From an uncultured Bacteroidales bacterium (GTDB taxonomy: Bacteria; Bacteroidota; Bacteroidia; Bacteroidales; F082), in NCBI GenBank assembly GCA_900315175.1, contig OMYA01000007.1, forward strand, positions 124,001-188,000: a DNA stretch of 64,000 nucleotides, written 5' to 3'. Every line of letters starts with the position of its first letter. Position 1 is the stretch's first letter. Under the pieces are notes generated by a model. That model had not been told where the DNA came from and did no database searches. It was given only the letters and a program-made list of their open reading frames with translations. Shown in pieces: positions 1 through 64,000 of the stretch. Position numbers and translations under genes: made by a program.

Positions 1-189
1 GAGGTTAAGTATCCCGTCGAACTGCGAATAGCTCCATCCGCGCATGGCGGTATGAAACAGATAGTCAGAGCTGTAAGCCGCCGTCTGAACCTCCATCTCA
101 TAGTCGTCGTTGAGAGGGATGAGAAGCTCCTGAGACTTCGCAAAAAAGCCGAGGAACAAAAGAGAAACGATTACTAAAAGTTTTTTCAT
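1..189 (-). CDS. Secreted protein, N-terminal part only
   Basis: Only the first 63 codons are in the window; the rest lies beyond the left edge. The start ATG (complement of 187-189) opens a clear Sec signal peptide: MKK, a hydrophobic run rich in L, V and F, then a cleavage region near AKSQ. The mature part begins ELLIPLNDDYEME and is polar. A Bacteroidetes -7 box (TATTTTTG, complement of 209-216) lies 20 nt upstream of the start. The export signal is clear, but I do not recognise the family. A periplasmic or outer-membrane protein is the most that can be said. Confidence 0.6.
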   Translation of the reverse strand, partial: MKKLLVIVSLLFLGFFAKSQELLIPLNDDYEMEVQTAAYSSDYLFHTAMRGWSYSQFDGILNL

Positions 190-261
190 ATTTTTATTTC
201 AAATTTATTCAAAAATATTGTCATTTTAAGCTTGTCGATATATCCTCTTTATTCGTAATCA

Positions 262-1713
262 TTAAATGTTTTCGTTAATAAAGGATTTCTCCACTTCGCC
301 TATCGGCTTCGGTCGAAATGACAGGGTAAACAGCAACGAGTTGAAGAAGCAGAAGAAAATAATTCCCAGTTGCACTTCGAAGATGGATTCAAAGAGGGCA
401 TTGAACCCTATCATCATCAAAAATGAGAAATAGAGCATGTCGAATGTCTTCGTTTTTATCCAAAGCACTGTCGGAATCACGAAATAGGCAAGCAGAAGCA
501 GCAGTCCGATGATTCCTATGCTTATCACTGTCTCAAAAAACATGTTGTGCGCGTTGATTTCATTGTCGATGGCATATCTAATAAACTGATATTCAACAAG
601 ATACATAGATATGATTTCCGGGTCGACACCTCGTTTTTCAGCTTCAGCCATCATGTCTCTGCGCATCGACTCTTCCGGCTCATACCATTGATTGTCAATC
701 ACTTTATCAATAACCTCAGCCATCTCGGGAGTTATCTTCCCGGTGATGTCGGCTTTATAGCGATAGTATGAAGCCATTGTCTCATCCGACCTGTCGCCTG
801 TGCCCACGCCGAAAAGCCAGTTGTCTGTCAAAACCGACTTATAACCTTTGAATTGCACGAGTCGGTGGTCGGAAGAATGTTCGGAAGTGATGTTGGTGAT
901 GGTTCTCGTTATTCTTGTCACGCTCTGCGGGAACGCCACGACGGCTCCTGCCAACACAAGGATGAAAATCCCTCCCAAAATCCAGCCCATTCTCTTCTTT
1001 TTCATGATGAAAGTGAGCCAAATCCATTGCAAAGCGAAGGTCAGAACCATCCAGATCAGACCGGCGCGCGACCTCACCAGAATGATGAAAACAACAAGGA
1101 TAATATAAGCTAAAATGTTGACTATCTTAACTTTACGTTCAGTATTTTCAAAAATGCCCATGAAACAGAACATCAGTCCAAGGCTGGCGTACATCGAAAG
1201 GTAGCTGTGGTGCACGTAATACCATTTCATCAGCTCCTGGTCGAAAAATCTGGCGGTCGTCTCGCCGTTGAAGATCACGTCGTAAACGGCATAGACCAGA
1301 TTCATGAAGAAAAACAGTATACAGCCCAGAATCAGAGTGTTTCCTATGGCTTTCAGACGTTGTTTGTTGATATACGACATATCTGAAAACAGGAAAATCA
1401 TCGGGAATATCAAGAAGCCGAGTTTTTTGCTCACCTGCATCCATCCAAATGATTGATTATCGGTGTAAATCATGCCGATGAGATACATCACCCAGGTCAT
1501 GGCGAAGATGATATATGCCCATTTGAACCGTTTCTGGTTTTCGTTAAGCTGGAATTTCTGGTCAAAAATGAACTTTAAGACCGCGCAGAGGAGCAATGCC
1601 ACCTCGCAATATTGCGCCGCAAGCCAGCTAAACGGTATGACAAATGCCAAAAGCATCATTATCAGAAGTTCCGCTTTTTGGAACGGCCGTAATCCTTCAA
1701 AAATCCTCTTCAT
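262..1713 (-). CDS. O-antigen ligase/polymerase-like membrane protein
   Basis: A 483-residue polytopic membrane protein with about ten hydrophobic segments. One large extracytoplasmic loop (roughly residues 290-385) is followed by NAHNMFFETVISIG, the His-Asn pattern typical of the Wzy_C/WaaL O-antigen ligase superfamily. RSRAGLIWM before the loop is also characteristic. The likely role is joining or polymerising a lipid-linked glycan at the outer face of the inner membrane, which fits the nucleotide-sugar block 13 kb away. WaaL and Wzy cannot be told apart by eye. The last ~20 codons (FRPKPIGEVEKSFINENI) are read from a short repeat element at 283-322, so the natural C-terminus has probably been replaced or extended. 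Transcription may start at a -7 box inside the upstream terminator (1818-1825). Confidence 0.75.
   Translation of the reverse strand: MKRIFEGLRPFQKAELLIMMLLAFVIPFSWLAAQYCEVALLLCAVLKFIFDQKFQLNENQKRFKWAYIIFAMTWVMYLIGMIYTDNQSFGWMQVSKKLGFLIFPMIFLFSDMSYINKQRLKAIGNTLILGCILFFFMNLVYAVYDVIFNGETTARFFDQELMKWYYVHHSYLSMYASLGLMFCFMGIFENTERKVKIVNILAYIILVVFIILVRSRAGLIWMVLTFALQWIWLTFIMKKKRMGWILGGIFILVLAGAVVAFPQSVTRITRTITNITSEHSSDHRLVQFKGYKSVLTDNWLFGVGTGDRSDETMASYYRYKADITGKITPEMAEVIDKVIDNQWYEPEESMRRDMMAEAEKRGVDPEIISMYLVEYQFIRYAIDNEINAHNMFFETVISIGIIGLLLLLAYFVIPTVLWIKTKTFDMLYFSFLMMIGFNALFESIFEVQLGIIFFCFFNSLLFTLSFRPKPIGEVEKSFINENI
283..322. repeat. Interspersed element (ATTTCTCCAC...GGTCGAAATGAC), copy A
   Basis: This 40-nt element begins GGATTTCTCCAC and ends CGGTCGAAATGAC. 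The same ends occur at 5240-5286, 13532-13567 and 15954-15989. The ATTTC and GAAAT ends are complementary, giving an imperfect dyad. This copy forms the 3' end of the O-antigen ligase-like gene. Like copy B, it is preceded by CGTTAATAAA. Confidence 0.8.
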
Positions 1714-1791
1714 TTATAAACAATTGATTATTATATATTTACATAACCTCTCTATACAGCTTCGCCACTTGGGTCACATAAGCGAGCCAAT

Positions 1792-1837
1792 AAAAAAGTC
1801 TTATTTCTACTAATCAGCAAAAATAAGACTTTTTTTT
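1792..1837 (-). terminator. Hairpin terminator after the acyltransferase gene
   Basis: A perfect inverted repeat: AAAAAAGTCTTATTT (1792-1806) pairs with AAATAAGACTTTTTT (from 1821) around a 14-nt loop. The A and T runs on either side would allow termination in both directions. It ends the transcript of the acyltransferase gene (stop at 1862). Read on the minus strand, the loop-proximal arm contains TATTTTTG (complement of 1818-1825), a possible -7 box for the next gene. Confidence 0.75.
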
Positions 1838-1861
1838 AAATAAATATAAAATAATTGGAGT

Positions 1862-3103
1862 TTAAAAAAGTTCGTTGAATTCTTTTCTCAGTTTCTTATT
1901 GAAAACCCAGCGTATGTCGGACATCCAGATTCGTATGAATTCGTTGCTGTCCATGAAGAAAACGTAACTGAAATACAGGAAAATGGTGCCCAAAACTGCT
2001 ATTTGCCAAGGGGTATAGCAGAACAACAATATTGTCCCGGTAAGGGCAATCAACGGGTGCAGGACAAGCTCCACCGCGTAATTTACTGTGTTACGGAACG
2101 CATTGTCTTTCAATTTTTTAAGTATAAAATAGGAGATAATCCAGATAGGGCATGTCACCACTGCCGCTGCGATGTAAAACGGTAAACCCAAGAGTATCAT
2201 CAGGGTCTTCAACAATGTGGTGCCGAATGTAGCTTTTCTGGCTATGGTCTTCACCGACACTTTGCTTTCAATTCTGTGTTTTGTGAACGCTCTCACCTTC
2301 TCGAAGAGAGTCTTTGCCTTTTCGGGTTCTTTCTTTTTGAAATCAAGCACTTCGGCGATTTTCTTGTTGTTGTCTCCGGGCTTCATTTTGACTATCTCCC
2401 AGATGGCGTCATAGTCTTCGTCTTCGTCTGGCACGAACGAGATGAGTTTCGACATTCTCTCTCTGAGGATATCCTTCAACTCATTGATTATCACTGCCTC
2501 ATTCTCATCTTCGCGACCTTTCACAAACTCTGTCACGTTTATTGGCTCGCCGTAGGTTATCACTATTGTTGAGCGGAAGCGGTAATAGTCGCCATATTCC
2601 AAGCCGACGGGCACGATGTAGACAGGTTTTTCATTTCCATATTGCCGGTTTGCGTCAAGCGCGATGTGGAAAATGCCTTTGCTAAGGGGTCTCAGCGAGT
2701 GTTTCGTGCGATGTGTGGCTTCCGGGAAGAGGTACAATGGCACCTCGTCGCGCATCACGTCGACAGCCTGGTCCATGGTGTCGCCATTTTTATCGCGCAC
2801 TGCCCCGATGCCGTCGCGGCTCCTGAAAATCGGCAGTATCCTCAGCCATCTCAGTATCTTTGCAATCTTAGGATTCTGGAAGATGTCGCCTCTCGCGATG
2901 AAGACCTTCTTCCCGTGCGATGTCGCGAGAATCACCATGGCATCCATCAGGGTGTTACAGTGATTGCTGGCGAAGACACACGCTCCTTCTGGGATGTTAC
3001 CCTTGCCTACGACCTTATATCTCCGAAAACCCCTAAAGGTATGGTGATCCACATAATACCTCAAAAACGAATACAGCCAGTTGTCATCTTGTATCTTGCC
3101 CAT
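1862..3103 (-). CDS. PlsC-like 1-acyl-glycerol-3-phosphate acyltransferase
   Basis: A 413-residue membrane-associated acyltransferase of the PlsC superfamily. The N-terminal catalytic domain shows SNHCNTLMDA near residues 46-55 (catalytic His48, Asp54, with the five-residue spacing I associate with Bacteroidetes members) and LFPEATHR, the equivalent of the FPEGTRS substrate motif. Hydrophobic segments lie in the C-terminal third. It probably acylates lysophosphatidate or a related lipid at the inner membrane. I place the start at the ATG complementary to 3101-3103. The reading frame runs 26 codons further upstream, but a -7 box (TAAATTTG, near 3124-3135 on the minus strand) lies inside that extension. 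The substrate is inferred. Confidence 0.8.
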   Translation of the reverse strand: MGKIQDDNWLYSFLRYYVDHHTFRGFRRYKVVGKGNIPEGACVFASNHCNTLMDAMVILATSHGKKVFIARGDIFQNPKIAKILRWLRILPIFRSRDGIGAVRDKNGDTMDQAVDVMRDEVPLYLFPEATHRTKHSLRPLSKGIFHIALDANRQYGNEKPVYIVPVGLEYGDYYRFRSTIVITYGEPINVTEFVKGREDENEAVIINELKDILRERMSKLISFVPDEDEDYDAIWEIVKMKPGDNNKKIAEVLDFKKKEPEKAKTLFEKVRAFTKHRIESKVSVKTIARKATFGTTLLKTLMILLGLPFYIAAAVVTCPIWIISYFILKKLKDNAFRNTVNYAVELVLHPLIALTGTILLFCYTPWQIAVLGTIFLYFSYVFFMDSNEFIRIWMSDIRWVFNKKLRKEFNELF

Positions 3104-3190
3104 TTTCTCATTTTTTTGAAAGCACAAATTTACGAATATTTCTTCAATCTCAAATAATTTTTGTAATTTTGCTCCCGTCAAAACAGCTTT

Positions 3191-3238
3191 TAATCTGTTA
3201 ATCTATTAAACTATTAAGCTATTAAACTATTAAGCTAA
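3191..3238. repeat. Octamer tandem array TTAANCTA x6
   Basis: Six consecutive 8-nt units read TTAATCTG, TTAATCTA, TTAAACTA, TTAAGCTA, TTAAACTA, TTAAGCTA. They end one base before the ATG of the FMN-binding protein, so the array is the region where its ribosome would bind. It belongs to a wider set of period 7-9 arrays with TTAA or AATT cores in this window. Confidence 0.85.
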
Positions 3239-3239
3239 T

Positions 3240-3734
3240 ATGAAAACCATCAAAATCTTAAACTACATCTTCGTCGCCGCGTTGGGATTCTTTGCGGTGA
3301 TGTTCGGAATTAACCGTTTGGGGGACAAACAGTCACAGTTTGCTGGTGACACCACTCTTTACACTGAGGAATATTGTCAGGATATCATTGGTTTTAACGA
3401 CATTATCCCATTGGAAATCAATATGATAAATGGCAAAATTGCCAATATCAACATTCTTGACAACAAAGAAACTCCACGTTTTCTTCAGAAAGTGACCGAT
3501 GCCAAACTCGTCGAGAATTTCTACGGTCTCACTCCGAAAGAGGCGATAAATCTTGAGATTGACGCGGTGAGCGGTGCCACATACAGTTCCAACGCGATAA
3601 TACAATCAGTGAAGACCCGCATGGAAGTTTACGACAAAGAAGCCAACCCGAGTCCTTGGACATGGCAGCTTTTCGGAATCATCGGATGTGCGATAGTTCT
3701 TATAGTATTAAGTATTCTCGGGAGGAGATTTTAA
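3240..3734 (+). CDS. Membrane-anchored FMN-binding domain protein
   Basis: A 164-residue protein with an N-terminal hydrophobic segment (about 6-24), an extracytoplasmic FMN-binding domain (PF04205 type) and a C-terminal hydrophobic helix (about 140-160). DAVSGATYSS near residue 105 matches the Dxx(S/T)GAT flavinylation motif, in which ApbE links FMN to the Thr. RnfG, NqrC and related redox proteins share this domain. This gene stands alone, without rnf or nqr partners, so its electron partners are unknown. Its stop overlaps by 4 nt the stop of the convergent Omp85-like gene. Confidence 0.75.
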   Translation: MKTIKILNYIFVAALGFFAVMFGINRLGDKQSQFAGDTTLYTEEYCQDIIGFNDIIPLEINMINGKIANINILDNKETPRFLQKVTDAKLVENFYGLTPKEAINLEIDAVSGATYSSNAIIQSVKTRMEVYDKEANPSPWTWQLFGIIGCAIVLIVLSILGRRF

Positions 3735-5128
3735 AATATATAGTTGAATCCTATGTAGGCTCCCAGGCCTTCGCCGTCAAGTTTGTTGAAGGCTTTGGCG
3801 AATTCTGCCGACACCACGAAGTTTTTGTTCATGATGAGCTTCAAGCCGCATCCCGCTGAGGTGTGGAGGCTTTCGCTTTCACCGCTGTAGAACAAGTCGT
3901 ATTCTTCAGACGTCTCGTAAGTCAGATGGTCTTTCATGATAGCCATGGCAGCTTTCTGTTCCTCGAGACGGAAGGTCTGCGTCACCATACCGGCGTCGAA
4001 CATAGGGTTCAAAGCCACGGACCAGTTCTGGTTGATAAACTTGAAATTGGCGATTCTCCATCTCAGTTCCACGTTCATCCAAGCCACTCCCTGACCGATG
4101 ACGCTGTTTCTTTTGATACCTCGTCCGGTAGTGGAGCCGCCATAAGCTTCGGTATATATCTTCTTGTAAAACATGAGGTTTGTGTTCATCATCGCATAGT
4201 AAGGGATGTCGCCTGCCAGCACATTCTGGGCGCCGATACGATAGCAGAAAGTGAGCTTGTCGCCAACCACCGGAACATAATGATGGAAGACACCGGTAAA
4301 TGTCATGTGACCATAATTGCGATTATCAACAAAATCAGGGGCTGCCGTCAATGTTGCCTCAAAATATATACCTCTTGTAGGATCGTTTTCGAAATTTTTG
4401 GAATCATAGATAATGCCAGCCTTAAACTCTGTCACGTTGCCTTCCTGTTCATTTGCACGAATAAGGTTTGTAAATCTGTATAACGAATACAGCGATAGCT
4501 GGTCCAAATATTTCGAAAGGGTCATGTGTCGGTTGTTGTAGTTATAAAAAGCAAAACCCAGTCCGTAATACAGATTCTTGACATTTCCTATCTGCTGCTG
4601 CATGCTTACAACAGCACGAAACTGGCGTCTGTCCATGGCATAGAAGCCGCTTTCTTTCATGCCGGGTTCTGTGACAATGCCGTGTTCAAAATCATCAAAC
4701 GGCACAGTGTTATCAATCATCACAGCCACGTCTTTGTAGTAAGGCGAGGCATAGCCGTTGAAGCCGTAGAACTCGAATTTTTTGTCGACAAAATACCCTA
4801 AGTCGACAAAGAGTTTGCCTCTTGGGATGATGTTGTTCCAATAAGAATAGGTGCGGAAGATGCTTGAGCCTTTGGTATATGCCGAGACCTCAAAGTTGAT
4901 TTTGAAATCATAGCCCGGATATTTCGAGCCGTCGCCATAGTTGAAGATGTCGACGCATGCGCCATATTGGAATCCGAGGTCGCTGTTGTAGCCTACCACC
5001 GGCAATGGTCCGAAGTTCCAGCCTTTCTTGATAATTTCGCCATTTTCGTTTAAGGTCTTCCCGTTGTCCTGAGCTGAAAGGCCTATCGTCATCAGGACGG
5101 CAAATAATGTGATAAAAAATCTTTTCAT
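3731..5128 (-). CDS. Omp85/BamA-TamA-type outer-membrane barrel protein
   Basis: A 465-residue secreted protein: signal peptide ending GLSAQ, then GWNFGPLPVVGYNSDLGFQ, a common opening of Bacteroidetes D15/BamA-family barrels. Alternating beta-strand patterns run to the end, closing with GAYIGFNYIF (terminal aromatic). POTRA domains are absent because the barrel starts within about 40 residues of the signal peptide. It is therefore not BamA itself but one of the short Omp85-like barrels; the cargo is unknown. Upstream, a hairpin (5161-5190) and a repeat-rich region separate it from rsmI. Confidence 0.7.
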   Translation of the reverse strand: MKRFFITLFAVLMTIGLSAQDNGKTLNENGEIIKKGWNFGPLPVVGYNSDLGFQYGACVDIFNYGDGSKYPGYDFKINFEVSAYTKGSSIFRTYSYWNNIIPRGKLFVDLGYFVDKKFEFYGFNGYASPYYKDVAVMIDNTVPFDDFEHGIVTEPGMKESGFYAMDRRQFRAVVSMQQQIGNVKNLYYGLGFAFYNYNNRHMTLSKYLDQLSLYSLYRFTNLIRANEQEGNVTEFKAGIIYDSKNFENDPTRGIYFEATLTAAPDFVDNRNYGHMTFTGVFHHYVPVVGDKLTFCYRIGAQNVLAGDIPYYAMMNTNLMFYKKIYTEAYGGSTTGRGIKRNSVIGQGVAWMNVELRWRIANFKFINQNWSVALNPMFDAGMVTQTFRLEEQKAAMAIMKDHLTYETSEEYDLFYSGESESLHTSAGCGLKLIMNKNFVVSAEFAKAFNKLDGEGLGAYIGFNYIF

Positions 5129-5160
5129 ATTTTTTTATTAACAATTCCAAACAGTCGAGA

Positions 5161-5190
5161 CCTGAGCTTTGCGAAAGCATTCAGCTCAGG
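5161..5190. repeat. Hairpin in the Omp85-like gene leader
   Basis: CCTGAGCT (5161) and AGCTCAGG (to 5190) form a perfect 8-bp stem around TTGCGAAAGCATTC, which can pair further through TGC/GCA. It lies between rsmI and the Omp85-like gene, about 35 nt before the latter's start. It could end the rsmI transcript or fold in the leader; there is no clear U-tract. Confidence 0.5.
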
Positions 5191-5239
5191 TGAATAAATC
5201 CTCTATTACCATGCACAATTGAATAAGTCCGTTAATAAA

Positions 5240-5286
5240 GGATTTCTCCATTCCGCTCCATTTCATTCCACTTCAGTCGAAATGAC
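5240..5286. repeat. Interspersed element (ATTTCTCCAC...GTCGAAATGAC), copy B
   Basis: An intergenic copy of the element found at 283-322. It shares CGTTAATAAAGGATTTCTCC at its left end and CAGTCGAAATGAC at its right end, but has a longer, different middle. It lies in the 272-nt gap between rsmI and the Omp85-like gene. Confidence 0.75.
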
Positions 5287-5339
5287 AAAAAACCGTTTTT
5301 CGTTTCAGACAAAAAGTCTCTTTTGGTTGAATTTTTTCC

Positions 5340-5373
5340 AATTTCGTCACAAATAGAGAAATTTCGTCACAAA
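5340..5373. repeat. Direct repeat AATTTCGTCACAAA x2
   Basis: A 14-nt sequence occurs at 5340-5353 and 5360-5373, exactly 20 nt apart, 27 nt downstream of the rsmI stop. It also lies upstream of the Omp85-like gene. The two-turn spacing would suit a regulator site, but no regulator can be named. Confidence 0.5.
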
Positions 5374-5400
5374 ACAGTATCTAAAGGTTGAATTTAGTCG

Positions 5401-6072
5401 TTAGTCTTTACCCTCTAATATTATCACAATCTCTCCTTTGACTTCTTTCTCTTTAAAATATCTTATCACCTCTTCGAGTGTCCCTCTCACGTTTTCCTCA
5501 TGAATTTTCGTGAGTTCGCGTGCCACCGACACTCTTCGTTCGGGGCCAGCCATCTCGGCAAGCTGTTCCAGTGTCTTCACCAGTCTGAACGGTGACTCGT
5601 AAAGTATCGTGGTATATTCGTTGTCAACGATTTGCTTGATTTTTGTCTGTCGGCCTTTTTTATGCGGCAGGAATCCTTCGAAGATGAAATGGTCGGCTGC
5701 CAGTCCGGAATTGACGAGAGCAGGCACGAAAGCCGTGGCGCCGGGCAGACACTCGACCTCTACGCCGCGTTTTATGCATTCGCGGACGAGCATGAAACCC
5801 GGGTCGGAGATGGCAGGAGTGCCGGCGTCGGTGACAAGAGCCATGCGCTCACCGTTGGCGATACGTTCAGCGATGCACTCCACGACAACGTGTTCGTTGT
5901 TAAGATGAAACGCCTGCATAGGCTTGCTTATCTCATAGTGTTTCAACAGGTTACCGCTGGTACGGGTGTCTTCCGCAAGAATCACATCCACCTCCTCGCG
6001 CAGCACACGCAAAGCCCGCAAGGTGATGTCCTCAAGGTTGCCGATGGGCGTTGGAACGAGATATAACTTCAT
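5401..6072 (-). CDS. rsmI: 16S rRNA (cytidine-1402-2'-O)-methyltransferase
   Basis: A 223-residue tetrapyrrole-methylase-fold enzyme that 2'-O-methylates C1402 in the decoding centre of 16S rRNA using SAM. The opening MKLYLVPTPIGNLEDITLRA is diagnostic. AEDTRTSGNLLKHYEI, VTDAGTPAISDPG and LPGATAFVPALVNSGL follow in the usual order. The length is slightly below that of longer family members, which have a C-terminal extension. It starts 12 nt after the stop of the acidic hypothetical protein (6085-6894), so the two are probably co-transcribed. Confidence 0.95.
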   Translation of the reverse strand: MKLYLVPTPIGNLEDITLRALRVLREEVDVILAEDTRTSGNLLKHYEISKPMQAFHLNNEHVVVECIAERIANGERMALVTDAGTPAISDPGFMLVRECIKRGVEVECLPGATAFVPALVNSGLAADHFIFEGFLPHKKGRQTKIKQIVDNEYTTILYESPFRLVKTLEQLAEMAGPERRVSVARELTKIHEENVRGTLEEVIRYFKEKEVKGEIVIILEGKD

Positions 6073-6084
6073 ATCAGAACGACA

Positions 6085-6894
6085 TTAGATAAAACGTCTT
6101 TCAACGAGGTCGTTGAGCATCTTATATGACTGGCACTCGGTGTCCCACTGAAGCTCTATCTGCAGCTCGCTCATATAGACGCGCGCTCCTGACAAAGTCG
6201 GGAAATCGTTCAAAGCATCGATTGACTTGTTGTAGCGCTCCACCGAGCCATTAAACAAATCGTTGATAATCATCACTTTATCGTTTATGCCCAATGCCAA
6301 TCTTATATCGTTGACATGAGCGCGGGTCAACCTGGCTGCGAGGCTGTTGTCTTCAGGTTCGCTGGCGGTTGGTTCGACATGGAACACCTCGTCATCCTCA
6401 TCTTCCCAGTCCTCCTCGTCTTCATCCTCGGCAGCGACTTCGTTGTTGTCTTCAACAGGCTCTTCCTCAATATTTTCAGGTGTTTCTTCCTGATTTTCAA
6501 CGACTTCTTCTTGGGTTTCGACGATTTCTTTGTGCTCTTCTTCAAAAACCATCTCTGCCTCGTCATCGGTTTTCTCATCAACGGCTTCCGGTTCGTTCAA
6601 GACCACTTTTGGTGCCTCTATCTCGAACTCCACGTCGCGGTTTATCAGTTCGCCGCCTTCGTTGATTTCGGTGCTCACCGGCTCTTGTTCCACGACTTCT
6701 TTCACCACCTTATCTGATTGATAATCACAGAGTAATTCATAAAACTCGCGTGTACGTTCCATCATGATGTCGAGGTCAAGTCGGCTCATCTCGCGGTCGT
6801 TGCGGTGCATATAATCGACTTGAACCATCATGCGGCCGAGCAGACGTTTCATCTCGAGCACAATATTTTTTTCATCATTTTTTTGTGTTTCCAT
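6085..6894 (-). CDS. Conserved-looking acidic hypothetical protein
   Basis: A 269-residue cytoplasmic protein with no signal peptide or membrane segment. The first ~65 residues are helical and charged ([20 protein letters not shown]). A long low-complexity Glu/Asp-rich segment spans about 90-185. The C-terminal ~90 residues look folded ([20 protein letters not shown] onward). I place the start at METQKNDEK (complement of 6892-6894); the frame extends upstream but would run into the divergent tdk gene. The C-terminal block resembles a helical domain common in Bacteroidales hypotheticals next to rsmI or tdk. No function is assigned. Confidence 0.6.
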
Positions 6895-6906
6895 GTTAAA
6901 ATTCCT

Positions 6907-6914
6907 TATTTTTG
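6907..6914 (+). promoter_or_regulatory. -7 box for tdk
   Basis: TATTTTTG matches the Bacteroidetes -7 consensus TAnnTTTG. It lies 39 nt before the tdk ATG in the 58-nt divergent gap, which supports starting tdk at 6953 rather than further upstream. Confidence 0.65.
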
Positions 6915-6952
6915 TAGTCAACAAAATTATAAAAAATTTAAATACGTCGGAT

Positions 6953-7546
6953 ATGTTTCTCGAAAAAGATTCACATAATAAGTCGCAGGGATGGATTGAG
7001 GTGGTGTGTGGCTCAATGTTTTCAGGCAAAACCGAAGAGTTGATTCGTCGTCTTAACCGAGCCCGGATTGCCAGGTTAAGGGTCGAGATCTTCAAGCCTG
7101 GAATCGACACGAGATACTCGGAGGAAGACGTTGTTTCCCACAATTCCAACGCGTTGCATTCCATTCCGGTGGAAAACGCGCAGCAGATTTTGTTTTATTC
7201 CAACGAATGCGATGTGATAGGCATAGATGAGGCGCAGTTTTTTGGCAACGAGCTCATCGACGTGTGCCAACAGCTTGCAAATCAAGGAATTAGAGTCATC
7301 ATTGCAGGCCTTGACATGGACTTCCAGGGCAAGCCCTTCGGACCAATGCCACAGCTCATGGCTATAGCCGAAGACGTAACGAAGGTGCACGCCATCTGCA
7401 TGCGCTGCGGGAGCTTGGCGCAATATTCGCACCGTACCATCGCAGGCGACAAACTCGTGGTTTTGGGAGAGACAGAGAGCTACGAACCGCTTTGCAGAGA
7501 GTGCTACAACAAGGCAATGGCTGAAAAAACAAAAGAACAATTATAA
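6953..7546 (+). CDS. tdk: Thymidine kinase
   Basis: A 197-residue type II thymidine kinase that phosphorylates thymidine with ATP in pyrimidine salvage. The P-loop [18 protein letters not shown] is near residue 20. The Walker B-like IGIDEAQFF follows, then zinc-lasso cysteines CMRCG and CRECY and the nucleoside-binding ESYEPLC. The chosen start [10 protein letters not shown] follows the -7 box at 6907. The reading frame runs 41 codons further upstream, but those codons overlap the divergent gene and lack family character. Confidence 0.95.
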
Positions 7547-7551
7547 TCTCT

Positions 7552-7626
7552 CACAGATATCACAGATACCACAGATTTTTTCTATCTAAGGATTTAGTTC
7601 GCAAGCGAACAGATTACACTGATATA
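7552..7626. repeat. CACAGAT / GATTTAGTTCGC repeat element, copy 1
   Basis: Three 9-nt units (CACAGATAT, CACAGATAC, CACAGATTT) are followed by GGATTTAGTTCGCAAGCG, then AACAGATTACACTGAT. A related arrangement occurs at 13913-14003. It fills the gap between tdk and the macroglobulin gene. Confidence 0.6.
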
Positions 7627-7668
7627 ATGTGGCACGATTTTTGTTACCAGATTATAAAATTTAATGTT

Positions 7669-10600
7669 ATGAAGAGGATTGTTGTTTTCATAATAGCATT
7701 AGCTATATCATTGAGTGTCAACGCTCAAGACTACCAAAAACTCTGGAAAGAATTTGATGAGAATATCGAAAATCTCCTTCCGGAATCGGCAGGGATAGTC
7801 TTAGATAAGATTGAAAAGAAGGCGTTGAAAGAGAAAAACGACGTGCAAATCTTGAAAATGATGGCAGCAAAATGCGAGCTTTTCACCATGTCAGCTGAAT
7901 ATCCATGGGACACCATCAACAACTATTGCAAAGCGTATCTACCTAAGCTCTCGAAAACATCGCAAGTATTAGTAAATGTTGAACTTGCAAAAAACAACCA
8001 TAACTACGAAACTGTGTTGAATTACGTTGACGACGACTTTATAAAAGCCGTCTCAATGAAAGATTATGCGGCTCTTTTTAAAGATTTCGACCATGAACTC
8101 GAGCCGACACTATATGATTATGTGCTGAACAGTCTTATCAAGAATTGCTATTCTTGCGAAGACAAAGACAAATTATACCAAAATCTACTCAATTTTGACC
8201 TTGAAAACGGATATATAAAGGCTTATTATAACAATCGTATCAATCATTGGGGCGAAACTTTTCTTGACGAAGACGGTTTCAAGGAATTTGAAAAACTCGC
8301 GAATGAATGTCCTGATAAAGAATTAGTTGCAAAGATAAGAGTTTATCAGATAATATATCTTACAACTATTGATTGGGGACACAAACCTGATTATTTGTTG
8401 GCAAAACAATATTGTGAAGAGGTGATGGATTTGGTCGACACAGAGCATCAATATTATAAGCTTGCCGTAGAGGCGTTACAACACATCGAGCAAAAAACGA
8501 TAAGAGTCACGATGCAAAACGCTTTTGTGCCAAACACTTACATTCCGGTTGCCCTGACTTATCGGAATACGACAAATCCGTCATATAAAATATTTAAGGT
8601 ATCAGCAAAAGAGTATGAAAAACTGGTACGAATGTACGACAAAGAGTTCCTTAACGCATTGTTTGCCAATCAGATAGCTATGGAAACCACCATTTCTTTG
8701 CCTGAGGAAACCGACTATAACGAGCATTCGACGCTCATCGCTCTGCCTCCATTGGAAAAAGGTTTCTATTACACGGTTTTCTCAACAACTGACAGATTCG
8801 ACAACCTCGATGATATGGTTTTCATGGCATTTCAGGTGACCAATTTAAGCTATTTCTACTCGGAAAGCGAGGGTGTGGTAACAATGCACATCGTTGACCG
8901 TGAGACTGGATTGCCTAGAAAGGGAGTCACCGCAGATTTTGCAAGACAAATATATGATTATTCTGCAAGAGATAATATATTAGAAAATATCGGCTCAGCT
9001 GTCAGTGACAAAAAAGGACTTTGCGCCACCACGCTCGATTTGGACTACAACACTTATGTAAAATTATATCATGAAGGCGACACTATGCTTTCAGTTAAAC
9101 CTGATAGATTTTATAGCGAAAAAAGTACTGAAAAACCTGTCATAAAAACGAATTTTTACACTGACCGTGCCATTTATCGTCCAGGTCAGACAGTGCAGTT
9201 TAAGGGTATTGTCTATCAGCAAACCGGCAACAAACAAGAACTACTTACAGATTTTGAGACAACGGTTAGTATGTATAGCAACTACCACCTTTTTGACAGT
9301 TTGAATCTTATTTCTGACGAATTTGGTTCTATTTCAGGAAGTTTTATTATTCCAAACGATGTATTAAACGGTAGGTTCTGTATCACAAACGATTATGGTT
9401 CACATAATATCGTGGTCGAGGAGTACAAACGCCCAACTTTTGAAGTGACTTTCAACGCACCTGAACAAGAATATAAAATCGGTGACAGCGTGACAGTTAC
9501 GGGCATAGTTATGGCTCTTTCGGGCTTCGGTCTCGACAATGTGAAGTATTCATACACTGTTTCCCGACAGTATAAATTCCCATGGAGAAGACAGGGATGG
9601 GGTGTCGTGGCACAGAAATTAGACAAGACAATCGCTTCGGGAGAAGGTCAAACCGCCAACGACGGAAGCTTTACCATTGATTTTCAATTGCTTCCGAACG
9701 ATGAAATAGAAAAATACGAGCGACCTTTTTATACATATTTAATAGAGGTGACGGCGACAAACGCGCAGGGCGAGTCGCAAGCTGGAGCATACACGGTGGT
9801 GGCTGCATACAATAAATACAGCATCAGCTTAACAAAAAACGGTGAGTCGATTGACATTGCAGATTTGAAAAACCTCGATGTGACGGTTACTAACATTGTG
9901 GGCAAGCCGGCAAATACAAATATCGAATATAAGATATTTAAATTCAACGATTTAGATAGATTTGAGAGATATCTTGAAGACTTTGACCGACAGATTTTAA
10001 GCGATGAGCAACTTGCGGAATATTTCCCGAATTACGATTACTATGCAGACAAGCATCTCAGCAAAGACCTTGTATGTCAAGGTGTTATAAATGTTGATGG
10101 CAGTGCCAAACTTCTGCCTGAAGACTTGAAGTTAAACCCTGCCAATTACCTCATCGAGCTGCAATCGGTTGACGACACGCTTTCAAGCATTTCGAAGGAA
10201 TATCTGGTTTACAACCTGAAATCAAAGAAAATGCCAAGTAAATCGATGTATTGGGCGCACGTCGACAAGACAACGGCACACAAAGGAGAGACCGTCAATT
10301 TTTATGTAGGCTCGTCATTGGAAAACGCCTCAGCGATAATACTGGTGTCGTCAGGCGACAAGATCCTGAAGATGAAGCGAGTCAAGTTGAATAACAACGT
10401 TTACAAGTTCTCCTATAAAATCAAGGACCTTGACCTGGGATATGTTCATTTTACAATGAGGATTGTGAAACACAATCGTGAAATGAGTGTCTCAAAAAGA
10501 GTTGAAATACCTTTCGACAACAAGAAGCTGGACATCACTTTGAACACTGAGCGTAACAAGATGCTGCCAGGTGAAACGGAGACATGGAGCGTGACGATTA

Positions 10601-13146
10601 AGGATTACAAAAACAAACCCGTCGTCGCCTCTCTGATGGCTGGAATGTACGACGCTTCACTTGACAAATTCACCGCTAATCTCTGGTACGCAAATAACAA
10701 CTGGGATTTCAACAACATTCCTGTCAATTATTATAGAAGCGGATTAACGTATGCCGACTATACTTTCATGACAAAAAGCGATAGAAGCAAAGAATCGTAT
10801 CTCAGTTCATATTTCTATTGGGATTATTTAAAAAATAAAACCTATTCCGATAACACTTTACTGCCATATCTGGAAGGACGGGCAGGATCTGGTGCTATTC
10901 TTGATGCCGTATCAACCGCAAATTATGATGGGAAAGAATATGAAATTACAGAAGAAGCTGTCTATTGTAAAACAGAAACCAATCAAAGGTCATTTGTCCG
11001 TGATTCTGAAATAGTAAAAAAACAAGAAAATCAGCCAGCCAAAATCCGTAAAGACTTCAACGAGACAGCATTCTTCTACCCTGATTTGCGCACTGACAAA
11101 AATGGCGATGTGTCATTCACTTTCACCATGCCTGACGCGTTAACTCGTTGGAACTTAAAGCTTTTGGCTTACTCAAAAGATTTGAAAGTTGGAAATTATG
11201 AAACAACCGTCGTAACCCAACAGCCGCTGATGATAATGGCCGATATGCCAAGGTTCGTTTACGACGAAGACACCTTGTGGATTGCCGCCAACGTCATAAA
11301 TCTATCGGATGAAACGCTTACACCGACCGCAAAACTCGAGGTTTTTGACGAAAACAATAATCCGATAAAATTGATTTTATCAGACAATAATATAAATATG
11401 GAACCGATTGCAGCCGGTCGCAGCCAGAGTGTGCGCTGGAAGGTGGCGATGCAAAAAGACCTTAACCCCCTGACTTTCAGATTCTCAGCAATCACTGACG
11501 GTTTCAGCGACGCCGAGCAACATCTGCTTCCTGTGTTGAGCACCGACATATTCCTCACGCAGACTTATTCCTTGACCGTCGAGGCGAACACCTTGAAAGA
11601 ATACGATTTCAACATCGGCAACGAGGGCGAGAGAAATCATGATGTCAAGTTGGATTTCAATACAAATCCTGTGTTTTATGTGGTTCAGGCTCTGCCTTAT
11701 ATCGCTGAAGGCGACGAGAAATACGCGACGACAGCATTCAACAGGTATTTTGTCAACAAAATGGCGCAAGAAATCGTCACAAGCAACCCAAATATCGAGG
11801 AAATGCTGGCAGAACACGAAGGCGACACCTTGTCGGAGCTGCAGAAAAACGAAGATGTGAAGGCTATATTAATAAAGGAGACCCCATGGGTCCTCAACGC
11901 CAAAAACGAAGCCCAGCAACGAACAAGCATATCAAAACTCTTTGATAATGATGCCATTAGCAAAAACATCGCATCAGCTATGGATATCCTTGGAAAGAGA
12001 CAGACCGTCAACGGAGGCTGGCCGTGGATTGAAGGAATGCCCGAAAGTACATATATCACACAATATATTCTGTGCGGACTCGGCCGTCTCGGAAATGACT
12101 CGGAAATGGCTGAGAAAGCCTTCCATTTCATTGAAAATGAAGTAGTTGAAAAATACAACAAACTCGATACTCAGAAGAAGAAGACGAATGCAATCTGCGA
12201 CTTCATGACAATGAAGAATTTGTTTGCGATGAGTTATTTCCCTTACGAGACATCAGAAAAGTTTGAGGAAGCCAAAGCATTCTATATCAACAAATTACGC
12301 ACCGACTGGCGTCGTTATGAAGTTGAAGAGCAAGCTTATATCGCACTGATAATGGACAGAAACAACATCAAAGATGTTGCGCGGTTGATTATCAAGTCGT
12401 TACGCGAGCGTGCCATCAAAAACGAGCTTGGGATGTACTGGCGGGACATCAGTATTGAGGCAGAGTCGAGAATTCTGGAGGCATTCAACGAAATCGAGCC
12501 TAAAACCGAAGAGACAGACGCCATGCGCCTGTGGATTTTGACTCAAAAACGCACAAACATGTGGGAGAATGAGCGTGCTTCCGTGGAGGCGGTCTTCGCC
12601 ATCATGAACAGAGGCACCGACTGGACCGCTGAAGATGCCAAAGCCTCAATGATTATTGAAGATGACAGCGTCAAAGTCTTCGTCGACAACCAGTCGAATC
12701 ACGTGGTTTGGGGCGGCTTGTACAGACAATATTTCGTGCCGATTGACAAGGTGCAGAAGCATAACGACGCGATGAAGGTCAAACGTGAGATTATCATGCC
12801 GGAAGACGTGAAAGTAGGCGACAAAGTCACAGTGAAAATCACGTTTGAGAACAGCCAGGACATGGAGTTTGTGTATCTCAAAGACTTGCGCGGCGCATGT
12901 TTCGAGCCGACGGAGCAGCTCTCGAGGTATCATTGGGACGACGGATTATGGTATTACCAAAGCACCACTGACGTTGCGATGGAGTATTTCTTTGAATGGC
13001 TTCCTAAAGGAAAGCACACGGTGTCTTATGAGTTATACGTGACAAAAGACGGCAGTTTCAGTGCCGGTTATTCGCAAATACAGTGCCAGTATGCACCTGA
13101 ATTCGGAGCGTATTCCAGCGGAATCAGAATAACTGTCAACTTATAA
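7669..13146 (+). CDS. Alpha-2-macroglobulin family protein without thioester
   Basis: A very large (1825-residue) secreted protein. MKRIVVFIIALAISLSVNAQ is a Sec signal peptide with no lipobox Cys. The N-terminal ~270 residues are helical. Macroglobulin (MG) beta domains follow: TNFYTDRAIYRPGQTVQFKG (near 500) is the MG2-type bait-region signature, and FYPDLRTDKNGDVSFTFTMP (near 1130) is the A2M core signature. The alpha/alpha-toroid complement-like domain shows GGWPWIEGMPESTYITQYIL. The thioester motif CxEQ is absent; that place reads GDEKYATTAFN. Such proteins are thought to trap proteases or monitor the periplasm. The start was set at 7669, where the signal peptide begins. Confidence 0.85.
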   Translation: MKRIVVFIIALAISLSVNAQDYQKLWKEFDENIENLLPESAGIVLDKIEKKALKEKNDVQILKMMAAKCELFTMSAEYPWDTINNYCKAYLPKLSKTSQVLVNVELAKNNHNYETVLNYVDDDFIKAVSMKDYAALFKDFDHELEPTLYDYVLNSLIKNCYSCEDKDKLYQNLLNFDLENGYIKAYYNNRINHWGETFLDEDGFKEFEKLANECPDKELVAKIRVYQIIYLTTIDWGHKPDYLLAKQYCEEVMDLVDTEHQYYKLAVEALQHIEQKTIRVTMQNAFVPNTYIPVALTYRNTTNPSYKIFKVSAKEYEKLVRMYDKEFLNALFANQIAMETTISLPEETDYNEHSTLIALPPLEKGFYYTVFSTTDRFDNLDDMVFMAFQVTNLSYFYSESEGVVTMHIVDRETGLPRKGVTADFARQIYDYSARDNILENIGSAVSDKKGLCATTLDLDYNTYVKLYHEGDTMLSVKPDRFYSEKSTEKPVIKTNFYTDRAIYRPGQTVQFKGIVYQQTGNKQELLTDFETTVSMYSNYHLFDSLNLISDEFGSISGSFIIPNDVLNGRFCITNDYGSHNIVVEEYKRPTFEVTFNAPEQEYKIGDSVTVTGIVMALSGFGLDNVKYSYTVSRQYKFPWRRQGWGVVAQKLDKTIASGEGQTANDGSFTIDFQLLPNDEIEKYERPFYTYLIEVTATNAQGESQAGAYTVVAAYNKYSISLTKNGESIDIADLKNLDVTVTNIVGKPANTNIEYKIFKFNDLDRFERYLEDFDRQILSDEQLAEYFPNYDYYADKHLSKDLVCQGVINVDGSAKLLPEDLKLNPANYLIELQSVDDTLSSISKEYLVYNLKSKKMPSKSMYWAHVDKTTAHKGETVNFYVGSSLENASAIILVSSGDKILKMKRVKLNNNVYKFSYKIKDLDLGYVHFTMRIVKHNREMSVSKRVEIPFDNKKLDITLNTERNKMLPGETETWSVTIKDYKNKPVVASLMAGMYDASLDKFTANLWYANNNWDFNNIPVNYYRSGLTYADYTFMTKSDRSKESYLSSYFYWDYLKNKTYSDNTLLPYLEGRAGSGAILDAVSTANYDGKEYEITEEAVYCKTETNQRSFVRDSEIVKKQENQPAKIRKDFNETAFFYPDLRTDKNGDVSFTFTMPDALTRWNLKLLAYSKDLKVGNYETTVVTQQPLMIMADMPRFVYDEDTLWIAANVINLSDETLTPTAKLEVFDENNNPIKLILSDNNINMEPIAAGRSQSVRWKVAMQKDLNPLTFRFSAITDGFSDAEQHLLPVLSTDIFLTQTYSLTVEANTLKEYDFNIGNEGERNHDVKLDFNTNPVFYVVQALPYIAEGDEKYATTAFNRYFVNKMAQEIVTSNPNIEEMLAEHEGDTLSELQKNEDVKAILIKETPWVLNAKNEAQQRTSISKLFDNDAISKNIASAMDILGKRQTVNGGWPWIEGMPESTYITQYILCGLGRLGNDSEMAEKAFHFIENEVVEKYNKLDTQKKKTNAICDFMTMKNLFAMSYFPYETSEKFEEAKAFYINKLRTDWRRYEVEEQAYIALIMDRNNIKDVARLIIKSLRERAIKNELGMYWRDISIEAESRILEAFNEIEPKTEETDAMRLWILTQKRTNMWENERASVEAVFAIMNRGTDWTAEDAKASMIIEDDSVKVFVDNQSNHVVWGGLYRQYFVPIDKVQKHNDAMKVKREIIMPEDVKVGDKVTVKITFENSQDMEFVYLKDLRGACFEPTEQLSRYHWDDGLWYYQSTTDVAMEYFFEWLPKGKHTVSYELYVTKDGSFSAGYSQIQCQYAPEFGAYSSGIRITVNL

Positions 13147-13172
13147 TTATCAATTGTCAATTATCAATTGTC
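13145..13172. repeat. Heptamer array AATTNTC x4
   Basis: Units AATTATC, AATTGTC, AATTATC, AATTGTC fill the gap between the stop codons of the macroglobulin gene and tsaB. The macroglobulin TAA overlaps the first unit. The same heptamer family lies inside rmlD at 15334-15364. Confidence 0.85.
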
Positions 13173-13174
13173 AA

Positions 13175-13879
13175 CTATTTCAACCCCTTTACCGTTGGTG
13201 TTCCCGGGACGAAATCTTTGAGATAGAACGGCTCGAAATATGCCACGTCAACAAAATCATCATTATTGAATTTTTGTTGTGCAATAGTATTCATATATTT
13301 AGCCGAGCAATAGAAATCTTTGATTACTGTGATATTGGCATCGTTTGCAAAAATTTCTGCGCATTTGTCGGCGCCGTCGCCAAAGAGATATAGATGATGG
13401 TCTTTTTTGAGGTCGGCGAATGAGTTCCCGTCGATGATGACCGCCTCTGTATCCTTTATTTTATTGACGTTTTCGTCGAATATGGCGGCGTAGACCTCCA
13501 TGCGGCGGGCGTCGATGGCAGGAATCAGCAGGAGATTTCTCCACTCGCTGCGCTCGGTCGAAATGACGGCAGAGCCTCCGCAAGCCATAGCTTCGAGTGT
13601 TTCGACGGCAATTAACGGTTTGGAAACAGCGTAGCAGATGCCTTTGGCGGTGCTCACACCGATGCGGAGACCTGTGTAGGAACCCGGTCCCATGCTGACG
13701 GCGACAGCGTCGAGCTGGTTGTAAGAAATACCTGCTTTTTTCATCACCGAATCGATGAAAAGCGTAATCTTTTCTGAGTGGTTCTGGCCTTTAGGATCTT
13801 CCTCGCAAGCCAAAACCTCGCCGTTATGCACCAAAGCCACCGAACATGATGGCGTAGCAGTTTCAAGACAGAGAATCAT
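13175..13879 (-). CDS. tsaB: tRNA threonylcarbamoyladenosine biosynthesis protein TsaB
   Basis: A 234-residue ASKHA-fold protein that partners TsaD and TsaE in forming t6A37 on ANN-decoding tRNAs. Family marks: ILCLETATPSCSVAL, QNHSEKITLFID, MGPGSYTGLRIGVSTAKGI and IDARRMEVYAAIFD. Between LEAMACGG and LLIPAIDARR sits a 12-residue stretch, VISTERSEWRNL. It is read from a 36-bp interspersed element (13532-13567) that has entered the gene without breaking the frame. A strong -7 box lies just upstream on the minus strand (13896-13903). The convergent macroglobulin gene ends 28 nt away. Confidence 0.93.
   Translation of the reverse strand: MILCLETATPSCSVALVHNGEVLACEEDPKGQNHSEKITLFIDSVMKKAGISYNQLDAVAVSMGPGSYTGLRIGVSTAKGICYAVSKPLIAVETLEAMACGGSAVISTERSEWRNLLLIPAIDARRMEVYAAIFDENVNKIKDTEAVIIDGNSFADLKKDHHLYLFGDGADKCAEIFANDANITVIKDFYCSAKYMNTIAQQKFNNDDFVDVAYFEPFYLKDFVPGTPTVKGLK
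13532..13567. repeat. 36-bp interspersed element inside tsaB, copy C
   Basis: Exactly 36 nt, GAGATTTCTCCACTCG...GTCGAAATGAC. It differs at only two positions from the copy in rmlB (15954-15989). tsaB reads its minus strand, giving VISTERSEWRNL, while rmlB reads the plus strand. The length of 12 codons keeps both genes open. Confidence 0.9.
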
Positions 13880-13895
13880 TTCTTTAAAATTTTTG

Positions 13896-13903
13896 CAAAG
13901 ATA
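13896..13903 (-). promoter_or_regulatory. -7 box for tsaB
   Basis: TATCTTTG on the minus strand, 16 nt before the tsaB ATG, matches the Bacteroidetes consensus exactly. The leader would be very short. Confidence 0.7.
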
Positions 13904-13912
13904 TAAAATCTC

Positions 13913-14003
13913 TCGCAGATATCGCAGAAAAACGCAGAATTATTCTCCCATACTTTTCTTCCACAATGATTTAGTTCGCTGACGCTCACCGATTTCGCAG
14001 AAT
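13913..14003. repeat. CGCAGAT / GATTTAGTTCGC repeat element, copy 2
   Basis: CGCAGATAT, CGCAGAAAAA and CGCAGAATT units are followed by ATGATTTAGTTCGCTGACG and CGATTTCGCAGAATCC. The order and core sequences match copy 1 at 7552-7626. A GC-rich hairpin-like stretch (GCCTCGGCGAGCGCAGCGAGGC, about 14032-14053) follows. Confidence 0.55.
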
Positions 14004-14122
14004 CCTTAGTCTTTAGTCGTCAATTAGAGAGCCTCGGCGAGCGCAGCGAGGCGCCAGCTCGATAATGATGACTAAAGACGAAATTATTTCACTTTTTTCT
14101 TTGATAATAATTTTAAAATATG

Positions 14123-14130
14123 TATTTTTG
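14123..14130 (+). promoter_or_regulatory. -7 box for the rml genes
   Basis: TATTTTTG followed by C lies 23 nt before the rmlC ATG. A second TATTTTTG sits only about 4 nt before that ATG and is less likely to be used. Confidence 0.6.
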
Positions 14131-14153
14131 CAAGTTATTTGTGTATTTTTGAA

Positions 14154-14714
14154 ATGGAAGTTATAAAAACTGATATTGAAGGAGTGGTGATCATCGAGCC
14201 GAAAGTGTTTGGTGATGCGAGGGGATATTTTTTTGAGTCGTATTCGCAGCGTGATTTTGAGAAGCTTGGGATAGACAGCGTTTTCGTGCAAGACAACGAG
14301 TCGAAGTCGTGCTATGGCGTGCTGAGAGGCTTGCATTTCCAGATGCCTCCGTTTGCCCAAGCCAAGCTGGTGCGTTGCGTGAGAGGCCGCGTGCTCGACG
14401 TGGCTGTCGATATCCGCAAAGGCTCACCCACTTACGGCAAACACGTGGCTTGCGAGCTGAGCGAGGACAACCACCGCATGTTTTACATCCCACGCGGATT
14501 CGCACACGGATTCTCAGTGTTGAGCGAGACGGCAATCTTCCAGTACAAATGCGACAACTACTACGCTCCACAAAGCGAAGGAGCACTGCAATGGAATGAT
14601 AAAGACCTGAATATCAACTGGTTAATACCAGAAAAAGACGTCATCCTCTCCGAAAAAGACAAACATCACCCCTTGTTTAAAGATTTGGAGTCACCTTTTG
14701 TTTTTGAAAAGTAA
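14154..14714 (+). CDS. rfbC: dTDP-4-dehydrorhamnose 3,5-epimerase
   Basis: A 186-residue RmlC cupin enzyme, third step of dTDP-L-rhamnose synthesis. FGDARGYFFESYSQRDF, VQDNESKSCYGVLRGLHFQ (with the catalytic His), RGRVLDVAVDIRKGSPTYGK and FYIPRGFAHGF are all present in order. The start MEVIKTDIEG is preferred over one five codons upstream because it matches the family and follows the promoter. The gene ends 4 nt before rmlD. The order rmlC-rmlD-rmlB, with no rmlA here, means the glucose-1-phosphate thymidylyltransferase must be elsewhere. Confidence 0.95.
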   Translation: MEVIKTDIEGVVIIEPKVFGDARGYFFESYSQRDFEKLGIDSVFVQDNESKSCYGVLRGLHFQMPPFAQAKLVRCVRGRVLDVAVDIRKGSPTYGKHVACELSEDNHRMFYIPRGFAHGFSVLSETAIFQYKCDNYYAPQSEGALQWNDKDLNINWLIPEKDVILSEKDKHHPLFKDLESPFVFEK

Positions 14715-14718
14715 AAAA

Positions 14719-15603
14719 ATGAATGTATTAGTCACAGGTGCCAACGGACAGCTCGGCCGCGAGATGCGGATAGTTTCCAAAGGAAGCTCCGACCGCTATA
14801 TCTTCACCGACGTGGAAGAGCTCGACATCACGAGTCTTGATGCCATTAGCAAATGTGTAAAAGAAAACGATATAAAAATCATCGTCAACTGTGCGGCATA
14901 CACCAATGTCGACAAGGCAGAAGACGATGAAGCGACGGCGGAACTGCTTAATGCTCAAGCAGTTGAGTATCTGGCGAGAGCCTGCAAAGACAACGACGCG
15001 ACGCTCATCCACATCTCGACAGATTATGTGTTTGGAGGCAACGAGGGCAACACCCCACGCACCGAAGACGAGCCCGTGAACCCGACAGGAGCTTATGGGA
15101 GAACCAAGCTACACGGCGAACAAGCCATAGAGAAGGTCGGCTGCAAACATGTTATCATCAGGACCGCATGGCTTTACAGCGAGTTTGGCAACAATTTCGT
15201 GAAAACGATGCGCAAACTCACAGCCGAGCGCGACAAACTCAACGTCGTTTTCGACCAAATCGGCACCCCTACCTACGCTCTCGACCTGGCAAACGTCATT
15301 TTGAAATTTATTGATAATTTAAAAAACGAAAACAATTCTCAATTATCAATTATCAATTCTCAATCGCACGAAGTGTATCACTTTAGTAATGAGGGAGTTA
15401 TCAGCTGGTACGACTTCGCGAAAGAGATATGCGAGCTGAGCGGCAACACATGCGACATACAGCCATGCCACAGCGACGAGTTCCCGAGCAAGGTCAAGCG
15501 TCCGAGCTATTCAGTCCTCGACAAAACGAAAATTAAAAATAAATTAAATATCACGATTCCGCATTGGAAGGAGTCATTAAAAAAATGCATTGAAAATCTA
15601 TGA
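14719..15603 (+). CDS. rfbD: dTDP-4-dehydrorhamnose reductase
   Basis: A 294-residue RmlD short-chain reductase giving dTDP-L-rhamnose. The NAD(P)-binding LVTGANGQLGRE is at the N-terminus, then VNCAAYTNVDKAE, ISTDYVFGG, the YGRTKLHGE catalytic Tyr-Lys pair and FDQIGTPTYALDLA. Near residue 205 a polar stretch (NSQLSIINSQ) interrupts the usual join between the helix and VYHFSNEG. It is encoded by an AATTNTC heptamer array (15334-15364). The stop overlaps the rmlB start as ATGA, implying translational coupling. Confidence 0.95.
   Translation: MNVLVTGANGQLGREMRIVSKGSSDRYIFTDVEELDITSLDAISKCVKENDIKIIVNCAAYTNVDKAEDDEATAELLNAQAVEYLARACKDNDATLIHISTDYVFGGNEGNTPRTEDEPVNPTGAYGRTKLHGEQAIEKVGCKHVIIRTAWLYSEFGNNFVKTMRKLTAERDKLNVVFDQIGTPTYALDLANVILKFIDNLKNENNSQLSIINSQSHEVYHFSNEGVISWYDFAKEICELSGNTCDIQPCHSDEFPSKVKRPSYSVLDKTKIKNKLNITIPHWKESLKKCIENL
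15334..15364 (+). repeat. Heptamer array AATTNTC inside rmlD
   Basis: AATTCTC, AATTATC, AATTATC, AATTCTC, AAT are translated in frame as part of RmlD. The same units occur in the intergenic gap at 13145-13172, which argues for a mobile or slippage-born repeat rather than selected protein sequence. Confidence 0.85.
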
Positions 15604-16751
15604 AGAACATCATCATCACCGGCGGCGCAGGGTTTATCGGAAGCCACGTAGTAAGACTTTTTGTGAACAAATATCCTGATTATCATATCATTAACGTCGA
15701 CAAGCTGACGTATGCAGGCAACCTTGCGAACCTCAAAGACATTGAAGACAAGCCTAATTATACCTTTGTCAAAGCCGACATCTGCGACTTTGAGACAATC
15801 CTGGGAATCTTCAAGAAATACGACGTCGACGGTGTGATTCATCTCGCAGCCGAGAGCCATGTGGACCGTTCGATCAAGGACCCGTTCACATTCGCACAGA
15901 CCAACGTGATGGGCACGCTCAGCATGTTACAGGCAGCTAAAGCTTATTGGTATGAGATTTCTCCACTCGCTCCGCTCAGTCGAAATGACAGCGAGCGCCG
16001 TTTCTACCACATCTCTACCGACGAGGTTTACGGAGCATTGGAAATGACCGACCCTGAAGGCATTGAGCCTCCGTTCACGACGAAGGCATCGTCAGGGAAG
16101 CACCATCTGGCATACGGAAGCAAGTTCTTCACAGAAGATTTGAAATACATGCCGCACTCACCATATTCGGCATCAAAGGCATCGAGCGACCACTTCGTGA
16201 GAGCGTTCCACGACACCTACGGCATGCCGACCATCGTGACAAACTGCTCGAACAACTACGGTCCGTACCAGTTTCCAGAGAAGCTTATCCCGTTGTTTAT
16301 CAACAATATACGTCATAGAAAGCCATTGCCAGTCTACGGCAAGGGCGAGAACGTGCGCGACTGGTTGTATGTTGAAGACCACGCAAGAGCAATCGACCTC
16401 ATTTTCCATAAGGGAAAGATAGCCGAGACATACAACATCGGCGGCTTCAACGAGTGGAAAAACATAGATATCATTAAGGTTGTCATCAACACTGTCGACC
16501 GTTTGCTCGGCAGAAAAGAGGGCGAGGACATGGACCTCATCACTTTCGTGACAGACCGCGCGGGACACGACATGAGGTATGCCATCGACTCATCGAAACT
16601 GCAGAGAGAACTGGGCTGGGAGCCGAGTCTGCAATTCGAAGAAGGCATTGAGAAGACTGTGAAATGGTATCTTGAAAACCAGGCTTGGATGGATAACATC
16701 ACATCAGGTGAATACGAAAAATATTACGAGTCAATGTATGCCAACAGGTAA
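15600..16751 (+). CDS. rfbB: dTDP-glucose 4,6-dehydratase
   Basis: A 383-residue RmlB extended SDR, which converts dTDP-glucose to dTDP-4-keto-6-deoxyglucose. IITGGAGFIGSHVV binds NAD. HLAAESHVDRSI, HISTDEVYG and the catalytic YSASKASSD follow. Between AAKAYW and FYHISTDEVYG, where family members are compact, lies EISPLAPLSRND. It is encoded by the 36-bp element at 15954-15989. The insertion falls just before a core strand, so it presumably makes a surface loop. The protein is otherwise complete, ending with the typical GVEKTVxWYxxN-like helix. Confidence 0.95.
   Translation: MKNIIITGGAGFIGSHVVRLFVNKYPDYHIINVDKLTYAGNLANLKDIEDKPNYTFVKADICDFETILGIFKKYDVDGVIHLAAESHVDRSIKDPFTFAQTNVMGTLSMLQAAKAYWYEISPLAPLSRNDSERRFYHISTDEVYGALEMTDPEGIEPPFTTKASSGKHHLAYGSKFFTEDLKYMPHSPYSASKASSDHFVRAFHDTYGMPTIVTNCSNNYGPYQFPEKLIPLFINNIRHRKPLPVYGKGENVRDWLYVEDHARAIDLIFHKGKIAETYNIGGFNEWKNIDIIKVVINTVDRLLGRKEGEDMDLITFVTDRAGHDMRYAIDSSKLQRELGWEPSLQFEEGIEKTVKWYLENQAWMDNITSGEYEKYYESMYANR
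15954..15989. repeat. 36-bp interspersed element inside rmlB, copy D
   Basis: The second in-gene copy, 34/36 identical to the one in tsaB. It is read on its plus strand as EISPLAPLSRND. The ends GAGATTTCTCCACTCG and GTCGAAATGAC are invariant between the two. Confidence 0.9.
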
Positions 16752-16863
16752 AACAAATATTAGAACTATGAGGTACAGATATGCGCGTGTTGTTACGCCA
16801 TTTCCGTGATTAAAGGGTTATATTATTGAAAAGCAATAAATTAACTCTTAAAAAATCACAAAA

Positions 16864-19071
16864 ATGGATAAAGTAACATTATTACCATACGAAAGTATTT
16901 ACGAGAACTTCATCAATAAGAAATATCTTAAAGATGGTCGCGATGAATACTTTTTCAGAAATCAGCAGGCCAAGAAGCCGGAAAACGGCTGGCGTCATCT
17001 GCGTTCCGACGAGATAGAGCGACTGGTGAAGAACAGCAATACTGCCACCAGTTGGGACACCATCCTGGTCACTGACGATTTCGACACCAGTTTGGTGAAA
17101 AACAACCGATTTTTCGGTATGGTGCGTATCGGAGCCATCAAAAGAATCGTGCTACAGTATCACGATTTGAAGATGCCGTGCGGAATTACCGGTAGCACCA
17201 TCATTTCTTGCGACATCGGCGATTACGTGGCTATTCATGGTGTGCGATATATGGCCAACTACATTGTCGGCGACAGATGTATTCTTTTTAATATTCACGA
17301 GGTTTCATGTACCGACCACTCTAAGTTCGGCAACGGTATCATCAAAGAGGGCGAGCCTGAGGATGTGCGTGTATGGCTTGAGCTGATGAATGAGGCTGGC
17401 GGCCGCAGAGTGCTTCCTTTCGACGGGATGATCACTGCCGACGCATATCTTTGGGCAAAATACACTGATATTCAGAAGCTTCAGGACAGGCTGTTTGAGA
17501 TTACCAACAAAGAGCACGACAGCCGCAGAGGTTATTACGGAACCATCGGTGAAGGCTGTGTCATCAAGAATTCTTGGATTATCAAGGACGCGAAGATAGG
17601 ACCATGCTGTTATATCAAAGGTGCCAATAAGCTGAAAAACATCACCATCAACTCATCGGAGGAAGAGCCGACACAGATTGGCGAGGGTGTGATTTTGGTC
17701 AACGGCATCGTGGGGTTCGGTTGCCATATCTTTTATTCTGTGGTGGCGACACGTTTCGTCATCGGTGACAACTGCAACCTGAAATACGGAGCGCGAGTCA
17801 TCTATTCTATTTTGGGTGACAACTCGACCATCTCATGCTGTGAGGTGTTGAATAACCTGATATTTCCGGCACATGAGCAGCATCACAACAACTCTTTCCT
17901 CATCGCCGCTTGTGTGATGGGTCAGAGCAACATGGCTGCCGGTGCGACATTAGGTTCTAACCACAACAGCCGCGCCACCGACGGTGAAATCGTGGCGAAA
18001 CGCGGTTTCTGGCCAGGACTCTGCTCCAGCGTCAAGCACTCGTCGCAGTTCGCATCATTCACGCTGCTTTCGAAGGCAGACTATCCTAACGAGATGAACA
18101 TCAAGCTGCCTTTTGCCTTGGTAAACAACAACGTGGCGAAAGACCAGCTCGAGGTGATGCCGGCATACTGGTGGATGTATAACATGTACGCCATCGCGCG
18201 TAACACCTCGAAATATATGAAACGCGACAAACGTCTGCGTAAGATTCAAAACATTGAGTTTGAGACATTTGCGCCAGACACAATGGAAGAAGTCATCGCA
18301 GGACGCAAGCTCCTCGAGGTGTGGACAGCCAAGGCTTATCTGCGCTCGAAAGGCGAGGATCCTGAACGTGAATACTACGAGTTGCGCGAACTCGGACACA
18401 AGCTCCTCAATGGAGACAAAGCCGTGGTGAAAGGTCTCGAGGTCTTAGGTGAAGAGATGGAGAAGTCACATCGTAAAGTGGTGATACTCAAGCCTTATGA
18501 AGCTTATCACGCCTACGAAGACATGATTATCTACTATGCGGTGAAGAACCTCATCTATCACATGGAAGTTCATCCAAAGGAGACGTTCGAACAGATGTGC
18601 AAACGTCTCACCAACGTGCGTCAGCGCGAATGGATTAACTTGGGTGGCCAGCTCGTGACCGGAGACGACCTCGAGAAACTCATCGACGACATCTGCAACG
18701 GCACGCTCGACAGCTGGGACGACATCCACAAACGTTACAACGAATTATGGGAAAAGTACCGCACTGACAAGCTGTTACACAGCTATCAGGCATTGAGATT
18801 CATCTACAACAAATGTCCTTCTTTGACAAAAGAAATCTTCTCAGACGCCCTCGACAGAGGCGAGAAAGTCCTGCAATACGTGCGTGACCAGGTTTATGAG
18901 TCAAGGAAGAAAGACTACGAAAACGTTATCCGCAACTCTACATTCCGCAATCTTGAAGAGCGTGACGCTGTGAACGGAAAACTTGAAGACAACAGCTTCG
19001 TCAAACAAATCAAGAAAGAGACAGATCAGGCGTTGCAGTTCATCAAAGATGCAAGAGAATTAATCAAGTAA
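16864..19071 (+). CDS. DUF4954 family left-handed beta-helix protein
   Basis: A 735-residue cytoplasmic protein. The region about 60-420 shows hexapeptide-like repeats with Ile/Val at every sixth position (for example VIGDNCNLKYGARVIYSILGDNS), as in acyltransferases and nucleotidyltransferases with a left-handed beta-helix. GSNHNSRATDGEIVAKRGFWPG near 360 is a conserved block I associate with DUF4954. The C-terminal ~250 residues are helical and charged. It sits between rmlB and nagB in a nucleotide-sugar block, so sugar-phosphate metabolism or an acyl- or uridylyl-transfer role is plausible but unproven. The 112-nt leader upstream shows no clear feature. Confidence 0.75.
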   Translation: MDKVTLLPYESIYENFINKKYLKDGRDEYFFRNQQAKKPENGWRHLRSDEIERLVKNSNTATSWDTILVTDDFDTSLVKNNRFFGMVRIGAIKRIVLQYHDLKMPCGITGSTIISCDIGDYVAIHGVRYMANYIVGDRCILFNIHEVSCTDHSKFGNGIIKEGEPEDVRVWLELMNEAGGRRVLPFDGMITADAYLWAKYTDIQKLQDRLFEITNKEHDSRRGYYGTIGEGCVIKNSWIIKDAKIGPCCYIKGANKLKNITINSSEEEPTQIGEGVILVNGIVGFGCHIFYSVVATRFVIGDNCNLKYGARVIYSILGDNSTISCCEVLNNLIFPAHEQHHNNSFLIAACVMGQSNMAAGATLGSNHNSRATDGEIVAKRGFWPGLCSSVKHSSQFASFTLLSKADYPNEMNIKLPFALVNNNVAKDQLEVMPAYWWMYNMYAIARNTSKYMKRDKRLRKIQNIEFETFAPDTMEEVIAGRKLLEVWTAKAYLRSKGEDPEREYYELRELGHKLLNGDKAVVKGLEVLGEEMEKSHRKVVILKPYEAYHAYEDMIIYYAVKNLIYHMEVHPKETFEQMCKRLTNVRQREWINLGGQLVTGDDLEKLIDDICNGTLDSWDDIHKRYNELWEKYRTDKLLHSYQALRFIYNKCPSLTKEIFSDALDRGEKVLQYVRDQVYESRKKDYENVIRNSTFRNLEERDAVNGKLEDNSFVKQIKKETDQALQFIKDARELIK

Positions 19072-19092
19072 AAACCTTAAATTTATTATATT

Positions 19093-19884
19093 ATGAGAGT
19101 TATCATTGAACCGAATTACGACAAGATGTCACAGTGGGCGGCAAATCATATCGTCTGCAGAATCAATGAGTTCAAGCCAACAGCAGAGAAACCTTTCATC
19201 CTCGGATTGCCTACAGGCTCAACACCTATTGGAACATACAAATGCCTCATCGAGGCTTACAAAGCAGGTAAGGTTTCCTTCCAGAATGTGGTGACATTCA
19301 ATATGGACGAGTATGTGAGAATTCCTGAGGACCATCCGGAGAGCTACCATTCATTCATGTGGAACAATTTCTTCAAACATATCGACATTAAGAAAGAAAA
19401 CGTGAATATCCTCAACGGCAATGCTGACGACCTTGAGGCGGAGTGCGCACGTTATGAAGCCAAGATCAAGAGCTACGGCGGCATCCATCTGTTCATGGGC
19501 GGCATCGGTCCCGACGGCCACATCGCATTCAACGAGCCGGGCTCATCGCTCACATCACGCACAAGGGTGAAATCGTTGACGACAGACACCATCATCGCCA
19601 ACTCACGTTTCTTCGAGAACGACATCAACAAGGTGCCTAAGACTGCTTTGACAGTGGGTGTCGGCACGGTGATGGACAGCGACGAGGTGATGATTCTCGC
19701 CAACGGCCACAACAAGGCACGCGCTTTGGCAGCGGCTATCGAAGGCGGCGTCTGCCATCTCTGCACCGTGAGCGCATTGCAGATGCACCCGAGAGGCATC
19801 ATCGTGTGCGACGACGCAGCGACAGACGAGCTGAAAGTCGGTACGGTGAACTATTTCAAAGACATTGAAAAAGCCAACTTATAA
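19093..19884 (+). CDS. nagB: Glucosamine-6-phosphate deaminase
   Basis: A 263-residue enzyme that converts GlcN6P to fructose-6-phosphate and ammonia. [29 protein letters not shown] (catalytic Asp), [21 protein letters not shown] (catalytic Asp/His loop) and [14 protein letters not shown] are all family hallmarks, and the length is standard. It starts 21 nt after the DUF4954 gene. Its TAA overlaps the next ATG by one base (TAATG). It controls hexosamine flux in an operon otherwise building nucleotide sugars. Confidence 0.95.
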
Positions 19885-20444
19885 TGTTTTTCAAACACGA
19901 ATCGAGTTATATAGATGAAGGTGCCGTCGTGGGCGACGGCACCAAAATCTGGCATTTCTGTCATATCCAGAAAGGGGCGGTGATAGGAAAAGACTGCTCG
20001 CTGGGACAAAATGTCAACATCGGAAACAATGTAAAGATAGGTAACGGCGTTAGGATACAGAACAACGTGTCGGTGTACGAGGGCGTGGAGATTGAAGACA
20101 ACGTGTTCTGCGGTCCGAGCTGCGTATTTACCAATGTCGTGACACCACGGGCGCACTTTCCGGTGCACGGCGTTTATGCGAAGACACTGATAAAAGAAGG
20201 TGCGTCGCTCGGTGCCAACTGCACCGTCGTTTGCGGACACACCGTCGGAAAGAGCGCAATGATAGCGGCCGGAGCCGTCGTCACTAAAGACGTGAAAGAC
20301 TACGCACTGATGGCAGGAGTGCCGGCACGACAAATTGGCTGGGTTTGCGAGTGCGGAAAGAAACTGCATGACAGTTTAAAATGTGAATGCGGAAGGGAAT
20401 ACGAATTAAAAGTTGATAGTTTAGAGATGAAAGTTAAGAGTTAA
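19884..20444 (+). CDS. WbpD/WlbB-like sugar N-acetyltransferase
   Basis: A 186-residue hexapeptide-repeat acyltransferase. [21 protein letters not shown] at the N-terminus and [20 protein letters not shown] are typical of UDP-2-acetamido-3-amino-2,3-dideoxyglucuronate N-acetyltransferases. A C-terminal CECG...CECG pair could bind a metal. The gene is coupled to nagB by a one-base overlap and followed by a WbpB-like dehydrogenase. The last codons (SLEMKVKS and stop) are read from a heptamer array that continues past the stop, so the 3' end has been reshaped by repeats. Confidence 0.85.
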
Positions 20445-20459
20445 GAGTTAAGAGTTTTT
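20404..20459 (+). repeat. Degenerate heptamer array AGTTAAG across a 3' gene end
   Basis: From 20404, seven-nt units run AATTAAA, AGTTGAT, AGTTTAG, AGATGAA, then AGTTAAG three times, then AGTTTTT. The stop of the acetyltransferase gene (20442-20444) lies inside the array, so about 13 codons and the stop are repeat-derived. Confidence 0.8.
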
Positions 20460-20516
20460 TGATTTTTTAATAGATTTTTTAAAGATTTATCGCCAAATGC
20501 GATTAAAAATAAAAAT

Positions 20517-21485
20517 ATGAAGAACTTTGCGATTATCGGAGTTGGGGGATATATTGCGCCAAGACATCTGAAGGCCATAAAAGACACGGGAAACAACATG
20601 GTTTCGGCCTACGACAAGAGCGACTCCGTGGGCATCATGGACAGCTATTTCCCAAATGCGGCGTTTTTTACAGAACAGGAGCTTTTCGACAGACATAACA
20701 CACGTCTCATTGAACGTGGTACAAATATAGATTTCGTGACGGTCTGCACGCCAAACTACCTGCACGACGCGCACACCAGGTATGGATTAAGACTTGGTGC
20801 CGACGTCATCTGCGAGAAGCCGGTGGTGCTGAACCCTTGGAACATCGACGCTTTGGAAAAGGTGGAACAGGCTACCGGACATAAGGCCTATACTATACTT
20901 CAACTTCGTTTGCATGACTCGATAGTTGCACTGAAGAAGAAAATCGACGAAGGACCGAAAGACAAGGTCTACGACGTCGACCTGACATACATAACTGCAA
21001 GAGGCAACTGGTATTACACCTCGTGGAAAGGCAACGAGAACAAGAGCGGCGGCATCGCCACCAACATCGGAATACATTTCTACGACATGCTTTCGTGGAT
21101 CTTCGGTCCGGTGACGAAAAACGTGGTGCATGTGTCGACACACGACCGCGTGGCGGGATATCTGGAGATGCCAAAGGCAAGAGTGCGTTACTTCTTGAGT
21201 ATCAACGCAGACACATTGCCTGCCAACGCCGTCCAAGGAGAGAAAAAGACATATCGCACCATCATGATCGACGGCTCGGAGTTCGAGTTCAGCGCAGGAT
21301 TCACCGAACTGCACACCAAGAGCTACGAAAAGATTCTTTCAGGTGAAGGATTCAGGATTTCTGAAGCCAGAAACTGCATCGAGATAGTATACGAGATTAG
21401 AAACGCGAAGCCGATAGGACTGGTCGGTGACTACCACCCGCTGGCGAAATTAGCATTAAGTGAGCATCCTTTCGGATGGAGATAA
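20517..21485 (+). CDS. WbpB/WlbA-like UDP-sugar 3-dehydrogenase (Gfo/Idh/MocA)
   Basis: A 322-residue oxidoreductase. IIGVGGYIAPRHLKAIKDTG is the Rossmann start of the WbpB/WlbA group. FVTVCTPNYLHDAHTRYGLR and the catalytic-lysine motif CEKPVVLNPWNIDALE follow. The expected reaction is NAD-dependent 3-oxidation of UDP-GlcNAcA, the step before transamination and WbpD-type acetylation. The matching aminotransferase (WbpE) and the 6-dehydrogenase (WbpA) are not in this window. The gene ends one base before galE. Confidence 0.88.
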   Translation: MKNFAIIGVGGYIAPRHLKAIKDTGNNMVSAYDKSDSVGIMDSYFPNAAFFTEQELFDRHNTRLIERGTNIDFVTVCTPNYLHDAHTRYGLRLGADVICEKPVVLNPWNIDALEKVEQATGHKAYTILQLRLHDSIVALKKKIDEGPKDKVYDVDLTYITARGNWYYTSWKGNENKSGGIATNIGIHFYDMLSWIFGPVTKNVVHVSTHDRVAGYLEMPKARVRYFLSINADTLPANAVQGEKKTYRTIMIDGSEFEFSAGFTELHTKSYEKILSGEGFRISEARNCIEIVYEIRNAKPIGLVGDYHPLAKLALSEHPFGWR

Positions 21486-21486
21486 T

Positions 21487-22536
21487 ATGAAGATATTAGT
21501 CACAGGTGGTACTGGGTTTATCGGTTCCCACACAACAGTAGAATTACAGCAGCAGGGTTACGATGTGATTATCGTCGATGCCTTGTTTAACTCGAGAATA
21601 GAGGCACTCGACGCTATTGCATCTATCACAGGAAAGAAGCCGGCGTTCGAGCAGTTTGACCTTGCTGACAGGGCAAAAGTCGACGATTTCTTCCGTCGTC
21701 ATCAAGATATAAAAGGTGTGATACATTTTGCGGCGCATAAAGCCGTAGGCGAATCGGTGGAACAGCCGTTGAAATATTATCGCAACAATCTCGACTCACT
21801 GATGAACATCCTTGAGTCGATGAACAAATACGGCGTGGAGAACTTTGTCTTCTCGTCGTCGTGCACCGTTTACGGTGAGCCAGACCCGGAGAATCTGCCT
21901 ATTTCGGAGAAAGCACCCATCAAGAAGGCTGAATGTCCTTACGGCAACACCAAACAGATTGCCGAAGAGATAATGCAAGACTGCATCGCCGCATATAAAG
22001 GATTGAACGCCATAGCATTACGTTATTTCAACCCTGTTGGTGCACATGAGAGCGCGAGACTCGGCGAGTTGCCGTTCGGAGTGCCTGCAAACCTAATGCC
22101 TTACGTCACGCAGACTGCATACGGCATACGTCCGTTCCTGAGAGTCTTCGGCAACGACTACGACACGCCTGATGGAACACCAATCCGCGACTACATCCAC
22201 ATCATGGATCTGGCGAAAGCCCATGTGAAAGGCGTCGAACGCATGATTCAAAACAAAATGAAGTCACGCTTCGAGGTATTCAACGTGGGAACAGGCACTG
22301 GATATTCGGTTTTGGACATCATAAAATCGTTTGAGAGAAGCACAGGCGTGAAGCTGAAATACGAATTTGCTGAGAGAAGAGCCGGCGACATCGTGAAAAT
22401 CTGGGCTGACCCCACATATACCAACAAGGAGTTAGGCTGGAAAGCGGAGCGCACCCTCGACGACATGACACGCAGCGCCTGGGAATGGGAGAAAGCTTAC
22501 CGCGAAGGCAAGACCTGCTTCAAACTCGACAGATAA
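21487..22536 (+). CDS. galE: UDP-glucose 4-epimerase
   Basis: A 349-residue extended SDR that interconverts UDP-glucose and UDP-galactose (or the GlcNAc/GalNAc pair). ILVTGGTGFIGSHTTVELQQ opens the protein. HFAAHKAVGESV, SSSCTVYGEP and YGNTKQIAEEI (catalytic Tyr/Lys) follow, then PVGAHESARLGELP, a GalE signature. The start at 21487 follows the wbpB-like stop directly. It converges with fcl, whose stop is one base away. Confidence 0.95.
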   Translation: MKILVTGGTGFIGSHTTVELQQQGYDVIIVDALFNSRIEALDAIASITGKKPAFEQFDLADRAKVDDFFRRHQDIKGVIHFAAHKAVGESVEQPLKYYRNNLDSLMNILESMNKYGVENFVFSSSCTVYGEPDPENLPISEKAPIKKAECPYGNTKQIAEEIMQDCIAAYKGLNAIALRYFNPVGAHESARLGELPFGVPANLMPYVTQTAYGIRPFLRVFGNDYDTPDGTPIRDYIHIMDLAKAHVKGVERMIQNKMKSRFEVFNVGTGTGYSVLDIIKSFERSTGVKLKYEFAERRAGDIVKIWADPTYTNKELGWKAERTLDDMTRSAWEWEKAYREGKTCFKLDR

Positions 22537-22537
22537 C

Positions 22538-23650
22538 TTAGCTGATACTCTCACGATACCAATCGAAGAGCTTCTGTACACCGTCTTCAATCTCGACCTT
22601 ATGATGCCAGCCGAGGCTATGTAACTTGCTGACGTCTATAAGTTTACGCATTGTGCCGTCAGGTTTGGAGGCATCGAAAACTATTTCGCCCGTGAAGCCG
22701 ACAGTCTTTACTATGAGCTGTGACAACTCTCTGATTGTCAGCTCCTTACCAGTTCCGACATTTATATGGCAGTTTCTTATCTCACCAAGTGAAGGGATCG
22801 CGGCACCATTGTTGCTGTAGACCTCTTTTCCGATGACATCTTTGAAATCGACGTTGAGAAGCACGTGCACAGAGGCGTCAGCCATGTCTTCGCTCCACAG
22901 GAACTCACGCAGCGGCTTACCTGTGCCCCACAAAGTCACTTTATTGGTCTCTATGCCATATTTTGCCAATATCTTTCTTATTTCAGCCTCATTTGAGCTT
23001 CCGTTGACACCTTCAACCGGGCGTTTGTCCATATCGTTGCGTATTGCCTCCCAGTTGTTGTCGTTAAGCAGTTTGGCGAGGTAAATTTTCCGCATCATAG
23101 CGGGCATGACGTGTGAGTTTTCGAGATGGAAGTTATCGTTCGGGCCATAGAGATTAGTGGGCATCACGGCGATATAGTTGGTGCCGTACTGTAGGTTATA
23201 GCTCTCGCACATCTTCAGCCCGGCGATTTTGGCGATGGCGTATTCTTCGTTGGTATATTCCAGCGGACTTGTCAGAAGAGCGTCTTCGCTCATCGGTTGC
23301 GGAGCGTTTTTCGGATAAATACATGTCGAGCCCAAGAAAAGCAGTTTCTCCACATTATGGCGGAAGCTCTCGCCAATGACGTTGCACTGGATGAGCATGT
23401 TCAGCATTATGAAATCGGCGCGGTAGAGTGAGTTTGCCATGATGCCGCCCACATGAGCCGCTGCGAGCACCACCGCATCAGGCTGTTCCTTGTCAAAGAA
23501 CTCCTTGACAGCCAATTGGTTGGTTAGGTCAAGCTCAGAATGAGTGCGGCCCACAAGATTATCATATCCTCTTGATTTCAGATTGTTCCAGATTGCCGAG
23601 CCTACCAGCCCACGGTGTCCTGCCACGAAAATTTTCGAGTCCTTATTCAT
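22538..23650 (-). CDS. fcl: GDP-L-fucose synthase
   Basis: A 370-residue SDR that makes GDP-L-fucose from GDP-4-keto-6-deoxymannose. [54 protein letters not shown], the [15 protein letters not shown] catalytic Tyr-Lys region and [17 protein letters not shown] are diagnostic. It is longer than the E. coli enzyme because of an insert around [20 protein letters not shown], usual in Bacteroidales. GDP-mannose dehydratase (gmd) is not in the window. The mannose-1-phosphate guanylyltransferase is the divergent neighbour. Confidence 0.93.
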
Positions 23651-23730
23651 CCGATTTTGTTATTTTCCATTTATTTTTTGCAAAATTAAAAAATTATCAA
23701 TTACGATGTTATAAATTGAAAATAATTCCA

Positions 23731-23738
23731 TACTTTTG
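23731..23738 (+). promoter_or_regulatory. -7 box for manC
   Basis: TACTTTTG followed by CA, 34 nt before the guanylyltransferase ATG, in the fcl/manC divergent gap. Confidence 0.6.
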
Positions 23739-23772
23739 CAAAAGTATATTGGATAAGTAGCATTGTTTGAAA

Positions 23773-24819
23773 ATGAATAATAATCACCTTATTATAATGG
23801 CAGGCGGCGTCGGCTCGCGTTTCTGGCCTATGTCGATTCCTGAAAAACCTAAACAGTTCATCGATGTGATGGGCATTGGCAAGACCATGATTCAGCTCAC
23901 TGTTGAACGTTTTGCAGGCATCATCGCCCCTGACCATGTGTGGATTGTGACATCGAAAAAATACAAGGACATTGTGAAGGAGCAGCTTCCTGAAGTGCCT
24001 GAGACACAGATACTTATGGAGCCTATCATGCGCAACACGGCGCCTTGCATCGAGTATGTGAGCCGTAAGATTTATGCCAAATATCCTGACGCGAACCTCG
24101 TGTTCTCCCCTGCCGACCATCTCGTGCTCGACGTGCCGCATTTCCAGGAAGTTATTAAGGAATCGCTTGAATATACTAAGAACAACGATGTCATCGTGAC
24201 GCTCGGAATGATGCCGACACGTCCGGAGACAGGCTACGGCTACATCAAATCGCTTGACGCAAATTCGAAGGAAAACATCCAGAAAGTGGAGGCTTTCAAG
24301 GAGAAGCCGAACCTCGAGACAGCCAAGAAATACCTAGCCGACGGCGGTTATTACTGGAACGCTGGAATCTTCATCTGGAACGTGAAGATGGTTGTGAACA
24401 CCATCGCGAAACTCGTGCCGGATTTGGCAAAAGTATTCGACAAAATAGAGCCACATTTTTATAAAAACGACGAACAAGCTGTCATCGACGAGCTCTTCCC
24501 GACTTGTCCAAACATCAGCATTGACTATGCGGTGATGGAGAAATCGCAGGATGTGTTTGTGTATCCTGCAAGCTTCGGATGGAGCGACATCGGGACTTGG
24601 GGCAGCCTTTACACCCATATCCCATACGACGAGAAAAAGAACGCCGTCATCGGTGAAAACATCCGGATGGTCGACAGCGAAGACTGCATAGTGCGCTCCT
24701 ACGGGAAAAAGAAAGTCATAGTGCAAGGTCTTGATAATTATATAGTTGTGGACGACAACGACTGTCTCCTCATCTGCAAGATGCAAGACGAACAGCTCAT
24801 CAAAGAGTGGCAAAAATAG
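23773..24819 (+). CDS. manC: Mannose-1-phosphate guanylyltransferase
   Basis: A 348-residue nucleotidyltransferase making GDP-mannose. HLIIMAGGVGSRFWPMSIPEKPKQF is the pyrophosphorylase signature. MEPIMRNTAPCIEY, PADHLVLDVPHF and FKEKPNLETAKKYL follow, and YYWNAGIFIW marks the sugar site. It lacks the C-terminal phosphomannose isomerase domain of bifunctional ManC. The start ATG is 23773; a TTG two codons upstream is also possible. With fcl it supplies the GDP-sugar branch. The next gene starts 24 nt downstream. Confidence 0.93.
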   Translation: MNNNHLIIMAGGVGSRFWPMSIPEKPKQFIDVMGIGKTMIQLTVERFAGIIAPDHVWIVTSKKYKDIVKEQLPEVPETQILMEPIMRNTAPCIEYVSRKIYAKYPDANLVFSPADHLVLDVPHFQEVIKESLEYTKNNDVIVTLGMMPTRPETGYGYIKSLDANSKENIQKVEAFKEKPNLETAKKYLADGGYYWNAGIFIWNVKMVVNTIAKLVPDLAKVFDKIEPHFYKNDEQAVIDELFPTCPNISIDYAVMEKSQDVFVYPASFGWSDIGTWGSLYTHIPYDEKKNAVIGENIRMVDSEDCIVRSYGKKKVIVQGLDNYIVVDDNDCLLICKMQDEQLIKEWQK

Positions 24820-24843
24820 TTTTTTAAACGAAAATAACATATT

Positions 24844-26775
24844 ATGAAGATATTATTGATGAAAATTGCCAGATTGTTTTTCGGGAAAAGAAACACTGGC
24901 TCATTATCAAGAATTTATGTGCTATTATTTGACATATTTGTAGTATTAAGTGCAATAATATTTGTGCCTTTGATTGGTTATTATCCGAACTACAACAAAG
25001 CGAACATACTGTTGTTTTTCGTACAATCGACTTCTGTCCTGCTGTTTTTCATCATAGGATTTTTAGTGACAGGATCATACAAAGGACTTGTCAGATACAC
25101 TGGTTTTAAAGACATTGAGCGAATTTTAAAGACGACAGTCGGAGTGTTTATAGCATTATGTATTTGCAAGTATTTTATAAACAATATCGAAGGATTGCGT
25201 TTTTTAAACATGTTTTTCCTCAATTATCTTTCAATTTTGTTGACATGTTTTGTGGTTTTGGGGTTCATGATCTTCGGACGACTTGTTATCCGTCGTATTT
25301 ACAATGAATATCTGCGTCCACAGCCGAATAAAATCAATGCTGTCATTTATGGTGCCGGTGATGCCGGTCCTATAACGCAAAGTGCTTTGTATCAAGACAC
25401 TTCCACCCAATACAGTGTTGTTTCTTTTGTCGATGACTCTCCGAATAAAATCGGGAAATCAATAAATGGGGTGCGTATTCGCAAGCCTGAGGCTGTATTT
25501 AACAAAGAATTCATCAAGAAGAACGGGGTCAATTTAATCATTTTGGCGATGCCGAGTTTGACGATTGATAGACGTAACGAGATTGTTAACGGATTGCTCG
25601 ACCTCGGTGTCACGGTGAAAGCGGTGCCTCATGTCGATAGATTTATCAATGGTGACCAATTGAATTTCAATCAGATAGAAGAGATTAAGATTGAAGATTT
25701 GCTTGAGAGGGAGCCTATTGTTTTGGGTAAGGAGAACGTGAAGCATGAGCTTGAGGGCAAGGTTGTGATGGTGACTGGCGCTGCGGGTTCTATCGGCAGT
25801 GAGATATGCCGCCAGGTGTTGCAGAACAATCCTAAGTGTTTGATAATGTTTGACCAAGCAGAGTCGCCGATGTATGATTTGCAGTTTGAGTTGAACAATG
25901 AAGAGCCTTTCAAACACATTGCCGTCCCGAAGGAGTTCGTTGTCGGTAACGTGAAGGATATCAATAAGATGACTGAGGTGTTTGAGAAATATCAGCCGCA
26001 GATCATATATCATGCTGCGGCATACAAACACGTTCCGTTGATGGAGAGTTTCCCATACGAGGCGGTGTTCGTCAACGTGCTTGGAACGAAGATTGTGGCG
26101 GATTTGGCGATAAAATATGGCGTTGAGAAGTTTGTGATGATATCCACCGACAAGGCTGTCAACCCTACCAACGTGATGGGAGCCACCAAACGCATCGCGG
26201 AGATTTACACTCAGAGCCGCAACAGCAGCACAAAGTTTGTGACCACACGTTTTGGCAACGTTTTAGGCTCAAACGGTTCGGTTATCCCGTTGTTTAAGAA
26301 GCAGTTGGCGCATGGCGGGCCGCTCACCGTCACCGACAGGAACATCATCCGTTTCTTCATGACGATTCCGGAGGCCTGCAGCCTGGTGTTGGAGGCTGGC
26401 GCCATCGGTGATGACGACGACATCTTCGTGTTCGACATGGGCAAGCCTGTCAAGATTTACGACCTGGCGAGCAAGATGATAAAGCTGTCGCATATGCCTG
26501 ACGTTCAGATTGAAATCACAGGTTTGAGACCCGGCGAGAAGCTGTATGAGGAGTTGCTTGCGACAAAGGAAAACACCATCCCTACCGAGCATCCGAAGAT
26601 TATGCGCGCCAGAGTGCGTGAATACACCAGGGAAGAGGTGGATAACGAGATTAGCAAGCTGTTGGAGATACTCCCGACGTGCAACGACTTCGACATCGTG
26701 AAGCAGATGAAGGTGATAGTGCCGGAATTTAAGTCAAATAATTCTGTTTATCAGATTCTTGACAGAAAGATTTAG
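24844..26775 (+). CDS. WbpM/CapD-type membrane nucleotide-sugar 4,6-dehydratase
   Basis: A 643-residue protein: four N-terminal transmembrane helices (about 20-140), a first Rossmann domain (AVIYGAGDAG near 165), then the SDR dehydratase domain from about 300 (VVMVTGAAGSIGSEICRQ). STDKAVNPTNVMGATKRIAE carries Ser and Met-x-x-x-Lys where most SDRs have Tyr-x-x-x-Lys, as in WbpM. This class makes UDP-4-keto-6-deoxy-GlcNAc, the precursor of QuiNAc, FucNAc or bacillosamine. RPGEKLYEELL is also typical. It closes the nucleotide-sugar block. Confidence 0.93.
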   Translation: MKILLMKIARLFFGKRNTGSLSRIYVLLFDIFVVLSAIIFVPLIGYYPNYNKANILLFFVQSTSVLLFFIIGFLVTGSYKGLVRYTGFKDIERILKTTVGVFIALCICKYFINNIEGLRFLNMFFLNYLSILLTCFVVLGFMIFGRLVIRRIYNEYLRPQPNKINAVIYGAGDAGPITQSALYQDTSTQYSVVSFVDDSPNKIGKSINGVRIRKPEAVFNKEFIKKNGVNLIILAMPSLTIDRRNEIVNGLLDLGVTVKAVPHVDRFINGDQLNFNQIEEIKIEDLLEREPIVLGKENVKHELEGKVVMVTGAAGSIGSEICRQVLQNNPKCLIMFDQAESPMYDLQFELNNEEPFKHIAVPKEFVVGNVKDINKMTEVFEKYQPQIIYHAAAYKHVPLMESFPYEAVFVNVLGTKIVADLAIKYGVEKFVMISTDKAVNPTNVMGATKRIAEIYTQSRNSSTKFVTTRFGNVLGSNGSVIPLFKKQLAHGGPLTVTDRNIIRFFMTIPEACSLVLEAGAIGDDDDIFVFDMGKPVKIYDLASKMIKLSHMPDVQIEITGLRPGEKLYEELLATKENTIPTEHPKIMRARVREYTREEVDNEISKLLEILPTCNDFDIVKQMKVIVPEFKSNNSVYQILDRKI

Positions 26776-26848
<73 letters not shown>

Positions 26849-26955
26849 GTGTTTGAGGCTGCAAAATTACAAAATTTTTATATTCGAACAATAGAAAAGT
26901 AAAAAATTATAGTTAATCAGTTGCTCAATCAGTCAGTTACAAATCATGACAACTG

Positions 26956-26979
26956 GTTAACTGATTAACTGATTAACTT
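26956..26979. repeat. Octamer array (A/G)TTAACTG x3
   Basis: GTTAACTG, ATTAACTG and ATTAACTT end 8 nt before the GTG start at 26988. About 40 nt upstream the complement GTTAATCAG occurs, so the leader can fold back. It resembles the period-8 array at 3191-3238. Confidence 0.7.
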
Positions 26980-26987
26980 AGAGAAAA

Positions 26988-27410
26988 GTGTTTTGGAAGG
27001 TTTTTTCTGTGATTTTGGCGTCGATGATTAAGACGTTTTTCGCACCGGCTGTCGGTTTTGCGGCTGATTTGTCGTTTGGGACGACGTTTGCGGCATCGAC
27101 TTTAGGTGCTCTCGCAGGATTCATCATATTCTACTACTTCTTCGGGACGATAATGAATCGTTTGAACAAGAAAAGGCTGCATCCCACTGAGAAAAGATTG
27201 AGGAAGGCGCGCAGGATAGTCAGCATGAAGCGGAAATATCCGGTATGGCTGTTTGTGCCTATGCTTCCCATCATGTCGATACCTGTGATGGCGTTGGTCA
27301 TAAGGAAGTTTTTCCATCACAGCAAACCAGTGTTCGCATTATCAATAGTGGTTGTGATAATGTTCGCACTGGTTGGTTGTCTGGTTTTCTCGCCGATACA
27401 ATATCTTTAA
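26988..27410 (+). CDS. Small membrane protein of unknown function
   Basis: A 140-residue protein with three hydrophobic helices: about 2-24, 32-55 and 115-138, with another short one near 88-102. A strongly basic cytoplasmic segment (NRLNKKRLHPTEKRLRKARR) lies between. It starts with GTG preceded by GAGAAAA. I do not recognise the family. The start is directly downstream of an octamer repeat array. Confidence 0.6.
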   Translation: MFWKVFSVILASMIKTFFAPAVGFAADLSFGTTFAASTLGALAGFIIFYYFFGTIMNRLNKKRLHPTEKRLRKARRIVSMKRKYPVWLFVPMLPIMSIPVMALVIRKFFHHSKPVFALSIVVVIMFALVGCLVFSPIQYL

Positions 27411-27412
27411 AT

Positions 27413-27479
27413 AGACGGATTTTCATCCGTCTCTACACTCTGTCTACAATAAACAGACGGATTTTCATCCGTCTCTACA
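27413..27479. repeat. Two identical 25-bp hairpin elements
   Basis: AGACGGATTTTCATCCGTCT plus CTACA occurs at 27413-27437 and 27455-27479, identical in both. Each folds as an 8-bp stem with a TTTC tetraloop. The ROK kinase stop codon (complement of 27475-27477) lies inside the second copy. They may act as a terminator-like separator of the two convergent genes. Confidence 0.85.
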
Positions 27480-28425
27480 ATTGGCACAAGGCGGCGGCGC
27501 CTAATATTGCCACCTCGTTGTCTTTCAATTCTGACACTCTGATTTGCACTGTACCTTGGTAGATATTCAGCAGATGTTCTTCGAACGATTTGCGGAGAGG
27601 CTTCATCAGCACTTCGCCAGCATGTACCGGGCCGCCCATGAGGAAGATGGCCTGCGGGGCAGAGAATGTCACTGCGTTTGCCATGGCGATGCCGAGGAGA
27701 TAACCCACGTTTTCGAAAGTCTGTATACCGATAGGATCGCCAGCGTTGGCAGCGTCACCGACCATTTTTGATGTGAGATTTTCAGGGGCGACCTGTTTCA
27801 AAACGCCATTGTACAAAGGATTCTGCTCCATCAGTTCGAGAGCTGTGCGACGGATACCGCCAGCCGAGGTGTAAGTCTCAAGACAGCCTTTACGTCCGCA
27901 GCCGCACTGGCGACCGTTGATGATGATTATCGAGTGACCGAGCTCGCCTGCAGTGCTTGTCGAGCCAAGGACGAGCTTCCTGTCGATGATGATGCCGCTT
28001 CCCACGCCTGTTCCGAGAGTGAAAGTGATGAAATGGTCGAGATTTTTGGCTCCACCATAAATCATCTCGCCGTAAGCCGCAGCGTTGGCGTCATTCGACA
28101 CAACCACTTTAGTATCAACATGTTGCTTCATCATCTCGGCAAGCTTCACCTGACCTTTGAAGTTGAGGTTCGGTGCGTTGTCGATGCTCCCTTTGTAAGT
28201 GTTTCCATTCGGTGCACCGATGCCGATACCTTCGATTTCTGTAATATTGTTTCTCTCAAGCAAAATCTTGATTTTATCTGCCACATCTTTCACATAAAGC
28301 GCAGCGTCGTAATACTCGTTGGTATGCAGGTTTTCCTTGTCGATGATTTTGCCGTCGTCGCGGACGAGTCCGATGTCGGTATTCGTGCCTCCGATATCGA
28401 CTCCAATAGAATAACTTGTTTTCAT
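27475..28425 (-). CDS. ROK family sugar kinase (glucokinase-like)
   Basis: A 316-residue ROK kinase, probably phosphorylating glucose or N-acetylmannosamine with ATP. GVDIGGTNTDIGLV is phosphate motif 1. SNDANAAAYGE holds the catalytic Asp, and TLGTGVGSGIII is phosphate motif 2. ELGHSIIIINGRQCGCGRKGCLE carries the His and Cys zinc ligands of the ROK signature. No DNA-binding domain precedes it, so it is an enzyme rather than a NagC-type repressor. The sugar cannot be read from sequence. Its stop codon is supplied by a repeat element. Confidence 0.9.
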   Translation of the reverse strand: MKTSYSIGVDIGGTNTDIGLVRDDGKIIDKENLHTNEYYDAALYVKDVADKIKILLERNNITEIEGIGIGAPNGNTYKGSIDNAPNLNFKGQVKLAEMMKQHVDTKVVVSNDANAAAYGEMIYGGAKNLDHFITFTLGTGVGSGIIIDRKLVLGSTSTAGELGHSIIIINGRQCGCGRKGCLETYTSAGGIRRTALELMEQNPLYNGVLKQVAPENLTSKMVGDAANAGDPIGIQTFENVGYLLGIAMANAVTFSAPQAIFLMGGPVHAGEVLMKPLRKSFEEHLLNIYQGTVQIRVSELKDNEVAILGAAALCQL

Positions 28426-28514
28426 ATTTGGATAGTTTTTATTTCAAAATGTAAAATTTCTTTGCAAAATTAAAAAAACTTTAAATAATGTCCGTTAAAA
28501 TCAATTCTTTTTTT

Positions 28515-28522
28515 TATCTTTG
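28515..28522 (+). promoter_or_regulatory. -7 box for ileS
   Basis: TATCTTTG followed by CG, 29 nt before the ileS ATG; an exact match to the Bacteroidetes consensus. Confidence 0.7.
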
Positions 28523-28551
28523 CGAATTATTTAGAAATACAAACACGTTAT

Positions 28552-31500
28552 ATGAAGAACGCATATCGCGAGTATAAGTTTTTGAATCTCACCAACATAG
28601 CAGATGAGGTTCGTAAGTTTTGGGAAGATAACGACATCTTCGGCAAGAGTTTGGAGAACACCAAGAACGGAACGGCGTATGTTTTTTATGAAGGACCACC
28701 TTCAGCAAACGGCATGCCGGGCATCCATCACGTGATGGCACGTACCATCAAGGACACCTTCTGCCGTTTCCAGACATTGAAGGGCAAATACGTGAGCCGC
28801 AAGGCAGGATGGGACACCCACGGACTGCCGGTGGAGCTTGGCGTTGAGAAGAAACTCGGCATCACAAAGGAAGATATCGGCAAGAAGATCAGCGTTGACG
28901 ACTACAACCGCGCCTGCCGCGAGGAAGTGATGAAATATAAAGACCGCTGGGACGACCTCACCCGTCAGATGGGCTACTGGGTCGACCTCAACAATCCTTA
29001 TATCACCTTCACAAACGAATATATCGAGACTTTGTGGTTCTTACTTAAAGACTTATATAACAAAGGTTTACTGTATAAAGGATACACCATTCAGCCATAT
29101 TCGCCGGCTGCGGGCACAGGCTTGAGCTCACACGAGCTGAACATGCCTGGCTGCTACCGCGACGTGAAAGACCTCACCTGTGTGGCGATGTTCAAGTTAA
29201 AGGTTAATGGTGAAAAGTTAAAAGAGATTTTCAAAGTTCAAACTTCAGACTCCGCGCTTCAAACTTACGCGGTGGCTTGGACCACGACACCATGGACTTT
29301 GCCGTCGAACACGGCATTGGCAGTGGGTCCTGGCATCGAGTACAACCTCGTGAAGACAGTGAACCCGAACAACGGCGAGCAGATTTACATCATCATAGGA
29401 AAGCCTCTGATGGCATCGTTCTTCCCGTCGGAAGAAGAGAAGCCAAAGTTTGAAGACTGGAAAGTCGGTGACAAGAAGCTTCCATACGAGGTTTTGGGCA
29501 CCTGCAAGGGCAAAGAGCTCGCGGGCTTGTACTATGAGCCGCTCATCCCATGGGTGAAGCCTGACGGCGACGGATTCCGCATCATCCCTGGCGACTACGT
29601 CACAACGGAAGACGGTACCGGCATCGTCCACATCGCTCCTACCTTCGGCGCTGACGATAACAGAGTGGCAAAACAGACCAACATCCCGCCACTGCATCTC
29701 ATCGACAAGGACGGCAAGGCACAGCCGATGGTTGACAAAACTGGCAAGTTCTTCCTCCTCGAAGACCTTGACCCTGAATGGGTTAAGACACACATCGACG
29801 CTGAGGAATATGCAAAATATGCAGGCAAATTCGTGAAAAACGCCTACGACGCGACAAAGACCGACAAAGACATATCACTTGATGTGGAAATCGTCATCAT
29901 GCTGAAGGAACAGGGCAAGCTCTTCAAGAGCGAGAAACACACCCACAACTACCCTCACTGCTGGCGCACCGACAAACCTGTCCTCTACTACCCTCTCGAC
30001 AGCTGGTTCATCAAGACTACAGCGTTGAAAGACAGGATGATAGAGCTCAACAAAACCATCAACTGGAAGCCTGAGGCAACAGGTTCAGGACGTTTCGGCA
30101 ACTGGCTCGAGAACCTCGTCGACTGGAACCTCTCACGTTCACGTTATTGGGGAACACCGTTGCCGATCTGGAGAACAGAAGACGGCAACGAGGAGATATG
30201 CATCGGCAGCGTGGCACAGCTTCGCGAAGAGATTGAGAAGTCAATCAAGGCGGGCTTTATGAAGGAAAATCCTTATAAATCAGATGATTACACCAAGTTT
30301 GACCTTCACAGGCCATATATCGACGGCGTGGTTTTGGTTTCAGAATCAGGCAAGAAGATGTTCCGCGAGCCGGACCTCATCGACGTGTGGTTTGACTCAG
30401 GTGCTATGCCTTACGCACAGATTCACTATATGGGCAAGCCAGGGCAGTTGAATGACAAGACCTTCCCGGCGGACTTCATCGCAGAAGGCGTCGACCAGAC
30501 ACGTGGTTGGTTCTTCACCTTACACGCCATCGCGACGATGTGCTTCGACTCTGTGGCATATAAGAACGTGATTTCCAACGGTTTGGTGCTCGACAAGAAC
30601 GGCAACAAGATGTCGAAACGCTTGGGCAATGCTGTCGACCCGTTCGGAGCCATCACCAAATACGGTGCTGACGCGGTGAGATGGTACATGATGACCAACT
30701 CGCAGCCTTGGGACAACCTGAAATTTGACGAAGACGGCGTCGACGACGTGCGCCGCAAGTTCTTCGGAACATTATACAACACTTACGCATTCTTCGCGCT
30801 CTACGCCAACATCGACGGATTTGAGTACAAAGAGGCGGACATCCCGTTTGAGAAACGTCCTGAAATCGACAGATGGATTTTGTCGGAGCTCAACTCTCTC
30901 ATCATTGAGGTTGAGAAAGACTACGAGGCTTATGAGCCTACCAAGGCCGGCCGTGCCATCGGCAATTTCGTCGATGCCCACTTGAGCAACTGGTACGTGC
31001 GCTTGTCACGCCGCCGTTTCTGGAAGAGCAACGGCTCTGACGACAAGACCTCGGCATATCAGACATTGTATACTTGTTTGGACACCTTGGCACGCTTGAT
31101 TTCGCCTATTGCGCCGTTCTTCAGCGAGCAGCTTTACCGCGACCTCAACGCCGTGACACACCGCGACAGCGCAGAGTCAGTGCATCTGACGAGATTCCCG
31201 AAGGCAGACGAGAAATGCATCGACAAGAAACTTGAGGAGCGCATGGAGATGGCACAGCTCGTCGCATCGATGGTGCTTTCGTTGAGAAAGAAAGCCAACA
31301 TCCGCGTACGTCAGCCATTGTCAAGAATCATGATTCCGGTGCTGAACGACGATATGATGCAGCAGCTGCAGAAGGTCGAAGGCCTCATCCTTTCTGAGGT
31401 GAACGTGAAGAAAGCCGAATATCTTACAGGCGAACTCAACATCCTGGTGAAGAAAGTCAGACCTAACTTCGCATCGTTGAAGACACGTTACGCCAAGTTG

Positions 31501-31968
31501 ATGGGACAGCTCACGAAGTATTTCAACACCATGAATCAGGAAGACATCAGGAGTTTTGAGAAGAACGGTGGTGCGACGATAACCGTTGAAGGTCAGGAAG
31601 TTAACCTGATTTTGGAAGACGCTCTCATCACCACGGAGGACATCCCGGGCTGGACTGTGACGACGCAGGACAACATGACCGTGGCTCTCGACATCACCAT
31701 CTCGCAGGAGCTGTTTGAGGAGGGTCTCGCAAGAGAAATCATCAACAGGGTTCAAAACATGAGAAAAGACGGTGGTTTTGAGGTCACAGACAAGATTATC
31801 CTGACGATTGAGAAGAACGCCGATATCATGAAGCCGGTTGAGAGATTCGGGGAATACATCTGCTCGGAGACACTCGCGACGCTGGATATGGTCGACAAGC
31901 TCGAAGGCGTTGAGGCTCAAGAACTTGTTGATAATATTTCAGTGAGATTAATGATAAAGAAAGCATAA
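28552..31968 (+). CDS. ileS: Isoleucyl-tRNA synthetase
   Basis: A 1138-residue class I synthetase of the long, eukaryote-like IleS2 type. The HIGH motif reads GIHHVMART (about 62-70), the editing-domain entry is AWTTTPWTLPSNTAL, and KMSKR is present near residue 685. There is no C-terminal zinc finger, as in IleS2. About residues 214-240, just before the editing motif, are encoded by two consecutive heptamer arrays (29195-29266), giving a low-complexity linker. The gene is followed 17 nt later by a DksA-like gene and then lspA, a likely operon. Confidence 0.96.
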   Translation: MKNAYREYKFLNLTNIADEVRKFWEDNDIFGKSLENTKNGTAYVFYEGPPSANGMPGIHHVMARTIKDTFCRFQTLKGKYVSRKAGWDTHGLPVELGVEKKLGITKEDIGKKISVDDYNRACREEVMKYKDRWDDLTRQMGYWVDLNNPYITFTNEYIETLWFLLKDLYNKGLLYKGYTIQPYSPAAGTGLSSHELNMPGCYRDVKDLTCVAMFKLKVNGEKLKEIFKVQTSDSALQTYAVAWTTTPWTLPSNTALAVGPGIEYNLVKTVNPNNGEQIYIIIGKPLMASFFPSEEEKPKFEDWKVGDKKLPYEVLGTCKGKELAGLYYEPLIPWVKPDGDGFRIIPGDYVTTEDGTGIVHIAPTFGADDNRVAKQTNIPPLHLIDKDGKAQPMVDKTGKFFLLEDLDPEWVKTHIDAEEYAKYAGKFVKNAYDATKTDKDISLDVEIVIMLKEQGKLFKSEKHTHNYPHCWRTDKPVLYYPLDSWFIKTTALKDRMIELNKTINWKPEATGSGRFGNWLENLVDWNLSRSRYWGTPLPIWRTEDGNEEICIGSVAQLREEIEKSIKAGFMKENPYKSDDYTKFDLHRPYIDGVVLVSESGKKMFREPDLIDVWFDSGAMPYAQIHYMGKPGQLNDKTFPADFIAEGVDQTRGWFFTLHAIATMCFDSVAYKNVISNGLVLDKNGNKMSKRLGNAVDPFGAITKYGADAVRWYMMTNSQPWDNLKFDEDGVDDVRRKFFGTLYNTYAFFALYANIDGFEYKEADIPFEKRPEIDRWILSELNSLIIEVEKDYEAYEPTKAGRAIGNFVDAHLSNWYVRLSRRRFWKSNGSDDKTSAYQTLYTCLDTLARLISPIAPFFSEQLYRDLNAVTHRDSAESVHLTRFPKADEKCIDKKLEERMEMAQLVASMVLSLRKKANIRVRQPLSRIMIPVLNDDMMQQLQKVEGLILSEVNVKKAEYLTGELNILVKKVRPNFASLKTRYAKLMGQLTKYFNTMNQEDIRSFEKNGGATITVEGQEVNLILEDALITTEDIPGWTVTTQDNMTVALDITISQELFEEGLAREIINRVQNMRKDGGFEVTDKIILTIEKNADIMKPVERFGEYICSETLATLDMVDKLEGVEAQELVDNISVRLMIKKA
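29195..29266 (+). repeat. Two heptamer arrays inside ileS
   Basis: AGTTAAA, GGTTAAT, GGTGAAA, AGTTAAA (29195-29222) are followed after 9 nt by CAAAGTT, CAAACTT, CAGACTC, CGCGCTT, CAAACTT (29232-29266). Both have period 7 and are translated in frame. They look like degenerated copies of arrays seen between genes. Confidence 0.65.
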
Positions 31969-31985
31969 CACTAATTGGATTAGAT

Positions 31986-32377
31986 ATGGAAGAAACAGTC
32001 AACACATCAGAAAAGACCAGATATTCTGACGAAGAACTGGCTGAATTCAAAGAATTGATCATGAGCCGTTTGGCTCAGGCACGCAAGGACCTCGCATTGT
32101 TACAGGAAAACGTTGCCAACAGCGAGTCTGACGACACGGCACCTACCTTCAAGATTTTGGAGGAAGGCGCGGCTGTCTTGTCGAAGGAGGAGAACAGTGC
32201 TTTGGCGGTTCGTCAGGCTAAGTACATCAAGAACCTTGAGAATGCTTTGATTCGCATTGAGAACAAGACTTACGGCATCTGCCGTGTGACAGGCAAGCTC
32301 ATCCCTAAGGAGCGTCTGCGCGCAGTGCCGCACGCCACACTCAGCGTCGAAGCCAAAATGAATCAGAATAAGAAGAA

Positions 32378-32381
<4 letters not shown>
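31986..32381 (+). CDS. DksA/TraR-family protein lacking the zinc cysteines
   Basis: A 131-residue protein with a helical coiled-coil front (about 15-95) and the C-terminal YGICRVTGKLIPKERLRAVPHATLSVEAK block of the DksA/TraR family. DksA normally has four zinc-binding Cys; here only one remains (YGIC), and the others read Thr, Val and Ala. Such C-less versions are common in Bacteroidetes. DksA proteins bind in the RNA polymerase secondary channel and modulate initiation with ppGpp; that role here is inferred. Its stop overlaps the lspA start (ATGA). Confidence 0.85.
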
Positions 32382-34457
<2,076 letters not shown>

Positions 34458-34460
34458 ATC

Positions 34461-34697
34461 ATGAAACTTGAGATAACATCACCTGACGAGCAGATTTTCA
34501 GCGGCGACGTTGAGCTGGTGCAGTTGCCCGGCAGCGACGGTTTGTTTGAGATTCTGCACAACCACGCTCCGATGATAGCGGCACTCGGTCCGGGTCGTGC
34601 CAAGGTGCAGGATGCCGACGGCAAGGTCCAGTTTTTCGATATAAGAGGTGGCGTTTGCGAGGTAAAAAATAATTTAATCTTGGTGTTAGCCAATTAA
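34461..34697 (+). CDS. atpC: ATP synthase F1 subunit epsilon (short form)
   Basis: A 78-residue protein consisting of only the N-terminal beta-sandwich of epsilon. MKLEITSPDEQIFSGDVELVQLPGSDGLFEILHNHAPM matches the family. The C-terminal helical hairpin that inhibits ATPase activity in other bacteria is missing, as is usual in Bacteroidetes. It starts 3 nt after atpD and is followed by an AT-rich hairpin. Confidence 0.93.
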   Translation: MKLEITSPDEQIFSGDVELVQLPGSDGLFEILHNHAPMIAALGPGRAKVQDADGKVQFFDIRGGVCEVKNNLILVLAN

Positions 34698-34729
34698 TTT
34701 TTCAAAAAAATCTTGCTTTTTTGAAAAAA
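34698..34729 (+). terminator. Hairpin terminator after atpC
   Basis: TTTTTCAAAAAAA (34698-34710) pairs with TTTTTTGAAAAAA (34717-34729) around a 6-nt loop. It directly follows the atpC stop and precedes the rubrerythrin promoter. Confidence 0.6.
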
Positions 34730-34735
34730 GTTTTT

Positions 34736-34743
34736 TATCTTTG
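34736..34743 (+). promoter_or_regulatory. -7 box for rubrerythrin
   Basis: TATCTTTG followed by CA, with a TTG (34713-34715) 20 nt upstream as the -33 element. The ATG is 32 nt downstream. Confidence 0.75.
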
Positions 34744-34775
34744 CAAATGTAATAATCACTTAAACTATATAGAAT

Positions 34776-35315
34776 ATGGAATTAAAAGGTTCGAAAACAG
34801 AAGCCAATTTGATGGCAGCATTTGCCGGCGAGTCGCAGGCAAGAAACAAATACACTTATTACGCATCGAAGGCGCGTAAGGAAGGTTATAATCAGATTGC
34901 CGACCTCTTTGAAGAGACGGCTAACAACGAGAAGGAGCATGCCAAGATTTGGTTCAAGCTCTTACACGAAGGCGAGGTGCCTGACACAATGACCAATTTG
35001 AAAGACGCCGCTGAAGGCGAGAATTACGAATGGACCGACATGTATGCGGGCATGGCCAAGACCGCCCGCGAGGAAGGTTTCACCAAAATCGCAGCATTGT
35101 TTGAGATGGTGGCAAAAATCGAGAAAGAACACGAGGAGCGTTATCGCAAATTGTTGAAGAACATCGAGGACGGCATCGTCTTCTCACGCGATGGCGACAT
35201 GGTGTGGCAGTGCGCCAACTGCGGTCATATCGTGATTGGCAAGAAAGCCCCTGAGATTTGCCCTGTGTGCAGCCATCCAAAGGCTTATTTCCAGATTAAA
35301 GCGGAGAATTATTAG
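34776..35315 (+). CDS. rbr: Rubrerythrin
   Basis: A 179-residue di-iron peroxidase that detoxifies H2O2 in anaerobes. The ferritin-like helices carry the metal ligands in [29 protein letters not shown], and [20 protein letters not shown]-terminal rubredoxin domain has CANCG and CPVCSHP as Fe(Cys)4 ligands. The standalone gene has its own promoter. The stop codon lies in the first unit of a TTAGACG heptamer array. Confidence 0.96.
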
Positions 35316-35371
35316 ACGTTAGACCTTAGACGTTAGACGTTAGTAGAGACGCCATAGTATGACGTCTCTAC
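35312..35371. repeat. Heptamer array TTAGACG plus GTAGAGACG palindrome
   Basis: TTAGACG, TTAGACC, TTAGACG, TTAGACG and TTAGTAG run from 35312. GTAGAGACG (35343-35351) then pairs with CGTCTCTAC (35363-35371), a perfect 9-bp stem. The rubrerythrin TAG stop is in the first heptamer; the palindrome may terminate its transcript. Confidence 0.8.
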
Positions 35372-35379
35372 ATTTTTTG

Positions 35380-35387
35380 TATTTTTG
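35380..35387 (+). promoter_or_regulatory. -7 box for the first OprO/P-like porin
   Basis: TATTTTTG followed by CAG, 40 nt before the ATG at 35428. Confidence 0.6.
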
Positions 35388-35427
35388 CAGCGAAAACGAG
35401 ATATATTCTTAACAAGATCTTTAAAGA

Positions 35428-36483
35428 ATGAGAAAAACAAGATTTTTATTAGTAGCCATTATGCTGTGTATCAGCATGTTAGCCTTCGCGCAAGAGAAAA
35501 AGAACGACTGGATTCCGAAGGTCTCCGGCTTCGCACAGTTTCGTTTCGATGCGAATTTCGACAATGATTTCAAACTGATGAACGACTCGTTTCGTTTCCA
35601 TCGTGTTTGCATGAGTCTTTCAGGTAATCTGACCGAGAAACTCACTTGGGTGATAAGCGGCGATTTCGTGAGGAAACCCATGCTGGTAAACGCAATCGTC
35701 AAATATGATTTCTGCGATGCTTTTGCCATACAGGCGGGACAGTTCAAGACGCCCTTCACCATCGAAAACGAGATGAATCCGGCATTCGGCTGCGAGATTT
35801 TCGACTATGGCTCAGCCATCAAAGAGCTGGTGGGATATGAATACAGCTATATCTCCCCCCTCGGTGCTCTCGGTTGCGATATAGGCGTGATGGCAAGCGG
35901 AAAACTGGCGAACAATGCCATTGAATATAAAGCCGGCATCTTTAACGGCAACGGCATAAATAATATTGACAACAACAATAATAAGATTTTCGTCGGCCGT
36001 CTGGATTTCCATCCGATACAAAGTCTGACATTCTCAGGTTCAATTCGTAACGGCACCTATTATTGCGACACTATTAATAAAGGTGTGTTCAACCGTTGGA
36101 GTATTGGTGCTCAGTTCAAAAACGACAGATTAGTCGTCCGCTCGGAATATATCGGTGCTGAAACAGGAGAAGAGATTCAATATCCATCTCATGTTTATCA
36201 GACAATAACCGTAAATGAACATGTGAAAAACTACAGTTTTTACGCAGTGGTCGGATATTGGTTCAAAATCTGCAAAGGCAAACAGAAAATCATGCCTGTG
36301 TTGCGTTACGACCGTGTTGGTGAAGGCAAAGCTTTTAATGAAGATGCTGTAAACTATTATACCGCCGGTATTTATTATATGCCGATACCACAGTTTAATT
36401 TCAAGCTCGACTATCAATATATAAATTGGAATAACAGCAAGGAAGATCATCATATCGTAGCAATTTTAAACTATAGATTTTAA
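35428..36483 (+). CDS. OprO/OprP-like outer-membrane porin (first of a pair)
   Basis: A 351-residue protein with signal peptide MRKTRFLLVAIMLCISMLAFAQ. VSGFAQFRFDANFDNDF leads into alternating barrel strands. GDFVRKPMLVNAIVKYDFCDAFAIQAGQFKTPFTIENEM is the phosphate-selective porin O/P (PF07396) core. It ends HHIVAILNYRF with a terminal Phe, as barrel proteins do. The neighbour at 36617 is a clear paralogue with the same layout. The ion selectivity cannot be read. Confidence 0.85.
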   Translation: MRKTRFLLVAIMLCISMLAFAQEKKNDWIPKVSGFAQFRFDANFDNDFKLMNDSFRFHRVCMSLSGNLTEKLTWVISGDFVRKPMLVNAIVKYDFCDAFAIQAGQFKTPFTIENEMNPAFGCEIFDYGSAIKELVGYEYSYISPLGALGCDIGVMASGKLANNAIEYKAGIFNGNGINNIDNNNNKIFVGRLDFHPIQSLTFSGSIRNGTYYCDTINKGVFNRWSIGAQFKNDRLVVRSEYIGAETGEEIQYPSHVYQTITVNEHVKNYSFYAVVGYWFKICKGKQKIMPVLRYDRVGEGKAFNEDAVNYYTAGIYYMPIPQFNFKLDYQYINWNNSKEDHHIVAILNYRF

Positions 36484-36505
36484 TAGATTTTAATAGTGTT
36501 TTCAT

Positions 36506-36538
36506 GGAAATTTTTCCTCCTACGGGGAAAAATTTTTC
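36506..36538 (+). terminator. Terminator between the paired porins
   Basis: GAAATTTTTCC (from 36507) pairs with GGGAAAAATTTTTC around CCTACG, ending in a T-rich tract. It separates the first porin from the promoter of the second. Confidence 0.65.
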
Positions 36539-36568
36539 ATTTTTAGTAAAAGCGTTTACTATTTTTTG

Positions 36569-36576
36569 TATTTTTG
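36569..36576 (+). promoter_or_regulatory. -7 box for the second OprO/P-like porin
   Basis: TATTTTTG followed by CG, 40 nt before the ATG at 36617, the same spacing as in the first porin gene. Confidence 0.6.
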
Positions 36577-36616
36577 CGGGCGATATAATCAAATTTTTAA
36601 CTAAAAATATTGAAAA

Positions 36617-37660
36617 ATGAGAAAGATGAGATTTACATTATTGGCTATCATGCTGATGTTCAGCGGATTAGCATTTGCACAAGAGGACGTTGACAGGACT
36701 CCGAAGATTTCAGGATTTGTCCAGGGGATGTATGAGGCTGATTTCAACAGTGATTTCGACCTCACGACAAGCACATTCAGGATGCGTCGTGTACGTATGT
36801 CGATTGACGGCAAGCTCACCGACAAGTTGTCGTACAAGATTCAGGGCGACTTCCTCAACTCGCCAATGCTTGTTGACGCATATTTGAAATACACTTTCTG
36901 TGACGCTTTGGCTATTCAGGCGGGTCAGTTTAAGATTCCGTTCACGATGGAGACGGCCATGAACCCTGTCAACCTTGAGTTTTACGACTATGGAGAGGTC
37001 ATAACCAAGCTTGTGGGATACAACGATGTTTGCGGCGTTGGCAAACTTGGTCGTGACATCGGTGTCATGGCATCGGGCAAGCTCTTCAAGGTGGAGACCA
37101 ACGGCAAGGGCTTCCATCTCTTGGAGTATGCTGTCGGCGTGTTCAACGGCAACGGCACCAACGTGGTTGACAACAACAACCGCAAGGACATTGCGGGCCG
37201 CATCGAGTTCCATCCGTGGCTCAAGGAGCTCACCCTCACCGGTTCCATCTACAACGGAGAGTTCCTCAACACCAGCAATGACACCAAGGGTGCCCGCAAC
37301 CGTTACAGCGGCGGTTTACAGTTTAAAAACGAGTCATTTGTCGTACGTTCAGAGTTTGTGGCAGGTGAGACAGGCGTCAATGACACCATCAGCAACTACA
37401 ACAGCAACGGTCTCTATGCCGTGGCAGGATACAACTTCAAATTAGGCAAAGAGAAGTCGCAAGTTCTCATGCCGGTGTTGCGTTATGACCGTTTCAACGG
37501 TGACACCGACATCGACAAGGGCGCCAAGGACACCTACAGCGTCGGCATCAGCTACTGGCCATGGAAGTTCCTCAACATGAAGCTTGATTACAGCTATATC
37601 AAGCCTGAAGCGGGCAAAGAATCACACCGCATTGTTGCGATGATAAATTACAAATTCTAA
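36617..37660 (+). CDS. OprO/OprP-like outer-membrane porin (second of a pair)
   Basis: A 347-residue paralogue of the preceding porin. The signal peptide ends LAFAQ. KISGFVQGMYEADFNSDFDL and DALAIQAGQFKIPFTMETAMNPVN match the porin O/P core. It ends HRIVAMINYKF. Codon and sequence divergence show an old duplication. It starts a run with the YeiH-like transporter 18 nt downstream, so anion uptake or release across both membranes is a fair guess. It has its own promoter and an upstream terminator. Confidence 0.87.
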   Translation: MRKMRFTLLAIMLMFSGLAFAQEDVDRTPKISGFVQGMYEADFNSDFDLTTSTFRMRRVRMSIDGKLTDKLSYKIQGDFLNSPMLVDAYLKYTFCDALAIQAGQFKIPFTMETAMNPVNLEFYDYGEVITKLVGYNDVCGVGKLGRDIGVMASGKLFKVETNGKGFHLLEYAVGVFNGNGTNVVDNNNRKDIAGRIEFHPWLKELTLTGSIYNGEFLNTSNDTKGARNRYSGGLQFKNESFVVRSEFVAGETGVNDTISNYNSNGLYAVAGYNFKLGKEKSQVLMPVLRYDRFNGDTDIDKGAKDTYSVGISYWPWKFLNMKLDYSYIKPEAGKESHRIVAMINYKF

Positions 37661-37678
37661 ATTTAAAGATTTAAGATT

Positions 37679-39016
37679 ATGGCAAAATCTGATTTGTTGA
37701 AAAAAGAAGACTGGTTGGCGGTGTGGATTGGATTCATCGTCATCGCTATAGCCTGCGTGTCGGTTTTGACCGGCTGGTTTGACTTCTCAGCCTTAAAATT
37801 CGGCACATGGCACTGGTGGGAGAACGTCGAGGCGAAGAAATCGCTTGCCTCACAGTTCGGCAACGGCACTTTCTGGATTAAGTTGCTACGTACCTTCTTA
37901 GTGACAGGTGTTTTGTTCGGCATCGGCATCAAGCTGCAGGGCGAGAAACTCAGCAAGTTCATCCCGGCTTTTCTTGTTTTATTTGTCATCTGCATCCTTG
38001 TCAGAATGATAAGCGCCGAATTCACACTTAAGATGTATCTCGAGTGGGCATTCTGGGCATTGCTTATCGGATTGTTGATTTCCAACACCGTTGGCACGCC
38101 GGAATGGCTGAAACCTGCAATACGCACTGAGTTTTACATCAAGACCGGTTTGGTTATCATGGGATTCTCGGTGTTGTTCAGCAACATCTATAAATTTGCC
38201 GGTTACGGTCTCGGCATCGCTTGGATTGTGACTCCTATCGTCATCATCTTCATGTGGTGGTTTGGCACCAAGGTCTTGAAAATCGACAACAAGCCGTTGG
38301 TTATCACATTGGCATCAGCCACTTCGGTGTGCGGAACATCAGCCGCCATCGCTACAGGAGCCGCCGCAAAGGCAAAGAAAGAAGACCTCTCGTTGGCAAT
38401 CTCTATCTCAATCATCTTCACCATTTTGATGATGGTGTTTGAGCCTATGATCATCCGTTGGGCAGGCATGAACCAGATGATGGGCGGCGCGCTCATCGGT
38501 GGTACTGTCGACTCGACAGGCGCTGTGGTGCTTGCCGGTAGCGCTCTCGGTGAGGAAGCCGAGCAGGTGGCATCGATGGTGAAGATGATTCAGAACATAC
38601 TCATCGGTTTCATCGCCTTCTTCGTGGCGGTATTCTTCGCTTTGAAGGTCGACAAGACTGGCGACAAGAACGTGGGCGCAGGCGAGATCTGGACACGTTT
38701 CCCGAAGTTCATCATCGGTTTCTTCGTGGCATCATTGGTGGCATCGTTCGTCATCATGCCGTTGACCAGCGGCGCTGAGGTGAAGGCCATCAACGGGGTG
38801 CTCGACCAATACAAGAACTGGGCTTTCGTGCTTGCATTCACCAGCATCGGACTTGACACCAACTTCAAGACTCTCTTCAAGCAGATGCAGGGTGGCAAGG
38901 TGCTGTGGTTGTACATCGTCGGACAGCTGTTCAACATCGCTCTCACATTGTTTGCGGTGTGGTTCCTGCTCTCAGGTGTGGTGTTTGACGTTCCGAACCT
39001 CGATTTGTTCAAATAA
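37679..39016 (+). CDS. YeiH-type putative sulfate/anion exporter
   Basis: A 445-residue polytopic inner-membrane protein (about ten helices) of the YeiH/Cons_hypoth698 family. IRTEFYIKTGLVIMGFSVLFSN, SATSVCGTSAAIATGAAAKAKKEDLS and GGTVDSTGAVVLAGSALGEE are conserved glycine-rich blocks of the family. The family is annotated as sulfate exporters, from links to sulfonate metabolism, but direct evidence is thin. It lies 18 nt behind the second porin and its stop abuts a 99-residue membrane protein, forming a likely three-gene unit. Confidence 0.85.
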   Translation: MAKSDLLKKEDWLAVWIGFIVIAIACVSVLTGWFDFSALKFGTWHWWENVEAKKSLASQFGNGTFWIKLLRTFLVTGVLFGIGIKLQGEKLSKFIPAFLVLFVICILVRMISAEFTLKMYLEWAFWALLIGLLISNTVGTPEWLKPAIRTEFYIKTGLVIMGFSVLFSNIYKFAGYGLGIAWIVTPIVIIFMWWFGTKVLKIDNKPLVITLASATSVCGTSAAIATGAAAKAKKEDLSLAISISIIFTILMMVFEPMIIRWAGMNQMMGGALIGGTVDSTGAVVLAGSALGEEAEQVASMVKMIQNILIGFIAFFVAVFFALKVDKTGDKNVGAGEIWTRFPKFIIGFFVASLVASFVIMPLTSGAEVKAINGVLDQYKNWAFVLAFTSIGLDTNFKTLFKQMQGGKVLWLYIVGQLFNIALTLFAVWFLLSGVVFDVPNLDLFK

Positions 39017-39316
39017 ATGAGTCATAATAACACTATTTTCAAGGTGATTACCATCGTGGTGGTGGTAGTCACCTTGGCTTTGGCAGGCTGGATCATGGCC
39101 AACAGGTTTGGCTTGGTGGAAGGCTATGACTTCGGTGCGGGAGCTTATTATTACGCCGACATCCCGACGGAGCAGTACTCCGAGATCATCAACGAGGACG
39201 CTTATCAGCCCACGACACCGAAGTGGGTTTACTACGTTTTGTTCTTTGCGTGGGGCTGGTTGATGTGGCGTTTATGGCTCTGGGTTGAAAGCCGCAATGA
39301 GAGCCGCAAAAAATAA
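39017..39316 (+). CDS. Small two-helix membrane protein paired with the YeiH-type exporter
   Basis: A 99-residue protein with helices at about 10-28 and 70-90 and an acidic, Tyr-rich loop between (YYYADIPTEQYSEIINED). It starts immediately after the YeiH-type stop codon (TAAATG), so it is co-translated. I do not know the family. An accessory subunit of the transporter is an inference from position only. Confidence 0.6.
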   Translation: MSHNNTIFKVITIVVVVVTLALAGWIMANRFGLVEGYDFGAGAYYYADIPTEQYSEIINEDAYQPTTPKWVYYVLFFAWGWLMWRLWLWVESRNESRKK

Positions 39317-39351
39317 TTTTTGAAAAAACGTTGGGATATTGAAAAAAGTTG

Positions 39352-39359
39352 TATTTTTG
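39352..39359 (+). promoter_or_regulatory. -7 box for tRNA-Cys
   Basis: TATTTTTG followed by C, 15 nt before the mature tRNA start. A TTG at 39331-39333 is a possible -33 element. Confidence 0.65.
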
Positions 39360-39374
39360 CAGTCCCAAATACAG

Positions 39375-39445
39375 GGTATCATGGCCGAGTGGCTAGGCGA
39401 AGGTCTGCAAAACCTTTTACGGCGGTTCGATTCCGTCTGGTACCT
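39375..39445 (+). tRNA. tRNA-Cys (GCA)
   Basis: GGTATCA acceptor pairs with TGGTACC. The anticodon stem is AAGGT/ACCTT around CTGCAAA (anticodon GCA). The T-arm is GGCGG-TTCGATT-CCGTC and the discriminator is T. CCA is not encoded. All stems pair. It is followed by a hairpin terminator. Confidence 0.95.
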
Positions 39446-39456
39446 CGAAAGAAGAG

Positions 39457-39496
39457 CACCAATTATTTGTTTAAGCAAGTGGTTGGTGTTTTTTTA
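39457..39496 (+). terminator. Terminator after tRNA-Cys
   Basis: CACCAA and TTGGTG form the outer stem around about 20 nt with inner pairing (TTG/CAA), followed directly by a run of seven T. Confidence 0.65.
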
Positions 39497-39564
39497 TATT
39501 TTTTTTGTTTTTATAAAGAATAGTTTAAAATATTTTTGTATTTCTGCAAAGTTAACTTTAGAAT

Positions 39565-39750
39565 ATTGAAGACATCGACACTTACGAGCGCGAAGTGGGC
39601 GGACTGGTGAAGTTTCTAAAAGCGAACAAGCAGTATCATGGCATTATAATTACATGGGATACTAAGCGACAGATTGTCGAAGACAGCATCACAATGGAGG
39701 TAATACCTGTTTGGAAGTGGCTGGTTGATTTTCAAAAACTTGAAAAATAG
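39565..39750 (+). pseudogene. C-terminal remnant of an AAA ATPase (DUF4143-type)
   Basis: 61 sense codons and a stop with no start. IEDIDTYEREVGGLVKFLKA, IIITWDTKR and VEDSITMEVIPVWKWL resemble the last segment of the ATP-binding proteins with a DUF4143-like end that are frequent in Bacteroidales. The Walker motifs and the rest are missing. It sits just downstream of tRNA-Cys. A promoter-like TATTTTTG remains near 39530. The family match is from memory of its typical ending, so moderate. Confidence 0.5.
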
Positions 39751-39755
39751 CAAAA

Positions 39756-40097
39756 ATGAATAAAATGATTGCCATTTGCGGGCTTGACTGTGATAAATGC
39801 GATGCTTTCATCGCCACCAAGAACAACGATCAGGCACTGCGCGAGAAGACAGCAAAACTATGGTCAGAGTTGAACAAAACATCTATTTTGCCCGAGCACA
39901 TCAATTGTGAAGGCTGTCGCATGGACGGAGCAAAGACTGTTTTCTGTAACGATCTGTGTGAGATTCGCAAATGTGCTGTGAGCAAGAATTATGAGACATG
40001 TGGCGACTGCCCCGGAATGGAGCATTGCCAGAAAGTCGGTGCGATACATGCCAACAATAAAGAAGCAAAAAAGAATTTGATAAAGACAAGATTATGA
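39756..40097 (+). CDS. DUF3795 Cys-rich protein
   Basis: A 113-residue soluble protein with 12 cysteines. ICGLDCDKCDAFIAT at the start, INCEGCRMDG, CNDLCEIRKCA and YETCGDCPGMEHC match the DUF3795 pattern. The arrangement suggests bound zinc or an Fe-S cluster. The function is unknown. Its stop overlaps the start of the SMR transporter (ATGA), so the two are coupled. It starts 5 nt after the ATPase remnant. Confidence 0.8.
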   Translation: MNKMIAICGLDCDKCDAFIATKNNDQALREKTAKLWSELNKTSILPEHINCEGCRMDGAKTVFCNDLCEIRKCAVSKNYETCGDCPGMEHCQKVGAIHANNKEAKKNLIKTRL

Positions 40098-40417
40098 ACT
40101 GGATTATCCTCATTATAGCCGGCCTTTGTGAAACAGGCTTCGCTTTCTGCCTCGGAAAGACCAAATTGGCGGTCGGAACAGAGTTTTGGGCTTGGATCAC
40201 TGGATTTGCCTTGCTGTATGTGCTGAGTGCCGTGCTTTTAGCTAAAGCCACTCAGACTATCCCGATAGGAGTGGCATATCCCGTCTGGACCGGCATCGGA
40301 GCCGTTGGCGCAGTGTTGCTCGGAATCTTCGTCTTCCATGAGCCGGCAACATTTTGGAGGATATTCTTCCTGACGACGCTGATATTGTCTATTGTCGGAT
40401 TGAAATATGTGGGATAA
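40094..40417 (+). CDS. SMR family transporter (SugE/Gdx-like)
   Basis: A 107-residue small multidrug-resistance protein with four transmembrane helices. NWIILIIAGLCETGFAFCL places the essential Glu13 in helix 1. ATQTIPIGVAYPVWTGIGAVGAV and FHEPATFWRIFFL match the SugE/Gdx branch, which exports guanidinium or quaternary ammonium ions as a dual-topology dimer. No guanidine riboswitch is seen. It is coupled by ATGA to the DUF3795 gene. Confidence 0.87.
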   Translation: MNWIILIIAGLCETGFAFCLGKTKLAVGTEFWAWITGFALLYVLSAVLLAKATQTIPIGVAYPVWTGIGAVGAVLLGIFVFHEPATFWRIFFLTTLILSIVGLKYVG

Positions 40418-40480
40418 TATGCTAAAAACATCCTCATAGTCGGCACAGGCAGCTTCTTGGGAGGAGCTTTGCGTTTATGA
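40418..40480 (+). pseudogene. Possible crcB (fluoride channel) N-terminal remnant
   Basis: Right after the SMR stop, codons read KNILIVGTGSFLGGALR then stop, which is how CrcB/Fluc proteins begin (Gly-rich helix, GG.LR). An ATG 2 nt into the stretch would be in frame if one A were restored in the A-run. Only about 20 codons remain; the match is short. Confidence 0.4.
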
Positions 40481-40499
40481 AGAAGAAAGGGGCTTTGGC

Positions 40500-40625
40500 T
40501 TGATTTTGTCGCATTGTGCCGAAAAGGGTTGCCGCATCAAGCATTCGATGTGATTGAGGGTGGTATTGCTGACGAACTGCTTATTGAATTTGGCTATATT
40601 AAGCCTACTATATTTAGCCAAGATT
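40500..40625 (+). pseudogene. Possible DUF3990-like remnant
   Basis: An open stretch LDFVALCRKGLPHQAFDVIEGGIADE, with no start codon, resembles the FDVVxGxIADD core of DUF3990 proteins of Bacteroidales. It breaks off into unrelated sequence before a stop. The whole 40418-40780 stretch holds no intact gene. Confidence 0.3.
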
Positions 40626-40754
40626 GAATGCGACATCTTATTCAACTCGATAAGCCGCAGAACATACACACATTCCTAACCCAATCCATTTATAAACCGA
40701 AAATCAATAATATCAAACCAATAGATTTTTTTGCAAAAATAGAAAAAAATAGAG

Positions 40755-40762
40755 TACTTTTG
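40755..40762 (+). promoter_or_regulatory. -7 box before the YjbR-like stub
   Basis: TACTTTTG followed by CAG, 19 nt before the ATG at 40781. It probably now drives the flavin-reductase gene. Confidence 0.6.
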
Positions 40763-40780
40763 CAGAAATAAAAAAGCATT

Positions 40781-40867
40781 ATGAACATCGAGGACTACCG
40801 TGATTATTGCATTTACACGGAATTCTTACGAAATTGTAAAAGCGAAATATACAAAGAAAAAACATAA
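40781..40867 (+). pseudogene. Short ORF, possible MmcQ/YjbR N-terminal stub
   Basis: A 28-codon reading frame with its own promoter begins MNIEDYRDYC, like MmcQ/YjbR family proteins, then continues as unrelated charged residues to a stop. The next gene's ATG follows the stop with no gap. It may be a truncated gene or act as a leader peptide; the match covers only ten residues. Confidence 0.35.
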
Positions 40868-41449
40868 ATGAAAAAACTATTACTAATCGCCTCCATGCTC
40901 CTGATAGCATTGGCAGGCTGTAAAGAAACACCTATGAACACTGAACTCAAACCATTCGACGTACAAAAGGACTTTGCCGACAACGGCTTCACTTTCTTCA
41001 CCAAAAACCTCATCCTCTGCTCTGGCGACACCACCGAGAACAACGCCATGACGATAGGTTGGGGAAGCATCGGAAACTATATCGGCCATGACCGCCCGAC
41101 GGTCACGGTCTATGTCGCTCCTGCCCGCTACACATGGGAGTTCATGGAGCGTCACGGTCGTTTTACCATCATGGAGTTCGAAAATCCTGAAGTTTGGAGA
41201 TATATGGGCCGTAACAGTGGCCGCGACGGTGACAAAGCCGCTGCACTTGGACTTCATACCGCTTACACCGAAAACGGCACTCCATATTACGAAGAAGCCA
41301 AACTCGTGATTGAGTGTGAGATTATGACATCATGGCACCAGAACGGGAACGATTTCCGCAATGCCACACCTAAGGACTGGTACGCCGACTTCGATGCAGG
41401 GATTCATACGGTTTATATCGGTGAGGTTATTGGGGCATGGAGGAGATAA
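40868..41449 (+). CDS. Flavin-reductase-domain lipoprotein
   Basis: A 193-residue protein. The signal ends IALAGC, a lipobox with Cys at 18, so it is probably membrane-anchored outside the cytoplasm. DKKxxxx-type FMN-binding split-barrel features follow: NAMTIGWGSIG, RPTVTVYVAPARYTWEFM and GRFTIMEF. Cytoplasmic members reduce FMN. An exported, lipid-anchored version is unusual, and its reductant is unknown. It starts directly after the YjbR-like stub and overlaps the next small gene by 13 nt. Confidence 0.75.
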   Translation: MKKLLLIASMLLIALAGCKETPMNTELKPFDVQKDFADNGFTFFTKNLILCSGDTTENNAMTIGWGSIGNYIGHDRPTVTVYVAPARYTWEFMERHGRFTIMEFENPEVWRYMGRNSGRDGDKAAALGLHTAYTENGTPYYEEAKLVIECEIMTSWHQNGNDFRNATPKDWYADFDAGIHTVYIGEVIGAWRR

Positions 41450-41688
41450 GCATCGACACCACCAACCTTTGCTCTCATTTGCAGAGAAAGCTGTTTGAAG
41501 AAGATGGAGTGTATCATCGTCTTTGGCTGGCTATGCAAGATGATCCGGAACTGACAGCTGTGGTTCGTTCACGTCAGCTTCATATTTATCGCAACGGCAA
41601 GAAAATATTGGTGCTTGCAGGAAAATCGGCTCCTAAAATCATTAGGGAAGATAGGATCACTGAATTTGCCCTTGCTTACTTTAAATAA
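41437..41688 (+). CDS. Small hypothetical protein
   Basis: 83 residues, no signal peptide or membrane helix. HLQRKLFEEDGVYHRLWLAM and LHIYRNGKKILVLAGKSAPK are the distinctive parts; the second reads like the start of a longer Bacteroidales protein, so this may be a truncation. It overlaps the preceding gene by 13 nt and its end overlaps the convergent cyclophilin gene by 13 nt. Family not recognised. Confidence 0.45.
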   Translation: MEEISIDTTNLCSHLQRKLFEEDGVYHRLWLAMQDDPELTAVVRSRQLHIYRNGKKILVLAGKSAPKIIREDRITEFALAYFK

Positions 41689-42356
41689 GCCCTGATGATT
41701 CTGACATCTTCAACAGGCCTGTCGTTGGTGTCGGTGGCAACTTGCTGGATGGCGTCAACCACATCGAGGCCTGAGACCACTTCGCCAAAGACTGTATATT
41801 GGCCGTCGAGATGCGGTGTCCCTCCTACCGTCTTATACACCTCACGCATCTCGGATGTCAGTTTCACCCTGCCGTTTGTATATTTGTCGATACGGCCCTG
41901 TACCCTATCCAATTCCTCATCGTTGAAGACTTTCCCCCATACGATATAAAACTGCATTGCGGAGCTGCGCTGTTCGGGATTCACATCATCTCCCTCACGT
42001 GCTGCCGCCAACGTTCCGCGACGATGGAATATGCCTTCATCGAGCCTGAACTCAGCCGGGATGGTATAAGGCAGGTCACCATCTCCAAGCAGAACGCCTG
42101 GTTCGGCATATTTCGAGTCGGGATCGCCGCCCTGAATCATGAAGTTCTTTATGATGCGGTGGAAAAGCAACGAATCGTATGCGCCTTCCTCCACCAGGTT
42201 TTTAAAGTTGTCGCGATGCAGCGGCGTGGCATCGTAAAGCTTCAGTTCAATGTCGCCTTTTGTGGTCTCCATAACCACCCGGGTTTCTTTTTTCTTACAA
42301 GAAGCCACCAGCGTTATCATGACGGCGACTGCAATAATTGCAAAAATGTTTTTCAT
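41676..42356 (-). CDS. Cyclophilin-type peptidyl-prolyl isomerase, lipoprotein
   Basis: A 226-residue protein with lipobox LVASC (Cys near 19), then a cyclophilin domain. METTKGDIELKLYDATPLHRDNF, FHRIIKNFMIQGGDPD (catalytic Arg, Phe, Gln) and YTVFGEVVSGLDVVDAIQ are conserved. It should assist folding of envelope proteins from the periplasmic face. The start was set at the ATG complementary to 42354-42356, where the signal peptide begins. It shares a palindromic divergent promoter region with the barrel gene at 42416. Confidence 0.93.
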   Translation of the reverse strand: MKNIFAIIAVAVMITLVASCKKKETRVVMETTKGDIELKLYDATPLHRDNFKNLVEEGAYDSLLFHRIIKNFMIQGGDPDSKYAEPGVLLGDGDLPYTIPAEFRLDEGIFHRRGTLAAAREGDDVNPEQRSSAMQFYIVWGKVFNDEELDRVQGRIDKYTNGRVKLTSEMREVYKTVGGTPHLDGQYTVFGEVVSGLDVVDAIQQVATDTNDRPVEDVRIIRAYLK

Positions 42357-42367
42357 ATTAAATTCTA

Positions 42368-42417
42368 ATAATATTCTGCAAAAATACAAAAAAATCCATA
42401 TTTTTGCAGAATATTAT
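42368..42417. promoter_or_regulatory. Perfect palindrome with back-to-back -7 boxes
   Basis: ATAATATTCTGCAAAAATA (42368-42386) and its exact reverse complement (42399-42417) flank a 12-nt spacer. Each arm contains TATTTTTG, one facing the cyclophilin gene and one the barrel gene, whose ATG begins inside the right arm. Sigma factor could bind symmetrically, or the palindrome could be an operator. Confidence 0.8.
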
Positions 42418-42985
42418 GAAAACGAGGATCGCATATATTTTCTTATGTGTTTTAATGCAGATGTCGGCATTTGCGCAGACAAAACCGTCATCGATGCGAA
42501 AAAACGAAATCAAGGTGGCACTGCTCTCGTTGGCAAGCGGTACTTCGAAGGTCACTTACGAGCGGTTAGTACGTAATTATCAAAGCATTGAGTTTACTTT
42601 TGGTGTCATCGGCTGGGGCTTCGACAAACTGAAAGACAGCAATCCTGAAGGTACCGCATGGCGTATGGCTTATAAGTTCATCTTCCCCAACAAACACAAC
42701 GCCAACAACCAGATGTGCGGTTTTTACGTCAAGCCGGAGATGTGTTATTCGACTTACCATTACAATCATCCCGACGAAGGAAGGCTTAATGTTGACCGGG
42801 TGGCTTTGATGGGGGTGTTAGGTTACGACTGGGTGTTGCGATGGTTTGTGCTCGATGTCTATGGCGGTCTCGGATTGGCTTGCGGCAACAGCAACCACAG
42901 CAACTACCACCACGGCTTCATCGGGTTGAGTCCCGACAGCCCTACGGCGTTCACGACAGGCTTCAGGGTCGGCGTGGCGTTTTGA
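42416..42985 (+). CDS. Small outer-membrane or secreted protein
   Basis: A 189-residue protein with signal peptide MKTRIAYIFLCVLMQMSAFAQ. The mature part has alternating hydrophobic strands (IEFTFGVIGWGF, WRMAYKFIF, MCGFYVKPEMCY, LDVYGGLGLA) and ends TGFRVGVAF with a terminal Phe, consistent with an eight-stranded barrel. The family is not recognised. The leader would be only a few nt because the -7 box lies at 42399-42406. Confidence 0.6.
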   Translation: MKTRIAYIFLCVLMQMSAFAQTKPSSMRKNEIKVALLSLASGTSKVTYERLVRNYQSIEFTFGVIGWGFDKLKDSNPEGTAWRMAYKFIFPNKHNANNQMCGFYVKPEMCYSTYHYNHPDEGRLNVDRVALMGVLGYDWVLRWFVLDVYGGLGLACGNSNHSNYHHGFIGLSPDSPTAFTTGFRVGVAF

Positions 42986-43130
42986 TTCTCCCTGTTTTTT
43001 GTTTGACACCTCATTTTTCATCCCTAAAAATAATTATCGCAAAGACGAAAAATCCCTAAAAATGGTGACCTTGGCACTTTGTGATGTGAAGTAATTTCGC
43101 ACCATGAATTATAAGGTTAATTTTTAGGAA

Positions 43131-44447
43131 ATGAAAAAATTTTTATTGTCATTTTTCGCTTTCACCGCTTTACTTTCTTTTTCCTTAACGGAAGATTTAA
43201 AAGCTGCTGAAAACGACACTATCCCTACTGAAAATCAAAAGGTTACAAAATCAAGGCTGACAATCGGAGGCTACGGTGAGGCTGTTTACACTCGCACTTT
43301 TTACAGTGATAACATGTTTCGTTATTCGCATCCCGACCGTTATAAAGACGCTCCGGGTTATGGTAGAGTCGACCTGCCTCATGTGGTCATCTTTTTAGGC
43401 TATGACTTCGGTCATGGCTGGACGATGGGCAGCGAGATAGAGTTTGAGCATGGCGGCAATGAGGTCGCGGTGGAGATTGAGGCGGAGGAGACTGGCGAGT
43501 TTGAACATGAGATTGAGCGTGGCGGCGAGGTCGCCCTCGAGCAGTTCTGGATTCAGAAGTCTTTCTCTAAAGCATTGAATATCAGGATGGGACACATTAT
43601 CGTGCCGGTAGGTCAGACCAACAACGCGCATCTCCCGACGGAGTTTTTCACATGTTATCGTCCTGAGGGCGAGTTCACCATCATGCCTAATACATGGCAT
43701 GAGACGGGTGTCAGCATCTGGGGCAGAATCGGAAAATGGCGTTATGAAGCCGTCGTGGTGCCGGGCTTGAATTCCAACATGTTCAACAATGCCAACTGGG
43801 TGAAAAACGGCTCAGCCTCGGCATACGAGTTCAAGGTGGCGAACAAACTCGCAGGCGCCTTACGCATTGACAACTACTCGATTAAGAACCTGCACATCGG
43901 CGTGAGCGGCTACATCGGCAACTCGTTCAACAACGACCTCGTGACCAACGAAGCCGACAAATATAAAGATGTGAAAGGCACTGTGCTCATAGGCACTGCC
44001 GAGTTCGACTACAAAGCCAACGGCATTATTATAAGAGGTAACTTCGACTACGGTCATCTCAACGATGCCGATATCATCTCGGCTTACAACAAAAACCAGA
44101 ACCATCAGAGTTTCTCGCCTTATCCGCGCTCACTCGTCGGAGAGGAAGCGGTGGCAATAGGCGGTGAGGTAGGCTACGACATCTTCCATGGCATGAAGCG
44201 GACCGGCGAACGCCAGCTCTTCGTCTTCGGCAGATACGACTACTACGACAGCTATATCCATTATGCCTCGGCAATCACCATGTACGACTGGACAGAACGT
44301 CATGTGATGACCCTGGGCCTGAACTATTATCCTATCAAGCAGGTCGTGATAAAAGCCGAGTTTTCCGAAAGATTCCTGAAAGCACAGTATAACAACGAGC
44401 CGATGGTTTCGGTGGGAGTGGCTTACAGCGGATTCTTTGTGAGGTGA
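43131..44447 (+). CDS. Outer-membrane porin of an iron-type locus
   Basis: A 438-residue secreted barrel. The signal peptide ends near DLKAAE. LTIGGYGEAVYTRTFYS leads into strands, with GGNEVAVEIEAEETGEFEHEIE as an acidic loop that could attract cations. GHIIVPVGQTNNAHLPTEF and NTWHETGVSIWGRIGKWRYE are prominent, and it ends YSGFFVR. It sits 96 nt before an imelysin gene and a di-haem oxidoreductase, an arrangement seen in iron uptake loci. Porin function is from fold; iron is from context. Confidence 0.7.
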   Translation: MKKFLLSFFAFTALLSFSLTEDLKAAENDTIPTENQKVTKSRLTIGGYGEAVYTRTFYSDNMFRYSHPDRYKDAPGYGRVDLPHVVIFLGYDFGHGWTMGSEIEFEHGGNEVAVEIEAEETGEFEHEIERGGEVALEQFWIQKSFSKALNIRMGHIIVPVGQTNNAHLPTEFFTCYRPEGEFTIMPNTWHETGVSIWGRIGKWRYEAVVVPGLNSNMFNNANWVKNGSASAYEFKVANKLAGALRIDNYSIKNLHIGVSGYIGNSFNNDLVTNEADKYKDVKGTVLIGTAEFDYKANGIIIRGNFDYGHLNDADIISAYNKNQNHQSFSPYPRSLVGEEAVAIGGEVGYDIFHGMKRTGERQLFVFGRYDYYDSYIHYASAITMYDWTERHVMTLGLNYYPIKQVVIKAEFSERFLKAQYNNEPMVSVGVAYSGFFVR

Positions 44448-44454
44448 TAGCGCC

Positions 44455-44490
44455 GCCCTTAACGCCCTTAAGGCCCTTAAAGCCATTAAA
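44455..44490. repeat. Nonamer array GCCCTTAAN x4
   Basis: GCCCTTAAC, GCCCTTAAG, GCCCTTAAA and GCCATTAAA lie in the porin-imelysin gap, starting just after the porin stop. It is a period-9 member of the short arrays in this window. Confidence 0.8.
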
Positions 44491-44543
44491 GCCGCGCACC
44501 GGACAATCAATTTGATTATTAACAAATTATAAATTATATTATC

Positions 44544-45713
44544 ATGAAAAAATTTTTTAAAACCACATTGCTGATAGCATTTTCAGCATTGTTCGCAATG
44601 AGCTTCAACTCATGCAAAAAGAGTAAATCAGATCCAGAACCTGCAACAGACACCAACGCTGTCAAGACGGCTATCATCAGCCAGTTTCTTGACCACACTG
44701 TGAGTCCGACCTACACCAAGCTTGCGAGCTACACCGACCAGCTTGTCGACAACCTTAAGACATTGAAAGCCGGCATGACCCAGGCTAATGTCAACACGGC
44801 ATGTGTCACTTTCCTCGAGGCCCGCAAATGGTGGGAGATGAGCGAGGCGTTTCTCTTTGGTGCCGCTTCCGACTTCGGCATCGACCCGCATATCGACTCA
44901 TGGCCGCTTGACGAGGACGCTTTCAACAACCTCATGGCAAGTCCAAGTATGATTGCCGCTTTGGATACTGAAGACGGTGACGTCATCGCTGGCGAGCAGC
45001 TCGGCAACGCCCTCCTGGGATTCCATGGCATTGAATACGTGCTCTTCCGTGACGGCCAGCCAAGAAACGTCGCCGACCTCACCAACGACGACATGATTTA
45101 TGCTGTGGCGGTGGCTGGCGACCTTCGCAACCGCTGCTTCCAGCTGGAGGTGAGCTGGCTTGGCGATGCCGCTCCTGCATCACACGTCGCTTTGATGGAA
45201 GAACTCGAGTTCAACACCACTGTCAACGGCGGCGACTTCAGCTATAGCGAGAACATGCAGAACGCCGGCAAGGCTGGAAGCACCTATGTGACACTCACCC
45301 AGGCTCTCCAAGCCATCCTCGACGGCAGCATCGACATCTCCGACGAGGTCGGCACATCAAAGATCGGCAAACCGCACACCGGCGAAGACCCTACATACGT
45401 CGAATCGCCTTACAGCCAGAAGTCAATCATCGATTTCTACGACAACATCACCTCTATCAAAAACTCATACATGGGAGGCAACGAAGGCGAACGTGATGAG
45501 AACAAGTCGATGCACGCATACGTCAGCAACATCAACGCTGATTTGGATGCCAGAATCGTGGCGGCTATCGACAACGCTCTCGCGAAAATCAATCACATGG
45601 CGGCTCCTTTCGTGAACCACTACACAGACCCGAGTGCCGGCGAGGCTATGGAGGCCTGCCAAGAGTTGTCGGATGTGCTCGACGAAGCAAAAAACGCCAT
45701 CAAAGACATCTGA
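44544..45713 (+). CDS. Imelysin family lipoprotein
   Basis: A 389-residue protein with lipobox FNSC (Cys near 27). The imelysin domain shows FLEARKWWEMSEAFLFG, then IDPHIDSWPLD, and the GxHxxE motif as LGFHGIEYVLFRDG near residue 160. The family includes IrpA and EfeO/EfeM relatives and works in iron uptake; the GxHxxE residues are thought to bind metal rather than cut peptide. It is followed 35 nt later by a di-haem oxidoreductase, the classic IrpA partner. Confidence 0.92.
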   Translation: MKKFFKTTLLIAFSALFAMSFNSCKKSKSDPEPATDTNAVKTAIISQFLDHTVSPTYTKLASYTDQLVDNLKTLKAGMTQANVNTACVTFLEARKWWEMSEAFLFGAASDFGIDPHIDSWPLDEDAFNNLMASPSMIAALDTEDGDVIAGEQLGNALLGFHGIEYVLFRDGQPRNVADLTNDDMIYAVAVAGDLRNRCFQLEVSWLGDAAPASHVALMEELEFNTTVNGGDFSYSENMQNAGKAGSTYVTLTQALQAILDGSIDISDEVGTSKIGKPHTGEDPTYVESPYSQKSIIDFYDNITSIKNSYMGGNEGERDENKSMHAYVSNINADLDARIVAAIDNALAKINHMAAPFVNHYTDPSAGEAMEACQELSDVLDEAKNAIKDI

Positions 45714-45748
45714 TTATAAAAGAAACACATTTCTAAACTAATTATAAT

Positions 45749-47374
45749 ATGTTTAAACTCAATCACTTAACACTTTTTGCTGCAGCTGGATTGTTGGCGT
45801 TTGGGGTTGTTTCCTGTAAGAAGGAAAACAAGTCGAGCACTCCTACGCCGGAGCCACCTGCACCTGCTGTTGTGGAGGGCACTTATGCCGGCGGTGAGTT
45901 GGGCACCACGTTCAACAACACTCAGTCGGCTTACGAAGACCCCACTCCTGCCACTGTGCAAGCCGGAATGACGGCACAGTTCAAGTACGGTGAGTATTTC
46001 TTCGAGCGCACCTACACACAGAACAACGAGCCGTTTAACGGTTTGGGACCTCTTTACATCCGCAGCTCGTGCATCGCCTGTCATCCGGGCTATGGTCACG
46101 GGATGCGCATGAACCGCTACCGCGCCGACGACTGGGGCAACGGTTATCTGCTGGTGTTCACCGACAGAAACGACACCTACCTCAGCTCGTACACAGGCAT
46201 GCCTCAGACCAAGGCCGTCGCGCCTTTCAAGGCTCCTCTCGACGAGACGAAGATCCAGATTACCTGGCTCGATTACACCGATGAGTGGGGCAACCGTTTC
46301 GATGATGGTGAGACGTACAGCCTCACCTATCCGGAGGTTTACATCCCTGAGGATGCCTTCTATGTGCCTCTCGAAGTGGGTGGCAACCCTATTCCTTACA
46401 GCGATTTCGTGTGTCGTCTTGAGTCGACCATCGGCATCTACGGCACCGGCCTGATCGACGCTATCCCTGATGACTCGTTGAAGGCTCAGTATCAGAAGGA
46501 GTTCAACGACGGTTACATGCAGAACGGCATCAACCCTGCGATGTGGGCCGGCAACGACTGGGCTCCGACAGGCTTGTACGGCAACACCAACCACCCGAAG
46601 CGTTACACTTACGCTCTCACACGTGGTCCGCTGCAGGACGCTCCAGGTGCCAACGCCATCTGGAACATCACCAATGTGACGCACCGCACCAAGATGGGAC
46701 ATTACATGACAGGTGCCTACGCCTTGAAAGCCTCAAAAGACCCTGACGTCCAGGCGGAGTTCTACAGCTATTTCCCGCAGTATAACCTTACCGGTAATGT
46801 GGAGAACGACATCTACAACTACCTCATGATGAACGATCAGATTCCTGATTCGATGAAGGTTCCTGAGATGAAAGACGAGGACTACGTCAACTTCATGGTG
46901 TGGCATCGTGGCTTGGCTGTCCCGGCAGCCCGCAACCTCGATGACCCTGAGGTGCAGCGTGGTCGTGAGCTCTTCACCAGCTTAGGCTGTGCCTACTGCC
47001 ACCGTCCTTCGTGGGAGACAGGCGACGACATCTTCACCGACCCGGCAGGTTTCTTTGAGACTGCCGACGCACGTCTGCCGCGTTATCCTCACCAGAAGAT
47101 ATGGCCTTACAGCGACTACATCCAGCATAAGCTCCACATGGAGAACGACATACGCACAGGATGGTGCCGCACCACGCCTCTCTGGGGTCGCGGACTCTCG
47201 GCGATATGCACGGGCTCAAGCGACAGACTGCATGACTGCCGTGCACAGACCGTAATCGAGGCCATCATGTGGCACGGTAACATACAGAGCGATGCACGAC
47301 GCACAGTGGAGAAATTCCGCGAGCTGTCGAAAGCCGACAGAGACGCCGTCGTGAAATTTATTGAAGCGATTTAA
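45749..47374 (+). CDS. Di-haem oxidoreductase (DUF1111/COG3488) lipoprotein
   Basis: A 541-residue exported protein with lipobox VVSC. Two c-type haem motifs are present: CIACH near residue 108 and CAYCH near 414. TTPLWGRGLSAICTGSSDRLHDC is the usual C-terminal signature (LHDG in most members, here LHDC), and VIEAIMWHG gives a distal His. The family (COG3488) travels with imelysin and is named a thiol oxidoreductase or cytochrome c peroxidase relative. A ferric or ferrous redox role is inferred. CcsBA, needed to attach its haems, is next in line. Confidence 0.9.
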   Translation: MFKLNHLTLFAAAGLLAFGVVSCKKENKSSTPTPEPPAPAVVEGTYAGGELGTTFNNTQSAYEDPTPATVQAGMTAQFKYGEYFFERTYTQNNEPFNGLGPLYIRSSCIACHPGYGHGMRMNRYRADDWGNGYLLVFTDRNDTYLSSYTGMPQTKAVAPFKAPLDETKIQITWLDYTDEWGNRFDDGETYSLTYPEVYIPEDAFYVPLEVGGNPIPYSDFVCRLESTIGIYGTGLIDAIPDDSLKAQYQKEFNDGYMQNGINPAMWAGNDWAPTGLYGNTNHPKRYTYALTRGPLQDAPGANAIWNITNVTHRTKMGHYMTGAYALKASKDPDVQAEFYSYFPQYNLTGNVENDIYNYLMMNDQIPDSMKVPEMKDEDYVNFMVWHRGLAVPAARNLDDPEVQRGRELFTSLGCAYCHRPSWETGDDIFTDPAGFFETADARLPRYPHQKIWPYSDYIQHKLHMENDIRTGWCRTTPLWGRGLSAICTGSSDRLHDCRAQTVIEAIMWHGNIQSDARRTVEKFRELSKADRDAVVKFIEAI

Positions 47375-47400
47375 ATAAAAAAACATTAATTTTGCGGATT

Positions 47401-47430
47401 CGCAGAGACGCGCCAAGGCGCGTCTCTGCG
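47401..47430. repeat. 14-bp perfect stem CGCAGAGACGCGCC
   Basis: CGCAGAGACGCGCC (47401-47414) and GGCGCGTCTCTGCG (47417-47430) are exact complements with a 2-nt loop. It belongs to the (G)TAGAGACG/CGTCTCTAC palindrome family and lies between the di-haem gene and ccsBA. Confidence 0.85.
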
Positions 47431-47461
47431 AACCGTAACATTCATTTAAAACATTGGCTCA

Positions 47462-49510
47462 ATGAAAAACAACAAAACATCCTTGACAATCTGGATTTTA
47501 ACCATTATCGTATTGACTATCAGCACATTAGTAAAAACACCGTTTTACGACAAATGGTGGTTTGTGGCACTTCTTTTCGTGTTCGCAGCAATGTTTCTTA
47601 TCAACATTTTTAAAGAAAAAATCTGGAAAAATCCAGCGGTCTTCGGTGTTCACGTCTCTGTCCTGCTGATACTTCTCGGCGGCTTACTGACATTCACCAC
47701 AAGCCAAAACGGAAACGTACATCTTACTGAAAATGAGCCTGTTAACACCTTTTCAGTCGGTGAAAACCAAGTCCAAATGCCATTTTATGTAAACCTGAAA
47801 AAATTTGATGTTGTCTACTATCCAGGCACCATGTCGCATGCCGATTACGTGTCGTATGTGGAGCTTTCCGACAACGGCAGCATCCTCAAAGAAGATATTA
47901 TTTCGATGAATAACATCATGAAATACAACAGCTTCCGTTTCTTCAATGAAGACTTCGACGAAGACCTGAAAGGCTGCACCCTCACCGTACAGCACGACCC
48001 CTGGGGCATACTTGTCACCTATATCGGGTATGTTTTATTCATAATCTCCATGCTTGTCATTTTTGTTAAAAAAATAACGAAAAAATCGATGTCGAATCCG
48101 ATGAAAGGCTTATCTATCTTATTGATAATGATGACGATGGGCTCTGTCGCCAATGCTGGTGAGCTGAGGACTTTACCCAAAGACGTGGCTGCTGAGTTGG
48201 GTGACATCTACATCTACAACAGCGGCAGAATCGCCCCGATGCAGACTTTCGCGAAGGATTTCGCCTGCAAGCTGTACGGCAAACCTACTTACCAAGGCTA
48301 CACCTCGGAGCAGGTCCTCGCCGGCTGGATGTTCTACCCTGCATATTGGAAAGGCACCGAGCGTCAGAAGAGTAAGCGCGACGAGATAAAACATCTGGTG
48401 GAATCGTTCCAGACGGGTGCGATGACGAAGATTTTCCCTTGCCAGATGCCCGACGGCACCGTGAAATGGTTCAGTCCCAACGACGACCTTCCGGAAAACT
48501 TGAGCGAAGACGAATGGGTCTTTATCAGAAAATCAACGAGTTACCTCAACGAGCTCGTTGTCAGGCAAGACTATGCGGCATTTGCCGAGACACTTCAAAA
48601 AATCAAAGTCTACCAAAAGAAAAACGCTGTCGCCGCCGATGGAACCACTTCGTTACCATCGGATTTCCGCTTTAAAACAGAAAAGATTTACAACGTTTGG
48701 TCAAAATACAATTATGTGGCATATTTCTCGCTGTTTTTCGGAATAGTGTTTTTCGTGCTATATTGTGTTTTCACCGCTATAGGGAGACAAACTACCAAAA
48801 CGCTTTCAAGCATCACATTATCAATAAATTGGATTATCTTTGCCTTTTTGACATTTTTGATAATCTTGCGTTGGATTGTGGCAGGACACATCCCGTTGGC
48901 GAGAAGTGCCGAGACGCAGCATTTCATGGCGTGGGTGTCGCTGCTCATCGCGGGTGTCATGGCGTTGAAGCGAAACGGCAGGGTCAACACCGTCGCCACC
49001 GGCTTGATTGTCAGCGGCTTGATGATGCTTGTCTCGGTGATGAGCTCAGCGAACCCGAAAATCACTCCTTTGATGCCGGTGCTCTCGTCGCCGTTGCTCG
49101 GACTGCATGTCGCAATCATCATGGTAGCATACGCCTTGCTCGCCTTCATGTTAATCAACGGGTTGGCGGCAGTGATTGTGAGAATCTGCAACAAAGACTC
49201 GCAGCTTGAAATCGAGCGCATGGCGGAGGTGTCGCGCGGCATGCTATTCCCTGCGGTGATGTGCCTCGCCTTCGGCATCATCATAGGCTCAGTGTGGGCA
49301 AACATCTCTTGGGGGAACTACTGGGCTTGGGACCCGAAAGAGACATGGTCGCTGATAACACTGATGATTTATGCCACTGCACTGTTCAAAGACATGGCTC
49401 CAGGCTTGCAGAAGCCTCTTAACTTCCACATTTTCAATATCTTGGCATTCTTAAGCGTCCTCATGACCTACTTCGGCGTAAATCTTCTTGGCGGGATGCA
49501 CGCATATTGA
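47462..49510 (+). CDS. Cytochrome c maturation protein CcsBA (ResB-CcsA fusion)
   Basis: A 682-residue membrane protein. The N-terminal third has ResB/Ccs1 features: three helices, then an exported domain with HLTENEPVNTFSVGENQV. A long soluble loop (about 230-400) follows. The C-terminal third is CcsA with the haem-handling WGNYWAWDPKETWSLITLM (WWD-type motif) and flanking helices with His. System II machines carry haem outward and link it to CxxCH. Directly behind a two-CxxCH protein, it probably serves as that protein's maturase. Its stop abuts the riboswitch promoter. Confidence 0.88.
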   Translation: MKNNKTSLTIWILTIIVLTISTLVKTPFYDKWWFVALLFVFAAMFLINIFKEKIWKNPAVFGVHVSVLLILLGGLLTFTTSQNGNVHLTENEPVNTFSVGENQVQMPFYVNLKKFDVVYYPGTMSHADYVSYVELSDNGSILKEDIISMNNIMKYNSFRFFNEDFDEDLKGCTLTVQHDPWGILVTYIGYVLFIISMLVIFVKKITKKSMSNPMKGLSILLIMMTMGSVANAGELRTLPKDVAAELGDIYIYNSGRIAPMQTFAKDFACKLYGKPTYQGYTSEQVLAGWMFYPAYWKGTERQKSKRDEIKHLVESFQTGAMTKIFPCQMPDGTVKWFSPNDDLPENLSEDEWVFIRKSTSYLNELVVRQDYAAFAETLQKIKVYQKKNAVAADGTTSLPSDFRFKTEKIYNVWSKYNYVAYFSLFFGIVFFVLYCVFTAIGRQTTKTLSSITLSINWIIFAFLTFLIILRWIVAGHIPLARSAETQHFMAWVSLLIAGVMALKRNGRVNTVATGLIVSGLMMLVSVMSSANPKITPLMPVLSSPLLGLHVAIIMVAYALLAFMLINGLAAVIVRICNKDSQLEIERMAEVSRGMLFPAVMCLAFGIIIGSVWANISWGNYWAWDPKETWSLITLMIYATALFKDMAPGLQKPLNFHIFNILAFLSVLMTYFGVNLLGGMHAY

Positions 49511-49521
49511 TAAATTTTTTG

Positions 49522-49529
49522 TACCTTTG
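49522..49529 (+). promoter_or_regulatory. -7 box for the riboswitch transcript
   Basis: TACCTTTG followed by CAG, 12 nt after the ccsBA stop. Transcription would begin right at the 5' edge of the cobalamin aptamer. Confidence 0.65.
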
Positions 49530-49530
49530 C

Positions 49531-49675
49531 AGCCGCTTTGGAAAAGGGAATGCCGTGAAAATCGGCAACAGTACCCGCTGCTGTATGCCCGACGTAACGG
49601 TCTGTCAATCAAGCCACTGTCGAGAGATGGGAAGGCGACAGACTCGGGCGAGTCAGAAGACCTTGCCAGGCGACA
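49531..49675 (+). promoter_or_regulatory. Cobalamin (AdoCbl-type) riboswitch
   Basis: Conserved cobalamin-aptamer blocks occur in order: AAAAGGGAATGCCGTGAAAA, CGGCAACAGTACCCGCTGCTG, GCCACTGTCGAG, GGGAAGGCGACA and GAGTCAGAAGACCTTGCC. GTCTGTC (49600-49606) pairs with GACAGAC (49637-49643) as the arm around GCCACTG. The distance to the ATG (49712) is about 37 nt, which suits control of translation initiation. When cobalamin is bound, expression downstream should fall. Confidence 0.88.
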
Positions 49676-49711
49676 TAGTTAAATTTATTTCGGGATTAAA
49701 ATTAAATTGTC

Positions 49712-52700
49712 ATGAAAAAGTGTTTCTTATTAACACTGTCGCTTCTGTTTGCGACAGTCGTAAATGCCCAATTGTCGGGCACTTACACCATCAGCAGTAA
49801 TTCTTCCTCAAACCCGGACTTCACGTCGTTGAGCGCTGCAGCAACGGCCTTGGAAGCTGGCGTGTCGGGACAGGTGATTTTCGAAATAGCACCTGGCACG
49901 TATGAGGAATACGTCACCATCAACGAGATTAGCGGGACATCGGCAACAAACCGCGTCATCTTCAGAGGCATGGGAGGCGACAACCAACAAGTGGTTATCA
50001 CCAGCAACGCAGGGTACACCGACAACAGCACCATCAAACTCAACGGCACCGACTACATCACCTTTGAGAATATGACGGTGACAACGACATCGGCAAACAA
50101 AGCCAGATTATTGGTGGTTAACGGTCAGACCGACTACAACCATTTCAACAACATGCGTTTTGTGGGTGCGGTCTCAAACAACAGCCTCGACGGCGACAAG
50201 AACCTCGTTTATTACACCAGTGGCGAATGGGTCTGCCACGACAACGAGTTCGTGGGATGCCACTTCGAAAACGGCTACATAGCCCTTTATTATCAAGGTA
50301 AAAACATTTACACACTCAACGACGGAGTGTTGGTCGAAAACTGCACCTTCCTTAACCAGTCGTTCAAAGGGATATACATCAGTTTCACCGACCATGCGAT
50401 AATACGCGGCAACACCGTCACCAACCACACACACGATGTTTTGGGCAATTATCATGCCATGGATATGTTGCGTATCCGCAACGGCAGCATCATCGAAAAC
50501 AACGTGATGAACGTGACGAGAAACTCCAACTACGCCACCGTTTTTGAGACACGTCCGGCGATGGGAACCGAGACAGAGCCTGTCATCATCAGAAACAACA
50601 TCGTCAATCTGGTGAGCAACGTCAACACTTCGTGGTGCTGCGAGCTGGACGACACCAACAGCAGCTATGTCTACTTTGTGAATAACACCGTGAAGTGCTC
50701 AGGCAGCGGCAACTGCGGACTGATGTATGTCGACAAAAGCTGGTCTAACTTATTCATGTACAACAATTTGTTTGTCAACGAGACGGCGGGCTACGTCTTC
50801 CGTTTCCAACAGAACGCCACCGGCCGTCATTGCGACTACAACCGCATCCAGTTTGCCGGCAGCAATGTCGGACGCTTCACCAGCACCGACTGCGCCACTT
50901 TGGCGGACTGGACTGCAGCCACAGGCTTTGACGCACATTCGGCACTTTGCGCACCTAACTTTGTGGGAACCAACGACTTACATATCACCGATGCCACTGG
51001 GTTGACTGTCGCCAACCCGCTTTCATACGTGACAACAGATATCGACGGACAGACACGGTCGGCGACGGCGCCTTGCGCCGGCGCCGACGAACTGGCAAGC
51101 GGTGCTAACTTGCCTCCTGTCGTCGCCAACCCTGTTTCAAACATCGTTTTCGAATCATATCCGGCAAGCCAGACCGTCGACCTGACAAACACCTTCAACG
51201 ACCCCGACGACCCGAACACCGGCATCGTGATAACTGTGACATCGAACAGCAACCCTTCGCTTGTCTCTACAACTCTCAACAACCGCAATCTGACGGTGAC
51301 ACGTCTCGTGGCAACCAGCGGGATAGCCACCATCACTTTGAATGCCGAGAGCGCCGGACAGTCGGTGCAGACAAGCTTCACGGTGGAGTGCCTCGCCGAA
51401 GACCTCCCTCCTGTCGTCGCCAACCCATTGGATCCTATCAACTTCACCGAATATCCGCAGACATTTAATTTCGACCTAAGCAATGTTTTCGATGACCCTG
51501 ACAACAACAACGAGTTCATCGAAATCACAGTGCAGAGCTGCCCTTCAGAAATCACCGCCACAATCGATTGGAGCGACGTACTGTGGGTGACAAGAACCTC
51601 TTCCGACGCATTCACCAACAAGACTTTGGTGATTCGTGCCACCAGCAACGGCAAATATGTCGACATGAACGTCAGCGTTTCGGGTAACGACGTGACAGTG
51701 ACAGTAGGCACAGCCACTTTCGATGATGTGACATTAGGCGCCAACGGCTACTGGCAAGGTGAGTCGGGCGACAACGAGATGTTCAGCGGCGGCTGGTTCT
51801 TCACCAACTATTACATGCCCGAATACTCATTCTGGGGTGGCTTCACAGCCTCGAATCATACCGATATGTCACAGTCGGGATTGAATGCACAATATACAGC
51901 AGCCACCGGTGCCGGCTACGATGGCTCGACACAATACGGAGTGGCTTATTGCATGGGCGTACAGTGCGATGTATATGCCTCAGACGGCACCGCACATACC
52001 GTGACAGGATGTTATGTCACCAACAACCTCTGGGCATACCAGAACATGCACGACGGCGACGCCACAGCGACAGCTTTCGGCGGCCCTACAGGCAACGACC
52101 CTGACTGGTTCAAACTCACCGCGACAGGTAAAAACGCCAGCGGTCAGACAGTAGGCACAGCCGAGTTTTACTTGGCTGACTATCGTTTTGAAAACAACGA
52201 CGACGACTATATCCTGAACACCTGGGAATGGTTCGACCTCAGCACTCTCGGCGCCGTCCACACCATCTCTTTCAGCCTCTCTTCATCGAAAAACAACAGC
52301 GGCGGCATGATCACACCGGCTTATTTCTGCATCGAGAACTTCAACGGGACGGCTCCTACACCTCCACAAGACCTGCCACCTTACGTGGTAAATCCTGTCG
52401 AAGATGTCGTTTTCAACGAATATCCGGAAACAATAGCTGTAAATCTTGACGGTGTGGTTACCGATGACGATGACTCGGATGAGAACATTACCTACAGCAT
52501 TGTGTCCAATTCAAATGCCGATGAGCTCGAGGCTCACATGAACGGCAAAATGCTGAATCTTACTCGTGTCTCGAGGGAAGAATCCACAGCACATCTCGTT
52601 TTGCGTGCCACCAGCGACGGTCAATACGTTGATTTTGAGATCAATGTCATTATGCATCTCGTGCCGGATGGCATCGAAGAAAATGACGCTGCCGCAATTT

Positions 52701-52912
52701 CAGTGTACCCGAATCCTGCCACAGATTACGTTATCGTAGAGACGTGCCATGGTGCGTCTGTACAATGCGTTGAAATATATGACATTACAGGTCATAAGGT
52801 TCTGTCATCAACCAGCACCGAAATCAATATAAGTGAATTGCCGCAAGGCGTTTATTTTGTTGCAGTTTTCACAGAGAATCAGAAATTTGTTGAAAGAATC
52901 GTAATAAAATAA
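49712..52912 (+). CDS. T9SS-exported beta-helix protein with DUF4465 domain
   Basis: 1066 residues. Signal peptide MKKCFLLTLSLLFATVVNAQ. About 25-460 is a right-handed beta-helix (Asn ladders such as VLVENCTFLNQSFKGIYI). Ig/cadherin-like repeats lie at about 467-565, 565-662 and 888-985, each opening PPxVxNPxxxxxFxEYP. At about 665-880 is a DUF4465 domain (FDDVTLGANGYWQG, GNDPDWFKLTATG, TAEFYLADYRF). A T9SS type A sorting domain closes it (VYPNPATDYVIV to FVERIVIK). The cobalamin riboswitch precedes it. From memory, DUF4465 proteins recur in Bacteroidetes B12 loci, so a surface corrinoid-handling role is inferred. Confidence 0.85.
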   Translation: MKKCFLLTLSLLFATVVNAQLSGTYTISSNSSSNPDFTSLSAAATALEAGVSGQVIFEIAPGTYEEYVTINEISGTSATNRVIFRGMGGDNQQVVITSNAGYTDNSTIKLNGTDYITFENMTVTTTSANKARLLVVNGQTDYNHFNNMRFVGAVSNNSLDGDKNLVYYTSGEWVCHDNEFVGCHFENGYIALYYQGKNIYTLNDGVLVENCTFLNQSFKGIYISFTDHAIIRGNTVTNHTHDVLGNYHAMDMLRIRNGSIIENNVMNVTRNSNYATVFETRPAMGTETEPVIIRNNIVNLVSNVNTSWCCELDDTNSSYVYFVNNTVKCSGSGNCGLMYVDKSWSNLFMYNNLFVNETAGYVFRFQQNATGRHCDYNRIQFAGSNVGRFTSTDCATLADWTAATGFDAHSALCAPNFVGTNDLHITDATGLTVANPLSYVTTDIDGQTRSATAPCAGADELASGANLPPVVANPVSNIVFESYPASQTVDLTNTFNDPDDPNTGIVITVTSNSNPSLVSTTLNNRNLTVTRLVATSGIATITLNAESAGQSVQTSFTVECLAEDLPPVVANPLDPINFTEYPQTFNFDLSNVFDDPDNNNEFIEITVQSCPSEITATIDWSDVLWVTRTSSDAFTNKTLVIRATSNGKYVDMNVSVSGNDVTVTVGTATFDDVTLGANGYWQGESGDNEMFSGGWFFTNYYMPEYSFWGGFTASNHTDMSQSGLNAQYTAATGAGYDGSTQYGVAYCMGVQCDVYASDGTAHTVTGCYVTNNLWAYQNMHDGDATATAFGGPTGNDPDWFKLTATGKNASGQTVGTAEFYLADYRFENNDDDYILNTWEWFDLSTLGAVHTISFSLSSSKNNSGGMITPAYFCIENFNGTAPTPPQDLPPYVVNPVEDVVFNEYPETIAVNLDGVVTDDDDSDENITYSIVSNSNADELEAHMNGKMLNLTRVSREESTAHLVLRATSDGQYVDFEINVIMHLVPDGIEENDAAAISVYPNPATDYVIVETCHGASVQCVEIYDITGHKVLSSTSTEINISELPQGVYFVAVFTENQKFVERIVIK
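52736..52763. repeat. GTAGAGACG palindrome inside the T9SS sorting domain
   Basis: GTAGAGACGTGCCAT and GGTGCGTCTGTAC form a near-perfect palindrome and are translated as VETCHGASVQC within the sorting domain. Related palindromes are intergenic at 35343-35371 and 47401-47430. Confidence 0.75.
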
Positions 52913-52930
52913 TCCACAATCATTTATATC

Positions 52931-54250
52931 ATGAGAAAGCAATATCAAGCAGTTACGGCGGCTGAGGCTGTAAAAGTGATAAAATCGGGCGACCATGTGC
53001 ATATCAGTTCGGTGTCGAGTGTGCCACAATGTCTGGTGAAAGCCTTATGCGACCGTGGTCGTGCCGGTGAGTTGAAAAACGTTTACATTCACCATCTTCA
53101 TACCGAAGGGGCGGCGCCATACGTCAACCCGGAGTTTGAGGGTATCTTTCAGCATAACGCCTTCTTCGTCGGCGCCAACGTCCGCGAGAGCGTGCAGAAA
53201 GGTCTGGCAGACTACATCCCGGTGTTCCTCGGAGAGACATCGAAACTCTACCGTGAGAAATATATAAGATGCAACGTGGCAATGATTCAGGTGTGTCCGC
53301 CGGACAGATTCGGCTACGTTTCATTAGGCTCATCTGTCGACGCCACCTTGGCAGCCATGGAGAATGCCGAGTTCGTCATCGCGGTGGTCAACAAGCACGT
53401 GCCGCGTACCTTTGGCGACGCCTTGGTACATATCAGCCGTATCAACGTCTTTGTCGAAGACGACACCCCGTTGCTCACCGTCGATATGCCTGAGCCGAAT
53501 CAGGTGGAGAAGACCATCGGCCGTTATTGCGCTGAGCTCATCGAAGACGGCGCCTGCCTCCAGATGGGTATAGGCTCAATACCTAACGCCATCTTATCGT
53601 GCCTCCACAACCATAAAAACCTCGGCATTCACACAGAGATGTTTTCGGATGGCATCCTCCCGCTGGTGAAAAAAGGCGTCATCACCGGTGACAACAAAAG
53701 GTTGGACAAGGGCAAGATTGTCTCCACCTTTGTGATGGGTTCGAAGAAGATTTATGACTTCATCGACGGCAACCACGAGGTGTTGTTGAAGGACGTGGAA
53801 TACACCAACGACCCGTTCATCATCGCCCAGCAGCCTAAGATGACATCCATCAACTCGGCGATACAGATCGACCTCTCGGGTCAGGTGTGTGCCGACTCGC
53901 TCGGCGAGCGCATCTATTCCGGCGTGGGCGGTCAGATCGACTATGTCTACGGCTCGTCGCGCGCTGAGGGCGGCAAGGCTATCATCGCGATGCCTTCCAC
54001 GACAAAAAAAGGCATCAACAAGATTGTGCCGGCTTTGGATCTGGGCTCGGGCGCTGTCACCACGCGTAACCACATCCACTGGTTTATCACGGAATACGGT
54101 GCGGTGAACCTCTACGGTCGCTCGCTGCAGGAACGCGCCAAACTCATCATCTCGGTGGCTCATCCGAAGTATCAGGCGGAGCTCGACGAGGCGGCATTCA
54201 AGAGATTCGGCCCTCATTATCATTATATTTGCAGAAATAATTTGATTTAA
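52931..54250 (+). CDS. Acetyl-CoA hydrolase/CoA-transferase (4-hydroxybutyrate type)
   Basis: A 439-residue class I CoA-transferase. SGDHVHISSVSSVPQCLVKAL opens the first domain. LGIHTEMFSDGILPLVKKG holds the catalytic Glu that forms the glutamyl-CoA intermediate. YSGVGGQIDYVYGSSRAEGGKAI is the family's C-terminal signature. Family members move CoA among acetate, propionate, butyrate, succinate or 4-hydroxybutyrate; the partner acid is not decidable here. It starts 18 nt after the DUF4465 gene with no visible promoter, so it is probably on the riboswitch-controlled transcript. Confidence 0.92.
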   Translation: MRKQYQAVTAAEAVKVIKSGDHVHISSVSSVPQCLVKALCDRGRAGELKNVYIHHLHTEGAAPYVNPEFEGIFQHNAFFVGANVRESVQKGLADYIPVFLGETSKLYREKYIRCNVAMIQVCPPDRFGYVSLGSSVDATLAAMENAEFVIAVVNKHVPRTFGDALVHISRINVFVEDDTPLLTVDMPEPNQVEKTIGRYCAELIEDGACLQMGIGSIPNAILSCLHNHKNLGIHTEMFSDGILPLVKKGVITGDNKRLDKGKIVSTFVMGSKKIYDFIDGNHEVLLKDVEYTNDPFIIAQQPKMTSINSAIQIDLSGQVCADSLGERIYSGVGGQIDYVYGSSRAEGGKAIIAMPSTTKKGINKIVPALDLGSGAVTTRNHIHWFITEYGAVNLYGRSLQERAKLIISVAHPKYQAELDEAAFKRFGPHYHYICRNNLI

Positions 54251-54264
54251 ATCAAAATTAATGT

Positions 54265-54272
54265 TATTTTTG
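54265..54272 (+). promoter_or_regulatory. -7 box for marC
   Basis: TATTTTTG followed by CA, 20 nt before the ATG at 54293. Confidence 0.65.
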
Positions 54273-54292
54273 CAAAAATAATTTGAAAAACT

Positions 54293-54880
54293 ATGAACAT
54301 CAACTTTGTTGAAATATTCAGCGTATTCTTCGTGATGGCGGCCATCATCGACATCTTCGGCTCCATCCCGATCTTTGTGAGCATGAAAGAACAGAATAAA
54401 GTCATCAAGGCAGGTCCTGCCTGCCTTGTGGCTTTGGCTTTGTTTCTGGCGTTTTTCTTCGCCGGCGACGGACTGTTGAGGCTTTTCGGCATCGACTCCG
54501 CATCGTTTGCAGTGGCTGGTTCGTTTGTGCTGTTCGTGCTCGCCGTTGAGATGATTCTCGGCCGTGAAATCATCAAAAACGAGAACAACGGAAGCGGTGC
54601 GAGCATCGTGCCGGTGGCGTTCCCGCTGATAGCCGGCCCGGGTGCCCTGACAGGCCTCCTCTCACTGCGCGCCGACTATGCCATCATCAACATCCTCATC
54701 GGATTGCTGATCAACATCGTACTTGACTTCATAGTGATTCATTATCTCGACAAAATCCAAAAGTTACTGGGGCAGAACCTCATCTTCATTTTAAGGAAAT
54801 TCTTCGGCGTGATATTGCTGGCAATCGCTGTCAACATGTTCGTCAACAACATCATGGTGATTATCGCGAAGGTCAATTGA
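54293..54880 (+). CDS. MarC family inner-membrane protein
   Basis: A 195-residue protein with six transmembrane helices of the MarC/UPF0056 family. FVVMAAIIDIFGSIPIFVSM-like opening, FAVAGSFVLFVLAVEMILGRE and IVPVAFPLIAGPGALTGLL (the conserved PLxxGPG block) are clear. Despite the name, no antibiotic role is established for the family. It has its own promoter. A fragment of a T9SS sorting domain follows, then the C10 protease. Confidence 0.9.
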   Translation: MNINFVEIFSVFFVMAAIIDIFGSIPIFVSMKEQNKVIKAGPACLVALALFLAFFFAGDGLLRLFGIDSASFAVAGSFVLFVLAVEMILGREIIKNENNGSGASIVPVAFPLIAGPGALTGLLSLRADYAIINILIGLLINIVLDFIVIHYLDKIQKLLGQNLIFILRKFFGVILLAIAVNMFVNNIMVIIAKVN

Positions 54881-54907
54881 GTTATTTCCTCTTGAATTTT
54901 TTCAAGA

Positions 54908-55057
54908 AATGTAAAACTGATTGCAAAAGTGGAAGGCTTCACAGCATCTACTTGGGGCGAGCATCCGGATTACGATGTCCGGGTGAGCGGCCTCGCTTCC
55001 GGCATTTACACAGTCAAAACTGAAGATTTTACAATAAGATTTGTGAAAGGTAAATAA
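54908..55057 (+). pseudogene. T9SS sorting-domain remnant
   Basis: 49 codons and a stop with no start codon: NVKLIAKVEGFTASTWGEHPDY then VRVSGLASGIYTVKTEDFTIR and FVKGK. The GIYTV and FVKGK end pattern is that of T9SS type A C-terminal domains. It is the tail of a lost secreted protein between marC and the C10 protease. No other gene is seen in the 246-nt gap. Confidence 0.65.
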
Positions 55058-55093
55058 ATTATTAAGGATTTGCGGTTGTAATTAAAAAATACG

Positions 55094-55101
55094 TATTTTT
55101 G
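55094..55101 (+). promoter_or_regulatory. -7 box for the C10 protease
   Basis: TATTTTTG followed by CAG, 25 nt before the ATG at 55127. Confidence 0.65.
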
Positions 55102-55126
55102 CAGCCCTAACCATAATAATTTATCT

Positions 55127-56161
55127 ATGAAAAGAAAATCTATTTTTGTTTTGCTGCTTATGCTATGCGCATTGACAGGCTTTGCGCAGAAAATCCTCCT
55201 TGAAACCCAATGGAATCAGGAATATCCATACAACATTCTTTGTCCGGCAGACCCGTTGAAGAACTACGCTCACAGTTATACAGGCTGTCCAGCCACTGCT
55301 ATGGGACAGATTATCAATTATTTAGGCACGACACAAGATACCCGTTTCGACGATGGAGATGATTATTTATCAAATTACGCCGGCAGGCAATTCCACATCG
55401 ACGACGATTGGGAGACATATCTTTTTCCGTCATTCCCGCAGCTCAACACCATGTTGGATTCTGTCGACGCCACGTTCCAGCGTGGTGAGCAGCTCTCCGA
55501 CACTTTGGTCGCAGCAGTGATCTTCGCTTGCGGCGTAGCATGCACGGAGGTCTTCACCGCAGATCCTTCATACGGCTCAGGCACCTTTAACGTTGGCCAG
55601 GCGTATGCCGCATATCAGCGTTTCGGTTTCACCGACTGCGTGCTGTATACTGAAGCCAGCGATGAGATGTACGCCACCTTGATTTCCAACTTAGAGAACG
55701 GTTATCCTGCCCATCTGGCAGTTGTAAACAACACAGTAACATCAGGCCACAACGTCGTTGTCGACGGCTATCGTGAATCGGATGGCAAGTTCCACGTCAA
55801 CTTCGGCTGGGGCGGCTACTTTGACAACTGGTACAACATCCCTGACATGGGCGGTTTCCATTACGGATGGACAAAGATTGAAGGCATCATCCTGAATATC
55901 ATTCCAAAGAATGACGATGTCAAAGAAGTCGCAAGCCAGGAGGCACTTGCAGTGTATCCAAACCCGGCTTCCGACGTCCTTTATATTGACAATCTCCCTT
56001 ACAACGAGGTGGAATATTCCATTTTCAACGTCATGGGACAAAAGGTTAATGCAGGCCGCACCAGCGGAAGCATCTCTGTCGCTGACTTGGAAAAAGGACT
56101 TTATGTCTTACAAATCAACGATGAAAACATCAGACAAACGGCAAAGTTTATCGTGAAATAG
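55127..56161 (+). CDS. C10 (streptopain-like) cysteine protease with T9SS tail
   Basis: A 344-residue exported protease. After the signal peptide (ending GFAQ) the catalytic domain starts at once: KILLETQWNQEYPYN, then YTGCPATAMGQIINYLG with catalytic Cys54, SGHNVVVDGY with His near 208, and FHVNFGWGGYFDNWY. The C-terminal ~75 residues are a T9SS type A domain (LAVYPNPASDVLYIDN to TAKFIVK). Streptopain and most C10 members carry an N-terminal propeptide; none is present here, so inhibition before export must differ. It is expected on the cell surface or secreted. Confidence 0.88.
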   Translation: MKRKSIFVLLLMLCALTGFAQKILLETQWNQEYPYNILCPADPLKNYAHSYTGCPATAMGQIINYLGTTQDTRFDDGDDYLSNYAGRQFHIDDDWETYLFPSFPQLNTMLDSVDATFQRGEQLSDTLVAAVIFACGVACTEVFTADPSYGSGTFNVGQAYAAYQRFGFTDCVLYTEASDEMYATLISNLENGYPAHLAVVNNTVTSGHNVVVDGYRESDGKFHVNFGWGGYFDNWYNIPDMGGFHYGWTKIEGIILNIIPKNDDVKEVASQEALAVYPNPASDVLYIDNLPYNEVEYSIFNVMGQKVNAGRTSGSISVADLEKGLYVLQINDENIRQTAKFIVK

Positions 56162-56195
56162 TTGAAATGTATTAGGCAGTAACAGCTATTTTTAC

Positions 56196-56698
56196 CTACA
56201 GATTACCGTTAATCGGAATCATCATCTTGAAGACGATATTTCGTCCCATGTTGTATATTCCGGCATATTTCAGGCGGCTGAGGTGGTCCTGATAGCTTAC
56301 ATCGAACAGGTTGTCGGCTATCATCATCAGCTCAGCCACTTTTTTGCCATGACGAAGCACGTCGGTGCCTATCGAGAGTCCGAAAAGGGTGTACGACGGT
56401 GTCATCGTCTCGGTTTCGTATGCCGCATAATAATGGTCTTGTTCAAGATACCAGTCGAGCCGGGCTGCCGTGCGATGGCGTCGATGATGTTCGTCCCCGA
56501 CTTATGACGCAGCTCGACGAGGCTAATGATGGTGATAGGCATCGACGACTCCTTCATCTTCATGTCGCCGACGGCACCTGTCACAGTGACTTCTTTCAAT
56601 TCAAGATGCCTGAAGAAAATATCGGTAGAGTCAGGCAAACTCTGGGCTGCCGCCGACATACCAATAGCCAGCGACAACAATAAAAACAATTGTTTCAT
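56196..56698 (-). pseudogene. TonB-dependent receptor, collapsed by internal deletion
   Basis: Two pieces of one receptor in different frames. The 5' piece (56402-56698) has signal peptide MKQLFLLLSLAIGMSAAAQ and a plug start (LELKEVTVTGAVGDMKMKES, PITIISLVELRHKSGTNIID). The 3' piece (56196-56405) has the barrel end (MMIADNLFDVSYQDHLSRLK, YNMGRNIVFKMMIP). Most of the plug and about 18 strands are gone. A promoter (TACTTTTG, complement of 56809-56816) and an approximately 110-nt leader remain. The substrate is unknown. Confidence 0.8.
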
Positions 56699-56808
56699 TA
56701 TTTGTCTGTTTTATAAGTTTTTAATAAAATGCAATAAATCCGTAAAACCTTATAAACAGACGGGAGGTGCTCTTGAGACTTTGAGGCCGGTGAAAACTCT
56801 CGAGGCTG

Positions 56809-56816
56809 CAAAAGTA
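56809..56816 (-). promoter_or_regulatory. -7 box of the TonB-receptor remnant
   Basis: TACTTTTG followed by CAG on the minus strand. The 110-nt leader to the ATG (56698) contains GC-rich inverted segments (GCCTCGAGAG, GGCCTCAAAG, CTCAAGAG), but I could not match it to a known riboswitch. Confidence 0.5.
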
Positions 56817-56820
56817 CAAT

Positions 56821-57366
56821 TTATTTCAATACTTTTTCAGCTAATTTCATTCCTAAAATGGAAATAGGCACTGTCAAAACCAGCATCACGACGAGCATCG
56901 GGACGTTGTCGATGACGGGCTTCATCAGCTCGTCGTAGCCTGCGGGCATCTCTTCGACGGCTGCGGCAAGCGAGCCCTTGGTGTCGGTCCACCAATGTAA
57001 TGTGTAGGCGAAGAATGAATAAGCCAACGGCACAAAGCTCCAACGAATGCCTTTTTTGGTGTTATATCCCAAGAAATATCTGAGAATTTCGGAAAGCGCC
57101 GTCAAGACTATGATGCCAATGATAAAAGCCGTGTCAGCTTCGCCGACAAGCAAGAACAAGACGAGGATGAAGCCGTTAAGGACTGTCGCCGCGCCAAAAC
57201 CGTGAATCATTTTTGTCGTGTAGAGATACACAAATGCGAACAACAACGGCAAAATCGCGCCTATGTAGGCATAACAGGCAGGATGAATCATTCCGCTCGA
57301 GGCTCCAAGGATAAAGATTGCGAGATAAGCAATCCCCATCAACAATAGTTTTAATACGTTTTTCAT
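56821..57366 (-). CDS. MptD-type ECF transporter S component
   Basis: A 181-residue protein with five or six transmembrane helices. FGAATVLNGFILVLFLLVGEAD, LSEILRYFLGYNTKKGIRW and YTLHWWTDTKGSLAAAVEEMPAGYDE match the Trep_Strep/MptD S-component family. S components bind a vitamin or metal and share an energising module (EcfT, EcfA), which is not here. It follows the barrel gene by 18 nt, so it is the last gene of the MMPL/LolA-like operon. The substrate is unknown. Confidence 0.75.
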   Translation of the reverse strand: MKNVLKLLLMGIAYLAIFILGASSGMIHPACYAYIGAILPLLFAFVYLYTTKMIHGFGAATVLNGFILVLFLLVGEADTAFIIGIIVLTALSEILRYFLGYNTKKGIRWSFVPLAYSFFAYTLHWWTDTKGSLAAAVEEMPAGYDELMKPVIDNVPMLVVMLVLTVPISILGMKLAEKVLK

Positions 57367-57384
57367 TTTTTTAAGTTTTAAATT

Positions 57385-58518
57385 TTAATAACAATATTTC
57401 AGTTTAAACCACACTTCGCTGTTATGTTCATATCTTTTGAACATTCCTGCGTCAGCGTAAAAATAGTCATAACCAATGAGCACGTGTATCTGGTCGGTGG
57501 CTGCCCAGTCGGCGCTGAGTCGGTTGAAGACGCCCAAGTCTTTGACGTCGGCGTAGGCGAAGGTGGAAAGTGTCAGCGCGTTGTTCAACAGGGTTTTGGA
57601 GACGCGCAGCGTTGCCAATGCGGCTTCTTCACCTTCTCCAAAAGTCTGGTAATATTGCACTGAGACATTCCAGTCGGCGCCCGGATACCAGTCAAGGCCA
57701 GCCAAGGCATTGCCCAGATGGTTACCGTGGTCGTCGATGTAGTCGGCCATCTCGCCGCGGAAGACGAAATTGCCGAAAGGCACCGACACGTCGCCGCCGA
57801 GTGCTGTGATGCGATGATAGCCCAGATGGTCGTCGACAAGCTCAGGTATCTTGCTCCATGTGCGCAGTGCCATCAGCGAGAAGTCGACGCCACCCAGGAA
57901 GCAGCTGAACCTTCCGCCATATTCCATATTCTCGATATCCTTATCGGGTCTCACCTCAGGAGGCAGAGATCCCATTGACCATGGGTTCAGGGAGTCGGTA
58001 GGTATCTTGAAGAACTCCGGTATCGGCACTGCGACAGCCTCGAGGCTCCATGCGTTGTGCAGATAGCGCACGCGCAACGCGCCCACGGGCACGCGTATGT
58101 CGTCGTAGTCCTGAGCCAGAAACTCGGTATAGTCCATCGGTGATATCAGGTCGGTGACGCGTATGCCATCGGCGACGCCCCAGGTGACAATCTGGTTGCC
58201 TGCCCTGATGTCCCAACTCGGGTTGCCCCAGTAGGCGTAGGCCTCGCGCAGCTGGAACCCCGACTGCCCGTTGAGCAGGGCGTTGTAGATGAGGTTAGCC
58301 GACACGAAGGCGCCGCCGCCGTCTTTCTCGAGGCGCAGCTCGCCTCTGACACGGGAGCGTGACGCCATCCAGTCGTTGGGCGCCTCGGTGCGCATGGCAT
58401 GATAGGTGTCGACAAAGCCTTTGACTGACACATCCATGCCATCCTGCGCCGAGACTGTTGCCGCCGTGCAAAGCACGGCGGCAACTCCGAGCAAAATTGA
58501 TTTTAAAGCAGTACTCAT
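57385..58518 (-). CDS. Outer-membrane barrel of the MMPL/LolA-like cluster (DUF1302-like)
   Basis: A 377-residue secreted protein. Signal ending TVSAQ, then [61 protein letters not shown] and strands to a terminal VWFKLKYCY. The WGxADxxxxxDxxxPxDY pattern is that of DUF1302-type barrels, which often sit beside MMPL exporters. Its ATG overlaps the LolA-like gene stop by 4 nt. It would be the outer-membrane part of an export route. Confidence 0.75.
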
Positions 58519-59285
58519 AATCCTTTCTCCAGTTTCGTCACCGTGAACATGTTCTTGTCGACATCGATGTTATATCGCGGGTTGCTCACGACGATTTGTG
58601 TGCTGTGGCCGTTCTGGACGTTCCTCATCTCCATCTTCATGATGGTCCAGAAGCCTTCAACCTGCTGCAGGTCGAGCACGGTCATCACACGATGCAGCTT
58701 GTTCAGCTTATCGTAAAACTCCACATAGACGGCAGCGTCGCAGTCCTGACGTATCCAGCTCACCTTACGGCTGTATATCTCACGAGTGTCGACAGGCACC
58801 GACTCCACGACCCAGCATTGATGACCGTCGCGCATCTCTTCACGCAACAAGGTGTGGGTGTCCTCGTCGACGTTACGTCCGCCCATGTCGTCGTAGGTGA
58901 AATCTGTGCCCATGAAGTAATCTGTCTTGGAAGAGGCGCCGCTGATTCGGCGTGTCTTCTTCATCGCAGGCAGGTAGAGCCACTTGTCGTCGTCTTTGCC
59001 GGTCTCGTCGTAGTCCCAGGTGAGGAACCCTGTGCCTTTCACGTCACCGGGATAGGTGAAAAACATGATTTTCTTGGTGTCTTTGCCCTCGTCCATAGCC
59101 CACGACACCATCTTGCGCTCGCGCTGGTCGCCATTTTTCTTAATTAGCGTGAGCTGCATCTCGGCGTAACGGGTGTCGCCGTCGGGACGGTCTTTCACAC
59201 GTTGGGCGATGTCGCGTCCGGTCTGGGCGCTGGCTAATGTCGCGACAGCGACGAACAATGCTGTCAGAATGATATTTCTTTTCAT
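58515..59285 (-). CDS. LolA-like outer-membrane lipoprotein-sorting protein
   Basis: A 256-residue periplasmic protein: signal peptide ending LASAQ, then the LolA-like fold (PF17131 type) with [39 protein letters not shown], the conserved [21 protein letters not shown], and [17 protein letters not shown]. Such proteins carry lipids or lipoproteins through the periplasm. It lies between an MMPL/RND pump and a barrel protein, overlapping the latter by 4 nt and trailing the pump by 32 nt. This three-part order suggests one transport system. Confidence 0.85.
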
Positions 59286-59317
59286 ATTATTACGTTTTTA
59301 AAATTTATAAATCGATT

Positions 59318-61663
59318 TTATTTTTCTTTACCAAAAACATTGAATCTCTTGACCAAAAGCGGTGTGATGAACAGGTCGGCGAGCAGAGCCGAGATGATGC
59401 CTATGACGGCCAGCACGCCGAAGTTGATACACATGGCGCACACCGATGTGGCGAAGCATGCAAACACCGCCGAGGTGACGATGGATGTGGTGACGATAGC
59501 CACGCCCACGACTCTGAAGGTGTGTCGGATGGCCTCTGAATAGTTAGGTGTGCGGTCGAACTCGAGTTTCGAGTGGTTGATGAAGTGTATGGTGTCGTCG
59601 ACGGCCATACCGAGCATCATAGGGATCAGGGTGGCGGTCATCATATCCAGAGGGATGCCCGCCCAGCCCATGAAGCCGCCCACGAAGATGGCAGGCATGA
59701 GGTTAGGGATGAGTCCTATCAAGCCGACGCGCACGCTCTGGAAGGCTATCATCAGGATGATGGCAATGATAAGCACCGAGATGAGGAACGACTGCATCTG
59801 ACCACGCACCAGATACTGCATCATGGTGGTGTATTGCGGGATGTTACCCACAGCCGTCACGGTGACGCCAGGGAACATCTCCGCGGTCTTCTTGGTGATG
59901 TCGTTGAGTTCGCGTTCCACCTCAGCGGAGTTGAAGTCGGATATCTCGACCATCATACGCAGACGACGGTAGCCGTAGTCCATCCAGTATTCCGTCTCGG
60001 AGCCGCCGGCGTTCTCGTAGAGCACAAGCATCTGGGCGACCTCTTCTTCGGTGTCGGGTATGCGGTAATAAGCCTTGTCGCCGCCGTTGAGTGTCTGGTT
60101 GAGATCTTTGATGATATCCAAGATGGAGTTGGTGCGTTTGGTGAGCGGATAGGTGCCTATCAGGCCTTCCAGCTGTTCGAGTTTATGCAGGTTTTCAGGC
60201 TGTTTGGCGTCGTCTTCGTTCTTAAACTCCATCACGAGGTCGTATGAATACAAGGCACCCAGCTCGCTGCGTCCCACCGTGAGCACGTCTTTGACGTAAG
60301 GCACCTTGATGCCCATGGTCTTCTCGATGTCGAATGCCGGCTCAATCTTCCACAGTCCTATACCGAAGGCGACGCACAGCACTGCAAACACTGTCACGAT
60401 GGTCTTGGAGTGTTTGAAGGTGAAGACGTTCAGACGCTCCATCAGACGGCTCAGGCGGGTACCGCCTGAGCCGTCGACACCGCGCTTAGGCTGCCTGTCC
60501 TTGCCAAAGGACAACAACACCGGAGCCATCAGCAAGGTGGTGAAAAGAACAAACAAAACCGTCAGTGAGCTCGTCATACCCACGCATTTCATCGGTCGGA
60601 TAGGAATAACCATAAACGACATCAGGGAAATCACGGTAGTCAGGCCGCAGAACACCACCGACCAGCCTATCTCGCTGACGGTCTCCACAACGGCTTGCTT
60701 ACGCTTGCCGTGCAGCCTCATGCGTTGGTTGAAATAGGAGAATATGTGAATATTGTATGCTATCGCCACGGCAAAAGCCAATATCGCCGGTATCATCAGC
60801 ACGGTGCTGTCGACATACATCTGGGTGAGACCTGCGACGCCGAATGTTATCACCACGCCACCTATCACAGCAAGAAGAGGACAGATTATGCCTCTCAGCG
60901 AACGCGTCATGATAATCATCACGATGATACAGATGATGGCTGCTATCATCACCAGCCGACCCATCTCCTGCCCGATGTACACCGACTTCTGCTGTGTCAC
61001 ATACGGCATGCCTGTAGCACGTGGATGCAGCGAGGCGTATTTCTCTTTCGCGATGATACGGCTCACCTCCCCGCCTGTCACGATGTCGGGCGACACGTTG
61101 CCGGTCTTCTTCCACTCTTCTTCCGAAGGGAAGGCGCGCAGCTTCAGCAAGGTCCAGGCGCACTTCCCATCCTTGGAGATGAGCTTACGCGCGACATGAG
61201 GCTTGCTATAAGCAAGAGACCGGATCTGCTCCATCTCTGGCGACCCGGTCTCTGGTATCTCGTCTGGGACTATCTGAACGATTTCCATCCCGTCGTCCGA
61301 ACCCAGCATAAACTCCAGGTCAACCAGCGAAGTGATCTTATCGGCGTAAGAAAGCGAGTCGAGCAGCTCGTTGCCCAACTCACGCAAAAGGGTAAGATTC
61401 TCTTTCGTGAAATGATTGTCACATTCCGTAAGGATTCCAATGAAATAATCATTGCCGAAATTGGCTTTAAACTCGTTTGTTTTCACCAACATAGGGTCAC
61501 CTTCGATGAAATAGTCGTCGAAGGATGTCTGCTGTACCATCTTTGACATGCCGTGAAACGACACGACCAAGATTACCGCAAAGAGTGCAATGGCGGCCCA
61601 GCGCCATCTCAGGAGGAAGGCGGCATACCTTCCGAAGTGTTCGTTGATTTTATGCGAATTCAT
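59318..61663 (-). CDS. MMPL/RND superfamily exporter
   Basis: A 781-residue inner-membrane protein with 12 transmembrane helices in two halves and two large periplasmic loops. FDDYFIEGDPMLVKTNEFKANFG in loop 1, IPAILAFAVAIAYNIHIFSYFNQ and TATLIPMMLGMAVDDTIHFI carry the proton-relay region typical of COG1033 exporters. It is shorter than AcrB, as expected for the lipid-type RND group. It heads an operon (promoter TACTTTTG, complement of 61689-61696) with the LolA-like protein, the barrel and an ECF S component. Confidence 0.9.
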   Translation of the reverse strand: MNSHKINEHFGRYAAFLLRWRWAAIALFAVILVVSFHGMSKMVQQTSFDDYFIEGDPMLVKTNEFKANFGNDYFIGILTECDNHFTKENLTLLRELGNELLDSLSYADKITSLVDLEFMLGSDDGMEIVQIVPDEIPETGSPEMEQIRSLAYSKPHVARKLISKDGKCAWTLLKLRAFPSEEEWKKTGNVSPDIVTGGEVSRIIAKEKYASLHPRATGMPYVTQQKSVYIGQEMGRLVMIAAIICIIVMIIMTRSLRGIICPLLAVIGGVVITFGVAGLTQMYVDSTVLMIPAILAFAVAIAYNIHIFSYFNQRMRLHGKRKQAVVETVSEIGWSVVFCGLTTVISLMSFMVIPIRPMKCVGMTSSLTVLFVLFTTLLMAPVLLSFGKDRQPKRGVDGSGGTRLSRLMERLNVFTFKHSKTIVTVFAVLCVAFGIGLWKIEPAFDIEKTMGIKVPYVKDVLTVGRSELGALYSYDLVMEFKNEDDAKQPENLHKLEQLEGLIGTYPLTKRTNSILDIIKDLNQTLNGGDKAYYRIPDTEEEVAQMLVLYENAGGSETEYWMDYGYRRLRMMVEISDFNSAEVERELNDITKKTAEMFPGVTVTAVGNIPQYTTMMQYLVRGQMQSFLISVLIIAIILMIAFQSVRVGLIGLIPNLMPAIFVGGFMGWAGIPLDMMTATLIPMMLGMAVDDTIHFINHSKLEFDRTPNYSEAIRHTFRVVGVAIVTTSIVTSAVFACFATSVCAMCINFGVLAVIGIISALLADLFITPLLVKRFNVFGKEK

Positions 61664-61688
61664 AGTTTTTTATGTTTTAAATTTTTTG

Positions 61689-61696
61689 CAAAAGTA
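61689..61696 (-). promoter_or_regulatory. -7 box for the MMPL operon
   Basis: TACTTTTG followed by CA on the minus strand, 25 nt before the ATG at 61663. Confidence 0.6.
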
Positions 61697-61791
61697 CGGT
61701 CTTGGATAATTCACAGACATCATCATTTTTAGTGATTTTAAAGCTTTTCAATCATAAATATTGATGAAAATGTTATGTCAATTATTTTATT

Positions 61792-61799
61792 TATCTTTG
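61792..61799 (+). promoter_or_regulatory. -7 box for the ZIP transporter
   Basis: TATCTTTG followed by CAAC. It lies inside the longer open frame, so the start codon must be the later ATG (61826), 26 nt downstream. Confidence 0.75.
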
Positions 61800-61825
61800 C
61801 AACGATAATCAATAAGGTATACATT

Positions 61826-62602
61826 ATGGGCATTGTCATAGGTCTTTTGATTCCATTGCTTGGCACCATGCTGGGGGCTGCGTTTGTCTTCTTCATGAAG
61901 GAAGACATGTCGCCTAGGGTCCGGAAGTCGTTGCTTGGCTTCGCCTCTGGCGTGATGGTGGCTGCTTCGGTGTGGTCGCTGCTCATCCCGTCGATAGAGA
62001 TGGAGGCTGGGCGAGGTGCTTGGTCGGTGCTGCCTGCAGCGGTAGGTTTTCTTGCAGGTGTAGGGTTTCTGCTGCTTCTGGATGAGCTCACGCCGCACCT
62101 GCATCTCGGGACCAACACTCCGGAAGGGCCGCGTTCGAAGCTGTCGCGCACCGCGATGTTGGCGATGGCAGTCACCATACATAACCTGCCTGAGGGCATG
62201 GCTGTCGGCGTGGTGTTTGCCGCCGCTTCGCAGGGTGTCGGCGACGTCACGATAGCCAGCGCGATAGCCGTCTCGCTCGGTATCGCAATACAAAACATCC
62301 CCGAAGGCGCCATCATCTCCATGCCGATGTGCGCCGAAGGCAACAGCAAGAGACGTTCGTTCCTCCTCGGCTCGCTCAGCGGCATCGTCGAGCCTCTCGG
62401 CGGCCTGGCAGTGGTGCTCTTAGCCTCTTGGCTGACACCAATCCTGCCTTATATGCTCTCATTTGCCGCCGGCGCAATGTGCTACGTGGTGGTAGAAGAA
62501 CTGATTCCCGAGGCATCGTCGGGCGAACACTCCAACCTCTCAACAATAGGCTTCGCAATAGGTTTTGTATTAATGATGATTTTAGATGTTGTGATGGGAT
62601 AA
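61826..62602 (+). CDS. ZIP family metal transporter
   Basis: A 258-residue inner-membrane protein with eight helices. AVTIHNLPEGMAVGVVFAA is the helix IV metal site (HNxPEG) and AIQNIPEGAIISMPM is the helix V site (xNxPEG). LGFASGVMVAASVWSLLIPSIE is also conserved. It is a GufA/ZupT-like broad importer of Zn, Fe or Mn. The start at 61826 is fixed by the promoter at 61792; an upstream ATG in frame precedes the promoter. The next gene has its own promoter. Confidence 0.92.
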   Translation: MGIVIGLLIPLLGTMLGAAFVFFMKEDMSPRVRKSLLGFASGVMVAASVWSLLIPSIEMEAGRGAWSVLPAAVGFLAGVGFLLLLDELTPHLHLGTNTPEGPRSKLSRTAMLAMAVTIHNLPEGMAVGVVFAAASQGVGDVTIASAIAVSLGIAIQNIPEGAIISMPMCAEGNSKRRSFLLGSLSGIVEPLGGLAVVLLASWLTPILPYMLSFAAGAMCYVVVEELIPEASSGEHSNLSTIGFAIGFVLMMILDVVMG

Positions 62603-62609
62603 TTTTTAT

Positions 62610-62617
62610 TATCTTTG
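62610..62617 (+). promoter_or_regulatory. -7 box for the Na/Pi cotransporter
   Basis: TATCTTTG followed by CAAC, 7 nt after the ZIP stop and 35 nt before the ATG at 62653. Confidence 0.7.
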
Positions 62618-62652
62618 CAACAGTTTTTAAACCATAAGGCTCATACTTTATT

Positions 62653-64000
62653 ATGATTGATTTTTCAAGCGTTATAACTGCGATTTTGACTTTGATGGCG
62701 GGTATAGGTGTGTTTCTTGTAGCCTGCCAGATGATGAGCACGCACCTCGAAGCGGTGTCGTCAAAGGGACTGAAACAGCTGTTTTCCAAGACCGGCAAGA
62801 ACAAATGGCTCGGTGTGGGCATTGGCACGGTGGGCACTGCCGCCATCCAGAGTAGCGGCGCCGTCACGGTGATGGTGATAGGCTTCGTCAACGTGGGGAT
62901 ACTGTCGCTCGCACAGGCAGCCACCATCATCTATGGAGCCAACATCGGAACGACGGTCACGGCACAACTGGTGGCGTTGGGAATGTTCGGCAAGAACAGC
63001 ATCTCCACGACAATCATCTTTGCGGCCTTTGCAGGCATCGGCGCGTTTATGACACTATTCAGCAAACGTAATGCCACCAAGCAGGTCGGAGGCATCCTGA
63101 CAGGCTTCGGAATGCTGTTCGTCGGCCTCTCGATGATGGCTAACGCCATGGATGAATTCGCCGCCCTCGACTCAGTCAAACAGTTTCTTGCAAACATCAA
63201 CAACGCAGTGCTGCTGGTATTGGTCGGTGCCATTCTGACAGCCATCATACAATCCTCGTCGGTGATGACATCCATCGCAATCACTATGGTCGTCTCAGGC
63301 TTGGTGACACTCGACCAAGGCATCTACCTGACGATGGGAAGCAACATCGGCTCGTGTGTGGTCGCCATCATCGCTGGTGTGACGAGTGGCACATCAGCCA
63401 AACGAACAGCCATGATTCACCTTATCTTCAACGTGATGGGTGTCTTCATCTTCATGCTGATGGGCTTCATGCTACGCATCACGACAGGCGGTGACTGGAC
63501 CTTCGGCAGCGTCTTCGAGCATATGTTCCCCGCCGCCCCACAGATACAGCTCGCAATGTTCCATACAGTGTTTAACATCTGCACCATGCTCGTCGCCATG
63601 CCATTGACCAATGCCTTGGTGAACTTGGCCTGCCGTATAGTTAAAGACATTCCTAAAGAAAAAAGCGACGAGCCACATCTGCGTTATCTCGACGAGCAGA
63701 TGCTCAGCACACCCGTCGTCGCCATCCGCCAGATGAAGGCCGAAATCGAAAACATGGCAGAACTCGCCATGAAGAATTTCCAAAGGTCAATTCATATCAT
63801 CACCACCATGGACTACAGCGAAGTGGAACAATTCCGGAAAACCGAGATATTGCTGAATTATCTTAACAAGGAGCTGGTGGATTATTCGGTGAAGCTTTCT
63901 GGCAAGAGTCTCAACAGTTTCGACCAACGATATCTTTTTACTACCATACGCACTGTGAGCGACCTCGAACGCATCGGCGACTACGCTGAAAACATCGTCG
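62653..64000 (+). CDS. Na/Pi cotransporter family protein, truncated by window end
   Basis: The first 449 codons; the gene continues past the right edge. About eight helices in two inverted repeats: GTAAIQSSGAVTVMVIGFVNVG and ILTAIIQSSSVMTSIAITMVV hold the paired QSS(S/G) motifs of the NptA/PF02690 transporter fold. GANIGTTVTAQL and GSNIGSCVVAIIAG are the matching re-entrant blocks. From residue ~340 a PhoU-like helical domain begins (RQMKAEIENMAELAMKNFQ, RYLFTTIRTVSDLERIGDY). It imports phosphate with sodium. Confidence 0.92.
   Translation, partial: MIDFSSVITAILTLMAGIGVFLVACQMMSTHLEAVSSKGLKQLFSKTGKNKWLGVGIGTVGTAAIQSSGAVTVMVIGFVNVGILSLAQAATIIYGANIGTTVTAQLVALGMFGKNSISTTIIFAAFAGIGAFMTLFSKRNATKQVGGILTGFGMLFVGLSMMANAMDEFAALDSVKQFLANINNAVLLVLVGAILTAIIQSSSVMTSIAITMVVSGLVTLDQGIYLTMGSNIGSCVVAIIAGVTSGTSAKRTAMIHLIFNVMGVFIFMLMGFMLRITTGGDWTFGSVFEHMFPAAPQIQLAMFHTVFNICTMLVAMPLTNALVNLACRIVKDIPKEKSDEPHLRYLDEQMLSTPVVAIRQMKAEIENMAELAMKNFQRSIHIITTMDYSEVEQFRKTEILLNYLNKELVDYSVKLSGKSLNSFDQRYLFTTIRTVSDLERIGDYAENIV

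Follow-up and report, generated by a model that had tools for sequence, protein, structure and literature searches.

A probable B12-controlled, T9SS-exported corrinoid-catching surface protein in an uncultured Bacteroidales bacterium

In the window, that is the whole stretch of 64,000 nucleotides from an uncultured Bacteroidales bacterium analyzed here, a cobalamin riboswitch precedes the gene for a 1066-residue protein that combines a DUF4465 domain with a sorting tail of the type IX secretion system (T9SS). With a probability of roughly 0.7 we read this protein as a B12-controlled, T9SS-exported, corrinoid-catching surface protein, encoded in a B12-starvation operon of a bacterium that is probably unable to make B12. 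It is probably produced only when vitamin B12 is short. The riboswitch, the domains, the T9SS tail with its machinery and the conserved linkage were computed in this work.

Riboswitch and expression platform

An earlier sequence-only reading of this DNA had taken the leader of the gene for a cobalamin riboswitch and had proposed a covariance-model search, which bears the claim out. Rfam model RF00174 matches the forward strand at 49511..49683 with 81.1 bits (E 2.1e-18) against a gathering score of 31.5 bits, and the match spans all 189 model positions. The gap between the end of the match and the ATG measures 28 nt instead of the 37 nt that had been given from riboswitch to protein. Alignment and folding of 14 leaders gave the aptamer that was expected, a short P1 among its helices, with 12 base pairs changed on both sides. 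Upstream lies a ResB/CcsA-type gene (47462-49510), the stop codon of which ends one base ahead of the Rfam match. A Bacteroidota-type -7 element, TAnnTTTG (TACCTTTG), was read in the sequence at 49522..49529 (+), and the same motif occurs in the equivalent position at most of 30 riboswitches examined. Since this putative promoter element overlaps the 5' edge of the match, the transcription start probably falls within the Rfam outline.

Close to the start codon we propose a P13 hairpin (49682..49708, +), in which AATTTA (49682-49687) would pair with TAAATT (49703-49708). Its loop L13 (CGGG, 49691-49694, +) is the putative kissing-loop partner of L5 (TACCCG, 49572..49577, +). L5-L13 pairing that stabilizes P13 is the mode of action of corrinoid riboswitches (PMC10653944). 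The 3' arm of the proposed hairpin stops 3 nt short of the ATG, a placement that fits translational shut-off. A complement of the L5 core was detected 24-29 nt past AGACCT in 28 of the 30 riboswitches as compared with 4.8 expected in shuffles, a count obtained with a hand-made search pattern on related riboswitches that do not represent 30 independent events. Furthermore, in the copies with CGCG or CCAG, L5 and its complement covary. In energy tests, the P13 of the window copy, which consists of A-T pairs only, was weak alone and absent from the minimum-energy fold, and the richer P13 hairpins of other riboswitches (-3.9 to -6.5 kcal/mol) yielded z-scores that were not significant. Because these tests gave no support, it is position and covariation that argue for P13 and L13.

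Domain architecture, export and the B12 pocket

The 1066-residue protein (49712..52912, +) was delineated by its open reading frame, Pfam and TIGR04183, and all elements listed in the sequence-only reading were recovered on the forward strand. The signal peptide (residues 1-19, 49712..49768), read by eye, ends at a Q-rule site between VVNA and QLSG, so that Gln follows, and lacks a lipobox. A right-handed beta-helix is predicted by AlphaFold2 for residues ~20-410 (49769..50941) as a regular ladder of short strands with a pLDDT mostly of 80-92; this region is without a Pfam match in the window protein, and Pfam Beta_helix was matched in 3 of 67 relatives. The motif PPxVxNP occurs exactly three times and in the model opens an Ig/cadherin-like module each time: PPVVANP at residue 468 in the first (residues 466-560, 51107..51391), PPVVANP at 566 in the second (565-658, 51404..51685) and PPYVVNP at 889 in the third (889-981, 52376..52654). 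The DUF4465 domain (668-878, 51713..52345) is placed between the second and the third module, and the protein closes with a T9SS type A C-terminal sorting domain (998-1065, 52703..52906) for which both PF18962 (Por_Secre_tail, E 1.5e-14) and TIGR04183 score above cut-off. A Pfam scan of the protein returned DUF4465 and Por_Secre_tail only, with neither a TonB receptor domain nor a DUF5074 propeller. The AlphaFold2 model was built from 26 sequences and has a mean pLDDT of 74.6 and a pTM of 0.45, values at which the relative placement of the modules is unreliable; its binding loops have a pLDDT below 50.

The host encodes a T9SS, as seen from SprA_N (565 bits), and its genome contains 85 T9SS tail matches at E <= 0.001. 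Among the 67 relatives, 46 carry a T9SS tail and six a PEP-CTERM. We take IPR026444 to be the T9SS and IPR013424 to be the PEP-CTERM sorting tail. According to PMC12751083, 229 of 824 DUF4465 members carry IPR026444 and 88 carry IPR013424; a pairing of DUF4465 and a T9SS tail has thus been seen before, and T9SS-exported DUF4465 proteins that capture B12 are of an already known kind. The claim that a T9SS-attached DUF4465 design is novel thus falls for the combination as such, and stands for the beta-helix/Ig stalk that carries DUF4465, which, together with an operon containing a butyrate-pathway gene, appears to be undescribed. The largely open-access literature searched yielded nothing relevant on a T9SS with a cobalamin riboswitch or with B12 scavenging, and no account of the stalk, of the operon or of the regulon was found.

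The DUF4465 assignment was confirmed by the profile search that had been suggested: PF14717 matches residues 704-877 (E 1.2e-52, 179.3 bits versus a cut-off of 25 bits). B12 binding has been established for other members of the family. In Bacteroides thetaiotaomicron, the operons of the DUF4465 lipoproteins BtuJ1 and BtuJ2 are controlled by riboswitches; the two proteins bind cobalamin (Kd of BtuJ1 ~0.15 nM), and the crystal structure of each has been presented (PMC12751083). Six further DUF4465 proteins bind B12, and the set reaches down to 16% identity (PMC13398666). These papers on DUF4465 and B12 date from 2025-2026. The window domain matches BtuJ1 (9qpm/9fct) by sequence with E ~1e-26, and the structural comparison of the model, likewise proposed beforehand, gave 9hmu and BtuJ1 as top Foldseek matches with a TM-score of ~0.7 by target length.

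Mapping onto BtuJ1 equates Thr242, Pro243 and Tyr245 with Thr868, Pro869 and Tyr871 of the window protein, such that the HI-loop signature Thr-Pro-x-Tyr is present (T868 P869 A870 Y871) within the pocket loop MITPAYF (866-872). Tyr871 is kept in 64 of 67 relatives and TPAYF in 21 of the 21 proteins first compared. Two of the four side-chain contacts common to BtuJ1 and BtuJ2 are replaced, Asn241 by Ile867 and Tyr146 by Trp774; in addition, Tyr705 and Leu724 take the places of BtuJ1 Trp78 and Tyr97. In the clade the Asn241 position is occupied by Ile or Leu and the Tyr146 position by Trp. Asn is found at the former position in 42 of 67 relatives, and the Asn241 and Tyr146 contacts are not universal in the family and not strictly defining. 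Since Thr, Pro and Tyr are kept while other contacts are replaced, the window protein likely binds B12, and its affinity and cobamide preference may differ from those of BtuJ1.

Linkage, neighboring genes and the B12 regulon

DUF4465 was detected in 75 of the 173 genomes of the family searched, in three of 16 genera. A sizeable minority of the genus genomes searched, some of them incomplete, gave no match, so the protein is not essential. Its nearest named relatives stem from uncultured rumen Bacteroidales, among them RUG11952, the domain of which is 97% identical, and bacterium F082, assigned to Candidatus Alcium by NCBI. Linkage was scored by means of a covariance model, for which 20 local aptamers had been used, at the 74 of 79 loci that had enough upstream sequence. 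A cobalamin riboswitch lies ahead of DUF4465 in 69 of these 74, at a distance of up to 700 nt on the same strand in 54 and of ~1-2 kb in 15, and none was found in five. The linkage is also present in Planctomycetota and Deltaproteobacteria. In sister genera (L062-L064), a single run comprises the riboswitch, a DUF4465-T9SS gene, sometimes a partner protein, a TonB-type receptor and a lipoprotein-like gene, the last two recognized by size and leader rather than by a family scan. The partner belongs to an unnamed family that often adjoins or is fused with DUF4465 and occurs beside it in several phyla; a fold search with it returned low TM-score beta-rich matches only. The corrinoid-catching role put forward in the sequence-only reading is thus supported by the riboswitch score, by B12 binding of DUF4465 proteins elsewhere (PMC12751083; PMC13398666) and by this linkage. 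For corrinoid "processing" by the protein, which had been named as well, no support was found.

Only 19 nt downstream, a gene for a 4-hydroxybutyrate CoA-transferase of 439 aa follows (52931..54250, +; PDB 2oas at E 2e-127, 3eh7; CoA-transferase models), which is probably co-transcribed with the DUF4465 gene. It had been missed before as part of the regulon of the DUF4465 protein. In the close clade, the CoA-transferase gene is likewise situated directly 3' of the DUF4465 gene. Thirteen loci were tested in which the gene is located other than directly after DUF4465; in 11 of them a cobalamin riboswitch of its own precedes it by 49-233 nt, which on comparative grounds makes it a B12-regulon gene. 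Methylmalonyl-CoA mutase is B12-dependent, and we infer from pathway knowledge that the CoA-transferase helps to make butyrate without this enzyme. The statement that no btuB is nearby holds in that tblastn with the host's own BtuB-like protein gave no match in the window; it needs the qualification that an internally deleted TonB-receptor pseudogene, the sole receptor sequence detected there, is located at 56211-56698. This pseudogene was considered as a former BtuB and rejected, as no riboswitch was found beside the intact copy in L065.

The host genome contains five cobalamin riboswitches. Three to five are present in most of the genus and one in most sampled genomes of the family's other genera. 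Genome-wide, the genes downstream of the five encode four T9SS-type proteins, a BtuB-BtuG-like pair and proteins of the B12-independent 4-hydroxybutyrate route. On another contig, one stands ahead of a BtuB-like receptor (TIGR01779 at E 7.6e-29, below the curated cut-off) and a DUF5074 propeller. Another precedes the gene for a 386-aa protein that combines DUF4430 with a T9SS tail; next comes a T9SS protein of 332 aa. A further riboswitch lies ahead of a fibronectin-type protein of 1507 aa, the end of which weakly resembles a T9SS tail and scores just below the model cut-off. The remaining riboswitch is followed by genes for an HpaB-type protein, a CoA-transferase, an iron alcohol dehydrogenase and an acylating aldehyde dehydrogenase, a run that we read as a 4-hydroxybutyrate pathway. 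In Tannerella, a cobalamin riboswitch is found ahead of 4-hydroxybutyryl-CoA dehydratase (PMC7160235), and DUF4430 is the C-terminal domain of vertebrate transcobalamins (PMC4350170). A PDB sequence search with two other riboswitch-controlled T9SS proteins yielded essentially T9SS tails only. The host genome furthermore contains a BtuC-type permease and an enzyme of ~711 aa that includes a B12-binding domain; CbiC was not found in it.

Tentatively, and at somewhat less than even odds, these genes could constitute a B12-scarcity regulon of the clade. An external B12-catching layer, made up of the T9SS-delivered DUF4465 stalk, a double-DUF4430 or transcobalamin-type protein and the partner family, would then stand under the same riboswitch class as the 4-hydroxybutyrate route to butyrate, and B12 supply would switch both scavenging and fermentation products.

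Proposed function, alternatives and known systems

When cobamide is scarce, the leader would be open and the large protein translated. It would be exported by Sec, cross the outer membrane via T9SS by means of its type A tail and be held at the cell surface. There, beta-helix and Ig-like modules would hold out the BtuJ-type DUF4465 domain, which would bind cobamide and pass it to the BtuB-BtuG-like pair of the other contig. In the same B12-poor condition, the CoA-transferase would strengthen the route to butyrate that needs no B12. Plentiful cobamide would bind the aptamer, L5 would pair with L13, P13 would close beside the start codon and translation would stop.

Binding or cleavage of polysaccharide is common among right-handed beta-helices, which speaks for an adhesin or a glycan-binding or -cleaving protein in which DUF4465 is secondary and B12 control merely reports nutritional state. 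The beta-helix is in fact well conserved in the clade and a phage tailspike is among the Foldseek matches of the model. However, strictly invariant columns cluster in DUF4465 and the tail and not in the beta-helix, and 616-aa relatives without a beta-helix yet keep DUF4465, the T9SS tail and the riboswitch; we consider such a function distinctly improbable. Type A T9SS cargo is usually surface-attached and a multi-module stalk is most plausible in a protein that stays attached, both of which count against a shed, siderophore-like cobalophore released to the medium or onto outer-membrane vesicles instead of a fixed stalk, a role that has been proposed for BtuJ1/BtuJ2 vesicles. Release is therefore doubtful in our view, although the window is without a BtuB-like gene and BtuJ proteins of B. 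thetaiotaomicron deliver B12 by vesicles (PMC12751083).

The replacement of BtuJ1 Asn241 and Tyr146 in the clade bears the possibility that the ligand of its DUF4465 is not cobalamin itself but some other cobamide or a different compound. This is unlikely given the riboswitch linkage and the binding of B12 by eight proteins with identities down to 16% (PMC13398666). Hardly any credence is due to the idea of the DUF4465 protein as a passenger of a riboswitch that is there mainly for the CoA-transferase: the enzyme does have its own riboswitch in 11 relatives, but for DUF4465 the same is true of many relatives, other phyla included.

B12 is contested among gut and rumen communities. On the preferred reading of a B12-controlled corrinoid catcher, an uncultured rumen group would present a BtuJ-type capture domain on a long T9SS-delivered stalk, and one riboswitch would tie B12 capture to a fermentation gene. 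If this is true, rumen B12 supply could shift the balance between B12-dependent propionate and butyrate formation. The unnamed partner family beside DUF4465 in several phyla is a likely new part of B12 uptake.

Among known systems, BtuJ1 and BtuJ2 (IPR027828) share with the window protein the homologous DUF4465 domain, the TPxY loop, operons with cobalamin riboswitches and the proposed extracellular location. They are small lipoproteins from btu operons, whereas the window protein has 1066 residues, is a T9SS-type, stalked protein and is encoded away from btuB. The IPR026444-bearing DUF4465 proteins resemble it in joining DUF4465 to a C-terminal extracellular targeting tail; in the accessible part of PMC12751083 they are given as a count, and neither the beta-helix/Ig form nor the CoA-transferase operon is described there. 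In BtuH2 of B. thetaiotaomicron (PMC8941943), also from a B12 locus, N-terminal Ig-like PKD modules hold the B12-binding domain. It is not of the same family, with a different binding domain and a lipoprotein anchor in place of a T9SS tail. The BtuB-BtuG surface complex (PMC10404256), the domains of which are unrelated to those of the window protein, is the likely next step in uptake, and a BtuB-like/DUF5074 pair with its own riboswitch is present in the genome. Binding domain, tail and mode of control are thus each known, while a stalked protein of this design and an operon that joins its gene to one for fermentation appear to be new.

A recurrent neighbor and likely partner of DUF4465

At many loci, and across phyla, DUF4465 is adjoined by relatives of a 332-aa T9SS protein, which is itself riboswitch-controlled and encoded on the minus strand of another riboswitch locus of the same genome (L007:10908-11906, which lies at roughly 220.9-221.9 kb on genome contig C16). 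This unnamed family, marked by the motifs DFAVFENGF, FVEVSSDG, GTPFDL and GFDLDAVGV, has members in the sister genera (L062-L064) and at the compared loci L110, L112, L127, L130, L135, L136 and L142. In L142 and several Planctomycetota the two are fused into one protein. Pfam has no entry for the family, and a fold search yielded no clear match. The family is likely a partner in B12 uptake.

Other riboswitch-controlled genes of the genome

At L007, a cobalamin riboswitch directly precedes a gene for a 386-aa T9SS protein with two DUF4430 stretches of the transcobalamin C-terminal type (11903-13063, minus strand). Another, at L010, carries CGCG in both L5 and L13 and is followed by an HpaB/CoA-transferase/Fe-ADH/aldehyde dehydrogenase run (11870-17864, riboswitch included), which we read as the 4-hydroxybutyrate route.

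Neighboring genes in the window

Upstream of the DUF4465 gene, a porin-like protein, an imelysin (M75) and a di-haem oxidoreductase are encoded in a row (43131-47371) that is possibly iron-related. A TonB-dependent receptor pseudogene (56211-56698, minus strand) has lost the middle of what was a 696-aa receptor, keeping roughly 80 residues at the N-terminus and 95 at the C-terminus; intact copies occur in L065 and L050/L078.

DUF4465 variants and sorting tails

L054 holds two DUF4465-T9SS genes in tandem (634 and 1060 aa; 4212-9311) behind a single riboswitch, the aptamer of which carries a long insert. In Planctomycetota and other groups, the DUF4465 protein carries a PEP-CTERM or dockerin-like tail at its C-terminus (L097, L104, L122, L134, L100, L107), so different phyla seem to equip the same B12 domain with a surface sorting tag of their own.
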